DNA of 64,000 nt from Hydractinia symbiolongicarpus (Eukaryota > Cnidaria > Hydrozoa > Anthoathecata > Hydractiniidae), in contig NC_079876.1 of the NCBI RefSeq assembly GCF_029227915.1, positions 21,454,001 to 21,518,000 of the forward strand. Direction: 5' to 3'. The notes under the pieces were generated by a model. That model was not told where the DNA came from, made no database searches, and saw only the letters and a program-made list of their open reading frames with translations. Position numbers and translations under genes: made by a program. Positions 1 to 64,000 of the stretch are shown here, in pieces; the stretch's first letter is position 1, and every line of letters starts with the position of its first letter.

Positions 1-302
1 CTTATATGTTATTGGAAAAAAAAACAACCATAAAATTCATAAATAAAAGCCAAATAATGTTTTCAGAAAAATTAAGGCTAAAATTAGCCAGCCAGCAAAA
101 TTTCTTCTTTCTTCCAGATTCACATCCAGATAAATGAAATCCAAAAATAACATTTTTTAAAGATTAGAGGATTAAATTAATAATCCAGTAAAAATCTTCT
201 TTCTTCATTCAAAATCTTCTTTCTTCTTTCTTCCAGCTTGCACATCAGGTAATATAACCAACCATGAACAAAATGAATCTGTCATGAAATGAGTCAAATT
301 GA
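1..302. other. AT-rich gene-free stretch
   Basis: No coding signal is seen. The segment contains a few near-copies of a pyrimidine-rich phrase (TTCTTTCTTCCAG followed by a short CACATC), at about 104-126 and 208-248, which look like a decayed local duplication. It lies just past the truncated 3' end of the hAT pseudogene that starts at 303. Confidence 0.4.
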
Positions 303-1673
303 TCAATTGTCAAAACCAGTACATCTTTTCGAGATGTATGTAGCATTCTTACTGGCAGATTGTAAATGTTCTTTTAATACATTGTCTCCTGCACGTACCC
401 TAAAGTTTAAAATTTCACGAAAATTTCCAGCCCCCCCTTGCGAGTATTCCCCTATTTTTGGTTGTGAATCAGGACCATCTCTGTGGCCACGCAAAGCTAT
501 GCCAATTCGCCCACACAAAATAATTGTATCAATGATTGGAATCAGTTTTTGCCTGTTATCGTTAATACTTTTCTGTAAATTTTGGTCAATCAATGTGTCA
601 ATTGATGGCCTTGCCCCAGACATATTATCAATAAAAGAATTGAAGAGAAGAGAAGTATTTACATGTAAACCCTGCTTAGACGAACAATGACGTTTAAAAG
701 AAGGTACTGCATCTGGCCAATGTTTTTGAGGTTCAGAAAAAAGTTTGGTGACCTTATAAGATTTACTGGGAAATCTGTCTCCAAATAGGACACAAGGAAG
801 ACAAAATGCACCATCCATAGTAGGCGAATATGCCAGCCATGAAAAATCAGAAAGCCATTTATACTGAAATTTCCTGTTACTGACAGGGAAATTGTAAGTG
901 TTATCTGGAATGAATAAATTTGTAATAAGTTTACGAATATCACTTTCCTTTAATTTAGCAACTTTTTTTCAAAAAGATCCAACATCATTTTCACAAACAT
1001 AAACCATTTCAGGTTCTGTACTATCAACAGTGGAACAATTTTTGGAAATTGTGCTAATACTGGAAGTTATAGCAGGTGATTCATATGTTTTAACTATAGG
1101 TTTTGTTAAGAAATTAAGTTTTGTCTGTAATTTACCACCTACACACATATTACCGTCAGTAAATACTTTTTTAGGAAAACATAATTTAAGTGATTGATCA
1201 GTCTTTCGTTTTAAAGAAGAATGAACGAGAGGCACGAAATGGTTGGACTGAAATTTTGAAGATAACATAAGGCCTTCATAACAAAACATTATGTGTAGAT
1301 CAGCCTTCATTGAAACATGCTTACGGGGAATTATTTTTTGGTTCATACAAACCTTAAACTTTTCCTCTCCAATATCAGGGTAATATGAGAATATAATTCT
1401 CCCTGTAACTGGGGACAAAGCTAAAAGGCAAAGGAAACTTGACCAGTTTTTGTCATTTAAATTTAAGACAGCTTCCTCTTTTATAAGCTCTTCCCCCTCT
1501 TTATTGCTGTCACAAGCAACATGGGAAACACAGAAAAATAGAATATTTTTCAGAGAACTGAAAGAACCTCTCTGCTCTTGAAAGATGGAAGAAAATAGAG
1601 GATGATTGGAATAAAAATTTGGGAAGAGAAAAAGTTCCAACGATACCAGAAGTCGTAGCAAGTCCACCAACAT
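303..1673 (-). pseudogene. hAT-type transposase (ZMYM1/TTF-zinc-finger class), broken and truncated
   Basis: The part from about 945 down to 303 reads as the start of a ZMYM1-like hAT transposase. A Trp-rich start (FQYKWLSDFSWLAYSP) leads into the TTF-type zinc finger phrase GAFCLPCVLFG, then NRQKLIPIIDTIILCGRIGI and RGHRDG, then GNFREILNFRVRAGDNVL, all typical of the DUF4371-type region. The frame continues upstream without a shift but is broken by a TGA at 969-971. The 234 residues before it (1673-972) include NWSSFLCLLALSPVTGR and YYPDIGEE. This resembles an OTU/vertnin-like segment seen in animal mobile-element proteins, but weakly. The catalytic core and the C-terminal dimerization domain are missing at the 303 end. 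An old inactive copy is the best reading; the upstream part could be a separate protein. Confidence 0.7.
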
Positions 1674-1977
1674 ATTGTTACTTCACAAACACAAGAATGC
1701 TGAACTGTATAAACAATTTCCAGAAGCTTCAGATCTACAAAAGTGAACATAAAAAATTTGTTCACTTCACTCTACTGCAAATCTACAACAAGAATAACAG
1801 CTGGCTCTATTATTGTCATTAAATAGTCTCGATGACCCAAATAGAAACTTTTTGTTTATTGTAGTGAACCCCCTTTTGTTTATTGTTTAAAAGCTTAATA
1901 GCGCTTTGTCACCACAATACAATTAATTTATTTTTAAACATTCCTTAGGGATTATCAACAAAAGTAAAAATAGATAG

Positions 1978-2211
1978 TTATCTCAAAGCGACGAATGCTT
2001 TCTCTTTTGCATACCCAGGAATAAAATGTTCAACACTGAAATTTCTGCTTAACAACTTTTTCTCAATCTTTCTCCAATGATCTAATGTTCCAAAATCAGG
2101 AAACTCTGTTATTTTATCTTTCAATATCTTATAAAGACTTTTACATTCGCAAATATCATTGCTTTTTACAGCAAGCACAACCCGATCCCGCAAGCTCCCA
2201 TCAGAAGACAT
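1978..2211 (-). CDS. small hypothetical ORF, 77 residues
   Basis: An open frame of 77 residues begins with MSSDGSLRDRVV and ends at a TAA. The phrase SLRDRVVLAVKSNDI followed by a charged helix-like region faintly recalls gag-type or adaptor helical segments, but I do not recognise the family. It sits between the hAT and integrase pseudogenes on the same strand. It may be a leftover piece of a mobile element or an exon of an unrecognised gene, so its reality is uncertain. Confidence 0.2.
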   Translation of the reverse strand: MSSDGSLRDRVVLAVKSNDICECKSLYKILKDKITEFPDFGTLDHWRKIEKKLLSRNFSVEHFIPGYAKEKAFVALR

Positions 2212-2365
2212 GTTGGATCAGAAAGAACTTCAGAATTGCAGTTGGCCGAAGCTGGCCGAACCCATTAAACAGACCGGCTACCGCGAGGCAATAACAATAG
2301 GAAGAGTAAATTATTCCTACGCACCCATCCCCTAATATCAATCTTTCTTTCACCGTAAATTTCGA

Positions 2366-3468
2366 CTAAAAAGAGTCCAAAAGTCCACACTTCGGCGAGA
2401 TTCTTTTTATATCTGCCCGTACACGACTTGGAATACCATAATTAAGAGCACCTGTCAAGAAATCGTTAAAAGCTGATGTAGCTAGATTATCAGTGTTAAT
2501 AGTGAGATATGGTATCAGTCTTGAATACCCATCAATGCAGCCATCAATTACAAAGTTCCAACTGTAAAAAGTATAAAAATTTATATTTAACTTTAAAGCA
2601 ATTCAAAAAAGGGTATCATTTATTTTTAATTAGAATATAAAACAATTGTAAAATAGTGTTACTTACATAATAAGCGCATGGCATGTATCAATATGCCAAA
2701 GTGAATTTGGAGTCGGAACACTATACTTTCTTCTAGAAATTGTCTGTGCCCATCTTCTGGCAGTGCCAACTGAATCAATTTTGGACAGAAGTTCTGTAAC
2801 TCTTCTTCTCTGAACAATGACAGGGGGATCTTCAGACCTCAAGAGAGCTAACATTTCCTGAACACCAGAATTAGGAAATCGGGAAGACAAATCATGCAAC
2901 TTTGAAGACAAATCATCATCAGTTATGTCAGAGTAATGTTGTCTTGGTGTCTGTATATGGTTGTTACGGATGAAGTTATGCAAGGTGTTTGGATGCACTT
3001 TTCCACCAAGTAGTCCCTTCTCTGCAATTGACTTTACGGTAAAACCAAGTGACAAAAAATGGATAACATTTTCCTTTTTAATGTCACAAAATGCATTGCC
3101 CTTTTTTTTGTTATTTTTTTTCTGGGCATTTTTTCAACTTCTTTTGAATTGTTACCTTGTATGCTCTTTAAATCCACTTTATGTCTCACAACTTCTATTT
3201 CTGATGATATTTGCAAGTATACATCGTTGCTAATGACAGAATTTAATCTTGTTAGATTTCTTTGTATGTCATCAAGGTGTTTTCGACTTGCGTTTGCATT
3301 AGCATCTGTAATATTTTCATCATCTGTAATCCTTTTTATCTGTTGAAGTCCATTATGAATAAATTCCAATACATTTTGAACAGATGCAACCCCAGATCTC
3401 TCTAAACGATTTTGCATAATGTATATACTTAAATATAATCTAAAAAAATAAAAGCAGATTGTAACCAT
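2366..3468 (-). pseudogene. integrase-core (rve-like) transposase gene, two exons, frameshifted and 3'-truncated
   Basis: The main exon (3468-2667) first encodes a helical N-terminal region (VQNVLEFIHNGLQQIKR). After a frame change near 3060-3085 it encodes LSLGFTVKSIAEKG, SSRFPNSGVQEMLALLRS, VQRRRVTELLSKID and KYSVPTPNSLWHIDTCHALI. These are hallmarks of a metazoan integrase-core family with the first catalytic Asp in the HID position. A GTAAGT donor at 2666-2661 and a TTTTTACAG acceptor ending at 2562 join the second exon (2561-2366). It continues in phase with DGCIDGYSRLIPYLT and GIPSRVRAD, the second Asp region. Reading then departs from the family and stops, so the catalytic Glu block is missing. 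Its partner upstream on the same strand is the HECT gene; a relative lies at 33140-34964. Confidence 0.75.
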
Positions 3469-4101
3469 CTAATTTTAATACAAAAACCTTATTCTTAGAG
3501 AATAAAATTGTATTTCAGAAAAAGCTGTTTCAATCTAACACTAAATAAATTTTGTGCTAAATCTTTCTTTAAAACTAATGTGTTGGTATTTCTCATAACT
3601 TTATTTCATAATTTTGTGAAAACCTTCACTTTTTGACAATAAAGTACATTTTACATAAAGCAACTCTATTTCTCAAATCAGCTGTTGACTTGACCAAAAA
3701 AAAAAAAAAAAAATTCAAATACATTATTATGTTTTGCAATAAAAAATATACAGAATGTTTGTAAAAATACGTTCTTAAAAAATTTACAAAATGCAATAAA
3801 AAAAACAAAATCTTTTTATAAAAATATATACAAAATGCAACAAAAAATAGACAAGATCTTTTTAAATATATATATATATATATATATATACTATAAAAAA
3901 TAGACAAAATCTTTTAAAAATATGTACAAAAAGAAGTCTGAAATAGGTAAAGATTAAACCTCTTTTAGTACTATAAGCCCTGAATTTAACTATTCGTTGA
4001 GCTTGGAGAATCAAATGAGTACTACTATTTTGGTACTGTTAAAGTTTTCTAGTGAAATAACTGAATAATATTAAACTTTAAAAACAAATTAAACTATACA
4101 G
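3469..4101. other. AT-rich spacer with poly-A and TA repeats
   Basis: This is the spacer between the HECT stop codon and the integrase pseudogene. It contains a run of A at about 3697-3713 and an AT dinucleotide run at about 3865-3890. Phrases such as ACAAAATCTTTTT and AAATATATACAAAATGC recur at short spacing between 3760 and 3930, suggesting a small degenerate tandem repeat. No coding exon is supported. Confidence 0.5.
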
Positions 4102-7100
4102 CTAAATCATAGAAAACCCCCAGCTAATCTGGCTTCCTAAAGCAAGTTCCATTGCCTCTACAAAGCTTTCATAACATAAAAAAAATCTTGATAAATGCAA
4201 TATCGAGGTGCATGTGTGTGCAGTAGGAATCATTTTATGCAAACTTTCTTCTCCATTAAAATCGACATACATTGTATCGTACACCACCTCAAAACCAGTC
4301 ACAAACTTCAAGAAATGACCAGCTTTAGTGGAATCCAAGGTTTCCACATACATGTGTAAAAAATCAAATACAGTTTCTTCCTGTAATTTTAAATCGTCAT
4401 CATCACTATATCGTGGTGACAACTTAGATAGAATAGCCGCACCAGATGGAATCAATTTTTCACGGTACTGCAACAAGAGGTCTTCAGTTAAATTGGTTAG
4501 GAACTCTTTCACTTCTCCCGTTAACCCTAAACTCATCTTTTGCAATGCGAAGTATGGCTTTTTAACCATCATATACTTAGAAATATTTTTGATACAATTA
4601 TCAATTGTGCTGGGGGAAGGTAAATACGTACTTTCGTACATTAAGAGTAGTCTAACCAGAGACATCTCTAGTGAGTTATCATAGCAACTCATTTGCTTTG
4701 CCTTTAAAATGAGCTGTTTGTTTGTTTCACCTATAACAGACAAGAATGATGTTGCCATGGATTCAGATGATGGTTCTTTGCCAGACAAGATAATGAACAA
4801 CTGACTATTGTTAATCATCAATGGCAAATATCCTGTCAACAAAAAGCCATGCACAAGAATCATGCCAACTGCCTTTAGCTGAGCATCTGTTAGCACAGGT
4901 TCGGGTTGAACAGTAAAATACTTTTGATTTTCTCCTTTTAAGTATTGTTCTGAAAATTTTATCCAAAATGAGGAAAAAAATTCTTTAGTCAAGCCATCAA
5001 GGTCATGACCTTCTTCATCCAAAAATTTTATGAAAACTTTACAGTCTAAAATAGAAGTATCTTGGTATTGCTCAAATGCATCTGCAACAAGGTTAGACCT
5101 GTCTATTAAGAGCTGTTGTTCTGAATCCAGCGAGAGTAGGAGAGTTTTTCTGTCAACCTCAAATTGGTTTAAGTTATTTCTTGAAAAACTTGGTAAAAGT
5201 TGAGACAAAGGGTTTTCTTGAATTGGACCATTTAACCTTGGTGCAATAACTGTTTCAAGTTCTTGTGAAGTCCTTAAATTAGTTTGACTTGTAAGTATTG
5301 GGCTGATTGCATTAGTACTAACAGTTGACCTTGAAACATTAGTAGTTAAAGCTGATGTTGAAGGCTGAGTTGCACGATAAGTCAAAACAGACTGTAAAGG
5401 TTGAAGTGCATAATCAGAAGACAGTGTAGTGGTATTGAACCTCCTATAAGATTCCTGCAGTGTGCGAGTTTCAATAGTACTGGCTCCATGTTCTGGAAAC
5501 TCATTAGCATTGGCCACAATAAGGGTTCCCGTGTATTTTATGGTTTTAATATCCGATGGCTTAGTGATATTAGCCTTTCGGTACACTCCACCAGTTGAAA
5601 GTGTAAAAAATCCATAATTTTGTGCTAAATGAGGAAACAGCTCGTGTAACAATTCATCAAATTGTTCTTCATTTAAGTGAATACTAATTGACATCTTTTT
5701 AATTTTTCTTGTAACAATGTCATAACATGGTCTGGCAAATCCTATAACAAATAAAAAGGAAGGTAGTAAAGTTTCCAAATACGTGTCTATATGCATTTAA
5801 TTACACAAAAAATATTAAAATAAAAAATACCATATCCACTGTCAAAATGTCTTTTTACTAGGTCGCTGTTTCCTTTACCATATTTTGGTTTGGCAGACGC
5901 GCAGGGAAGATGATATAACTTAATATAGATTGATGACACTTCAGGACCTGGTTTTGCTGTTCTTTTTCTCTTTGTACCTAAAACAAATTGGATTTTACAT
6001 TCTTCTGGATATTTAGAATAAGTCACTAAAAATGTTTGTTAATTTACAAAAATTACTTTTGTGCTGGTATGTAAAATTTCTTAAATTTTGAATTTCTCTT
6101 TCAGCAGTTGCAACTTCGACCAATTCATCAAAATTTGGTGGTAAGATATTATCCAATCTTGTTATAAAAATAAAAATGTCTGAATCAAATGCATAAGCCT
6201 AAAAAATATGTTACTTAGGTGGAAATTTAAGTTTTTCCCTAACAACATTCGCAGGCCATTTATATATCATTACAAGACACTTACATGGTTAAACTAGATT
6301 GAGAAGTAGAAGTTGTGGTAGCAGGTGAAGAGATGTGTCTTGCCATTGCTTGTCTAAGAAAGAAAGACATTTTTAATAAACCACACTTGCACACAGCCTG
6401 TTGTGAGCTAACAATATTATAATTACCTAGGTAAAACAACAGATGAATTGGTTGTAATTGTTGAAGATTGTACAGATCTTGATATACTTGACCTTGTAGG
6501 TTGTCTAAAACAAATGTAAGTGGTAAAAAGCTGCCACATTTCACAAACTTTGCATGTTGTGAGCCTACAATATTATAATTACCTAGGTAGAACAACAGAT
6601 GAATTGGTTGTAACTGTTGAAGATTGTACAGATCTTGATATACTTGACCTTGTAGGTTGTCTAAAACAAATGTAAGTGGTAAAAAGCTGCCACATTTCAC
6701 AAACTTTGCATGTTGTGAGCCTACAATATTATAATTACCTAGGTAGAACAACAGATGAATTGGTTGTAACTGTTGAAGATTGTACAGATCTTGATATACT
6801 TGACCTTGTAGGTTGTCTAAAACAAATGTAAGTGGTAAAAAGCTGCCACATTTCACAAACTTTGCATGTTGTGAGCCCACAATATTATAATTACCTAGGT
6901 AAACCAACAGATGAATTGGTTGTAACTGTTGAAGATTGTACAGATCTTGATATACTTGACCTTGTAGGTTGTCTAAAACAAATGTAAGTGGTAAAAAATT
7001 GCCACACTTTACAAACCTTACATATTTAAGGCTAAAATATTATAATTACCTAGGTAAAACAACAGATGAATTAGTTGTGAATGCTGAAGATTGTACGAAT

Positions 7101-10100
7101 CTTGTGCTTGTGTTTGATCTTATAGGTTGTCTAAAACGAATGTAAGTGGTATAAATTGCCACATTTTACAAATCTAGCATGCTACAAGTCTAAATCAATA
7201 TAACCACCTAGCCGAGCCAACTGATGAAATTGATGTAACTCTGGAATATGGTACATATCTTGATGTTGTTGTTTCTGTAGTTCTCCTGTAAGAAAATGCA
7301 TAACTAATGCTTTACACAAGCTGTCATAACCTAATACAGCATTCACTATGTCCACTCGCACAATGCAATGCAAAAAAAGAAACATTAACTGACAGACATA
7401 ACTGCAGGGGATGGTAAGGACTTGCAAAAATCTCTGTTGTTTATGAATAAATTCCAAATAACTTTTTGGCATCAAATTAAACCAGAATAAATATTTTTGT
7501 TGTACTAAGATATACTAAGCATGGGTGTAATACAACAATTTAATTGCATATGCCTGACGTCTTAAAAAGCTCATAAAAGATATAAAATAAATTATTACCT
7601 TGGTATCATGGGTGGAAACATCAGTGTAGTCTCAGACGTTGACACAACAGGACTATAAGAAATAAAAACATATCAACTAATGTTAGCAGTTGGCAAACAT
7701 AAGGTGCTTTTTAATAAAACATCCTTGCCAGAAGCTTGCAACACATTTAGGATCTGAACATGCACAAAATATAATAAAGATAAAGAATATATTGGAACAT
7801 ATATATTGTTGATGGGTATAACTTTATTAGAATGGTTAAACACACAGAAAACAGAAGAACATCAACACACATGGTAAATATTTTTCCTTTTTTCGAGTCA
7901 AGAAAAAACAAATACACATTTTTTTTTATAAGAAACAAGTTTATAAGAAACCTACATGTAGAATCTTCAAAAATTAAGAAACTTTTACTGCTACATTCTA
8001 TGTCTATTTCTTAAGTAAGAAACTTGTTTCTAACTAATTCTTACAATTAATTGAAGATGTGTTACAATCATCACTTTGAGACTTTGAAATGAAAAATGCT
8101 TTATTTTTTATTTTAAAACCAACTAGTCCAAAAATTAAAGAAACTTTTAGAGCTAGCCATTTATTTGATATAAGAAACCCTTATTTCACTGGGAAAATTA
8201 AGAAACTAAATAAGAAACTTTTGGAACTAAAACATGGAATTTCAGCCTACAAATAAGAAACTTTTAAAACTAGGCCAGGTTTCTTATAAAAAAAAACATG
8301 TACTAAGAGAATCACAAGTCATGACTGGTGGGATTGTGGTAAAGTGCTCACTTCCAGTGCAAAAGGGCTTTGGTCCAAACTCCTGCCAAGTGGTGCTGCA
8401 GATTAGTGGTTATAGCTCTCGTACTCTGTGCAGGAGACCGGGGTTCGATTCCTCTTGACGGCGATTCAACATGGGCGAGTGAACGTTATCATAGCCCCGG
8501 ATTAACCCAAGCCATGTGAGGGAAATTGGGGAGATGGCTCCATGTGTGGGCCGTTGGATGTTGCAGGGAATTGTGTAGTAGAGCGCCACAGCTGTTTCGC
8601 TACGGTCAAACCGCGGACAAAATTAAAATGGCTTCCACAATTTTTTTTGAAATTTTGTATTTTTATCATTTTTTAAGTTTTTGAAACTTTTTTTGTATTG
8701 TTTTAATTTTACTGAAATAAAAAGTATTAAAACGACCTACTTTTCTTCTTTTTTAATATATAAATATGTTATACATTTGTGTTATGGATTTCGAGTTATT
8801 TCGTCGAATAAAACACACAAAATTAAAAAAAACATTATTTTTGGCGAAAGTATACCATCTTTCCAACCTCGTGGCAACGCCGCGCTACTAGCTACGGACT
8901 TGAAAATTGGTATGGGGGGCCTGGAAACATGGTTCTATTGGCCGGTACCGTGCACCGTTCGTCTCGCAAACTATAAACTACTTAAATTTTAAGTTAAAGT
9001 CTTCTTTAGGCGCTAAAAAAGAGGAGAAAAAGTTGCCAAAGTGGTGCACGGCGATTTGATGTAGTGTGATCCCTTTTCTGTCTAATTAAATAATTATCTA
9101 AACTTCTAAGAGAGTCATAGCGATGCCATTTAATGTTTTGTTAGGTATGGTTTTTCTCAAAAAAATTACGGCGGCGTGGTGTTTACCTTGGACTTGATTG
9201 CTCGACCCGGGAATCCTGGTTCGAAACCGGAATTTTTCGAAAATGTTGGAATAAGCGAGACAACGGTGTCTTTGCAATTTTTTAGCTAGCTAAAGTTTGG
9301 CAGAGCACGAGGTAAGGGACAAAACAGGAAACTACTTTATTTTGCAGGGATTTTATTATTATTTTTGTGCTATTAGAGCACCCTTAAGTTTAAGAAATTG
9401 TTTTACAGCTTGTAAAACTTTAAGCGTGGATAATTGTTATCTTTTTTAATCTTGCTTCTCCTGTTTTATATTTTTCTGTAAAGAGTAGCTATTTTTTGGT
9501 CCTACAGTTTTGCATTTTGTAGCTAAGTAACTTAATACTTCTTTTTTTTATTTAGTTAAGACTTTGGTGGGCTTTCTCAAGATGAAATTGTTAAAATCAA
9601 AGATGTTTTTAGCTACCTAGCTAGCTAATCTTGGCTTTAACACAAGATTGGGTGCTATTTTATACAGTTTATAAAGAAACACAAAATGATTGCTTTGTAT
9701 ATATATAATAAATAAAATATTTATGCACAACTTGAGGTATTTTCTTCTAGCATGATAAACTAAAATGTTGAAACCGTCGACTCTGAATGATGTTTTATTT
9801 AATATATAGATGTCACATATTTGGCCCGAAAAACCTTAGGACCAAAAGTGACCCTTTGGACAATTTCGGACAGTTTAATATTTCATCTACATCATCTTTA
9901 ATGGCCTCAGAATCCAAAGTAATGTTTTTTATTTAGTTAATAAACAAACTTTAAGCATACATTAAGGCTCCATAGGCTGTTTTTCACATATTTCACACAT
10001 TTGGCCCAAAAATAACCCTTTGGACAATTTCGGACAGACTAATATTTCATCTACATCATCCTTAATGGTCTTAGAATCCAAAGCAATGTTTTTTATTCAG

Positions 10101-11317
10101 TTAATAAATAAACTTTAAGCATATATTAAGGCTCTTAAGGCCGTTTTTCACATAGTTCTCACATTTGGCCCAAATATAACCCTTTGGACAATTTCGGACA
10201 GTAATAAAATTAAGTAATTTTCATTCCAGATATTTAACCTAACCTGTGGACCATAAAAAACATGTTTTTTTAACTTTATTCCAGAAATTTTGTGGAAGAC
10301 ATTTATCTAAATGATAATTTTTAAGTCATTTTTAGACATTTTGGCCTAAATTTACCAATTTCGGACAGGTGTCCAAAAAAAAATTTCTTTTAATAATATG
10401 GACAATTTATCTAAGATTATTATTCTTTTTACAGAATATAAAAATCTTATTTTGTTCTTGAGATATCCTATTTTAACTGAGAGGGTAAATCGAATTATTT
10501 TTTCGTAGCATTTTTGTCCGCTTCGAAACAGCTGTGGCGCGGGCCCTAATTGGGTCTGCGTAGCTCAAAACGAGCATTAAATACTCTAGGACTCTTCATC
10601 TAAGCCATGGCCCCTCCTGGAAATAATATATCCCTCAATATTAGTGAGGCTACCCATGTAAAATATGCACATCTATCTATTTAAGTTATACTAGAGACTA
10701 AAAGTGTGAATCTATTCTTTCAACTTATCGCTGAGAATAAGATTGATATCTCGCACGACGTTGCTCAAATGGAAGCTTTAAATGCCTTAGCACCCCCTTC
10801 GCACAACCCTCATTGATAGCAGTACCAATAGGGACTGAAGACGCTATCCTGGGTAAATAATAAATAAATAATAATAGGTAAGATTCATCAAAAAAAAAAT
10901 GAAGTTCTTCTACAAAATCAAAATTCAATACAACTTGACATGAAATCAACTCTTTTTGACAAAAAAAAGTTTGGCATGTTTCCAAACACATTCAATTTAA
11001 GCTTTAGCTACCTCACACAAAAAAATAAGTTGCTTTTATGGACATTTAAAGTTCTTGTTGGACATACTTGACACTATGGCTCAAAGTCAAAACGTGTCTC
11101 AGCTAGCTTTTTAAGGCAATTCGATGAGAATGTTTCCAAGAAACAGCTTTAGCTAGGTATATAGCTAGCTAGCTAGCTTAGCTACATCAATGAAGTTAAT
11201 AAAAAAATTAGAAACAACTTACTCCAAATTCATTAACCTATCTATCATAGCAGATGTATCAGATAAAGCAGGAAGCACGATTTCGTCGGACGAACTGTTC
11301 ATAAAAAAGGAAGACAT
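4102..11317 (-). CDS. HECT-type E3 ubiquitin ligase, 12 exons, 874 residues
   Basis: Exons, 5' to 3': 11317-11223, 7652-7599, 7285-7208, 7130-7050, 6972-6895, 6816-6739, 6660-6583, 6504-6427, 6353-6285, 6157-6057, 6025-5831, 5741-4102. All introns are GT-AG and the phases agree. The sum is 2625 bases, 874 codons plus TAG. The start is the upper of two in-frame ATGs (11317, 11302). Residues 1-49 are acidic and Ser-rich. Residues 50-229 are Ser/Thr-rich and made of duplicated exons. Residues 231-263 contain LPPNFDELVEVATAERE. Residues 540-874 form the HECT domain, with HDLDGLTKEFFSSF in the N-lobe and PTAHTC in the C-lobe, the thioester cysteine being residue 839. HECT enzymes pass ubiquitin from E2 to substrate through this cysteine. 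No PHD, RCC1 or WW domain is seen; the shape resembles the G2E3-like proteins common in cnidarians. No disruption was found. Intron 1 (3.57 kb) is full of repeats. Confidence 0.85.
6427..7285 (-). repeat. tandem array of 156-bp units, each a 78-nt exon plus a 78-nt intron
   Basis: Six successive exons of the HECT gene (7285-7208, 7130-7050, 6972-6895, 6816-6739, 6660-6583, 6504-6427) are copies of one unit. The four youngest repeat every 156 bases with very few differences in exon or intron; the next two are more diverged (one exon is 81 nt). Each exon is symmetric (phase 2 at both ends), so adding a unit inserts 26 residues of the Ser/Thr-rich type (QPTRSSISRSVQSS, TTNSSVVLPR) without shifting the frame. 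Confidence 0.9.
7930..8290. repeat. cluster of the motif TAAGAAAC inside HECT intron 1
   Basis: The phrase TAAGAAAC or AAGAAACTTTT occurs about ten times in 360 bases (for example near 7930, 7946, 7976, 8016, 8131, 8171, 8200, 8212, 8247), with GTTTCTTA in the opposite sense at 8026 and 8277. Spacing is irregular, so this is not a simple tandem repeat. A comparable cluster in the opposite sense lies at 27090-27375. It could be an element end carrying binding-site arrays. Confidence 0.5.
8335..8595 (+). mobile_element. tRNA-derived SINE, 5' part, interrupted by an insertion
   Basis: From about 8388 the sequence reads like a tRNA promoter. A box-A-like segment (TTAGTGGTTATAGCTCTCG) is followed by a canonical box B (GGTTCGATTCC at about 8442). 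A unique body follows (CAACATGGGCGAGTGAACG to GTAGAGCGCC). A second, weaker tRNA-like head (GGGATTGTGGTAAAGTGC, then GGTCCAAACTCC) lies directly upstream, suggesting a dimeric head. The body is cut at ACAGCTGT (8588-8595) and resumes after a 1.9-kb insertion at 10528. Confidence 0.7.
8596..10527. mobile_element. DNA transposon-like insertion with 8-bp target duplication ACAGCTGT
   Basis: The 1932-base segment is bounded on both sides by ACAGCTGT (8588-8595 and 10528-10535) inside an otherwise continuous SINE. An 8-base duplication is characteristic of hAT-type insertion. The ends begin TTCG and share an inverted GCGGACAAAA (8622-8631 and 10510-10519). No transposase is seen, so it is non-autonomous. 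Inside are a phrase resembling tRNA box B (GGTTCGAAACC near 9211) and about 400 bases of tandem repeat (9815-10205). Confidence 0.65.
9815..10205. repeat. tandem repeat, unit about 165-180 bp
   Basis: The phrase ACATTTGGCCCAAA, followed by AACCCTTTGGACAATTTCGG, occurs three times (near 9818, 9997 and 10162). The intervening blocks (CATCTACATCATCTTTAATGG, GTTAATAAACAAACTTTAAGC) are also repeated. The array lies inside the 8596-10527 insertion. A fourth, partial GGCCTAAATTTACCAATTTC copy lies near 10344. Confidence 0.7.
10528..10690 (+). mobile_element. tRNA-derived SINE, 3' part
   Basis: This is the continuation of the SINE interrupted at 8595. It starts with the second copy of ACAGCTGT and continues GGCGCGGGCCCTAATTGGGT, CGTAGCTCAAAACGAGC and CATGGCCCCTCCTGGAAAT. 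It ends in a short ATCT run (ATCTATCTATTTAA, near 10670-10684), a common kind of SINE tail. Confidence 0.65.
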
Positions 11318-11564
11318 ATTTTAAAAAATAACTAACGAGCAGCATAGGCAGTACTTTTATTTACTTGTTACTGTTTTTGTCTTGTTTTGCACGTGCTTAC
11401 TACAAAGCCACGAGGTTCCTTGTTAAGGTCTGGACATATGTACCAGGTAATCGTTAATTCTCTAGAAATTAACCAAGCTGGGCAACATACCGTACTTCCC
11501 GCGTGTTTAAGTTTAAAACGCGTTTTTGTTTCGCATAGTTCTTGAGTAATCTCCAGTTTTCTCG

Positions 11565-11824
11565 TAATCTTAAGATAACTTTAGTTATCTTAAGATAACT
11601 TTAGTTAACTTAAGATAGCGCTAACATCAAAGGTAGAAAAGTCGTTAATGTTACCATGATCAAGAAATCTTACAATATTTTCTCTGATAATTTGTTATCT
11701 TAAGATTACTCGAGTTATCTTACAATCAGAACATTAATGTGAATATGCACGCATTCCAAAGTCACATTAATAGAGTTATCTTAAGATAACATTTGTTATC
11801 TTAAGATAACTGTATTAATGTGAC
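11565..11824. repeat. cluster of the palindrome GTTATCTTAAGATAAC upstream of the HECT gene
   Basis: The self-complementary motif and close variants recur at about 11567-11612, 11694-11731 and 11775-11811. The last two copies form the core of a 64-base hairpin (11761-11824). Its 31-base arms start GTCACATTAAT, differ at one position, and are separated by two bases. The cluster lies 250-500 bases upstream of the HECT start codon. It may be a miniature inverted-repeat element; a regulatory role is only a possibility. Confidence 0.7.
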
Positions 11825-12894
11825 TGGAGTGCCATAGGCAGCCGCCGAAGTCGACTGTTTTTACGGCAGAAAACAAAGGAATCGAGAGAAACAAAGTCAG
11901 CGAAATGCGGCAAAATGTAGTTCGACTACCGTAAGAACCATAGTACTTCGGCAAAGCACATCGAAGGAGAGTCGAGCCTCGGCAAACACTCCTGAGTGGA
12001 GATAAGAATATTACCTCGGATCCTGGGCGCAAAGGAATTTTATTAAACGCTTATAATAAAAATTATGCGTTGCTTTAAATCAATTTCTATATTTAGATAC
12101 ACATGATTTTCTCATTGGCAAAATTTCTCCTTAGGCGAGTGCCGAAGTGGCCGAAGTCTAAATCCGCCCCTGCTTTTCTCTTCAAGCGCCTTCTTCAAAC
12201 TGTCGTCCGCATGGTACAACGAATTGCATTTCGGGAATGCTCCGGGCGAGTTCGGGAAAGTGCAGGCGGTTTCGGAGGACAACCGCCAATTTAATTCGAA
12301 AAGTCGCCCGAACTCGCCTTTTGCGGCTTATCGGGACCCTCCTCTTAGAATTTTCAATGCTATGGACATAGGAAAATTCTCAGACAACCCTGGCCAAAAT
12401 ATTATGGGAATTTTGAAAAATTCATATGCCACTATCCCCCATCCCCCAATTTTAATGTTGAGTTGTATCCCTGGCAAACTTTGATAATAAAAATAAACCA
12501 AATACAAACCACAACATTGAAGTGGGGGAGAGGGGGTAAAAAATGATATTGTCATTTTCCCCAAAATTTATGACCAGGGTTGTAGCTAGAGTTGTTGTTA
12601 TTAGGTTAGTTTTTCGATGAACAAGATGTTTCTGCACGTAACGAAGCTAGTATTCTTGAGTATCCAATAGTGCTCTATCTCTCTCTCCATTATCTACTAT
12701 ACTAGAGCCCCTGAGAGGTGACATACTGAGCAACTATTTGGTTCTATTATAATTAGCTTAGCTAGCTATACTGACGCCACTTCATTAAGATCAGTTGGAG
12801 ACAGAAAAAAGGAAACAGGCTTTACCTCACCTTTGATACCTTTGATAATCATTCAGTCTTCTAGACTTCGTCTACGTCGATGACGCCGGCGACT
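11825..12894. other. gene-free stretch, locally GC-richer
   Basis: Between 11830 and 12310 the sequence is richer in CpG than its surroundings, with repeated phrases such as GCCGAAGT and CGCCCGAACTCGCC. These could come from a dispersed repeat; similar wording (GGCCGAAGCTGGCCGAAC) occurs at 2244-2262. No supported exon was found. The segment upstream of 11317 could hold the HECT promoter, but no clear core element is visible. Confidence 0.3.
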
Positions 12895-12933
<39 letters not shown>

Positions 12934-12946
12934 GTCTCTCTGTCTA
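12895..12946 (+). repeat. TCTG tetranucleotide microsatellite
   Basis: About nine perfect TCTG units run from 12895 and grade into TCTC/TCTG variants up to about 12946. The following stretch to 13520 contains no coding exon I can support. Confidence 0.9.
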
Positions 12947-14195
12947 ACTATCTATTAAAAGGTAGAGCACGAGAAGCAGCAAAGACATGCTGCATCTGTT
13001 GAATAATATTTCTTTATGCTTTAATATATTTCTAACTTGAAAAATGAACAACTGTAAAAGTTTACAATCAGCTTATAGTTTATATATGGAACATGCTAGA
13101 AAGTACTAGTAAACAAGCTATAGAAGTTTCAAGAAAGTTCAAAATGATGTTCATAATACATGCATGATGTCATGTTTATGCATGTGTAAATGTTCTGGAA
13201 TAATCCACTATGTTCTAGTATATGGATAGAGTGTATAATTTCAATAACATGTCAACTATGCTGTTAGTATCAGCCACTCCATTTAGAGGCCACATCATAA
13301 TAGATATTATTACTATTATTATATTAAGGGAGATAGGATGAGAAATGTTTGTAGACTTGACAGAAATAATAGAGTTAATGCCTTTCCAAACCTTGCGAAT
13401 AGACTGGGTATATTAATAACCCCCTTCCAATCTGATTCACACTGTTAGATCTAAACTCAAATTCCTATGCATCAAGTCTGTCCCAATTATATACCTTTAT
13501 TTTTGGTCTACATATATATACTAGTTGATAAAGACCCGTGCAAAAATCCACTTAGGCAATAGAACATTGAAAAAGTTGGTTGTTTAAGACGTTTTGCTGA
13601 AAAAAAAAATTGCCAAAATTTAGTTTATTTGTTGCCTGTAACATGTAGAGGTTGAAACGCTGATCGAAATAATGTATAGGATCATATCTTTTCTACGAAC
13701 GACTAAAGACATATAAGGGTTTAAAAATTTTGCTGACATCAGCAATGGCCCGTTAATAATAATAATAATAATATATTTTTTACCAACAATCTACAGTTAC
13801 AAGTATCCAGTAAATATATAAAGCCTAGAAATATTAATTCATTTTTATATATACTATATGTTAAAGCTTACCTCCTGAGAAAAATCAAGTTGACCTAAAT
13901 CGATTCATAACATCTTCAGAAAAAACAATTTAACGTTTATTTTGTTAAAATCACTATTGTATTCAAGAAACCAGACAATGTTTACCTCATGTTTTTAAGC
14001 CTTCACCTCACTTGTTCGCCATTTTGCAAGTGAGCATTTAAGAGTATAATTATGCGCCTGACGTCACTAGTTAGATGCTCACATTCGGACCCCCGGGATG
14101 AGAGGCGAAACTTTGCGGATGTGATGTGATGTGATTTGTAAAAAAAAGTTCAACACGTTGATGAATAAGGACAAATCCTTTTTTTAAATAGTAAT

Positions 14196-14398
14196 ATGGC
14201 TTCTTGCCCACTTACCTAGTTGTCTTAACCACCAAAAGAAACAAGGTGTATTTTTTTCAACTTTCCCAAAGATCCAAAACAACGAACTATATGGATCAAA
14301 CTGATCAGGAGAGAGGATACACTTCCAAAGAATTTTAAGATCTGCGAAGCTCATTTTACTTCCGAGTTCTTTGACTTTAGAAAGAAAAAAACAAAAAG
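14196..14398 (+). pseudogene. THAP-type zinc finger exon, frameshifted
   Basis: Across three frames the exon spells a THAP finger. An ATG and first cysteine at 14196-14207 are followed by LPSCLNHQKKQGV in a second frame and FNFPKDPKQRTIWIKL in a third. It continues with REDTLPKNFKICEAHFTSEF. The C-x2-H part of the C2CH zinc site (ICEAH) and the FPKD/W landmarks are present. Two single-base shifts break it, one between the first Cys and LPSC and one in the run of T near 14250. An AAAAAG|GTTAGT donor follows at 14398. THAP domains bind DNA in P-element and Kolobok transposases. Confidence 0.65.
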
Positions 14399-14473
14399 GT
14401 TAGTAGATTTTTTCATTTTTATCGTCATTCATCGAACTCATGCGCTATTATCTAATTCGAATACGTTTACATA

Positions 14474-14692
14474 TCAAAACTCACTGATCAAATTAAAAAT
14501 ATTTGCGGATTCTAACTCACAATAGCAACGACACTCCGCTTCGCTCGTCATTATCTTACACTTTCCACACTTGCACCACGTCCTTACAGCAACAGCAACA
14601 CGTGAAGCGACTTCTTCTTGAATAGTATCCTCATCACAGCTCTCCCATCTGAAATCCAAGTCAGTGCTTGGTCTAGTATTTCGCCTGCTCAA
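14474..14692 (-). CDS. P2RX7_C-like cysteine-rich domain ORF, 72 residues
   Basis: The ORF contains WCKCGKCKIMTSEAECRCYC followed by ELESANIF. This matches the zinc-binding cysteine pattern of the P2X7-receptor intracellular C-terminal domain (P2RX7_C), which is widespread in cnidarian and sponge predicted proteins without the channel part. No membrane segment is present. The reading starts MSRRNTRPSTDLDFRWESCD and may begin at an acceptor (ATTTCAG) within it. It lies convergent to the THAP exon inside the same TTAA-bounded element. A mobile-element cargo or partner protein is an inference. Confidence 0.55.
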   Translation of the reverse strand: MSRRNTRPSTDLDFRWESCDEDTIQEEVASRVAVAVRTWCKCGKCKIMTSEAECRCYCELESANIFNLISEF

Positions 14693-15691
14693 ATTGAAAT
14701 TCTACAACATTTTCCCTGTCGCTCTTTTTTTTTTTTTGCATTGTATTGCAATTGAATGATGATTTCTCAACCGAAGTTAGTATTCATTTTCAAAGTTTCC
14801 TGATATTTTCACGGGGGTAAACATACTCATTACCAATGAATTTCACTAGTAAAGTTTGAGTAAATAATTCCAATGCGGAAGATGATTTACGATCTACTAA
14901 CAGGTGACGTCAGAGCACTCAAGGTGAAGAAATTTATAAAACAGCATTGCGGATGTTTTACCTCGTGTCGGAGGTGAATTTTTGAATCTTTGAATAGGCA
15001 TTATTAACTTATAAGTGCGAATTAAGGAAAATAAACTTTATATTCGTAAATCACGTATGAATATGAGCCAATTTAGGTCAACCTAATTTTTCTCGGGAGG
15101 TAAGCTTTAACTATATCTGAGTATATGTTGGAGGGACAGGCCTAGGGAAACGCTAGGTTACACAGACAAACAAATACAAAAAAAATAAATCTAGAACCAT
15201 GTAGAGTGTGGTACAAAAACGCGAAAATTTTTTTTCATAAATTTATATCCTGTTACCTTCATCATAGACCTTGAAACGATGATCAAGAAAATGTATAGGA
15301 TCATGTACTTTTGACAAACGGTTGCAGAGATGGGGTTTAAAGGTTTTTTGATGACGTCATCAGCCCATCTATTCCAAAACGGATTGGGAAACCAGGTTTT
15401 GGAAAATTACCCAAATTGGTCCTAGGTGCTCACTAGTTACCTACGCGGTGAAAAATCATTGACGTCACCACTTCGTTTCCAAGTTATTTGACCTCTAAGT
15501 TTTAGGTGCAATGTAATGGCTTCATTAATTTAAAATAGGATATTGACGTTAAAGTAGTGTTATTGACGTCGCACTGTAACATCAGAAAATCTAACATATT
15601 AGACATAAGTCTTTCGGTGAACTCAAAGGAAAATGACGATATCCACTTTGCCTGTTACAAACAGACACAGTCTCTGTATTATTATAAGAGA

Positions 15692-16117
15692 TACAGATTC
15701 GTTAAAGCATTCACTTTTCGTAGTGGATAGGAGTTAGAAGTAGTAAAGTCAGGCTCAGTGTTATGTTGTTCCTAGGCACTTCAGTTTCTAATGGTGGATT
15801 TGTATGCCATTCATTCTTGCCAACAGATTTTTTGTTGGATTTCAGTAAAGTCTTCAGTGTTCTGCTACCATTGTTAAATAAATTATGCCTTTATGCTGTA
15901 TAAGAAAGGCTTCACCTGTCTTGTATATTTATTCTATGCTACTATAACAAAACAACAGCATTAGCAACATTTATTTCAAATGTTTCAGTTCTTACAAAAG
16001 TATATGTGTGCTGACTTCCTTGCTCTATTTATTGCATCTGTGTGACTAATTTTCTATGCAATTAATCATAGTTCCATAATATTTTAGAAAATAAAAAAAA
16101 AAAAGGCTTTCAAAGAC
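15692..16117. other. gene-free stretch upstream of the first recognised TTC39 exon
   Basis: No coding exon is supported. The TTC39 start exon is preceded by ATATTTTAG at about 16079-16087, a usable splice acceptor, so an upstream untranslated exon may exist. No promoter element could be identified with confidence. Confidence 0.3.
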
Positions 16118-19100
16118 ATGGGATCTTTAACACTTTCTAAAAGTATCGAAAATGCAGAAAAAGCCCTGGCACTGTGCATGTGCAACAAATTTTTTGAAGC
16201 TGAAAGTTTTCTAGAACCATTGTAAGTAATCTTCCTTGTTTACATAATTCATCTTTTCCAGTCTAATATTAGTGCCCCACGCAAACATTTTTCAGTAAAT
16301 AGGGATTATATTGGTTACTTATAAAGATACAGTACTGGAATCAAGACACCTAACATTGTGAGTGTGCGTCATGCTATTATTTTAAAATTGTGATAATCAC
16401 AATAGTTCACAATGTTCATGTTGAATCTTAATGTTCATGATACATTCTAATGATCTATAACTTGTAAAGCCAACTTTGTGAATTTTAAAATATGGGTCGT
16501 CAAAATTATCAAAAGAGAAATAAATCTTCAAAACTTTTTGAGCGATAGTTGAACGCAATGCAATATTTTGTATTTTTATAATGTTAATTTTAATGGTTAA
16601 AAAGTTGTTTCATTTGTTTACTGCCTTTTTTAAACGGTAGGCGATTAAAGTTTAAATTTCCGACAACAAACATTCTTCTTACTTAAAATAATTTTTTATA
16701 TATTTGTTTCTTTATCTATTTTGCTAACTGCTTTTGTTTTTATTAATTTACTAAAAATGAACAAAATTATAAAGATCGTGAAGGTCACAAAGGTAACAAT
16801 AATACATGGTGACTACGGTCCTGAAAAATCCTGGGAAAATTAACTTGTCCTGGAAGTTCCTGGAAAATCCTGGGAAAATTAACTTGTCCTGGAAGTTCCT
16901 GGAAAATCCTGGAATTTGACAAAAAATTGAAGATGTCCTGGAATTGTCCTGGAAAGTAATTATGTTTGCAATTCCAAATATTTAAATCTTTTTACAAATG
17001 TTACAGAAAGGATTTTCTCAAGTAGTAGTTAAAACTTTTTAGCTAGAGGTTTCTTAAACCTCTTTATTTTACATCATTGATCATAATTTTTTAATAATTT
17101 TTTATAGGTATCCCATAGTCAATGAATGCAATGTTGTTAAGATTCTAAGTTCTTAGAGACCAATATATTTTAAGTAAGCTTCCAGAACTTCCTCTTTTTA
17201 GCTTTGGGTGAAAAAAAATTGATTTTTAATTTTTTTTTCCATTAAGTTTTTCTTTTAGTTCTGAAATTTCCCAGAATTAACATCATAGCATTGCAATTTT
17301 GTTGAGATAAATGAAAGGTCACAATGTTTTTCTTTTACATGTGCCTGAAAATGAAGTTCGCATTGTGTAGCCATCAACTTCAACATTTTTTTCGTATAAT
17401 ATTTGTTCCAAACCAATCATAATGGTTAAAATACTTTCCCACATGGTAAGAAGTTTGTTTACAAGGCCAAAATGATAAAAAAACTACTTTAAGTACAATA
17501 TGCTCTAGACCTAATTTACTGGAGGACCATAAGATTATTTTTCAATGAATTGTTTTCTAAAAATATGAATATAGTGCTAACTCCTCAAAATTTAATACCT
17601 GCGAAAACTAATCCTCCAGACGAGGAGTAAAATATTGTATTGAGTTTTAGAGCGAAAGCACATTAGTGAGAAACATTAGTGAGAGAAAAATATTGTAGAT
17701 CTTGGTGAGGTAAAGTTAGTCCAGTTATACACTCACTGTAACCTCAAAAATAAATTGGCTATATTCCCAGAAAGAAAAATGATAATTTTTGACGTTGCTG
17801 CTTCAAGGTAACAAAGCAAGAAAACTACTAAACAATCTTTTGAAACATGGTCCTTTTGTTACTAATTATTTTAGTGTATTTTTTTGTCATCCACAAAATG
17901 TCACATGATCTTTTATGTTCCCCAGGAACCATGGATGAAGCTTCAATACCCTCTATTCATCGCTACTTCTCTAACTAAGGCTAATTTATTTTTATTGGAT
18001 TCTAGCATGAAATCAATTATATTTTTCAAATGGGAAAATGAATCACCTTCTTTGGAAATATTTGGGCAAAATTCAAGGCCTGCACATCAGGGACACAGAG
18101 AACCGCTGTACGGGCCACAAGGGTGACAGGGTTAGTTAAAAACAAGGTTTGTAAAATGCTGTGCAGCACAACATATTTGGCTTCCAGTGGTCCACAAATA
18201 CTTCTAGTTTTCATTGTGTCAAGGCTTGTGATTTTAAGGTTAACAATTTCTCCTGAAATTGTCCTGAAATATCAAAAATTTGTCCAAGAATGTCCTGGAA
18301 TTTACAATTTAATTTTCTGTGGTCACCATGCAGTAATGTTGTTAAGATCGCAATATATTGTTCATGGTCTAATGTTTATAGTGCTTAAAAATTGCGACAG
18401 CATCGTAGATCGTGCGTGTCGACAATGATTACGCTGACCAGGATGTTAGGGCCTGATTCCTGTACTGTATCTTAGAGTACTGTAGATAGGTGAAAAGGCT
18501 GAAAAACTTTAATAGATAAGGACCTTTAACAAATGTAAGGTACTAACTGATCTGGTTTACATTCAGGGATGAAAGCTGTATGTATCACACAATTTCAAAG
18601 GCAACAATATCATATTTACAAGCACTTCTAACCTATGAACAGGTATATTTATAGTGTGTTTGTTATTGCCAAAATTCTGCAGCAGATCAAAGTATTCCAA
18701 AAACTTCCAAACCATATTGGTTTAGTTGCGATTATTATGTTGTAATTTTTATGAGTTGAATTTCTAAAGTGTTTACTCTAGGCGAGTATGAACTGGAGGC
18801 AGCTTATGCTCAGATCTATATCCAGACCATTTCGTGAAAGGCGTACTCACTCACAAGCCCCCACACACGCGCAGATTTGTTTACACGTGGGATTGATCGC
18901 ATGTGCAAATTTTTGTTTTCTTATGTGTGTGATAGCTTTCTGAAATTATTGTAATTACAAAACAGCGAAATATGAAGTTAGAGAATAATTTAAGATGGCT
19001 TTGCAACCCTTATCGTTAACTTAAATCTTTTTCATGTACAAAGAAAACTGCGTAGTTAAAAATACATATTTTTATAAATTTGTTAATTCTTTTAATTTAA

Positions 19101-22100
19101 AGAGATCTAAGGAAGCAAAAATTGAAAAATAAATAAATTAATAACAAAAAAGCAAGAGATGCCACTTATAAAAAATTGATTTTACATCTTTTATACATAA
19201 CGTTTTCTGGACATAAAAAGAAACAAAATAATGATTATTACAGATTGTCCGCAACAACGATGTACCGAAGATTCCTTTCTCATGTTTTATAATTTTATTA
19301 TCCATTTTCATCTTACCAATCATAATGTGTATAATATAATGATTAACAGTAATGGAGAGGACAAAGTTTTATGTGCCTTATTAATTGTATTTTTTAATTT
19401 TTTTTACATTTTTTGTGGCCACCTGTTGTTTGAAAGTAACGAATAGAAAAAAAGGAAAGAAAGAAAAATATCATTCAAACTTAATTTTAACATATTTTAC
19501 TATTTCTAACAGCATTTATCAATTTAGTCCTGGGTACTAGGTTGTGAAATATGTACATGTCAGTAACACCTAAAATTGATACCTGCCATACTATTACCAG
19601 AAGCAAATCATTTCAATATGCTCAATGTGATTGAAAAGATATAAATAGATTAGAATAACAATCAACATAACAGAAAAATTGATTTCCAGAATCTTGTTTT
19701 AGAGTGAGTGAGAAAATCGTTGTTGAGAGAAAAAAATAAAGCACGTAAATAAAGCGAGGTCATTAAGTATTGGGTTTTTTAAAAAAACTTCGTTCAGATT
19801 AAATTTTAAATGTGTGTTATTTGGACAAAACTTCCAATAGATTTCCGTCTTGGTCGGACATTTCCATTTGTTTAGATCTCAGAATTATTGAATAGTTCTA
19901 GTCCTTCTAATCCACGAGCAAGCCTATTCATAGCCAGCCTGACCATCTTAGCTAATTCACTGACTGCTGACTTAGTTAAAAGAACGACGTAGACATGAAT
20001 CCCTAATGCCTGGCCCCTTCGCTGGACAAAATGACAGGTTAAAATTGTTTGGATCAGGTAGTCTGCTGTTTAGAGCTTAAAGTAATGTACATATAGTTCG
20101 TTTACTTTCATTATTTACTTCATCAAATTTGTCATACAATCTAGGTAATTATTAACATTTAACAATAATATAGGATAATAGCATGTATCTGTAGACCTTA
20201 GTTGCTTAATTTTAATAGCTAGCTGTTTGTCTAAATTGGTGATATATTGGCATATATATACTTCCAGTAATTAAGTGTAACTTATTCTTCAAACAACATT
20301 TGTAAAAATAACAATAAGTAGGATTTCACTAACAATGATTTTAAAATAATAGTTGACCTATTGTGAGGGATGTATTGTCCCATCTATTTTTTCCAAGTGG
20401 GACAACAATGGTATTTTAGCAGTATTTAAAACTCAGGTTTCACACACTTTTGATTTCAGAACTAGGATACTATAATTTGACTTTCTTTTATTATTATTAT
20501 TATTATTAATCATATTTATACAGGTTTACATCTTCAGTATGATATAATATATCTGCACTGTTATGAACGAGTGACCTGTTAAAACAAAAATAAACAAAGT
20601 AAACAAAGAGCCAAAAATTGTTTTTTGTTTTTAAATAATATATATAAAATTATGAGAATGTTGGAAAGAAAGAAAGAAAATAAAATAAGAATCAAATAGC
20701 AGACTATGAACAGAAAAATTAGCAAAAATGGGAATTAGAAAAAATTTGAGTTTAGGATTCAAACTTCACAACATTAGAAATCAGAGAAACAATAGCGTAT
20801 CTCCGAGACACCCTGTAACGTATAGGATCAAGCTAAGGTAAGTTGCCAAAGTCGAATTTGAAAAATAGGATTCTAAAATTCACAAAGCCTTGTAGCTACA
20901 GGGTATCTCAGCAAAAAATTAATCAAGCTAAGGTAATAGACCTAGAACTCACTTTGTTTCAAAAACTTTTTAAAATTTATCATACTCTTTTCTTCCCTGA
21001 TATTAGAGGGGAGACTATTAAAAACTAAAGCTCCTTGATAATACGTAAGCTTCCGACCAGCTTCCGTCTTGATGATAGGTAAGACTAATTTAGATCTATT
21101 TCCTCTGGTGTTAATCGAATGGCTAACCAATTTGTAATTGCTTTCAACAGTAATATCGTTAACGGCTTTGAACACATCAATTGCTACTTTCTGTTTTCTT
21201 TGAGTGACGAATGTTGACCAATTCTTGCGGGTTTTGATGATGTGCTTAGCTCTTCTCAGCAAGGACTCAAATTTTCCAATCCATGTTTTATTCATTCCAC
21301 CAAATATGTCGTAGCAGTAAAAGAACAGTGGATGGATCATTGAGTTAGAGATGGTTTCAGCAACATTTGGAGAAATTTTGTAATGTAATTTATATAAAAG
21401 TTTGATGCGTGAGGTTATACGCTTGTATGTTTTTTTAAGGTGATGGTTCATGTTAAGGTGAGTATCCAGTTGAATCCCAAGGTATTCGTAATAATCTGGT
21501 TGGTTTATATCATTTTGATCGATCACAATATTGACAGAGGCTTGTGGTTTTCGGGACGCAAAGACGACAAATTCTGTTTTGCCTTTTTTTGGATTAAGAA
21601 TTAGGCAATTTTCCTTCATCCAATCGTGAATGATATTTGCATCCAAATTTATACAATATTCAATTTCATCCAACGACTTGCTTGATGAATATATGACTGT
21701 GTCATCAGCATACATCAATACTCGACAGTGTTTCAATTGGCACGGTAAGTCATTGATAAGAAGAATAAATAGCAATGGACCCAGAATGGAACCTTGGGGT
21801 ACACCATGCGTCATATTTTCAGGATCTGAGTATGCTCCATCAATGAAAACAGTTTGACTTCGATTAAAAAGATAACTGCCTAATCAATCAATTTCAGTGC
21901 TAGTAATACCATAATAAGGCAGTTTCTGGAGAAGGCAGCCATGGTTTACGGTATCAAAGGCCTTTCTCAAATCCATGAATAGAGCTCCGGTTGTCTTACT
22001 TTTATCCATATTGTATCTTATATCGTCAACAAGTGATTTAACCGCTTCACGTGTAGATCTTTTTCGTCGAAAACCATGTGCTCACTCAATAGATCTTGAT

Positions 22101-25100
22101 TTTCTAAATAATCAGCTAGCTGGTCGTAGACGATTCGTTCGATGACTTTAGACAACACATTTAGTACGGGAATGGGTCGGTAGTTATCTATGTTTGAGCG
22201 ATCGCCAGATTTATACAATGGTGTTATTTTTGCAGATTTTTCACAGGTTGGAAATGTACCAGTTTCCAAACTCTTGTTTATCAAGAACATGACAGGTGCA
22301 GCTAGTTCGTTTGAGATGTCTTTAATTATCCTACCGAGGATAGTGTCAATAACAGCAGCTTTAGCCGTTTTAACCGATTTTAGTACTCTATTCACCTGAT
22401 TAATTGTCACTGGTTGGAATTTAAATGATACATTCCTTTTATTAATCATGAGTTACGTATGTTGAACAGTTTCCAAGTAAAGTTGGTTATTGATGGTTTC
22501 ATGAGACTTGAACCAACTTTGGTGAAAAAAGAGCAAAAATTGTTTGCAATTGATCGAATATTGAATGTCACTGTTCCATTGATTACGAATGTTTTGCTCG
22601 GACTTGACGAATCTTTAGTAGGGTAGCACGACTTAATTTGTTTCCAGAAATCTCTTGGATTTGCTGAAAATTCTTTCAGAACAGCACGAACGTGGTTTGC
22701 CTTTGCAACATGAATGCGATTGGTTACAGAGTTTCGGTAAGATTTATAACTTTCCCAACCTCCGGTAGAATTTGATCGTTTAAAACGGCGATGATGATAA
22801 TCTCGCGTATTCATTAAGTTTCTGATTTCTCTGGTTATCCAGGGGTTGGATTTTCCACGTACAGTTTTTTCTTTAAGTGGCGCATGTTTATTGATTGCGG
22901 TTGATAAGTAGTATTTGAATAAGTTCCATGCTTGGTTTAAGTCGGTGACAGTTAAACAATTCTCCCATGGCACGTTGCGAGATCTTCTTTGTTGTATTTT
23001 GAGTAATCACGTGCTTTGATGTTCTTTTGAGGATATCATTTACAGTTTGCTTTTCGGCTGATTCCGATTAGGCAGAGATCGCTGAGAGAGTTAGTGTACA
23101 CTAAAGAGTCGTTTATTTTTTATTTATCGGTTGTAAAAATTAAATCAATTAGTGTTCTACTTTCTTTTGAAATGCGTGTAGATGATTTAATGACCTGACT
23201 GTAGTTATACAGTTTAACCAGATCTTTTATGTTAGAGTGTACTCTTGGGAGATTGTAATCACAATTGAAATCACCACATATAATTGTTTCTTTATTTTCG
23301 ACTGATATTGTATCCAACATATTATCAAACTTTGAGATGAAGTTTTTATCAAGAAACTTTGAGGAATCCGGGGGTCGATAAGCTGAGCAGAGTAACAAAG
23401 ATTTTAATTTTGGAATAAATAATTCTATCCACAAAAACTCAATTCCATCGATCTCTAAATCACACCTTCTGCGATATTGTAAATCTTCCCGAATATAAAA
23501 AGAAACACCACCATCTCGACCATTCTTGCGATCCTTTCTCTCAAGTATATACCCCGGGACAAATAGCTCCGAATTCAATACAGTGTCGTTTGTGTGTGTC
23601 TCAGAGAAACTAACGATATGAAAACAGTTTTTCGCGTCGGATAAAAAAGATTTTATAATATCCAACTTTCCGCAGATCCCATTTATGTTTTGATGTAGAA
23701 ATTTCATGCCTCTCCTTGCAATTAAGTCTGACATAACAGGATCAAAGGTATACAGAATTTTCGGTTAATCTGGTGGGATACATTCGCTGCAGTAAAATTT
23801 CTCTTTGTTTTGATCTATTCTGACTATACGCACGTCTGCCCGTGCTGCCATCTTTCCAGTTCGAATGTCAAAATTCTAAATAAAAGCAAAACATCCGATC
23901 TTCTAATGCAAATCGTACATTTCTAACAGTTTTGGGGGATGCAGTGCATGGCTGAAATTCTGGCATTCTTATGCAATAATTCTTATACATAAAATCTACA
24001 ATATTTTAACTTTTTTGTCATACCACCACTACTAAAACCCTCTTTATAACTGTGTTAACAAGAATTTTATGAAATTCCCAGTTAAAAGCTGTGAAGTCAA
24101 CATTTTGATGATACATTCTTCAAGCTATGCATTTCGCATGCGTAATTTGCAGAACTAAACGGATATGGAGATAGGTTTCTCTCTACTTTTTTTGGTCTAG
24201 AGTTTTCTAGTAATAACACAAGGGAATTCAAGTCAACAAAAATGGTTTTGTTCTTTCCTTAAATTTAAATATACATAAGATGCAAAAAATTATTATCGGT
24301 TTAATCTGTATATTAATACGAAAGTTGTGTCCGTCTGTGACCGCCAAAGTGGATATCTTCCTTTCCTTTGATATAGCCAAAAAAGTTATGTCCAATTTGT
24401 TAATTTTTCTGACGGTACAGCACAACGTCAATGCTTTTGGACTGACGTCAATGCATTACAGTTATGACTTTGAGGCCAAATAACTTGGAAACGAGGTGGT
24501 GACATCAGTCATTTTTTACCGCGTGGGGAACTAAGGACGACCTGAGACCAAATTGGGAAAGTTTCCCAAACTTGAATGCCCGAATCCATTTCAGAATGGA
24601 CGGGTTGATAACGTCAAGTAGTATAGGACCTGGGGGTACGGGCGCATTTCCGAGAGCACTTTTGTGCGTTAGGAAATTTGCTCGGACACCCACATGTCCT
24701 GTACTACTTATCATATGACGTCATCAAGTGAGCTGGAACACCCATGTCCTACACTACTGTGATGTCGGTAACATCTGATGGTCAATGCGTTTAAGACTTA
24801 AAAAAATAAACTGTATGTATAGTATAGATAAATAAACTTACAGATAAATAAATCTTGGAGTTAGGTGATGAGGATTTACTTGATTATATAAGGTATCATA
24901 TGGTTGATTATTGTGGTGATTCAGATCATAAAGATGATATAGATTGTGCTTGTGATGTGGAAAAGATAAAGAGATAACATCATCTACGCTAGTTTGTCTA
25001 AAATGTGGTGTAGTTGTGATATTCATGTTTATATATACCTTCATACAGTGTGTTTTGAACGTTGTACCTTTTTGGAAGAAGTGCATATACAAGACTTGAG

Positions 25101-28100
25101 GCTGTTAGGCCTCAATTGGGAATTTCGATTATGGTCTCCCGGAGGACGGCCCATGGTGGCGTAGGTACCATTTTGAAAATTTTGAAATTCCATGTTCTGA
25201 GATGCCTGGAAACAGCCTTTCCCAGCGCATTTTCTTCTAAAACATTGGTTGAATGGTAGCGTTTTTTACTCGCATGCTACCATTTTTAACTTTATATGAA
25301 ATGCTAACATCACAAAGATTTTTGACTATACGATTTTCCGAAAACTCAGGACCTTCTGCCACTACACCAAATGAATCTTCGTGAGAGAACATTTGCTGTA
25401 AAGTCTTGAAGATTGGTACATAGTAAACAACATTTCCATGACAAGTTACTTCAGAATCATAAATGGCTATTTCCTCTGGAGAAATGTAATTGGGTTTAGC
25501 TGAAATGTTATTATTTAAGGTTTGACCATTTGAAAATCTTTGGCATTCTCGTTTGGAAGGACTTTTAAAGTTTAAAAGTGTGTTAGTTTCATAATCAATC
25601 ACAAAATTTTGATGGTTTCTCATTAAGGATGACTTAACTGAGTGTTCAAGCTGTTTACGGTCAATGTCCAAAATGTGGGAAATTTTTTCACTTATAAAAC
25701 CGACTGCTGTTTGTGACACATTAAAACTTTCACGTAGTTCCAACAATATATCTGCAACAATATCTGCATAATTTGGAAAATGATACATGAAATTGTTATT
25801 CAAACCATCACCATTGACATTGTCCATGTCTTCATCATCATTTCCATTTTCCATAATAATGTCATCAATTTCGACATCACTTTCACTACTGAGCTTATCC
25901 TGGGGAATTGAGGCTGATGTATTTCTCACCTGGAACGTAGATTCTGTCCCTCCAACAATTTTTTTCATATTGCCATGGTGAAATGATTTGTGTTTTGACT
26001 TGATATGGCGCAAAAAACTTCTTTCACTAGTAAATTTAGAATTGCAACCAGAAATGCTACACACAACACTAAAGTTAATCTCTAACGAATGATAAGACCA
26101 CATATGTTGTATTAACCATCTGAAACAAACACTTCCATAAACACAATTACGAAATTGACATAAAAATTTCATCTCATCTCATCTCAAGTCTTCTGTTAAT
26201 TTTTTTAAAACTTTTAAACTGGCTTAGCCGCACCTCGGCCCCAGTTTTTTCTTTAAGAGAATAAGTGAGATAACATTAGGGACTGAACAATAGGTAATAT
26301 AGTTGTTGACTTCCTTCCTTACTGCGCTTAAGCAAAGATGATATTTTACTGATATTAATCAACCTCGCTTTAAACAAAACATGGTAGGTAAAGCTGTTTT
26401 ACGCTGGCGCTGTGCCTGTGTGTATAGCTAGCCTTCCTTTATCATGGGTTTCTGTCATGTTTGTCAAACATATATACGTTCAGGCATGAAATTGCATGTT
26501 GAAAATCACCGTCGGGAATATTTATCTTGCCATCATCACAGATGTAGTTATTGTCACAAAAAATGCATTTCCAACCAAGGCTTAAAGGAGTCATATATGT
26601 GAAAAATGTGGTGATAATTGTATTACAAAAATTGGATTGTTGGATCATGATTGCAGTGTTCATGGAGGTCCCAATTTAATATGTGAAAAATGCCAAGGAA
26701 CCTTTATTTACGCATCAAGTTTGACAAGACACAACAACTATTGTACTGGTACTTGCAGTAAAAGTATTGGAAATTTATTTCTTTGCAAATATTGTTTACC
26801 TGATTGTGTACGTTTTAAAGAGAATCGATATTTGCAGGTTAATATCAAGGCCATACATAATCAACTATCTGAGAAATTGGAATATAAATGTTGCTTTTGT
26901 ATCAAGACGTTTAAATCGAGATCTGGTAAATATTATTGATACTTTTTTTTCACTTGGTAGAAGTTGTTTTTTTTGGTGACATGTCTGGACTTTACATAAG
27001 ATATTAAAATGTATGGTTAACTTTATAAGATGTTTTGTGGAGTTTGAAAAATTGTATAATACACGTTGTTGTTGTTGTTTTTATAAGAAACCTGAGCATT
27101 TAGCTGGAGTTTCTTAAAATTTTGATAGTTTGAACCTCAAATGTTTCTTTATTTGACCCTAAAAAATCTTTTCTTTACAAAGCATTTTTTGAGGTTTGGA
27201 CTATGGTTTTGGTATATATATATATATGAACAACATTTGCCATGTTTTTTCATATTTCTCCTGTTATGTACAAGTTTCTTAATGTTGGAGATCTCTCTGG
27301 TAAAGTTCCTTAAAAGTTTCTTAAAATTTGGCCTTTTGAGCCTAAGGTTTCTTATAAACTAGTTTCTTATAAACAATGTATTGGTAAAAGGCATGGTTTC
27401 TACACAGACCGTTTTTATTTTTATCCAAATTCTTGCCAACGTTTCTTGTGACTTAAAGACTTGATATATCGCTACCTTAGTTCTAAAGGGGCCTAAGTCC
27501 AGGTCCTCCCCAATTCTAAATGGGCCTAAGTCCAGGTCCCCAACAATTCTAAAGGGGCCTAAGTCCATTTTTATGAAAATTAAGAATTTTGATTTTTCTG
27601 AATCTCTGGATCACTGGCTTTCTTTTGATGTGTCTGAAGTATGGGTTTTGAGGTTAGAAAGTCTTGAAAATTGATCACAAACCTTTGATAAATAACATAT
27701 TTAATTTTAAAAAGGCCTAAGTCCATTAAGGTTTTAGTGCATATGGGCCTAAGTCCATCTGGATGAAATGTTTCCGTTTTAAAAAGGCCTAAGTCCATGG
27801 GAAAGGGCCTAAGTCCATATTAAATTCAATTTAAATAAAAAAGGACCTAAGTCCATTTAGAACAGCCCAGCATTATGGTTGGTTGTAAGTAGATGAAAAA
27901 ATTTAATATAGTGTATTAATGATCTAATGGTGATAAAAAAGAAAAGCAACAAAACCTGCATAGTGTGTTTTCAAATGTGGTTATTAGAAGAAGAATATTT
28001 TGGTTTGTATTAGAACTTTTTGGTTACTTTATTCATATTTTCAGCTTTAGTTGAATTCAACCAAGCGAAATTAAATGGGTGCATCTTTATTCCTTTCTAA

Positions 28101-31100
28101 ATATTTCAATTACAGTAGCTGGGGATAAATAAATAAAGACTCCAGAATAAAAGCTCAGAAGACATAACATTAGATTGCAAGACAGACCCAGGATTATAAG
28201 TTTGTTCTAAGCTGGTGAATTGATGTGAATGATTCTGTCTGTCCAAAAAAAACTTAAAAAAACAGCTAGAGGGCTTAAAAATGATTGCATTTGGCTGAAA
28301 CTGGTAAAACTTGAGTGAATATGTGGGGGAACTTTTTTTTTAGCCTCTGTAGTTTTTTTCTTTAAAAGTTTTTTTAGTTTCGTAAGCAAGCCAGTGTGGT
28401 TAGCATGTTAGACAATATATTGTTTTAGTTAGTAGAAAAGTAAAAATGGGCACCAGAAGTTGGAATTCTGAAGTAAAGTATAAAGTTGGAGAAAAGTGTC
28501 ATGTTAGGGCTGGCTATTTTGACAAGAGTGAAGCAGCTGATAAATATAGTGACTTTTTTGTTCACAAAGAAGAGTCACTTCTTGAGGGGAGAATCCTCTC
28601 TGTCCACAAAACGTCAGTTAGAGTGAAATTCCTAATTGATGAATCAGTATCAACCATCAAGTTTGAACACATTGTGGCAATAACAGATCAAAAGCTACTC
28701 ATAACTCAAGACTTGCAGAGATTGCTCTAAAAGTATCTTATCAGTAGATTCAATAATTTATTTTCATTTAGTTTTTTTCAATTTTGGTTTACATTACATT
28801 ACAATATTGCCTCAAGTTGCCTCAGAGTAGCCTCTAGGCTGCAGTAACTTGCATTGCCTAGCTAAATGTCAATACGATCTAGTCTCAAAAACACTGGTGA
28901 CACTAGTTACATATCGCTCACTGTCAAGGCTATGTTATAAAACTCTAAGCATACCTGATTAAGTGACTAATGACATAAAAGCACATAACAACTAATTTAT
29001 TAAAGTTCTATTATATATTTCTTCAACACTGTTCCAGTCTTGTTGATAGCTGATATTGTTCTTGTTGATTAATATTTACTAGTCTAATAATTCCTGTATA
29101 ATAAATATTAATAGTAAAATTCAAGGAATATTTAAAATATTTAGCTCATACTTCAAATAAAATGTACTTCTACCAGCACTTTTATCAGTCTTATTCAGTT
29201 ACTCTATTCTAGTTCTCTTCAGGGCTTTAGGAAAAGCATAGAGTTAGGCCTTTTTTATGTTTAATACCTTTCGACCTTTTTTCTACTCAGAATGTGTTTG
29301 GACTGCTTTTAGAAATGTTTTGGACTTAGGCCTTTTCACAAAATTGAATTTTGAAGGTATGGACTTAGGCCCCTTTAGTGAAAACATTCATTATGGTGCT
29401 AAGTCCTTATAATTTAAAATTAGTAAGCATTAAAGAGGCCTAAGTCCTTTTTGTTGTTTTCACTTGGTGGCACATGATTTATTTACTTTGCCAATAACAG
29501 CTTTTGATCCAAGAAACAAAATCATAATCATGGCTTTCAGAAAAGTTTTACTTCCATACCTAAATATTAAAAATGACTTCAGAATCAAGTAAAAAATTAA
29601 ATCGCAGTTTTCTCAAAATTAAGAAAATGGACTTAGGCCCCTTTAGAATTAAGGCTCTCAGGACTTAGGCCCTTTTAGAATTAAGGCACTTAGGACTTAG
29701 GCCCCTTTAGAACTAAGGTAGCGATATTTTCCTTTGTTTCTATGTTTTCATCAGGTTACTGAGTACTCAATTGCTGTATCTGGTCGCTTATAAGACATAG
29801 TTTGGTGTGATAATGGATCTAATTATAACATTTTGATTAATAAGCATTGTATATATATAATGCTTTGTAAAACATTTGACAATAAGTCAAGCATATTGAG
29901 TAACAAAAATTGTTTTGGATGCACTTAGAACATACAGATTAGGCTTCCATTTTGTACTTCTTCTGAAGTTAATACAACTTGTTTAAAATAAGCTATTATA
30001 ATTCTACCTGTAAATTATACACCAAAAATATATAACAAAGTACTTCCTTTTGCTTTCAATCATTAATGGTCATCTGCGTGATTGTTGCGACCGCAACCTA
30101 AACAGGAAACGAAGTACATAACGAAATTCATAAAGGAACTTGCTAATCAATGTTGTCTGAAACTAAATTAAGAGAACCAAATTTTGTTACCATTTCATGA
30201 ATAGTTGTGATTTTGTCTCATCTGTAAGACGAGGAATATGTAACAAAGGCCGGCAGTACGATCTAAAAATTATGCAATGATAACGTTTCCTCCCTTGGTT
30301 CAATCACATAATAATATGTCACACCTGCAATACAAGTATAAAGGTCATTCTCTCAATTCAGCCATATTGGTGCACTATTTTTGCCGATACTATAGTTGTG
30401 CGCATTTTTTTTTTTAAAAGAGCTTCATAAATATGCGTCAAAAAATATGTAGTGTTCGTCTGATGCTAAAAATACAATCAGTTTGCTCATGTATACACTT
30501 TTCTTCATATCAGACTCGAAAAGGTTACAGACATCTCGTAAACCAGGTTCCGAAGTATTAAAAGGCGCATTTCTATAATCTCTACCCAAAATGATTGTAT
30601 CTGAGTGTATTTTCTTATAAAAAAGTCAAACATAGCAGAAATAATTAAGTGCGATATTCCTGATAAAACCTTTTGAGGAATCATATGAGCACACTACACA
30701 ACAATCATTGAACGCACAACAATCATTGAGCGTAATAATGACTCCTTTCAAGGAGTCAAGCAAAGAATGAAACCCTAAAGGAGTCAAATGAGCACCTCAA
30801 AAGGGAGTCATTGTGGGTTGACTCCTTCTTGCGTCTCAATTTGACTCCTTTTTGACTCCCTAAGGGAGTCTTTGTAAAATGATAGCATTTAAGGTTTCAT
30901 TTGACTCTTCTAAATTTATCAGTGTATTTATATCTGATGGATTAATATAAATGCACTTACTTATAAAAAACAAAATAGTACTTAAGAAAATAGACTTAAA
31001 GAGATACCACTTTATTAAAATATGAAATGAATCAAAAAATATCTAAATCTAATATAATGAATAAGAGTTATCTTGAAAAACTCCATAAATCAGAACTCAT

Positions 31101-34100
31101 CAAATTGCTTTTAGGGAAAGAGAAAAAGGAGTCTGTTGAAACTATAAATGATAAACCAGGATATATTAAAAATCCAAAAATGAATAGGTGGAATAAGGTA
31201 AATGGACCTACATATAACAAAATCAGACCAATCCCGGCAGCAAGGAAACCAATGGTAGCACCAATAAGACCAGTACCAACACATAGAAAACCTGTTTTTA
31301 AACCAGTGTCGGAGCCAAGAAAGTATTTTCCTAAACCAGTACCAGCACCAAAAAAACCAATCCCTGCACCAAGAACTGATAAAGTGCAATTGCAAAAGGC
31401 TCTAAGGGATTCAACAAAGTCATTCGAGGTGGGAGTTGTAAATACTAAGGATCCATTAAAACAGCTAACAACTGTAAGAAGTAGTATTGTTCGTTGTCTT
31501 AATAGGAAGCTAATTGAACTAAATGGTTTCAAGTATGTTGAGACACTAAAAATTACATTCAAAAATCAACTTGATAAGGATGAAACAACTACCAAAACAG
31601 CCTACTTTAACAATAAGGTGATTACGATAATAAATGAAAATGAAATTAATACCGCAGTACATCTAGCATTGGAACAAATAATAAATACTATAGCCCAATG
31701 GATTTCTGAGGGATCTGGATGGACTATTGTTTCAGTTGATGCACATTATTTTAACATAACTAAATACAAGCCATTAAAGGGTTCCAGCTATATTAAACTA
31801 CCAACGGAATTAACAAATAGATCAAATGGACTAATTAATCTTAAGAATCCAGATAATGAATGCTTTCGATGGTGTCATATTAGGCACCTAAACCCACAAA
31901 ATAAGGATTCCCAATGAATAAAGAAATGTGACAAAGAGTACATTAATAAATTGGATAACTCTGGAATTGAATTCCCAGTAGCCATCAAACAGTATAATAA
32001 GATTGAAAAACAAAACAACATCAGAATAAATGTATTTCCTTATGAGAATAAACAACCATTCCCAATATATGTATCAAAAGAGAAATTTGAAGATTATATG
32101 GAACTATTGTTAATGACAAAGGGTGAAAACAAACATTATGTTCTTATCAAGGATTTTAATAGTTTCATGTGCAATCAATCAAAACATAAGGAAAGAAAAC
32201 ACTTCTGTATGTACTGTCTAAAATGTTTCTCATCCAATGATATATTAGTAAAACATACTGAAAACTGTATATTTAACAATGGTGAGCAAGCTATAAGAAT
32301 GCCGGAAAAGGGTAAAAACATATTAAAATTCAAAAATTTTCAAAAAACAGTTGGAAGTACCATTTGTAGTATATGCTAATTTTGAAGGTAATACTGAGAG
32401 GTACATGGGTGTGAGCCCAATAATAAGAAATCATATATTGAAACATACCAAAAACATACAGATTGTGGTTATGGTTATAAGGTTGTATGTTGCTATGATG
32501 ATAAGTACAGCAAGCCAGTGAATACATGTAGGGGTCCCAATGCTGTTAACAGATTCATGGAAGAAATGTTGGAAGAAGTCAAATATTGTAAGAACATCAA
32601 AAGTAAGCACTTCAATAAGGACATGGTAATGACTAACACTGATAAACAACAAACAACTGAACACTGATAACACGAACAAACTATGTGTAAACAATAAAAC
32701 GTCGAAACATAAATCGAACTTCCAATTTGCAAATCGTACATCAAAGCATCGTGTCGGTTAATCTTATGATGTGAACATGAACTTTTTGTTGACCGCACAG
32801 TCTTCCTTGGAAGATGTTGATTTGTTGAATGTGGGAATTTTTTGTTAATTGACTGTGGCTGGTGCCTGACCGATAACAGTGTGGGGTGTGGTATGGTAAT
32901 GAAAGAAGGAACTGGTCAAGGTGTTTTCTCCAGTCTTTGCCTTCCAGAGTTGCTGATTATGGGGACTGAAATGGTGCAATATTCAGACTTTTAAATTCAG
33001 ACTTCAGACTCTATCATCTTTTCACACTTCAGACTTCAACATTCAGACTTCAGTGTGATTATTCAGACTTCAGACAAACACATTAAGACTTAAAATTAAA
33101 ATTACCTTAAAACTCTTAAAATTAGCCTAAGATTTGCCGAAAATGCAAGACGAAAGTAATGACACACTAACTAGCAAAGAATCCACTTTAAATTTCTTTG
33201 GCAAATTATCATTATTAGTATCAGAACTGCAATTATTTTTTTAGAAAGAGTAGGTAAAGCATTGACGGAATTATACTTGTGCCAATTCAACTTTCCTAAC
33301 AATTTAGCTATTAATGGTTTAATAGTACAGTTTCACATATTTCATCAAGAACTTGAAAAAGAAATAAGACAGAATGACTCTCGTATAGCTATTTTTCGAT
33401 GTGAAGCCAAATTTGAGCAAACTGTTGGTGTGACATATCAGAAGAAACATTGATTTACTTTAAGAGCTTAGGTTGTACTTGGAAAGAGATTGCAAATTGG
33501 CTGGTAGTATCACATTGGACTATTCAGAGAAGAGTAGTTGAGCTCGGTTTAAATGGTGTACTTGGTTTTTCTATAATTAGTGATAGCGAATTGGACAATA
33601 TAATATTGTCATATGGTGAGACCAATGGTTTAGCAACCTGAAGGTCAATAATTACTGGCCATTTGCGTTCTCTCGGAATTAGTGTGCAGCAGCATCGTGT
33701 AACCGCTTCCCTTCAACAAATTGATCCTGTTGGAAGTAGAATGCATTGGTCTCTCGTAATAAAAAGAAGAAAGTACAGTGTTTCAGTTCCAAATAGCCTG
33801 TGGCATTTAGACGACCATCATAGTTTGGTAAATTGGGGTTTCGTTATACACAAATGTATTAATGGATTCTCTAGATTAATAACTTATCTGCAATGTGAGA
33901 CCAATGGTTTAGCAACCTGAAGGTCAATAATTACTGGCCATTTGCGTTCTCTCGGAATTAGTGTGCAGCAGCATCGTGTAACCGCTTCCCTTCAACAAAT
34001 TGATCCTGTTGGAAGTAGAATGCATTGGTCTCTCGTAATAAAAAGAAGAAAGTACAGTGTTTCAGTTCCAAATAGCCTGTGGCATTTAGACGACCATCAT

Positions 34101-37100
34101 AGTTTGGTAAATTGGGGTTTCGTTATACACAAATGTATTAATGGATTCTCTAGATTAATAACTTATCTGCAATGTACTACAAACAACTTAGCTACAACTG
34201 TGGATTCCTTATTCGTAAAAGCTATTAAAACCTTCTCGAGTTTGCACTGACAAGGGTGGAGAAAACGTTAGTTTGGGAAAAAATGACATTGTTAAGGGGA
34301 GAAAATCAAGGTAGTTACTTGCCTGGCTCATCGGTTCATAACCAGAGAATTGAATGTTTGTGGAGAGATGTATGGAGTTATGTCTGTAATAATTTTTACT
34401 ATACGTTTCAAGCAATGGAATCTTAAGGTAAGAATATCAAGTGTTATTAGATTTTTTACAACGTTTTTTGTTGCAATGTTCCGATGCTTATTTGTACTTA
34501 TATACGTTTTTTAAAGGCATTTTAGACGTTGATGACCAAGTCCAAAGGTTTATCCTGCATTAGATATATGTTCCAAGAATAAATCATGCTATTAAAAGTT
34601 TTATAACAGCATGGAATAATCACCTTTTCAGGACAGAGAAAAACTAGACGCCTGAGAGAATATGGGCAAATGGTATAATAGACATTAGAAACCGCACTAT
34701 TGGTCACGTTGCTGAGATTCATGATGCAATAGAAGAATTACAGCATGAAGATCTTGAATGGTTTGGGATTGACTGGCATGCCCCAACTCCATACAACGAT
34801 TGCCTATCTACAGTTGAAGTATTTGATGTTGACAATCCGCTAACTAATGAACAGTTATCTGCACTACGTCAGTCAGTTAACGCTTTATCAGAATCATCAC
34901 AATACGGGATAGATTTGTTCCTTTTAGCTATTCAAATTATAACTCAAATTCCTGATTCATAAAGGCTATAGAACCGTTAAAAAGTCACATAATACACTTC
35001 TTGTACATGTTTTCGATGTATTTTTTTTCATTTTTAAAAACATAACATAATTTACTTTTATATATAAATAACCAAGCCTGGTTTAATACTCTTCAGACAT
35101 CACTTTGCCCTAGTTTTTCCAAAATATACAACATAACATATAAATCACTGGTAAGACATTATAGCTAAAAATCAAATAACCAAAACCAAAAACATACAAA
35201 AAAACCTTTTAACTTTAATAAAGAAACCATTTATTGATCACAATTTTAAGACTACTGGAACTGCAAATCAAGTGAATACACTGTCAATTCAGTTAGTTTC
35301 TAATAAACAAAACCACGAAAATCAAGTATAATATTTCAAAATAAAAATAATTTTTTTGTTCTTTTATACTGCATTAAATGCAACAGGATGAGTTGCTAGT
35401 GCGCTCATAAACGAAAAGCATCAGGCCATTCCAATTTATTTTTTTTCCCGAGGAATGTACTCACCACCAGTTAAAAATATCACTACTTTTCTTCTTGTGT
35501 GTCTTCTTCGTCAATTACAAAGCGGATAATAAAATCTTTCAATAATGCTTTACTCAGTTCAGGAAATAAAGCATTCCAATAACCGACTCTGATGATATCT
35601 CTTGTGCAATGAGTAGTTTACTGTCTGGGTATTTTCTCATTTCAGTAAGAACATCCAATGCCTCCAAACTTTTTTTAAATTGGTTCAACGTCACTTTTGG
35701 TTTGTTGAATAGGAAATGAACCATAATGCCTTGAGTAATGAGAATTCGATTTTTATCCTGAAAAATCAAGAATTTTATTTACTAACCCTCATGTATATAT
35801 AATATATATATATATATATATGTAAATAAAAAAAACCACAATTTGTTAATTTTATTTACATCAACAAAAGGTAAAATTGCTATGAATGCCATGTTAAAAT
35901 GACCTTTCTTACTTTTAAAAGATAATCTTGTGCATGTTTATTTGGTACATCCTGTATCACCATGAAAGGCATTGCACCATGAATGTCTGACACCAAGTAC
36001 TGGTAAATTGCTCTGAAAAGGTTTGCCATACCAATGCCAGTTTGAACAATGGAATGTGCCACAATTTTGCCAGCTGTTTCTAATAAATCACTGCCTACAA
36101 TTACTGGATTATAGCATATTTCTTTGGCTGCGTTTTGACCAATAAACAAAGGTGTAAGCCCTTCTGCACCATCTTCAAAGGCACGGAATATTTCGGAATA
36201 AAATTGTCTCTTAACACCACCTGCATCTACTCCTGCTTGATTTTTATAAGTTACACATAGTGGATAATGAGCATCAAAGTCATGGTGTTTATAATATCCC
36301 AAAGCGTCAGTTAAAATCTATTCAGCTTCTACTGTCAACACTTTGGACAATCATTTAAAATTTTATTTTGCAATTTACTTAGTGATTCATTAAGGCTGCT
36401 GCAATGGTTATTATTCATGGCATCTTTTCTTCAGCATTAACCAAATCATTTACCAATTGTTCAAACTCATTTGTAGAAGAAAAATCCTCAGCACTATAAG
36501 AATTGCAATTTTCTTGAGGCTCAGCAGCTTCTGAGTCTCTAGAGCAACTGGGCATCATGCTATCAGTATCAAGAGCACTATAATTGCCAGTTAAAACTTC
36601 AATATTATCTTTAGTAGCTTGTTCTTCACTATTTTGTGGTCCAGTTCATCATCATGCATAACCAGGAAAGTAGCAGGAACAATGAGCTGAATATATAGTT
36701 TTCCTTGCCCTGAAAGTTTTTTTAAATGTTCATATTTTTATTCAAAAGTGTCTGGTACTCCTGGGCCTGTAAGTAAAGTTCTATTACACTTCATAAAATT
36801 GAACATATTTGGTGTTGTCAAGGGAAACTTTTTTCTAAATAACTTTTCATTTTTTCTCGAATAGCCATTTCATTATCTTCTGGATTAACATCCAAGTAAA
36901 AGTTTGCTAATATTAATTCCTCTCGTAATCTACTTTTATCAGATTTGTGCTCCTCTTCATCCAAAAGAACAACCCCGTAAGTCTTAGGCTTCACTAATTT
37001 TGTAGGTTTACTTTGCTTTTTTAGTCGATAAGGATGATTAGGTAAGCTCTAGGTAAACCCTTTTAGAAAATTGAATTGGTGGGGATAATGTGCTAGCTTC

Positions 37101-40100
37101 TGTAGCACCAGTGTGCCCTCCTGCCTTCTGTTCTGTGTTGTTGTTGCGAGAGTGAAAAAGTGCTGGTGTTGTTAAAGATGGTAGACTCAACTGTGACGTA
37201 GCGTGGCTGTTCTTTCATATATATTTGAAGTTCTTTGTTGCTGCTGGCATATACACTGAAAACATGTTGCTTTGATTGGATGCCATTTTGATAAAGATAT
37301 TCATTAAGCAAAATAGTAAACAAAACCAGGACCCACGCCCTAAGTCTGAACAATGAGTCTAAAGTCTAAATTTGTGCGAAGTCTGAAGTCTGAATTTTTG
37401 TGAAGTCTGAAGTCTGAATTTTATAAGTCTGAATATTGCACCATTTGAGCCGCCATAGCTGATAGAATGAATCGATAAGCGTTCTGGTAAATCGTTCTAC
37501 TTCCCATTTCGTTGCAGCATGTAAGGTAAAGTTGTCCGATGCTTGATGTTTCTGGCTTGAAGGTATTGTTGCAGTTTTTCGGAAACAAACTGTGGACTGT
37601 TATCAGTGATGATTTTATCAGGACTTCCAAATTGGGTGAATATGGAATCCAGGTGTCCGATAAGTTTGGTCAATGTGGTGTTCTTGAGTTTGATCACGAT
37701 AGGATACTTCGATCTGTGATTGATAATCACGAAGAGGTACTCCCCTGTAGGGTACAGTCCTTGTAGATCAGGAGCAAGCACACTCCATGGTTTTTTTAGT
37801 TGCATCATGGTCAGTTCTGCATGGTTCATAGTTGCTGGTGACGTCGCTTGGCAAGACAATGGAATACAAGATTTTTGACATCTGTATTGATCGTGTGCGA
37901 CCATACTTTTTCTCTGAGTAGAGCATTTGTCTGGATGATGCCTTGGAGTCGCTTCGGTATCTGGTTACCTTTTAGTACAATGCCATCATATACTGAAAGT
38001 TCATGACAAAACTGCTTAAATGGTTTAGTGACATGAGATTTGTTGCTGTTGATGGCTGAGATGACTGCTTGAAGATCTCTGTGGCGTTTTAAATGTTGAC
38101 AATGGATACATTCTTTGGTACTGTGTCCATGATTAGGTGTTTGATGTATGCATCTTCGTTTTCTTTCCTGAATAGGTTTGAGCATGGTGATCTGCGGAAG
38201 TAATCTGCTGCATTGTTCACACAAGGTTGATAAACAAGAGTGCATTGGTAGGCTTGAAGTCGCAACATCCATCATTGGATCCTGGGTGGTGAACTTGATC
38301 GATTTGAGAGGACCTTCAACAGTGGTTTGTGATCTGTGTTGATCGTGAGTTCTTTGTCGTATACAAACTAGTGAAAGTGTTCACATCCGAATAAAACTGC
38401 TAGTGCTTTTCATTCTATCTGTGAATACTGTTGTTCTGTTTTGTTGAGCGATCTACTGCCAAATGCAACTGGAAGCATACTCCCATCTCCTTGTTTTGTG
38501 ACTGAGTATAGCACCCATTTCTACTGGACAAGCATCTACAGTTACGGCCGTTTCAGCTGCTGTGTTGTAATAAGCTAGAACTGTTGCTGTCATGAGTACT
38601 TCCTTCAAGTGGTCGAAAGCACTTTGTTGTTCGGTTCCCCACTGAAATACAGAGTTCTTCTTAGTAAGGTTCCGTAGCGGAGCTGTGATGGAGCTGAAGT
38701 TGGGAATGAACTTGGAGCAGTAGTTGACTAAACCGAGGAAGCTGCGTACTTTCTTTGGATTTTGTGGAACTTTGAATGAACATACTTTCTTAACTTTCGG
38801 ATTGTAGGGTAGGATACCTTTGTCAGTCAATGGATATCCAGAGAAAACAATCTCGCTCTTCCTGAATTCACATTTTGCTGGATTCAGACAAAGTCCTTCT
38901 TCTTCCAATTTGGTAAAGACATTATCTAGGTTTGAATTGTGTTTCTCGTCTGATGTACCAAGTATGAAGACGTCATCCGAAATGTTTGCAGCATCTGGGC
39001 AACCTGCAATCACTCTTTCAATATGTTTCTGGAACTGTTCGAATGCGTTAGATACGCCGTAGATGAGTCGGATATATCTGAATGCCCCTTTGTGAGTGAT
39101 AAATGTTGTTATATCACAAGAGTCAGGATGTAATTCTATCTAGTGATAGCCATCTTGAAGATCACTTTTAAAGAACACTTTTACATAGTGAGTTGCGGCA
39201 GGATTTTGGAATCTGGTGTTTTTCACAGATGATCCCTTCATCTGGTCGTCACATGTCTACACACAATTGTATTTTGCCATTACTTTTCAGAACAGGTACA
39301 ATTGGTGAGACCCATGTAGTTAGTCCTGTGGCTGGTTCGATGATGTTCAGGTCTAGATATCGATCTATTTCATCCAAAACCTTTTCTCGGGTGTGAAATG
39401 GCAATCTTCTTACTGGTTGTTACACTGGCTGTTTGGTACGATCAATGTCTAGTTGCATTTGAAAATCTTTCAATTTACCAATACCTTGAAAGAGCTTTTT
39501 GTGTTTATCCAGAACTGCTTGTGTTGAAGCTGGAATCTAAGACAAGTGGTTAATTTCTTTCGGTGGTGGACCAACTAGTAGCAAGTCTAAGGCGATAGCA
39601 GTGCTCTGACCAATGAGTGATCCACCTTTTTCTTTTATGACGAAAAACTTTGCATTTGATTGTTTGTCACCTGCTCTGATGATTTCTTGTAAGTTTCCCA
39701 TGATTTGTAGCGGTTTTGTAGCATTGTATGGGAAGATACATGTAGAGCACGGATGATATGTTGGGTGCGGTTTCATATTTGTAGGTGTCTTCGTCGAGTA
39801 TGTTTGCTGAACTGCCGGAGTCAATTAACATTTCAATGTTATTACCATGAATGTTCAGGGTATATTTACATGTATCATCTGGTGATAGCTGAAGGAGGTA
39901 GATTTCATCGTCATCATCATAAGATGGTTCTTCAACAATTTCCAAGTTGCGGGTCTTGTGGGCTCCCTTGATCCTGCACATTTTCATAAAATGTCAAACT
40001 TTCCCACATTCTGCATGTTTTCCTGCAGTCAGTACCTCGGTGTCCTTTGATACCACATCGGCTGCATTCAACTGCTGTATTTCTTTTGTTGTTGCTGTGA

Positions 40101-41585
40101 GATGATCCACCATTTCATCTTGTTTTTTAACCACCAGACTGGTAATGCCTGTTTTTTGTGAAGCATAGCTTTTTAATCTCACAAGTTAATTCATAAGTAC
40201 CTTCTTGGGATGCGTCTATGTTTTTAGTCTGTTGGTTAGCCGATTCAATCAGTTGTTCTAGTTTTAAAACTTTCTTGAGAGTGAGATCCTGTTCCATTAC
40301 CAAGCGTTTTCGAAATTTGTTGGATGTTGTTTTGGCTATCACGACATGTCTAATCAAGTTGTCCTTTTCTCCCTGAAAGTTGCCTGTAGCTGCCAGTGTT
40401 GTTAGCCTTACTATGAATTGGTTAATACTTTTGTTTGGTTTTTGATTATCTCTTGTACAATATATTCTTGGTAGTCAGACGTTAAGCCAAGAATGAAGAT
40501 GAATGGTGAGTCTTAAAATGTCCCTCGAATTTATGAATAGCTGTGGCAAAGTCAGTATCGGTATCAGAGAATGTTTTGAATAATTCCTTACAATCTGGAC
40601 CCATGAGGTGTAGTAAACAGTTACTGTTCCTTGTCAGTAATTCCACTGGTTAAGAGAAAATAGGTAAAGCTGGCTTTCCATCTCTTCCATCGCTGGGATA
40701 TAGCGGTTGGTTCACAGGTTGGGTCGCAGTAAGCTGGAGCTGGGAGTTGGAGTGCGGTAGCCATGTTTGTTGACAAGCACACAATCAGGACACAAACCTA
40801 GGAGCAGGCTACTAGACATCCTGAGTTTGGAGAATAAAAAGAAAACCTAGAGGAGCAGCGTTTGCAAAATGGTTAGCGCTTGTAGACAGATTAACACACA
40901 AACAATATCAATAAACATGAAGTGAGTTCGTGAAGTTTCAAGTTATTTTCAAGTACCCCTTGTAGACTTTAACGTATGCCTTTGCACGAAATGAAGAAGC
41001 CAGATAAAATACTTGAAGACTTGTTGCCAATGTTGTGTTATATTATGCATTTCATATGAAGATAAGACCTGTTGTTAGTGACATACCTCAGACTCACTAG
41101 GCATCACAACAGCCATCTTTAATGCTTATCTGAACGAACCAGAGTTCCGTGGTTCCAAGGTATAGCCAATATAGTAAGATAAATGGTAGGGGAGCTGCAG
41201 CGCAATACTACATGACATACATGATCCTATACATTTTCTTGATCAGCGTTTTAAGATCATACCATGAAGGCAACAGGTATACAATTTTCTAAAAAAGATA
41301 TTGGTGTTTTTGTGGGTCTTTGCTGACGTTGGCAAAAGTTTTAAACCCTTATATCTTCTTATGCGTTCGTCGAAAACATATGATCCTATACATTATTTTG
41401 ATCAGCGTTTCAACCTCTGCGTATTACAGGAAACGGATAACTTGTAACTGCACTGCTGACGTCAGCAGAAAATCTAAAACAACCTATTTTTCCATTGTCC
41501 TTCTGCCTAAGTGGATTTCTCCACAGGCCTTGTCAACTAGTTGATTATTGATAAATGCTTTCATTATTTTGGAAAATAAAATGAC

Positions 41586-41617
<32 letters not shown>

Positions 41618-44600
41618 ACAATATTTATACAGGATTTTTTACACTTCAGTAAAATGAACTACTGCTATCATTGTGTGTCCTGTCAGTAAAATATATAAAA
41701 GAAAGAAAAATATAAGCAAAAACTATTATCTACTAAATAACCACTCATAAGTTAGCTAAGAAATTAATATAAAACGCATGTACGTACCAAGAAAAAAGAA
41801 AAAGAGAAAAAAGAAAAATGTGAAACTAGAATGCGCAAAAGTTAGAAACAGAAGCTACTTAAATAATTACTAAAAACATATAAAACATGTTTTAAAAGCG
41901 AATATTTACATAAAATGTTGATAAACTAATTTTTTGAACTGAAATAAGTTATCGCAACAACGTATTTTTAATGGTAAGTCATTGTATAATGCTGCACCAA
42001 GATATTTGAAGGATCTTTTTCCGAACTCCAATTTTATACGTGGTAATTTCACTAACATATTTCGATTCCGTGTGTTAATTGAATGCTCGTTGATAACAAA
42101 ATAATTATTGAAATTTTCGCAGACAGTGCTCGTCAGACAGCTTTTTACCAAAATGCATGCCCGTCCTTTCATCTTTTCTTCAATACTCCCAATCGTATTT
42201 TTTCCTTCAACTATTTGTCCGGCTCGATTTTCTATTGATTGTAACTTTTTTCATTGGGTCATCGTTAATTTTAAATTTAAAAGAGAACTATAAAACAAAA
42301 TGGGTTCAATTACCATCTGATAGATTTTATATGCAGCTTCAAAACTCAGAAATGGTCGCATTTTTCTAAGAAGGTTCAATCTTCCGGCTGCTTTCTTACT
42401 TCTCAAAATTATCAACCAGGGTTAGTGACGAATCCAGTTCGTTTCCCAAATATATGTAAGACGTGGAATGATGAATAGGTTGACCCTGCATTGCCAATTG
42501 GATTGTATTTTTGGTATTTTTACGGGATAATCTTTTAGATGTTCCAAATAGCACAGTTTCTGTTTTTCCTTTCTTTAGATTCAGTATGAGTTCATTATCG
42601 TTCAAATAAGTGGATACGTTTTCTAATTCATCGTTCAATGTTGTTTCTATTATATAGGGGTCAGCATTTGCAACATAGATGACGGTATCGTCAGCAAATT
42701 GAATACACTTACTTTTCTCAAGGTGTTCCGAGAAGTCATTAAAAAATATCAAAAATAGTATAGGACCGAGTATCGATCCTTGCGGCACTCCACTTACAAC
42801 GTTAAAACTTGCTGATGTTCGATTGCCAACTTCAACAACTTGTGATCGGTTAAAAAGATAATCTGTAAACTACAACAATTCTACATTGTCAACACCGTAT
42901 GATGAAAGTTTTCTTAAGACTACATCGTGACTGATCGTATCGAACGCTTTACTTAAATCCAGGAACAGCGCTCCAACTAACTTTCCGTTCTCGGCAGCTT
43001 GTCTTACTTCGTCAACAAGTAGTGTTGTTGCAAGATGTGTTGAACAATTAGCTCTATAGCCAAATTGGGAGTCATTTAGTAATTTCTCATTTTCTAAAAA
43101 TTCCATTAATTGTGTGTGTACTGCTTTTTCCACTAATTTAGAGAGTATTGGCAACACTGAAATTGGACGATAATTTTCAGGTTTGTTTGTGTCTCCTGAT
43201 TTAAAAAGTGGGACGATTTTTGCTTGTTTCCATGCGTTCGGAACTGTACTGGAGCGTAAAGACTGGTTAATAATGTGATGTAACAGAACAATTAAATGTT
43301 GCGCATAATCTTTAAGCATTCCAGGAGGGAGTTCATCAAGCCCAGTGGATTTCTTTCTCTTTAATTTCTTTTTAAGAAAATCCTTAATAAAAACTTTAGA
43401 CACATATTGAAAATTAAAAGATTTTCTAGTTTTGGAGCAAATGTGATTTGGCGGTTTCCAGGTAAAGTTCTTCAATTTAAATGCGGATGACTTCAGATTA
43501 TTTACGTCTGTTGAAAAGTAATCACGGAAGGCATTGGCGCGAGTTTGATTATCTTTCTCGTTATTAGACGCATTTTTTATGTTAGCCTTTGTCGGAAATA
43601 TAGTTTTCACTGCTTTCCAGAAAGCTTTGGGATTTGTGCGGTTTTTCGTCTATTAAGTTCTTGTGATGTTTAGCCTTAGCGTTTTTTTGCATATTGTTGC
43701 ATTTATTTCTTAAGTCCTTATATTTCCTCCAATCAATTGCACTGTTGCTTTTTCTAGCCTTTCGTAAAAGTTGATCACGCTGGTTCATTATTGATTTGAA
43801 GTTTTCGTTAAGCCAAGCGCATGGGCGACCTTTCACTCTTTTTTGAATGATCGGCGCATGTTTGTCGAAAATATCTTTTACAATACCATTTAATGTGTTA
43901 ACAGCGTCATTAACGTTTGATAAAGATAATACCGGCAACCAATTTACTTGTTCAAAATCACGATTCATATTATCAAAATTGTATTTGGCATAATTTCTGG
44001 TTTTGACTGTTTTTGACGTGTACTTTTTGTTGTTTAATTCTCGTACGCAACCTACTAAATCATGGTCACTGAGACTAGTAGGTATGACGTCTTGTTCAGC
44101 GATTGACCCAGGGTTGTTCGTTGCTATAATGTCGATTAAAGATTTTGTGTCCTGCGTTACACGCGTTGGTTTTTTAATTATTTGTGTTAAACCCTTCTGT
44201 TGAATAATTGCTTTAACTTCTCTATTATCTCGTGAATTTAAATAGTTAACATTCATATCTCCTATGAGTATAACATCTTTAGACTCCGCACAACAAAGTG
44301 ATAATGATGTCTCTAATAACTCATTGTAATTACTCGGCAAGTGTTTTGTGCCGTTTGGAGGCCTATAATGTGTTGCTATAAGAATTTTTAACGACAATTT
44401 CTATAACAATGCTTTCGAGTTTACCAATCTCCAAATCTGTTCGCCTAACATAGTTTATGTTGTCATTTATATAAACTGCTACACCTCATCCTTTACCAGT
44501 ATTACGATTTCTTTTTTCAAAATTATAACCTGGGATATCATACAACTGATCGACATCTTCGGCGGTTGAAATATGAGTTTCCGATAACGTAAACACATCT

Positions 44601-47600
44601 ATGTTTGGATGCGATGAAAAAAGTGCCTGTAAACCACTAAAATTTGCTAATAAGCCACGAACATTTTGATGTAATACATTCAATCCTTTTCTCTTTAACA
44701 GTTCTAATAAATCATTCTTTCTTTCGTATTCAACAGTTTCAATATTTCCACAAAACAACAACAGGAATAATAGTAAAGCGTAGAACACGACTGTACTGGC
44801 TGCCATCATTGTCATCCTTTTCAAAAAAATAAAATGACTTAGAAGAAGTTGTCATTACTTTTTTTACAGAATCGTTTTAAGCCATCGTGTATACCAAGTA
44901 ATATTAATTAATGTTTTCTTTATGTATGTTGCAGATCATTTTTTGCCTATTTGCCTTGATTCTAGGAAGTTTTTAAGGATCTGGTAAGTATAGGACCTAA
45001 GAATTTGACAGACCGTGTCTGATAGATCAATCACTTCTAACCTGGGTTGCTTATCAAATTGCTTATACTATTGTCACTACATGCAACAAAATAAATGGGT
45101 AATATCATATAGAAATAGTATATATTAAAAAACATGGGAAAGAAACAAAAACTATTTTTCGAATTACTACTAAAGTTCATGCTTTCGCAATCGTCAATTG
45201 AATAAAGGGACATGTAAACCTTAAACACAATTTTTTTTGTAATTAACTGTACTGTATTGATTGATTGATTTTTGTGTATTCTTGATAAGCATTTACTTTT
45301 TACTGGACCTTGTTTCTGGTCAATGCAATTACAATTTTTTTCAATTGCTGTATTCTGGTTATTGATGACTTTATTGTTGTGGATATTTATGTAGACTTTA
45401 AAAAGCTGTAAAAAGCTTTTATGTTGCTTGGATTAAATATTTTGTGAAGCCTATGTTGTTTCAGGAAGTGTTTGTCTATTAGAAGTAAGAACAATTTTTG
45501 ATCTTTGTTGAACCATTTATATTGTAAGAGGGATCCAGGCCTCTGAATAAAGAAAATAGTACCCACAGGATGTAACAAGTACATTAATATAGCTGCGTAC
45601 ATGATCATGTACATACGTAACTTTACTTCACCTATGCAATTTATTTTTTTTCACACCATGAAATTGCTTCATATTTCTTTTGCATAGTAGTGCTCCTATT
45701 ACAGTTTCCACACTCCCTTTATCACACAATCCAAGAGAACAGTTTTTCTTTTGTCTTATGCTATTCTAATCTATTTATATCTTCGCAATCTCATTGAGCA
45801 CATTGAAATAATTTGATTCTGGTAATAGAGCAGTATAGTAGGTATCATTTCTAGGTGTTATTAATATGTATTTCACAATCTAGTTCCCAGGACTTAATTA
45901 TTAATTGTTGTTGAAATTATTGAAAAACAATAAAATTAAATGTATAGATGATGATCTTCTTTTTTTTTTCCACTACATTCAAGCAACAAATGACCACTGA
46001 AAATATGAAACATATAATTAATAAGACACATGCAACTATCCTATTCCATTGCTACAATTCATTTTATCATACACATTGTGATTGCTGAGATATAAATGAA
46101 AGCTGGGGTAAGGGTAGCTATAGCTAGCTGGCCATAGAATGATCCTAAAAAATCTTCATTCCTAGCCAAAAATCCAAAAAATGGTGCGTTTACGATTTGT
46201 ACATGGCTAAAAAACGTGACAATATATTTATTTTGACATGTAAGAACACATAGATAACATATATCACAAAATAAAAAGCTTTCAGAAGACAAAAAAGGTC
46301 AAACAGACCTTTAAACCCAGCACTGGCCATCACCACTTTCAGAACCAAATGGCCTTCATTATCATGTTCCTTCATTGGCATAGCCAGACCGCAAAAATCC
46401 TGGATTGATGTTTCAAAGAATTAGACGTTTTGATTGCCATACTATGTGCGAGCGGTCAAAAAAAAGTAATAAAACTGTCTGGAAAGCTGACCTATTTGTT
46501 TTCTGTGGCTCCCGAGCGGAATTGGTGATTGAGATCACAGGGGTAATTATTATTAAAAATGGCGTATTTAAATAATGCGTTCGCTTCAATCACCTAATTT
46601 ATTTATTTAATTAAGGTTGGTAAATAAAAATAATTAAATTATTTAAGGAAATAAATTAATTTCTGGAATATATTTTAATCAATAATAACATTCTCGATTA
46701 AACCCCCTGGCTTTTAAAAATTGCGGAAAGATCAAAGTATTATTGGTAGACATTTTGCGTGATGGATAGACTTATACGGGTATTATAATATAGATAACAA
46801 AATTATATAAGTATTACAAAATTTTTTTTTGTATATCACTGTTATGGACAATCCATAATAATTATTATGTTGTTTATAGAATGTGTTAGATCTAAACTCA
46901 AAGTCTGTCCTTATTACCTCCTCAAGTCTCTACAATTTCTTACCCAATTATCCTCCTCCATTCTTTTCAAGTGTTCCAACTAACTCAATTTTCTTATCTG
47001 GATAACATCTTTAATGCTACGGATAGCTAGCCCGCTACTAGCTCATCTGAACTTTTTCTGTCTCTCTGACTGGCATTACACATCAACCTTACTATTCTCA
47101 TATCATTCCTTTTTAACCATCAAGATCTTCCTGCTTCACTGTCCATGTCTCACTATCAATGCAACATAACACTTTTTACCAGGCCTCGTACAACCTACCT
47201 TTTACCTCAATTGACAAGACTCTGTTAGTCAACAAAGAAAGTAAGAACTTTCTCCAAGCAGAACCTATCCTGCAAGTAACACTTCTTCCAACACCACCTT
47301 CACTACCTAACATATCACCAAAGTAACAGAAGTTCTTAACTATCTTTAACAAGCCACTGTTGTACATCATTAAAACTGGAAATACTTCATTGTCTATAAT
47401 CTCAACTTTGCAAGGCTTGCATACAAACTGAATGTAAGCTCTTAACCTTCCTCCAATACCACTGCACTTCTTATGTACCCAATATTTACAGGTCTGACAA
47501 AGATTGAGTTACTACTAACCCCTTGCCGAATGCTGGTTAAAGATCTAAAAATAGTGCGTTTTGAATTAGTTTGTAAAATTGAATAAAATTAATGCACAGG

Positions 47601-50600
47601 AAAAAACTTAAGAATAAAAAAGGTGAATTAAAAAACCCAGCAAATTTATCTAAATATCAATGTTTTTATTTACGGAATTATTTACAGCGTGCAGGGAAGT
47701 GTTTGTGTAGGTTTTATTAAGAGGCCTGCTGTTGAACCCTATCATATTAAGTTCTTACTTTTTATTTTCTGGAAATTCTTTATGTTTTTGATATTTTAGT
47801 TTAACATCATGTTCGTATTCCTGAAAGGCCTTCTCACATATAGGGGCAACTTCATTTTCGTTTGAGAAATGCTCAAATAGATGCTGCTCAATGTTGATTG
47901 GCGTTTATTTAATGATATTTGGTGGGTGTTTAAACTGAGAATGGATGTATTGAATTAGACTGTCTAGTTTACTGCATGGTTTAAAAGTTCCATTTTTGAG
48001 ATTTAACATAGTATCTAAAAAATTCACAGTCTTTTTTGCACTCCATAATAATATTTTTAACCCCTTTCTTTAAAGACTGCCTGCATTCTCTTTCTTATGC
48101 GTTCCATTCCGTGTCCACTTGTATCTTTAAAAGCAACGAATCCATTGTCATGGTATAATCGGTTGTTTGGATAAATTACATCCATCTTGTTTAATATAAA
48201 CAATCCAACAAGTTCACAAACTTCAGCACCATAATAAGGCCCATCACCAAGCATTTTCCCTCCCTTCTTTATCCACGTGTGGTTATGGGTGTGGTTTTTG
48301 CATAATGCAGAATAGTTTTTTATATTGTGCTCTTTTATCTGTATAATGTTGCCTGAATTGCGTCTGTTAGATAAGCAGTACTTATCTTTTTTACTTTTAC
48401 CTTTGAACTAATCAATAACTTCTTGGTTGTTTTTCCTTTGGTTTACTTTTGGGATTATTTTACTTATGTGCCCCAGTTCGTTTTTCACTGAATTAAGTCT
48501 AAGTTTTGTGTCATTGTAGAAGTTCTCTTTATGATCATTGAGTGTGTTAAAACAGGAGTTACTACTTTTTTTAAAAATTCTGTCAGAAATTTTTTTTCTT
48601 ATCACAATTTTCTTGATTTCCGCCTTTGCTGCGTTTGTAGAAGTTTACTATGTTAGTTAATTCAGCAAAAGTTAATGCTGAATTAGTACTATTAATTTTT
48701 AGTATATCATTTTTATTTGAAGCACCACAGAACTTTACTGTCTTTACGATGTTAAACAAATTCTTAAAATTAGCCAATTCTTGTATTTTGGATAGACCTT
48801 CTAATTATCATCACCAGCTATTTTGTTTCGGATGTAAAAATATGCCTTCCATCTTATTTGTTCTATCACAAGATTTTTTGTATTAATTGAATTCTATAAC
48901 GTCTTTTCACTGGTACTGAAATGTTTTTACACGAGTATTCAAATTGTATTTTTTTTCATTTCAAATAAAACTTGAGTGAAGTGGTCAAAGACAACAGAGC
49001 ATATATTTTATTCTTTATCTGTGTTTTTAAAATTATATGTGCATGACACATCTAGGTTCATGAACACATGAATACAGTAAATGGTGGAATAACAGCTGCA
49101 TGTGACTAACAACAATTGTGGAAAACCTGTAATTAATCGGTAACCGGATAATTACAAACAGACTAATTAAGAGAATATACAAATAAAATTTTTTATGCAC
49201 AGCCTTTTACAAAAAAAAAATGAAAATGTAGTTTATACCTTCATCATTTTGAGATTTATGCTACACTTATTTACGATTTTATGCTTCTTTATGATACGTC
49301 ATAATTGTTGCAAATAAAAATTTCCTTCATTGAAAATAATACTATTGCAGAACAGAAAAAAGGCATAGTCAAATGTTGACAATTTTTTTTTTAATTTTTG
49401 TTGGAAATGTGTATTAAGAAATTTATACCGCTTAATTAATTGTACATTTAATGCTTAATTAATCAACAATCGCAAATTGAGCTAAGTAATGCTGGTTATA
49501 AGATTCTCGAAAAGTAAGACTATTAAGTCTGGTTAAGCGTCTCCTCACTTATTTAGGCTACAGTGATTTTTCAAGATGTCAGTTCAACCACTTGATCAAT
49601 GCCACAGCACTAAATACATTATTTTATCTTTGATAAGCTGAGGAAAATTACATCACAGTTTCTTGTCTATCAGCTGCATGTTTGTGCGTCTGCGTAAAAA
49701 AAGTTCATTATTATAAAAAATTTTTTATTATTTTCAACATCTCACCCACAACTAAACCCTAGTCGGACTTTGCAGAATCCGTAACATGGTTTGCTAAGAG
49801 ACCTTGGCAAATATATAGCAAATATATAGATACAAAAGCGAAGAGGGGGAGTGAGGGTGTTCTGACAAAAGCAGATATCCTTTAAAAGGAATTCTTTTTA
49901 TGTATTTCCTATTGATTTCGTTTTTTTTTTTGGAGAGAAGAGAACATTAAATACAAGTCGTTTTATTATGCATTTACATTAAATGGAGAATTCTTACTAG
50001 TTTGTATCTAGGGAGTTTTTTTGCTAAAAATATCACAATTAGTGTCTGCACAGACATGGGGAGAGTGTTAAGAAGAAATCCTTCTCCAAATGGTTTGAAC
50101 AATAAAGGTGCAGGAGGTCTAAGAAGACCTGGATACGAGGTCTTTTTCTTACATAATAAACACATTTATAAGGAACACAATGCTGCAGCTATATCCTCCT
50201 TTTAACTGTTAACTGACTATGTATTACGTTCTAAAAGGGTACCGTATTTCCTCTATTTAGCGCAGGGCTCTAATAAGCACTGCATCTATAATTTGGAATA
50301 CAAAATAAGCGCCGCCCTCTATTAAGCGCCGCCCTCTATTAAGCGCCGCCCTCCTAAAAGCGCATCATCAAAGTGCGGCGCTTATTAGAAACACAAAAAA
50401 ATGACAAAACAACGATTTTTATTCTAATTCTGTTTTTTTTATTCGTAAATTCTTCCACTTCTATCTCTAAATGTGAATATTTTTCTTTTTCATCAATTCC
50501 TTTCAATCATTTCAGCTTAAAATGTGAAATTTTTGAAAAAATTATTACACCAGAAACACCATGAACTGTGCGCACTTTACTACATACCATATACCTGTAC

Positions 50601-53600
50601 TAAAGCGCTTTACCTGAATGTGTGGCACAGTTGACGGTTCTTATTCATCACTCATTCTGTTGTTCAACGCGGGGTAACACAGTTATATACTTGTGGCTTA
50701 ACCCGGCGTTTAAACGGAGTGTATCCTGTGTCATGATTAATTTGTTAGCATTTATGGCAACTTATTCCGCAAAAAAAATAATATTGACTATTTTTTTTTG
50801 CTATGACGGGTAGCAACTGGTATTAAGCATAAACACATGTGCAGTGTTAACAACGGCTGTTTCCTGTGTTTCTGTTAAACCGAAGTTGCGAAAAAGTTTT
50901 TTTTGAAAAAGGTACTGTACCTACATGAATGTGCGACATTGTTTACCTGTACTAAGCAAGCTGGCCGGAGTAACATTCATTTTTGAACTTTCACCGACAT
51001 ATGTATACCTGTACTAGACTGCTCCACCTGAATGTGTGACACAATTTACGGTTCTTATTTATTGCGTCACAGAGTTTTTAAATGCTGGGTAACACTTTTA
51101 CTTGTGGCTTACCTCGGCATGTGACGCCGGGTCTCCCGGCTAGCACATCAATATTGTTTTAACGTCAAAGTTTGGTAAATTATAGAACAACTTGTTTTAT
51201 ATATAATGCCCACAAGGAACAAGGTAATATTAACTTGTAGAACTGGCTTGTCATTAAAACAGATTTAAAAAACAAAATGATTAAAAAAATTATTCTATGA
51301 CCAATGAAAACAGAACACAAAAGAAAACAGATTAAAATCAACAATTTTTCAATAACGTTACTTTCCACTTTAAATGATATTTCCTGTTTGCAGAAATTGT
51401 AGAATTTGGTGTTTCACTATTGTTGATGTTTCATACTTGTACAGTGTAATGAGATGAGAGTTTTTATGCAGCATCCACATCTTGTTTTATTTTAAGCTTG
51501 TGCTCCTTTATACATGCAATTATCCATATTTGTAGTTAAAATTTTTATTATTGTTTAGGAATATATCGAAAAAGCATATGAAAAAGTAAAGATAGCTTCA
51601 CACTTATGTGACAGGTAAAGTGTTGACCAGTTTACAAATGGTTCTATTAAGCATGCCACAAAAATCTAACAGATAGAATTTAAAAGCAAAGCTCTTTAAC
51701 ACAAATTAAACTCTTTCTACAAAGTTCTTAACAGCTATCGTCTGAAGTAGTAATTTTGTATCGCTTTCATAACTTTGTATCTCTTAAAAATCCTAGATTT
51801 TGATTATTAGATATTCCAGTACACAAAAAGTTGCAGTATGTCACACTGGAAACAACATGACAGTGGGAGCAACTAAATGGATGAATGTAATAATCCGTTT
51901 GAGCTCATAAAAATTTACTTGCTAACATGATCAAAAAATGCTGAAAATTGAAAAGACGGAATTAAGAAAAATATGAAATGAAACAGCATGACCCTAAAAA
52001 TCCAATAAAGTTAAATTTTGAATATGTTATAGCCGATTTATTTTAAGCAACCAGTGAAAATTTCAAACAAATAAGTTGTTCCAATCAAAAGTTATGATTG
52101 TGATGCTCCCTAGGAAAATCAGCCACTTCGAAATTAAATGTTAATAAAATGGACGTAAATCACGAAAAAGTGATTATGCAAGCACAAAATCTAAAATTCG
52201 TATTCTTAAAAATACGAATTTTGTATATTTATGGATATGACTCATTTTTAATAATACAAAATTTCTGTATTTCATATTTTATAAAATACAAATAACGAAG
52301 TGGTCGTTTGCCTGGACAGCATCACAAATATCATCTTTTGCTGATAAAAATTTAATGTAAATCAAACTTACAAGAAAAAAGGAAAATCCATCACAGAGCC
52401 ATTGGGTCCTCATGCACCAATAATTTCCTTAGAAATTTCGTTTTGTCATACTGTGATCAAAATAATATACATGTTTTAATGAATGGTTATTAGGTTTAAA
52501 ATATGTTTAACTAGTTGATAAGGCCCATGGAAAAGCCACTTAGGCAGAAGAACAATAGGAAAGATCTGTCATTTAAATTTTGATGACAACAGCAAATATT
52601 TCAGTATATTGAATACTGCCCTTTACCAAAAAAATTAAACTGAAAATGCAAAAAAGACCATTTTCAAAAAAGTTTAAAAAATCTAACGCAAAATGTCAAA
52701 TGTCAAATCGCATGAAATCTTCCTAAGAAAACCTTACACAAAATATAAAAAACAACAGCTTGCAAGGTGTAAAATCTATTTGTTAGAAAGTTAAAACATC
52801 TACAGTCACAACACCAACTACAACAACACCAACAACTACAACGCGGATAATAAAAATAAAGTCAGGATTAACACATCTTTAAATATTTACATCTTATTAA
52901 GTGATTACGTTGAAAACCTTCAATATTTTAATCTAAAGTGTCAAAAAGCTTGCAACAGCAAGCACAAGTCATTTATTCAGTTGCATACCATCCTGTCCCC
53001 CAAAAATATATTACACAAAATGTAAAAATTAAACAGTTAACAACACAAAATTTTATTTTTTTTAATATGAAAAAGCAGTGATCAAGGAGTAAATTTGGAA
53101 TCAACAAAGATCATTATTTTGGGAAACATTTTATACGGCCCTCCTCCCTAAAGTTTACACAAAATGTAAAACAGATCGGTTTTTAAGGAACACATCCAAA
53201 TCAACAAAAATTAGTTCACTCAGCATGTTGTATATTGCCATGAACCATAAATATTCAACAAAAAGGTTGTGTAACACATCAAATTATAGAAAAATCAGCC
53301 ATTTCAGTGCATACAGTCCTTGTCTGTTAGATTACAAAATATAAGAAACAAAAAAAGTTTCAGTCAGACATTTAGTAATTTTATTATTCCCACCAAACAC
53401 TTATTCCTACAAAAATTTGCAAAATTCTCAACAAAAACAAAAACATAAAGCCATGAAATTTTCCTCCAGCAAAAATGACATCGCGTACAGTTATAGTTCT
53501 CCCAAGCAAAAGTTTATAATACTAAATATAAAAAGACGCTGGCTGACACAACAGCTTGCAACAAAAATTTGTTCTTTCAGTATATTGCACAAAAGTTTAC

Positions 53601-56600
53601 ACAAAATTTCAAAAAACAGCAGTTTGTAACACAAACAATATAAACATACAACCATATCATCCTCATATAAATTTTTTAACCCAAAGTCATAAACCCATGT
53701 AAATCTCCAATCAAATGTCAACAACCCCTGTAGAAATAACCTGGCATTATGTAGGCTGACAAAAGTTTAACAGGATGTCAGAAACAAAACAATAAAAAAT
53801 TTGTTCCATTTGTCATGTTGCTTGTGGTTCCCTTGTAAAGTTTACAGGAAATGTGAAAAAAATATATTTTTCGGGCATAATGCATCACACTATCCTAAAA
53901 GTTTAAGAGGTCTTTGAAAGATTTTGTAGCTAGCTTGTTACATCATAATTTGTGCTCAAAAGAAGAGAAGTTTGACTACTAAGGTAGAACTAAGAGATGA
54001 AGGAGGAATAACAACATAACTCATACGTTAGAGCTAGCTATAGGATGGAGCCTTAAAGCTAACATTAGCTAGCTAACAGTAGCTAAGACACCCAGTTAAA
54101 TATACTTAAACTGGGGATACTTAGCTAGGTCTATAGCAAGCTATTTATGCTTAGTAAAACACATATAAGAGAAAAATAGTAATGTAAAAATGATAACATC
54201 ACAGTGAGTTCAACAAACCAAAGTTTTCCGTTTGGCTAGCAAATTTGTTTGTTAGCCAGTTAACAGCTTTATGTAGCATTTTGAATTTTAGGACAAATAC
54301 ATTAGTTATGCACCAGAGGATGCATTAATTATGCAAAAAATGTAAACAAATATGCTAGCTTTTTCATAAAAGCGCGGTAAAATATTAAACTTTAGGAATG
54401 TGAGACTTTTGTCTGCTTGACAACTTAAAGTATTCTACATAAAAAGTAGCTTACGTGTAACACGTAGCTCTAGCGACATAAAAATCGAACGTCTAAGTTC
54501 TTTTTTGTGAATTCAAATATACTTCAAACTCTTGAATTCAAATCCACTTCAAACTCTAGCCTTTACTGTCTACTTCTAACTTTACTTTACTACTTCTAGC
54601 TCCACTCTTCACTTCTGAAGTAACTTATCGTGGCTTCCAACTTCACTTTTCTACTTCTAATTCTTCAATTGGCCTTTTTTCATTTTCAAATATGCGTTTT
54701 TGAATCACGTTACCTGTTTTTACTTTTTGCACTTTTTTTAAGAGATAAAGGGATCGTTCTTTTGTTGTTTTTTGTGTCGAGAGTAACCATTTTTCAAAAG
54801 TTAGCCGTTAAATTTTTATGACAAATCAAATTAAGTTGTTTTCATCACGTGCCAATGTAAACCCACTGGCTAAATGGACATAGTTTTTTAGGCGACGTCA
54901 GAGAAAATTTTGGCGACTGCAAAGAAAAATGAACACATCCACTTTGCCTTTCACAGACAGACGCACACACTCCTGGTATCATTATAAGAGATGATGTCAT
55001 AAACTCTTTTGGTTCTGAAACAGTTAGGTTGCCTCAGTTTTGATCAGAGTTAGTTCAGTTGTAATCCCAAGTTTGTTACCCAGGAGCATTGATTGAGACA
55101 ATGTTATATTCAAAATGTTGATCAGCGGGACTTTGAAATTCAGTCTTGCATAATATTATTATTCTATTTGAAGTGTAGCCATCAACCACAATACTTTATG
55201 TAATTATGTTGAGGAAATATAAACCAATCAGAAAAAGGCAGTCAACTTTTGACTACAGGTTGAACATATTTCTCCTTTCTGCAAGAGCTAATGGGATTTT
55301 TTTTAATATAAGGAGAGACAGGTATCCTTTCTAATCACATAGGAGCAAAAACTAACTATCTGCACTATCTTACTATCTGCACTATTTGCTATAGAAAGTT
55401 AAACAATTGTCTGTAATAGCAATAAGGGTTTAAAGATAATTAGAAGTGTCCAATATTTAGAAACTCCATTTTTTTGTCTATTTTAGGCCTAAAAACGATC
55501 ACTGGTTACTTTGAGCTATTAAAAGGGTTTGAGGCACTAGCTAGGTTGTTTACAGACAAATGAAATACACATATTTCTTACTTATAATAAAATCTTTAAT
55601 TACAGATTGTTTCTTGTGCCGGATCGTCAAGCTTTCCATTTTTTCGCGAATGGCAAGTAAGGAATCTGAATCATCTTTACTCACTCACCCAAACTCAAAT
55701 TAAACAATGATATAAAAAAGAAGTGTTTAAAATAAAGTAACGCATCTTTGTTTGTTTTGTGTTTGTTTTGTTTGTATTCTTTGTTTGTTTTTTACCCTGT
55801 CTGCTAATTAGAAAGAAATTTGAGGAAGAAAGTTCATTTCATGCCAATAAAATTAGCTGCTAATCAGAGTATCCGCTAATTGACTGTCCCTGTTAAAAAA
55901 GATTTGTGTGCAGTTTTGACCGTGTGACCTGTGCAAAAGAATTTGTCCGTTAATTGGAGGTGTCCACTAATTGGAGCGCCCGGTAATTGGAGAGTTGACT
56001 GTATTTTACATCTAAATCTTGGTATAGGTTACAGGAAATAGCAAAGCATGGTTTCTTTATTACATGGTGTCATTCGTTAAGAGTAAGCTAATGGCACAAA
56101 TTTCTCAAATCGGTATTAACATGGAAATTCACTGGAGAATGTTTACAAAAAGAGTTCAACTTCGATGTTGTTTGTTGTTGTTATAGCTTAGCTACCCTAC
56201 ATTCAGGATTAAGCTAGTATTTATTAGTTTATACTAAGTGAAATGGGTCAAGTTAGAATATTAAACCTAGCTATAACTAGCTAGAGTAACTATAAAAGGA
56301 CATTTTCACCATTTTTAGCTGCACCCAAAGTCAAAACTTAACTTTATAGCTACACATATTTGCCTTATATCTGCACATATTTGAGAAGTGTAGGAAGTTT
56401 CATTGTTTATCATGTTAACCTCATATGGGTAATACAGAAGATTTCTTTGTAAAAGAACTTGTACTTTCAAGGGAGATTTTTACAAGGATTACTTTCGCGG
56501 AATTAAATATTTTGCAAGATAAACTTTTGCGATTTTGCGATTTATAATTTTTCACATTTCTCGCTGAGAAAAAATTTAAGTCTGAAACTAATGTCCCACA

Positions 56601-57748
56601 TAGTGTGGACATTTTTTAATAATAAGCTATGCAACCACTTTTCTTTTCTAAAAAATAAAAACACATTCCGAACCGATTAGTCTCTGCAGCCATTTTGGCG
56701 TAACCGTTAAATCACAAGTCAAAGTCCTATAAAGTCAGTAGAAAAATGAAATAATGACTTGAAACTTTTTTAGAAACGTTTTTAGACTGGTTTAATAAAA
56801 TGAAGCCAAAAAGATTTTCTCACTGCCATTACAGTTCCTGTATTTAGCTATTCTCAGAGATGCCAACAAACTGTTTCTAACAGCATATCAATTTTCACAG
56901 GATACATGTGTAGAAAACATTAAAAGTGATTCTCATGATTAAAATAAGTCAAACAGATAAAATGTGTCCCAGGTTTAGGACAAAATAATGTGCTTCTAAA
57001 GTTAAGTGCCAAACATTCAATTTAAATTTATGCCGTATAAATGCAAAGTTGTGGGAAAGTTATTTTTATGGTCCACCCAGATCTGCAACACGGTTTATCT
57101 GCACTAATCGCTCAACCAGTGCCTCTCACAATTAATTTTTGAACATTCAGAGGAACTTATTATGTAAAATAGAAAATGCTGAACAACTCTATTTGCTTTC
57201 CTTAAGTAACAAATTCCTTTCAATGTTAGTTTTTGAAAAAGATTTGCACCCTTAATGCTTTAGTGCTTTAGTGCTATAAGCTCCCCATTAGATTTGTGTT
57301 AATGCTAAGTGCCCTACGTGTGACACAGTTTACCCTGTACTAAGTGTTCAACAGGGAGTGAGACTTAGTCTTTCAGCTGCAAAAACAATCAACAAAAATG
57401 CCTTATCATTGCAAGAATTTCATAGTGAATGTCACATCTTACTAAAGTTTCCCAAATTTTTAATTTCATTAAAGAAATCTAAAAATTTGCAGACATTTGT
57501 ATATCAAAAATAGGTTTTTGTTCGCTGTGACAACATACAATACCTTGCATACCTAGCAAGCTAATGTAATGCGATTTTAGCCCTTGAGTGCTAATCCCAA
57601 TACAGAGGAAAAGTTTTCTTTCACTAGCATTTTTGTGCATGTGTTTATTTTCTATTTTGTACCTTATGCAGGTATCGCAAACGACAGACATGGAGCGAAA
57701 CTTTTTATAACTTTATGGGAAGACCATTCTTTGATGATTTTACAGAGC
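16118..57748 (+). CDS. TTC39: tetratricopeptide repeat protein 39 (TTC39A/B-like), 5' part of the gene
   Basis: Four exons join with matching phases: 16118-16221, 18567-18642, 51559-51614 and 57672-57748, all with GT donors and AG acceptors. The encoded chain reads SIENAEKALALCMCNKFFEA, then DESCMYHTISKATISYLQAL, then EYIEKAYEKVKIASHLCDR, then YRKRQTWSETFYNFM up to DDFTE. It aligns in order with the N-terminal part of TTC39A/B: the AxxLFLNNxFxEA helix, the SMYHALGY block, the MTFE helix and the CxxYRKK block (DUF3808/IML2 family). The ATG at 16118 is the first plausible start, though the frame stays open up to the acceptor at 16087. The following HAEVCYAECLL exon was not found and should lie beyond 64000. 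Intron 2 is about 32.9 kb and full of mobile elements. The family has TPR repeats; its molecular role is poorly known. Confidence 0.85.
16805..18330. mobile_element. hAT-like non-autonomous element with TCCTGG repeats
   Basis: The ends are inverted: CATGGTGACTAC at 16805 and GTGGTCACCATG ending at 18330. The adjoining octamers CAATAATA and CAGTAATG match at six of eight positions, consistent with an old 8-bp duplication. Just inside the left end a 54-base unit (TCCTGGAAAATCCTGGGAAA) is repeated about twice and trails off in shorter copies to 16960. GTCCTGAAAT/GTCCTGGAAT occurs again near the right end (18250-18302). No intact transposase is present. It lies in intron 1 of the TTC39 gene. Confidence 0.5.
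18643..20486. other. intronic stretch without recognised features
   Basis: This is TTC39 intron 2 downstream of the exon ending at 18642. I see AT-rich sequence and short open frames without family resemblance, and no splice-bounded exon. Confidence 0.3.
20487..23880 (-). mobile_element. non-LTR retrotransposon (CR1/L2/jockey-like LINE), degenerate
   Basis: From 5' to 3' on the minus strand: a short Cys-containing segment (23853-23770). Next is an apurinic-type endonuclease at 23734-23120 (KFLHQNINGICGKLD, SETHTND, IICGDFNCDY, TLIDLIFTTD). A linker follows at 22973-22446. Reverse transcriptase begins at 22449-22018 (ITPLYKSGDRSNIDNYRPI) and continues at 21814-20942 (GVPQGSILGPLLF, catalytic YADDTVIYS). 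The body is split by frameshifts and stops, so it is inactive. The 3' end is an AAT-type microsatellite (TTA repeats at 20489-20511 on the plus strand) next to TTTATACAGG, the same tail as the LINE at 41586. It lies antisense in TTC39 intron 2. Confidence 0.85.
23881..24304. other. intronic stretch without recognised features
   Basis: No coding exon or element boundary is supported between the LINE 5' end and the Helitron fragment. Confidence 0.3.
24305..24640 (+). mobile_element. partial non-autonomous Helitron copy (5' part)
   Basis: Starting near TCTGTATATTAATAC it matches, in the plus orientation, the 5' half of the family seen at 59896-59153. Shared landmarks are GTCCGTCTGTGA, CCAAAGTGGATATC, GGAAACGAGGTGGTGACATC, CCGCGTGG, TTGGGAAAGTTTCCC and CCATTTCAGAATGG. 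It stops after GATAACGTCA, lacking the hairpin and CTAG end. Sequence from 24640 to about 24780 holds another small repeat, with CACATGTCCTGTACTACT and CCCATGTCCTACACTACT 60-odd bases apart. Confidence 0.65.
25237..26172 (-). CDS. C2H2 zinc-finger protein of a cnidarian/fish mobile-element-associated type, 311 residues
   Basis: Residues 5-27 form a C-x4-C-x11-H-x4-H finger (CQFRNC to HMWSYH). A second C2H2 finger follows at about 37-60 (CSISGCNSKFTSERSFLRHI). An acidic Asp/Glu/Asn-rich stretch comes next (about residues 97-118), then a helical region with LLELRESFNVSQTAVGFISE. The C-terminal part has ISPEEIAIYD and VVYYVPIFKTLQQMF. Known uncharacterised proteins of cnidarians and fish have this order and continue with a further large domain, which is absent here. 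The frame is intact over 311 residues, so this is either a first large exon or a truncated copy. A divergent zinc-finger gene starts 270 bases away on the other strand. Confidence 0.6.
   Translation of the reverse strand: MKFLCQFRNCVYGSVCFRWLIQHMWSYHSLEINFSVVCSISGCNSKFTSERSFLRHIKSKHKSFHHGNMKKIVGGTESTFQVRNTSASIPQDKLSSESDVEIDDIIMENGNDDEDMDNVNGDGLNNNFMYHFPNYADIVADILLELRESFNVSQTAVGFISEKISHILDIDRKQLEHSVKSSLMRNHQNFVIDYETNTLLNFKSPSKRECQRFSNGQTLNNNISAKPNYISPEEIAIYDSEVTCHGNVVYYVPIFKTLQQMFSHEDSFGVVAEGPEFSENRIVKNLCDVSISYKVKNGSMRVKNATIQPMF
26444..26940 (+). pseudogene. multi-C2H2 zinc-finger ORF with one frameshift
   Basis: It begins MGFCHVCQTYIRSGMKLHVE, a zinc-knuckle-like start, followed by CSYCHKKC. 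After a stop and a one-base frame change near 26590-26610 it continues with CEKCGDNC, CEKCQGTFIYASSLTRHNNY, CKYCLPDC and CCFCIKTF, ending at TGA near 26938. At least five Cys pairs are present, so zinc binding is likely. It could be a two-exon gene instead of a frameshifted one, but I see no convincing splice pair. It is divergent to the zinc-finger gene at 26172. Confidence 0.5.
27090..27375. repeat. cluster of GTTTCTTA motifs
   Basis: GTTTCTTA or GTTTCTTATAAAC occurs about eight times in 285 bases (for example near 27110, 27141, 27272, 27319, 27349, 27362), plus TAAGAAACC at 27085. The cluster sits next to the left end of the 27466-29727 element. It mirrors the TAAGAAAC cluster at 7930-8290. 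Confidence 0.5.
27466..29727. mobile_element. inverted-repeat DNA element with arrays of GGCCTAAGTCCA
   Basis: The two ends are perfect inverted repeats of 35 bases (ATATCGCTACCTTAGTTC onward, 27466-27500 and 29693-29727). Inside each end the motif GGCCTAAGTCC(A) is repeated: about eight copies in the left arm (27490-27855), and seven or more in the right arm (29250-29705), mostly in inverted sense as TGGACTTAGGCC. Several copies are preceded by AATTCTAAAGGG. Flanks read ATAT on both sides, consistent with a short target duplication. The only sizeable ORF lies in the middle (28446-28730). Arrays of short subterminal motifs are transposase-binding sites in En/Spm-type elements; the same role is inferred here. 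Confidence 0.8.
28446..28730 (+). CDS. uncharacterised 94-residue protein carried by the GGCCTAAGTCCA element
   Basis: The ORF starts in a good context (AAAATGG) and is intact. The protein is charged and compact, with YKVGEKCHVRAGYFDKSEAA, EGRILSVHKTSVRVKFLIDE and ISTIKF-like strands (STIKFEHIVAI). Alternating hydrophobic beta strands (KCHVRAGYF, EGRILSVH, VRVKFLID, TIKFEHI) suggest a small beta-barrel of the Tudor/SH3 kind, an inference from pattern only. I recognise no family. An AATATATTGT box lies about 25-35 bases upstream and an AATAATTTATT about 20 bases after the stop. It sits at the centre of the element, about 1 kb from each inverted end, so it may be the element's own protein. Confidence 0.45.
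   Translation: MGTRSWNSEVKYKVGEKCHVRAGYFDKSEAADKYSDFFVHKEESLLEGRILSVHKTSVRVKFLIDESVSTIKFEHIVAITDQKLLITQDLQRLL
29728..30737. other. intronic stretch without recognised features
   Basis: No exon or element end is supported here apart from a short duplication, AACAATCATTGAACGCACAA followed at once by AACAATCATTGAGCG (30700-30733). Confidence 0.3.
30738..30872. repeat. array of TGACTCCTTT / AAAGGAGTCA motifs
   Basis: Eight or so copies of GACTCC(C/T)TT in either sense lie in 135 bases, including the perfect palindromic unit TGACTCCTTTCAAGGAGTCA at 30741-30760. The array is 150 bases upstream of the PolB pseudogene. It may be the terminal region of the element that carried it. Confidence 0.7.
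31027..32645 (+). pseudogene. protein-primed family-B DNA polymerase, N-terminal part (Maverick/Polinton-like), broken
   Basis: The first 296 codons hold a Lys-rich start, a Pro-rich repeat tract of PxxPxRKP type (about residues 65-120), and a conserved region with YKPLKGSSYIKLP and NECFRWC. An in-frame TGA at 31915 interrupts the reading, which then resumes in the same frame. It continues with a zinc-finger-like CMYCLKCFSSNDILVKH motif (32205-32260). After frame changes near 32340 and 32440 come an exonuclease-I-like acidic motif and CGYGYKVVCCYDDKYSKP. The order matches the N-terminal half of PolB proteins in Polinton/Maverick elements and related virus-like elements. The polymerase catalytic motifs are absent; homology stops near 32645, where Gypsy sequence begins. 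It is a dead fragment. Confidence 0.75.
32650..32968 (-). mobile_element. Gypsy retrotransposon, C-terminal end of integrase (distal piece)
   Basis: On the minus strand from 32968 this reads LEGKDWRKHLDQFLLS in one frame, with HYHTTPHTVIGQAPA overlapping in another. This is the block that follows EVERFxRTL in Ty3/Gypsy integrases. The preceding block ends at 37447, so this piece was separated from it by the 4.48-kb insertion. The remainder to about 32650 is degenerate and no 3' LTR is visible. Confidence 0.65.
33140..34964 (+). pseudogene. integrase-core (rve-like) transposase, broken, with internal duplication
   Basis: In order it contains a helical start (LELEKEIRQ-like region near 33350), IYFKSLGCTWKEIANWLVVS as the helix-turn-helix-like part, and GHLRSLGISVQQHRV. 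RRKYSVSVPNSLWHLDDHHS follows with the first catalytic Asp, then GFVIHKCINGFSRLITYLQC with the second-Asp region altered to Asn. A degenerate HNQRIECLWRDVWSYV block carries the Glu. A C-terminal tail has LEWFGIDWHAP and VEVFDVDNPLTNEQL, ending at TAA near 34962. Frameshifts (near 33440, 34250-34330 and 34650) and stops (TGA at 33639 and in the repeat copy) make it inactive. It belongs to the same family as 2366-3468 and is the candidate recombinase of the 32969-37446 element. Confidence 0.75.
33616..34174 (+). repeat. 279-bp tandem duplication inside the integrase gene
   Basis: Bases 33616-33894 are repeated almost exactly at 33895-34173, starting GTGAGACCAATGGTTTAGC. The unit is 93 codons long and carries the first catalytic region twice, including the same TGA. 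The near identity of the copies means the duplication is young relative to the other damage in the gene. Confidence 0.9.
34965..35482. other. AT-rich spacer between the convergent integrase and HECT pseudogenes
   Basis: No exon is supported. The region contains no extra gene that could complete the element. Confidence 0.4.
35483..37065 (-). pseudogene. HECT-type ubiquitin ligase, degenerate second copy
   Basis: The 5' part (37065-36310) reads in pieces: KKQSKPTKLVKPKTYGVVLL and DEEEHKSDKSRLREELILAN, then LYIQLIVPATFLVM, then an acidic Ser-rich stretch (SEEQATKDNIEVLTG). A stop lies near 36325. From 36302 the HECT N-lobe follows with NQAGVDAGGVKRQFYSEIF, IVAHSIVQTGIGMANLF and DIHGAMPF. A real-looking intron follows: donor AAA|GTAAGA near 35914, acceptor TTTTTCAG before 35761. 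The next exon encodes DKNRILITQGIMVHFLFNKP. After a one-base shift near 35577 it ends WNALFPELSKALLKDFIIRF and an acidic tail. No thioester cysteine motif is seen, so this copy could not transfer ubiquitin. It lies inside the 32969-37446 inverted-repeat element. Confidence 0.75.
35796..35822. repeat. TA dinucleotide run
   Basis: A short TA/AT run lies within the intron of the HECT pseudogene. Similar runs occur at 3865-3890 and 60729-60750. Confidence 0.8.
37447..40764 (-). mobile_element. Ty3/Gypsy LTR retrotransposon body (gag-pol), degenerate
   Basis: Gag starts at 40764 (MATALQLPAPAYCDPTC). A CCHC zinc knuckle lies at about 40072-40030 (CSRCGIKGHRGTDC). The aspartic protease active site is LIDSGSSANI near 39825. 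Reverse transcriptase is at about 39530-38640, with SDDVFILG in place of YxDD and GLCLNPAKCEFRKSEIVFSG. RNase H begins near 38540. Integrase has its HHCC region (CIHCQHLKRH near 38100), its core with DLQGLYPTGEY, and ITDNSPQFVSEKLQ near 37600. Stops and shifts break every domain. The integrase frame is cut at 37447 by the 32969-37446 element and resumes at 32968. The element lies antisense in TTC39 intron 2. Confidence 0.85.
41034..41217 (-). repeat. 5' LTR of the Gypsy element
   Basis: On the minus strand the segment starts TGTCATGTAG at 41217 and ends ATATAACACA at 41034, with TG...CA ends. It is followed by ACATTGGCAACAAG, the expected place of the primer-binding site, and then by gag. The matching 3' LTR was not found. 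The LTR cuts into a Helitron copy, whose sequence resumes at 41218. Confidence 0.65.
41218..41540 (+). mobile_element. partial non-autonomous Helitron copy (3' part)
   Basis: It matches the family in the plus orientation: ATGATCCTATACATTTTCTT, a second ATGATCCTATACATTATTTT, and TGACGTCAGCAG. It ends with TAAGTGGATTTCTCCACAGG, a hairpin, then CTAG at 41537-41540 followed by T, exactly the Helitron 3' signature. Its 5' part is missing where the Gypsy LTR begins. Confidence 0.7.
41586..44824 (-). mobile_element. second non-LTR retrotransposon (CR1/L2/jockey-like LINE), degenerate
   Basis: The minus strand holds an endonuclease start at 44824-44486 (LNVLHQNVRGLLANFSGLQA, LSETHIS). The endonuclease continues at 44397-43582 (YRPPNGTKHL, LIGDMNVNYL, SLIDIIATN, SDHDLVG). 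Reverse transcriptase follows at 43610-42870 (AKIVPLFKSGDTNKPENYRP, LVGALFLDLSKAFDTI) and 42788-42396 (PQGSILGPILFLIFFNDF, QFADDTVIYVANADP). A C-terminal block is at 42172-41906. Frame breaks separate these parts, so it is inactive. The 3' tail is an AAT-type microsatellite (ATT run at 41588-41616) with the neighbouring TTTATACAGGATT, shared with the LINE at 20487. The first residues hint at a hydrophobic segment (VVFYALLLFLLLF), odd for a LINE endonuclease start. Confidence 0.85.
44825..46890. other. intronic stretch without recognised features
   Basis: I see AT-rich intron sequence with short, unconvincing open frames. A small inverted pair, TTGGTGATTGAG at 46523 and TTCAATCACCTAA at 46587, is the only structure noticed. 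Confidence 0.3.
46895..47520 (-). mobile_element. LINE reverse-transcriptase C-terminal fragment
   Basis: The ORF at 47370-47176 contains FCYFGDMLGSEGGVGRSV, then IGSAWRKFLLSLL and KGRLYEAW. This is the conserved block after the reverse-transcriptase core of many animal LINEs (CYLGDML, then AWxKF, then KGKVY). The frame continues in broken form through SETWTVKQEDL. Upstream, VCKPCKVEIID matches the same proteins. Only this small 3' region is present. Confidence 0.65.
47745..48610 (-). pseudogene. reverse transcriptase fragment of the YRDD-type family
   Basis: From 48605 downward it reads NDHKENFYNDTKLRLN and KNELGHISKIIPKVN, then after a stop YYGAEVCELVGLFILNKMD. Next is LYHDNGFVAFKDTSGHGMER and, in a shifted frame, KKTVNFLDTMLNLKNGTFKP and KHPPNII. 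This is the layout of a reverse-transcriptase family found in cnidarians and fish whose active site normally reads LYRDDGL. Here it is YHDN, so the catalytic aspartates are damaged. Stops and shifts confirm a dead copy. Whether the family belongs to Penelope-like elements is not certain from this fragment. Confidence 0.65.
48611..50285. other. intronic stretch without firm features
   Basis: A 64-residue open frame on the minus strand at 48777-48583 may be a further upstream piece of the neighbouring reverse transcriptase, but it has no clear motif. The rest shows no supported exon. Confidence 0.3.
50286..50392. repeat. array of GCGCCGCCCTCTATTAA with an inverted arm
   Basis: AAGCGCCGCCCTCTATT occurs twice and AAGCGCCGCCCTCCTA once in direct order (50309-50360). 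The inverse, GTGCGGCGCTTATTAG, follows at 50374-50389. The GC-rich arms can pair, in strong contrast to the AT-rich surroundings. AATAAGCAC copies precede it. It looks like the end of a miniature element. Confidence 0.7.
50560..51135. repeat. diverged direct repeat, about 140 bp unit, two copies
   Basis: The segment starting ATATACCTGTACTAAAGCGC (about 50588) returns at about 51000. Shared landmarks are CACCTGAATGTGTG, CACA, TTACGGTTCTTATT, GGGTAACAC, ACTTGTGGCTTA and a CCGG end. Pieces of the same family are seen near 57305-57360 and, inverted, at 62325-62400. It is a dispersed repeat of unknown class. Confidence 0.55.
52511..54991 (-). mobile_element. non-autonomous Helitron copy with enlarged middle
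   Basis: On the minus strand it starts TCTCTTATAATGATACC after an A (54991) and ends CTAG before T (52514-52511), with the family's hairpin region just before. At 2481 bases it is far longer than the 744-base copy. The extra length is mostly degenerate tandem repeats (52650-53880) with phrases such as GTTTACACAAAATGTAAAA, CAGCTTGCAAC and TTTCAGTATATTGC. No Rep/helicase protein is present. Confidence 0.7.
54992..55919. other. intronic stretch without recognised features
   Basis: This lies in TTC39 intron 3. A possible exon-like stretch at 55607-55655 has an open frame after TTACAG. It does not match TTC39 and is out of phase with the flanking exons, so it is not included in the model. Confidence 0.3.
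55850..56010. repeat. degenerate array of CTAATTGGAG / CCGCTAATTG motifs
   Basis: TCCGCTAATTGAC, TCCGTTAATTGGAGG, TCCACTAATTGGAGC and CCGGTAATTGGAGAG follow one another at 16-60 base spacing and end in GTTGACTGTATTTT. Such TAATTGGAG arrays look like another short-motif terminus. No coding sequence is involved. Confidence 0.55.
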
Positions 57749-57984
57749 GTATGTAAAAAGTTTATATATATTATTGTCTATTACAATGTTTAAGAAACTT
57801 GCCTAAATTCTCTAATGCACTGTTTAAGGATACAGTAATCCTTTAAGAGTCAGGGTAATTTTTTTTTACAATATTTTTTTAAATTTTTATTCTTTGGGAT
57901 ATTTTCCTTGAATTTTTAAAGAGATTCAAAAATATTCATTGGTAAGAGAGGGAAAATGTGACGATTCCAGGGAATTTGATAACA

Positions 57985-58095
57985 AGCTATAATTATCGAT
58001 AGCTATTTAGCGATAATTAGTTGAAAAAATAATAAAATTATCGCTAAAAGGAAATTGATTAGCCATAAAGCTATATAGCGATAATCAATGCTAAG
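57985..58095. repeat. palindromic cluster based on TAGCGATAAT
   Basis: ATTATCGATAGC, TAGCGATAATTAG, AATTATCGCTA and TAGCGATAATCAA lie within 110 bases in both senses, able to form several hairpins. Related TAGCGATAT/ATCGATAAG pieces occur at 61868-61900. It is probably a miniature inverted-repeat element. Confidence 0.55.
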
Positions 58096-59152
58096 CTATA
58101 CTTATTGCTAACTTATTTTTTTTCTCTGCCGATATTGATAATAACGCAATATGGATGACGCATGCATTTTATTGCTAATTATGCAGAAAGCAAGTAGGAC
58201 ACCATTCTTTCAATGTTGCAAAAACGGTTTGCTTGATGTTTTCATAAATAGTATTAATACTCTTTTTAGAATTATGAATATATTTTGCTTGATCGCTGGA
58301 AAAAATAAAACATTAATTTAGTTAGTCTCGTTCTGCAAAATACCCCATGCTGTAAACATGCAGCACTGTCCAGAGCCCTTTATTTTAGATTATTCTTTTG
58401 CACGCAGTGGCTGCGCTGAAACAAAACTTCAATAAATTAGCTTACTACTTTATAACAAGTAAGAAACATTTTTCTTTTTGTATAAAAGTCTATGCCAATG
58501 ATTTTACAACTTTTTTTATAACTAAAACAAGTCTGGTTCAGGGGAGCTAGCTAGCTAGCTTGGAATAATTTTAATTGTAATCATTTAATTTGCCAAACTT
58601 TCAGTCAGAAAAATTATATTATATCAGCAAATAAAATAAGAAAATACTGCTTAAATGCAAATTTACACAACCAAATTAAGGGGTGTTTTTTTGTGCCACT
58701 TAAAGCCCTGTTTACACAAACCACACAACATATAAAACATTACTGGAAAGTCCTGTTTTTAACCATGTTAGATTTTTTTCACTGCTTGCATTCCCAGGAG
58801 ATTTCTTTATATTTCACAAAATTGCAGTATCAAAAATATCATTTTTAGACACTGGCACAATATAGCTAGTGTGTGGTCATTCTGTAACTAATTCTTCCCA
58901 CACCTGTCGAATAACGTAACTTTTTGTTAATATTTTTTATGTTTCATGGCAGTGGAATCCTGTATCAGACATTTCATTTATGTGTGAGATGGTGCCGTCA
59001 GAAATTTGATATTTTGATACCCAATTTTTGGGTGAAAATTTGCATTGCATATTCCTTTAAATTTAGAATTATGGTGTTACATGGTGAAGAAGAGTTTTGT
59101 TTGCTACAGAAAGCTTGATGGTTCCTATGGTCCACTCCTGAATTATATATTT
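58096..59152. other. gene-free stretch after the last TTC39 exon in the window
   Basis: No exon matching the expected continuation of TTC39 was found. A GCTAGCTAGCTAGCT run lies at 58546-58560. The rest is AT-rich without recognised features. Confidence 0.3.
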
Positions 59153-59896
59153 ATAGTCGATAAAGCACGTGGAAAAATCCACTCAGGCAGGATAAAAATG
59201 AAAATGAAGCGTCATTTGAATTTTGATGACGTCAGCAACCCAACCACAAAAAATAAATAAATTAGAACCTTGTTTTCACGTTGTCTCTATTGCGTAGAGC
59301 TTAAACTGCTGATCAAGAAAATGTATATGATCATGTGCTTTTGATAAACAGTTAATGAGATATAAGGATTTAAAAATTTTGCTGACGTCAGCAATGGCCC
59401 GCCAAAACCCAAAACTTTTTTTTAGAAATTTGTATACATGTTGCCTTTATCGTATAGATCTTGGAACGCTGGTGAAGAAAATGTATAGGATCATGTACTT
59501 TTGACAAACGGTTGAAGAGATGTTGAGGTTAAAAGGTTTTTTGATGACGTCATCAACCCATCCATTCCGAAACGGATTTGGGGACCCAGGTTTGGGAAAC
59601 TTACCCAAATTGCTCCCAGGTGGTCCCTAGTTACCCACGCGGTGAAAAAAGACTGACATCACCACCTCGTTTCCAAGTTATTTAGCCTCAGAGTTTTAAG
59701 TGCATTGTAATGACTTTACTGATCTTAATATACTTTCCTTTGACGTCAATATATTTTAACATCAAAGTTTGGTAATTTACAGAACAAATTTATAGGTGAT
59801 GTTTTATAGACTTTATCAAAGAAAATTGTGAAGAATATAATCTACTTTGTAAAAGTCACACACAGACACACAGAAGCTTTGTATTATTATAAGAGA
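59153..59896 (-). mobile_element. non-autonomous Helitron copy, complete (744 bp)
   Basis: Read on the minus strand it starts TCTCTTATAATAATAC after an A. It ends with the hairpin AGTGGATTTTTCCACG followed by TGCTTTATCGACTAT, the CTAG end being mutated to CTAT. Two internal blocks repeat each other: ATGTATA(G/T)GATCATG with TTTTGA(C/T)AAAC and a TGACGTCA palindrome occur near 59320-59400 and 59485-59560. No ORF is present. It is the reference copy for this family in the window. Confidence 0.75.
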
Positions 59897-60900
59897 TACT
59901 AATGTATTTTAACCAAAAAAATAAATTTAGCTGCTTCTTTTTGGTCACACAGGATAGTGAAGTTACCTATAAATTAGGGTCTGTCCATACGTCAAAGCTT
60001 CATCACGATTTTCTACTTTTTTGCACAAAGTTATTTATAAATAAATCTAGAAAGTAACATTTTTGGATTATGGAAAAAATCATAATTGCACCATTTTGGG
60101 CAAAAAAGGGTTTCTTGAGTACAGATCTACAAATTTTATTTGGTCTCGTATGCAGGAAAATTTGATCATTATTATTGTTCATTAGATTTTTTTCACCAAG
60201 TTACTTCTCAATAAGGGGAAAGTGACATTCTTGGATTTTTTAGAAAAAATCATAACAATGCTATTTTAAGCTAACAACCCAATATTTGGCACCTGTAAAT
60301 CCAGCTACTTCGAGAGTAAACTAGTGTTACTGATGATTATTATTACTTTTTTCTATGAATGGTTTTAAACATTATTGCAGATCATTATCTACAAATTTTA
60401 TTTGGTCACACATGTGGTCTCTGGTTTCAAAATTAGCTAAAAATATGGTTTTTCACATTTTCTTAAAATTGATAAAATATAATCAATCTTACCTGAGAAC
60501 AAAAGATTATTTACAAATTTCAGTTAATTAATGTTTGAAAAAAAATATGCTACCACCCAAAAGGTTTTTATGTTTGTCTAAAAATTTCATTGTTTATTGT
60601 CATATTTGATAATCGAGTGTGGAAGTTAGGATGTAAACTTGTTTTACTGTACAGAAATATTTTTGATATGGTTTACATTTTTAGTAAGTAGCACAATTTA
60701 AATTTTAGAAAATTTGTCTTTATTTACGTATATATATATATATATTTTTTTTAATTTTGAGTGTTGTTAATTATAAATTATAATATATCACGAGGAGAGT
60801 ATTTGCATCCCTAATTTTTGCTTTTTACTTTACATAATATTATGAAATGGAAATGTTTTTGTATTCATTTTAGTTTTACCATGTGTTACCAAATTATTTC
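59897..60900. other. gene-free stretch
   Basis: The sequence is AT-rich. Two segments (60028-60300) show weak similarity to each other (GGAAAAAATCATAAT and GAAAAAATCATAACAATGC in similar context, about 180 bases apart). A TA run lies at 60729-60750. No exon is supported. Confidence 0.3.
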
Positions 60901-60919
60901 CTTATGAGGATGGAATAAT

Positions 60920-61235
60920 TTTTAATTTTATAAAGGAAGAAAGTGTTTGCAGGAGAAACTATGCAGTCAGGAGAAAGTATGCAGCCGTCAGGAAAGATAG
61001 AATAATTTAAAAAAAATCTTTCTGAGGAAACAGCAAGATGAAAGAATAATTTTCTGAGGAAACAATGCAAAAACATTTCTGAAAGAAAGACATAGACAAT
61101 GCGAATTTAAAGGATAATTTTCGGAGTAAAGGTGCACAATTAAAACATAATTGTCTGAGAAAACAATGCAAAATTAAAGAAAACTTTTCAGGAGAAAAAC
61201 AGCGAAATTAAAAAATAATTTTATGATAATTTTTA
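60920..61235. repeat. degenerate purine-rich tandem repeat, unit about 40-50 bp
   Basis: Successive units contain TAATTTTCTGAGGAAACA, ATGCAAAA(T/A), TTAAA and GAGAAA phrases (for example near 61045, 61115, 61150, 61190). Earlier units begin CAGGAGAAA (60950-60990). The units are too diverged for an exact period. No protein is encoded. Confidence 0.5.
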
Positions 61236-62935
61236 TAGGTAACATTCATCTTCAATAAGGATGAAAGCATTTCTTTTATTTTTACTAATAGAGCCCTGAA
61301 AAATTATAATATAATTTTATTAATGTTCTTAGCACATGTTCAGTTAAAAGGACGTAAAGTGTCAGTATTGTATTCTTTATAAACATGTTTCTTAAATTAG
61401 AAAAACAACTATGTTGCCATGGGCTTCATAGCTAACATCCTCTTTCCATGTTCATCTTGATTTTCTCTTCCATCCGTGAAGCTTAGAAGAAAAATACCCT
61501 GGATAAAAAACAACCTAAAATATAAAACCCACTAAAATGTCCATTTAAAATGCTTCTCATGTAAGTTGAGAACAAAACGACTTGTATAAACCTCTATTCT
61601 CCCCCCAAAGACAACGAAATCAATAAAAAAAATACAAAGACCCTCTTTCCCCCCTCAAATTTGGACGTCGTTTAAGGATGACTCTATACATTATGAAAGA
61701 AAAATAGCCAGTGCCCCCTTTCCCAGCCTTGTTACAAAGTTTGTCTGGGATAGAAAGTGACACATTTTATTTATTTGTAACACGAAGTACATGAAACACG
61801 CGCCCTATTAAATTCCTTGGTTTACTAATTTTGTTACAAACATTTATCAATAATCCTCTTACTGTTAGCGATATAGCGATAAAGCACATCGATAAGTAAA
61901 AATTATCGTTATATGAGATCTTTTTTATCTTTCCCTTTTTTGATATATTTAATTTTTAATAAAATTTATTATTTTTAATAAAAGTTGTTAATTCTTCCAC
62001 CATGCTTTTTGCAGGTAAATTTTGTTATGATAATTATATGTGACTGTCTAGGAGAATTTGATTTTCATATACCCATGTAGATGTCTCACCTTGAATGTTT
62101 ATATTTTCTTCTTCACCAGTATCTTTCATTGCTAGTTACTAAAATAACAATTATAATGTCAAGATATTAACATTTGATAACCATCAAATTAGCATTTAAT
62201 TTTAACGTTACGGCAAACAAAAGTTAAGTAACACTAAATAAAGTTAACTGTAGCATTAGAGCATTAAAATGAGATAACACTATAGTGTTAATTATAATTT
62301 CAAAATTGCGCCAATATACGCTAACTAGCCGGGACTCGGCATCGAAACACAGGGTTAAGCCAAAAGTAACTATGTTCACTGACTTTACATAAAAAATCAA
62401 ATGCTAACACAAAGTCTTTGATAGAGTAACTTCTTAGAATTGCACCTTTTTGTAGAGACAAAAGCGTTAAAACATGGAAAAGTAAGGGATTTGAAAGTTA
62501 AACAAAAATACACGGCTGTAATAAAAAATAAACATAAAAAATTCAAATCATCTGAGACAGGTTTGGTCTTTCTTAAGTTTTATTAGTTTAGTGGTGAAAT
62601 TCTTACAGCATCAAATTTGCCTGAAATTAGTTGAGGACGCACCACATTAGATTAAACAATGTTAAATTGACATATTTCTGTTGCATCCAAGGTCAAATGG
62701 CTGTCACAAACACATTATATTGCGTTTTTTTGTATATACAAAATTTGGTTATCACTTAGAAAGTTCTTTTTGGCTAAAATACAAAATTACAGTTGTTCTA
62801 AAATGCAGAAACCCATAAAACATATGGATGAAGATCTTGACTCCTTACTTAACAACATCGAATAAATTCACTTTAAGATAGACCACTTACCTAAAGTTGA
62901 TCCAATGTAATGTAATGTAACCAAAAAAACGAAAA

Positions 62936-63118
62936 ATGACAGAATATCTTTTTGGTGTTTGCAATGAAGTACTGTCAAATAATCCAAAAATGTATAAAGA
63001 TTTTAGTATACAATGCAATAAATGTGACATCTGGTTTCACTTTCAATGTGCAAATATATTGAAATCTGCTAACTAAGACTAAAAAGAAGACTTGTACTGT
63101 CTCAAATGTTTGAAGTAA
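62936..63118 (+). pseudogene. PHD-finger fragment with in-frame stops
   Basis: The 60-codon reading contains FGVCNEVLSNN, then IQCNKCDIWFHFQCANI and YCLKCLK. These are the C-x2-C, W-F-H-x2-C and C-x2-C parts of a PHD zinc finger; the first Cys of the first pair is missing (FGVC). Two TAA stops (near 63071-63082) interrupt it before the last pair. PHD fingers of this size occur in the first ORF of some animal retrotransposons, a plausible origin given the neighbouring reverse-transcriptase fragment, but not proven. Confidence 0.6.
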
Positions 63119-63540
63119 CTTTAATAATAGCTGTATTCTGTTCAAAAGAGTTGTGCCGCAGATTTATTTTGGAAACTCTCGTGTGAAGTGGTGTAAGGTT
63201 TGTAGGTCTTCTTTTGACCTTTTTCTCTTTTAAATACTTTGTTTATATAGGAATATTTATTTTCTGTATGTTTATGTTTAAATCATCACGTTTTCTAGCC
63301 ATGTAAGATTTTGGCTCTAAACGTAGATTTCCAGGTAGCAACCTCTATTCTCAATCTCTTGGTATATTAATGTTTATTTTTATGTTGGGGTTGTTGCTCT
63401 CTATCTAGCTTTTAATACCTCTGGTTAAAAAGTGAAAGTAGTAATTTTTAAATCAAGGAAACACAGTGTCTTTGTTTCCACATACTTCCATAGTAAACTT
63501 TAAACCTGAACTCGGTGTATTGACAAATGTAAAAAAAAAT

Positions 63541-63914
63541 CATTCAAACGTTTCATGCCATTAACATACACAGTCGTCTATATACAAAATTTCATAAAAA
63601 TCTGATCCATATACTCCATTATCTATAGAGGAAACAGCAATATTTGCATATAAGCAAGAGTTGGAGCACCTGTAGCCATACCATTTCTTTAGGAGATTAT
63701 CCTTTCCAAATTTAGAGTTGTTGTTAAATAGACAAATTTCCAGTGCTTTAATCAGAAAATCAGTAGGTAGCTCTTTGTTTAGTATTAATCCATTGCGATT
63801 GTCTATGCTGAGATACATGTTAATGTTGTTAAAAGAAACTAAGGATTTACCATTAGGCATTCTATTTGTATTTAAACTGTCAATAATCTGAAGTAAATGA
63901 TATTCTTTATTCTA
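63541..63914 (-). pseudogene. reverse-transcriptase fragment, YRDD-type family
   Basis: It reads EYHLLQIIDSLNTNRMPNGK, then SLVSFNNINMYLSIDNRNGL, then IKALEICLFNNNSKFG, NSCLYANIAVSSIDN and YIDDCVC. This matches the family with LVSFDVVNMFPSIDN, EICLYNNNSxF and YRDDC blocks. The active site keeps both Asp residues as IDDC. The part upstream of 63914 leaves the family or is broken. It may represent the same kind of element as the fragment at 47745-48610, covering a more N-terminal part of the palm. Confidence 0.6.
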
Positions 63915-64000
63915 ATTTTCATCTTCTCAATTAGATATGCTCAAATGACTTTTACGGGCTAGATTTTTAATGGTTGTATCCTGTTTATGTGTTTTATACA

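Follow-up and report, generated by a model that had tools for sequence, protein, structure and literature searches.

HECT ubiquitin-ligase genes accompany the transposase of a probable IS3EU transposon in Hydractinia symbiolongicarpus

Results

A decayed transposon with two genes

The element at 32958-37457 of the window (the whole 64-kb stretch of Hydractinia symbiolongicarpus DNA analysed here) is very probably a broken copy of an IS3EU-superfamily DNA transposon, which in this genome usually comes with a two-gene kit. Related copies show that the second gene, for a HECT ubiquitin ligase, is a regular part of the transposon rather than cargo picked up by accident.

The termini of the element, TATGG..CCATA, are bordered on both sides by an exact 6-bp target duplication, GCTGAT (32952-32957 on the left, 37458-37463 on the right), a feature whose identity the first-pass annotation had left as a question. 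The inverted arms (32958-32995 and 37420-37457) are 38 nt long and 89% complementary; the inverted ends had been recognised before, each drawn 11 bases short. Repeat arrays had likewise been reported at both ends and are there: the left terminal inverted repeat (32958-33094, plus strand) carries five inward copies of TTCAGACTT and the right one (37330-37457, minus strand) six, with two copies elsewhere in the window. A scan of 8.5 kb for paired 30-mers that start with TA, match in inverted orientation at 20/30 positions or more and adjoin an exact 6-bp duplication yielded a single pair (27/30); 100 first-order Markov resamplings yielded none. Used as a query, the outermost left part of the element (126 bases) gave seven matches.

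The insertion site is a Gypsy integrase frame. Pfam finds the Gypsy integrase core (PF00665) on the right flank, in interrupted host sequence at 37464-37904 (minus strand) that resumes at and below 32957, and a single reading frame spans the junction once the element and one copy of the duplication are deleted in silico. The first-pass annotation had used this frame to mark the insertion.

Both genes of the window copy are pseudogenes, and the element is an old, inactivated copy. The transposase gene (33417-34959, plus strand) consists of an HTH region and an integrase core, broken by stops and frameshifts; the core, already noticed as a plus-strand integrase-core gene, matches Pfam rva_4 (PF24764) at E 8.8e-24. 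Within the gene lies a perfect 279-bp tandem duplication (33616-34173, plus strand; units 33616-33894 and 33895-34173) that had been overlooked. The HECT gene (35364-36845, minus strand), also interrupted by stops, ends in ...FNAV, with its stop codon at 35364-35366, and its best-preserved open piece (35880-36302) covers the N-lobe. Relative to a related copy, C13, a gap of about 48 bp at 35416-35456 (minus strand) includes the active-site Cys segment; the active-site Cys is lost in both the window and the C13 copies. By themselves, the HECT pieces of the window reach no Pfam model. They are recognised by 37-81% identity to relatives, some likewise decayed, and the earlier call of a minus-strand HECT gene holds because better-preserved relatives exceed the Pfam HECT cut-off.

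HECT genes adjoin the integrase across the genome

An integrase adjoins HECT at 19 of the 23 HECT-matching places in the genome, and 18 of these 19 pairs are convergent (tail-to-tail); no integrase was found beside HECT at C11, C5 and C14. Eight further HECT places were chosen, of which 7 have an integrase, in convergent order in 6/7, and one, L078, shows none. Starting from the other gene, eight integrase places without a listed HECT match had one clearly in four cases and weakly in one, again mostly convergent (4/5 pairs). Eight arbitrary control stretches contained neither gene (0/8). Two observations speak against a general pairing. By coordinates alone, and among the matches listed for each gene, only 18 of the 77 integrase places have HECT within 8 kb. 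The F/I integrase family, with 13 near-identical F copies, seems to lack HECT: at the two loci read, on the 3' side, no HECT occurs within 3-4 kb of the integrase.

The HECT and integrase pair is present in nine or more diverged lineages, their HECTs are only 23-50% alike, and two gene arrangements exist, convergent and same-strand. Because diverged families each pair their own HECT with their own integrase, the HECT gene is not a one-off host capture. The earlier proposal that the HECT protein is element-encoded had come with two checks, namely whether the gene pair is retained between related ends elsewhere and whether the HECT is a chance capture from the host. It withstands both: other copies with related ends do retain the pair, and the pairing in diverged families answers the second check.

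Complete units with ends and target duplications were found in other families. In family D, three of the four copies have near-perfect terminal inverted repeats (30/30, 30/30 and 28/30), each flanked by an exact 6-bp duplication (ATATAT, TATAGA and AGATCC); in their largest aligned blocks the four copies share 97.7-99% identity, and the one translated, D_C2, has one stop in the transposase. Copy C6 of family B has a 26/30 repeat and the duplication CACAGG. In both families the HECT gene thus lies inside a complete unit of terminal repeats and duplication. The termini TATGG..CCATA are common to the window element, family A and family D; family B ends begin TATCC/TATGC, keeping TA but not TAYGG. 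C1b shows no target duplication at its ends, and neither do D_C6a, C13 or C2b within the stretch read.

Catalytic motifs are readable in other copies

In copies other than that of the window, the catalytic motifs of both the HECT ligase and the integrase can be read. Transposase relatives match rva_4 at E 1.7e-56 and 3.5e-68, and in 27 relatives chosen among 120 listed both Asp residues are invariant and the Glu nearly so. Families A, D, G, J and K pass the Pfam HECT (PF00632) cut-off, most strongly family J (E 1.6e-15); in family-P pieces the HECT domain falls under the curated-profile cut-off. One profile matches HUWE1 weakly, with the active-site segment aligned. The Cys motif and a Phe at -4 occur in 9/9 Hydractinia C-terminal ends compared, a set in which K is a near-copy of C3b and the assignment to family P depends on a weak match. 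Phe at -4 is also present in C3 and G, and the printed end of family J keeps the Cys with Phe at -3 instead.

The N-terminal regions of the HECT proteins differ among families: that of family G has a SAM match at cut-off, and zinc-finger matches in G and P are under cut-off. The C1b protein has 662 aa. Compared with cellular HECT ligases (HUWE1, TOM1, RSP5), the element HECTs are short, have other N-terminal regions and are multi-copy in transposons.

Selection and descent

Between families, HECT dN/dS is 0.24-0.26 in the three comparisons that yield a finite ratio, where dS is near saturation; in five others dS is saturated and gives no value. The remaining comparisons (0.33 to 2.34, one undefined) are outside the argument. 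They include the window copy against C2b (0.35), C13 (0.61) and C11, where 2.34 comes from 2.5 synonymous and 19.5 non-synonymous differences.

When each family is represented by one element (26 pairs), HECT and integrase identities show no significant correlation (r = 0.20, a value reached in 1070 of 5000 permutations), and it is therefore not shown that HECT was captured once in an ancestor and then descended together with the integrase. A correlation of r = 0.85 over 74 pairs is driven by near-copies and was set aside as a sign of joint descent. The comparison of HECT and integrase trees is a weak test because deep branches are unresolved in both. Four HECT matches first read as host genes proved to belong to family D; since L031 and L034, the outgroup of the tree, are two of these, that outgroup does not represent the host and the rooting is meaningless. 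In viral contigs, five stretches matched a pattern, none of which is a relative.

Discussion

The assignment to IS3EU follows from the ends and the 6-bp duplication, which match those of that superfamily. Two papers describe IS3EU with TA..TA ends and a 6-bp target duplication (PMC12730594, PMC10045372). Like IS3EU (with GingerRoot), the window element has (i) ends of the form TAYGG..CCRTA, as in fungal IS3EU, and a 6-bp duplication, (ii) terminal inverted repeats longer than 30 bp and (iii) an IS3/IS481-like DDE transposase, and in these elements too the second gene is in opposite orientation. Against NCBIfam, the transposase matches IS481 (E 1.8e-8) and IS3 (E 2.1e-7), both under the equivalog cut-offs.

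Fungal TET-positive IS3EU differ in carrying an alpha-kinase and a TET/JBP gene (PMC12730594). In these, as here, an accessory enzyme lies opposite to the transposase; their enzymes act in DNA demethylation and protein phosphorylation, whereas here the activity would be ubiquitin transfer. An anti-silencing role is proposed for TET/JBP (PMC12730594). A term search of PMC10045372 and PMC12730594 gives 0 occurrences of the word ubiquitin, and the open-licence literature searched yielded no account of an IS3EU element with HECT. PMC4411706 offers a precedent for a domain of ubiquitin-ligase type in a DNA transposon lineage, the RING finger of RAG1 and Chapaev transposases; there the RING is fused to a transposase of another superfamily, whereas here the HECT gene is separate.

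We suggest the following mechanism. The transposase would bind the terminal repeats and insert the element by its TA..TA ends into a target cleaved with a 6-bp stagger. Ubiquitin would pass from a host E2 to the Cys of the HECT protein, and from there to a target chosen by this protein's family-specific N-terminal region. As to that target, host proteins involved in silencing or processing the element are, tentatively, the most likely option, a hypothesis close to the suggestion of the first-pass annotation that the ligase may have acted on host factors. A broader claim is doubtful: that a large clade of animal DNA transposons has, as its core second gene, a HECT ubiquitin ligase with swappable N-terminal targeting regions, which tags silencing or repair proteins of the host for degradation and so serves as a transposon-encoded, ubiquitin-based counter-defence.

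The next likeliest target, and a quite possible one, is the element's own transposase or transpososome, which the HECT protein would ubiquitinate for removal or limiting rather than to counter host defence. Its retention next to the transposase across diverged families speaks for this reading, and chaperone-driven disassembly is known for the phage Mu transpososome; differing N-terminal regions, however, fit changing targets better than one conserved target.

It is rather unlikely that the HECT gene is a movable module swapped between transposon families without lasting benefit to any. Such exchange would account for the lack of correlation between HECT and integrase identities with one element per family and for the two gene arrangements, and TET/JBP genes in fungi, including those in IS3EU, are a precedent (PMC12730594). 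Yet convergent order recurs in all three sets of pairs (18/19, 6/7 and 4/5), and the Cys motif with Phe at -4 is retained in most ends read. That the HECT-like protein is no longer a ligase and has another role, such as binding DNA or the transposase, is improbable: its sequence is remote from known HECTs, the window pieces lack a Pfam match and 16/17 database relatives have no Pfam call, but Cys and Phe at -4 in 9/9 ends and the family-J match argue for a ligase. Passive carriage of a host HECT gene captured once by a single copy can be dismissed almost entirely, for although HECT genes are common in animal genomes and neither gene is intact in the window copy, HECT lies beside the same integrase type at 19/23 places, differs widely among paired lineages (23-50% alike) and sits within complete units in families B and D.

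Few enzymes acting on the host are known from eukaryotic transposons. That a ligase has stayed beside the transposase in many diverged families, and has mostly conserved its catalytic residues, suggests that these elements live in part by controlling protein stability. Animal annotations may accordingly include HECT genes that are in fact transposon genes; if the broader claim above holds, this would apply to part of the multi-copy HECT genes annotated in fish and other animals. Well-kept recent copies are present in Hydractinia, a laboratory animal, which makes the role of the ligase directly testable.

The window also contains a second HECT gene, of 564 aa, with a Pfam HECT match at E 5.5e-4, under the cut-off.

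Ends, target site and genes of the window element

The element extends from 32958 to 37457 (4,500 bp), with termini reading TATGGGGACTGAAATGGTGC... at one end and TATGGCGGCTCAAATGGTGC... on the opposite strand at the other, and an exact 6-bp target duplication, GCTGAT, lies immediately outside both ends. The first-pass annotation had recognized the matching inverted ends but had set the limits 11 bases short on each side. The combination of inverted ends and 6-bp duplication occurs only here in the 8.5 kb scanned and in none of 100 resampled sequences. The arrays reported at both ends consist of inward-pointing TTCAGACTT units, five on the left and six on the right versus two elsewhere in the window, and such subterminal repeats would suit multiple predicted transposase binding sites. 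Two groups of related elements in the same genome, families A and B, have subterminal repeats of another type (in family A also by a tandem repeat finder), and a third, family D, has hardly any. When the element and one GCTGAT are removed in silico, a minus-strand frame spans the junction. The surrounding sequence is that of a Gypsy integrase (PF00665 at 37497-37904), the insertion site originally proposed, and the interrupted frame carries damage of its own.

Both genes had also been read correctly. The plus-strand gene encodes an integrase-core protein (Pfam rva_4, E 8.8e-24), though it is broken by stops and by a perfect 279-bp tandem duplication (33616-34173, 100% identical within an otherwise old element) that is either a recent event or an assembly artefact. 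The minus-strand gene is HECT-like and likewise interrupted by stops; compared with a related copy on contig C13, it lacks ~48 bp at the position of the active-site Cys, where the C13 copy itself reads STG instead of STC. The window element is a dead relic.

IS3EU elements are described in PMC10045372 as having TA..TA termini and usually 6-bp duplications, and the window element agrees with them in ends, duplication, terminal inverted repeat (TIR) and transposase type. PMC12730594 gives termini TAYGG..CCRTA for fungal TET-positive IS3EU elements, which carry an alpha-kinase gene opposite the transposase in addition to TET/JBP. We found no report of a HECT gene in an IS3EU-type element in the open-licence literature; Repbase itself may hold one. 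Among the precedents found for transposon lineages with a ubiquitin-transferring domain, the nearest is the RING ligase domain of Chapaev-type transposases and RAG1 (PMC4411706).

HECT and integrase genes are paired across the genome

A genome search with the best HECT piece of the window gave 24 rows at 23 places, four of them near-identical family-D loci, and the surroundings were then read stepwise. An integrase was found in the sequence read at 19 of the 23, in convergent (tail-to-tail) order at 18 and on the same strand at one (C2c). None was found in the sequence read around the HECT matches at C11, C5 and C14. At C9b, where little flank was read, an integrase lies 8.0 kb away by coordinates, with a family-F integrase between. 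The second HECT gene of the window returned 67 rows including itself; at eight chosen places, with 3 kb past the 3' end read, an integrase was present at seven (six convergent, one same-strand). Neither gene matched in eight arbitrary 3-kb control stretches picked by round coordinates. This pairing at 19 and seven places, against none of the controls, upholds the inference that the HECT gene is element-encoded. Within the 64-kb window itself, both HECT places are each paired with one of its two integrase places.

The reverse search with the integrase gave 95 rows, merged to 77 places; a listed HECT match lies within 8 kb at 18 of them (16 convergent, both integrases near C9b being counted), a figure for which both underlying lists are incomplete. 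Eight of the remaining 59 places were chosen and 3-4 kb read on the 3' side. A HECT core was present at four (families G, H, J and K), and a fifth, P, has a weak HECT match (E 0.002) without Pfam HECT, its motif judged by eye. In G the HECT gene and the integrase share one strand; in H, J, K and P they face each other. One family-D copy (L094) retains just the N-terminal HECT exons, the 3 kb examined there containing no core, and HECT was absent from the 3-4 kb read on the 3' side at two loci of family F/I (L088, L091). The F/I integrases (C3:4462538; C10:7939326-7947614) comprise 13 near-identical F copies and, on C10, three related ones that follow one another at intervals of 3,744 bp.

Complete copies and lineages

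Copies keeping both genes between their ends, with TIRs and 6-bp duplications, exist in families D and B. In family D these are D_C7 (TIR 30/30, ATATAT on both sides), D_C6b (30/30, TATAGA) and D_C2 (28/30, AGATCC); in D_C6a no TIR or duplication was found in the stretch read. The family-B copy C6 is 6,067 bp long (TIR 26/30, CACAGG). The family-A copy C1b has clear TIRs beginning TATGGTTG and no duplication at those ends. Within families A, B and D, copies from separate loci show about 90-99.7% identity in the main aligned blocks, an indication of fairly recent movement.

Eight paired lineages (window, A, B, C3, C2d, C11b, C2c and C3b) share 23-50% identity in HECT and 24-57% in integrase. 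Family D, whose HECT is 25-29% alike to those of A and B, is a ninth; G, H/J, P and most loci of the second HECT search would raise the count further.

Features of the two proteins

The C1b transposase (502 aa) is spliced from two exons, the first matching rva_4 at E 1.7e-56; matches to the IS481 and IS3 models of NCBIfam stay below cut-off. A set of 27 relatives, selected from 120 listed, shows no change at either catalytic Asp and almost none at the Glu. In the translated family-D copy, D_C2, the transposase has one stop; the matched exon is free of stops in the three remaining D copies. The C1b HECT protein (662 aa, four exons) exceeds the Pfam HECT cut-off, as do pieces of families D, G, J and K. 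An element-HECT profile matches TOM1 (E 2.4e-4) and HUWE1 (E 9.1e-3) weakly, with the HUWE1 active-site segment aligned. The Cys motif and a Phe at -4 are present in 9/9 Hydractinia C-terminal ends compared, chosen as readable; Phe at -4 also occurs in C3 and G, and family J as printed has Phe at -3. The N-terminal regions differ: G has a SAM match that just reaches the cut-off, and both G and P have zinc-finger matches that fall short of it. The G gene (L089:700-3391) has its SAM match at the start and shares the strand of the integrase.

A database protein of source 'lgn', P0124, reads across a C3b HECT interval with stops and a GT at its start, in the manner of a spliced message; P0001 likewise reads across the family-A transposase intron. 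P0124 and P0001 give only a hint that element genes may be expressed in spliced form. Two other 'lgn' proteins, P0131 and P0133, continue into an intron, the pattern of genomic DNA.

Selection and descent

Three between-family comparisons of HECT yield a finite dN/dS, 0.24-0.26 at dS 2.1-2.6; the others are saturated. Within families dN/dS runs from 0.33 to above 2, a spread that fits dying copies, as expected. HECT and transposase identities correlate when all 74 pairs are compared (r 0.85); when each family is reduced to a single element, leaving 26 pairs, there is no correlation (r 0.20, 1070 of 5000 permutations as high). Because of this, and because both trees are unresolved at depth, a single ancestral capture is undemonstrated. 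Exchange of TET/JBP between transposon families is published for fungi (PMC12730594), and HECT genes may have been exchanged between families in a comparable way.

Proposed working and wider reach

This is a two-gene element whose catalytic residues are conserved in the better-kept relatives. The transposase would act on the TIRs and make cuts staggered by 6 bp, and the HECT protein would ubiquitinate a target. Variable N-termini next to a conserved catalytic end favour changing, and hence host, targets, and host proteins are a plausible if tentative candidate. Regulation of the transposase by the HECT protein is a somewhat less likely alternative, and other roles take up the remainder.

Transposase relatives number 3,949 database proteins; the species named among the 120 listed are hydroids, one sea anemone and corals. 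HECT relatives number 17 from 8,000 scored candidates, one of them from the fish Oryzias javanicus. The fish protein has a HECT domain, the Cys motif and a Phe at -4.

Other features of the window

The second HECT-like gene (4102-5796, minus strand) is an intact 564-aa open frame with a TAHTC motif and a GFSMI end, and adjoins an rva_4-like integrase that is truncated and likewise on the minus strand (2369-3133). No inverted ends were found around it in window positions 1-14000. Its first 432 residues have 97% identical copies at three other places in the genome.

Left of the element, two plus-strand frames without Pfam match (31027-32379) may, judged by eye, resemble a Polinton-associated protein. 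Reverse transcriptase and endonuclease frames like those of non-LTR retroelements lie at 20942-21814, 23120-23734 and 42870-44397. A 156-bp tandem repeat of four to five units occupies 6396-7163, with one minus-strand frame open throughout.
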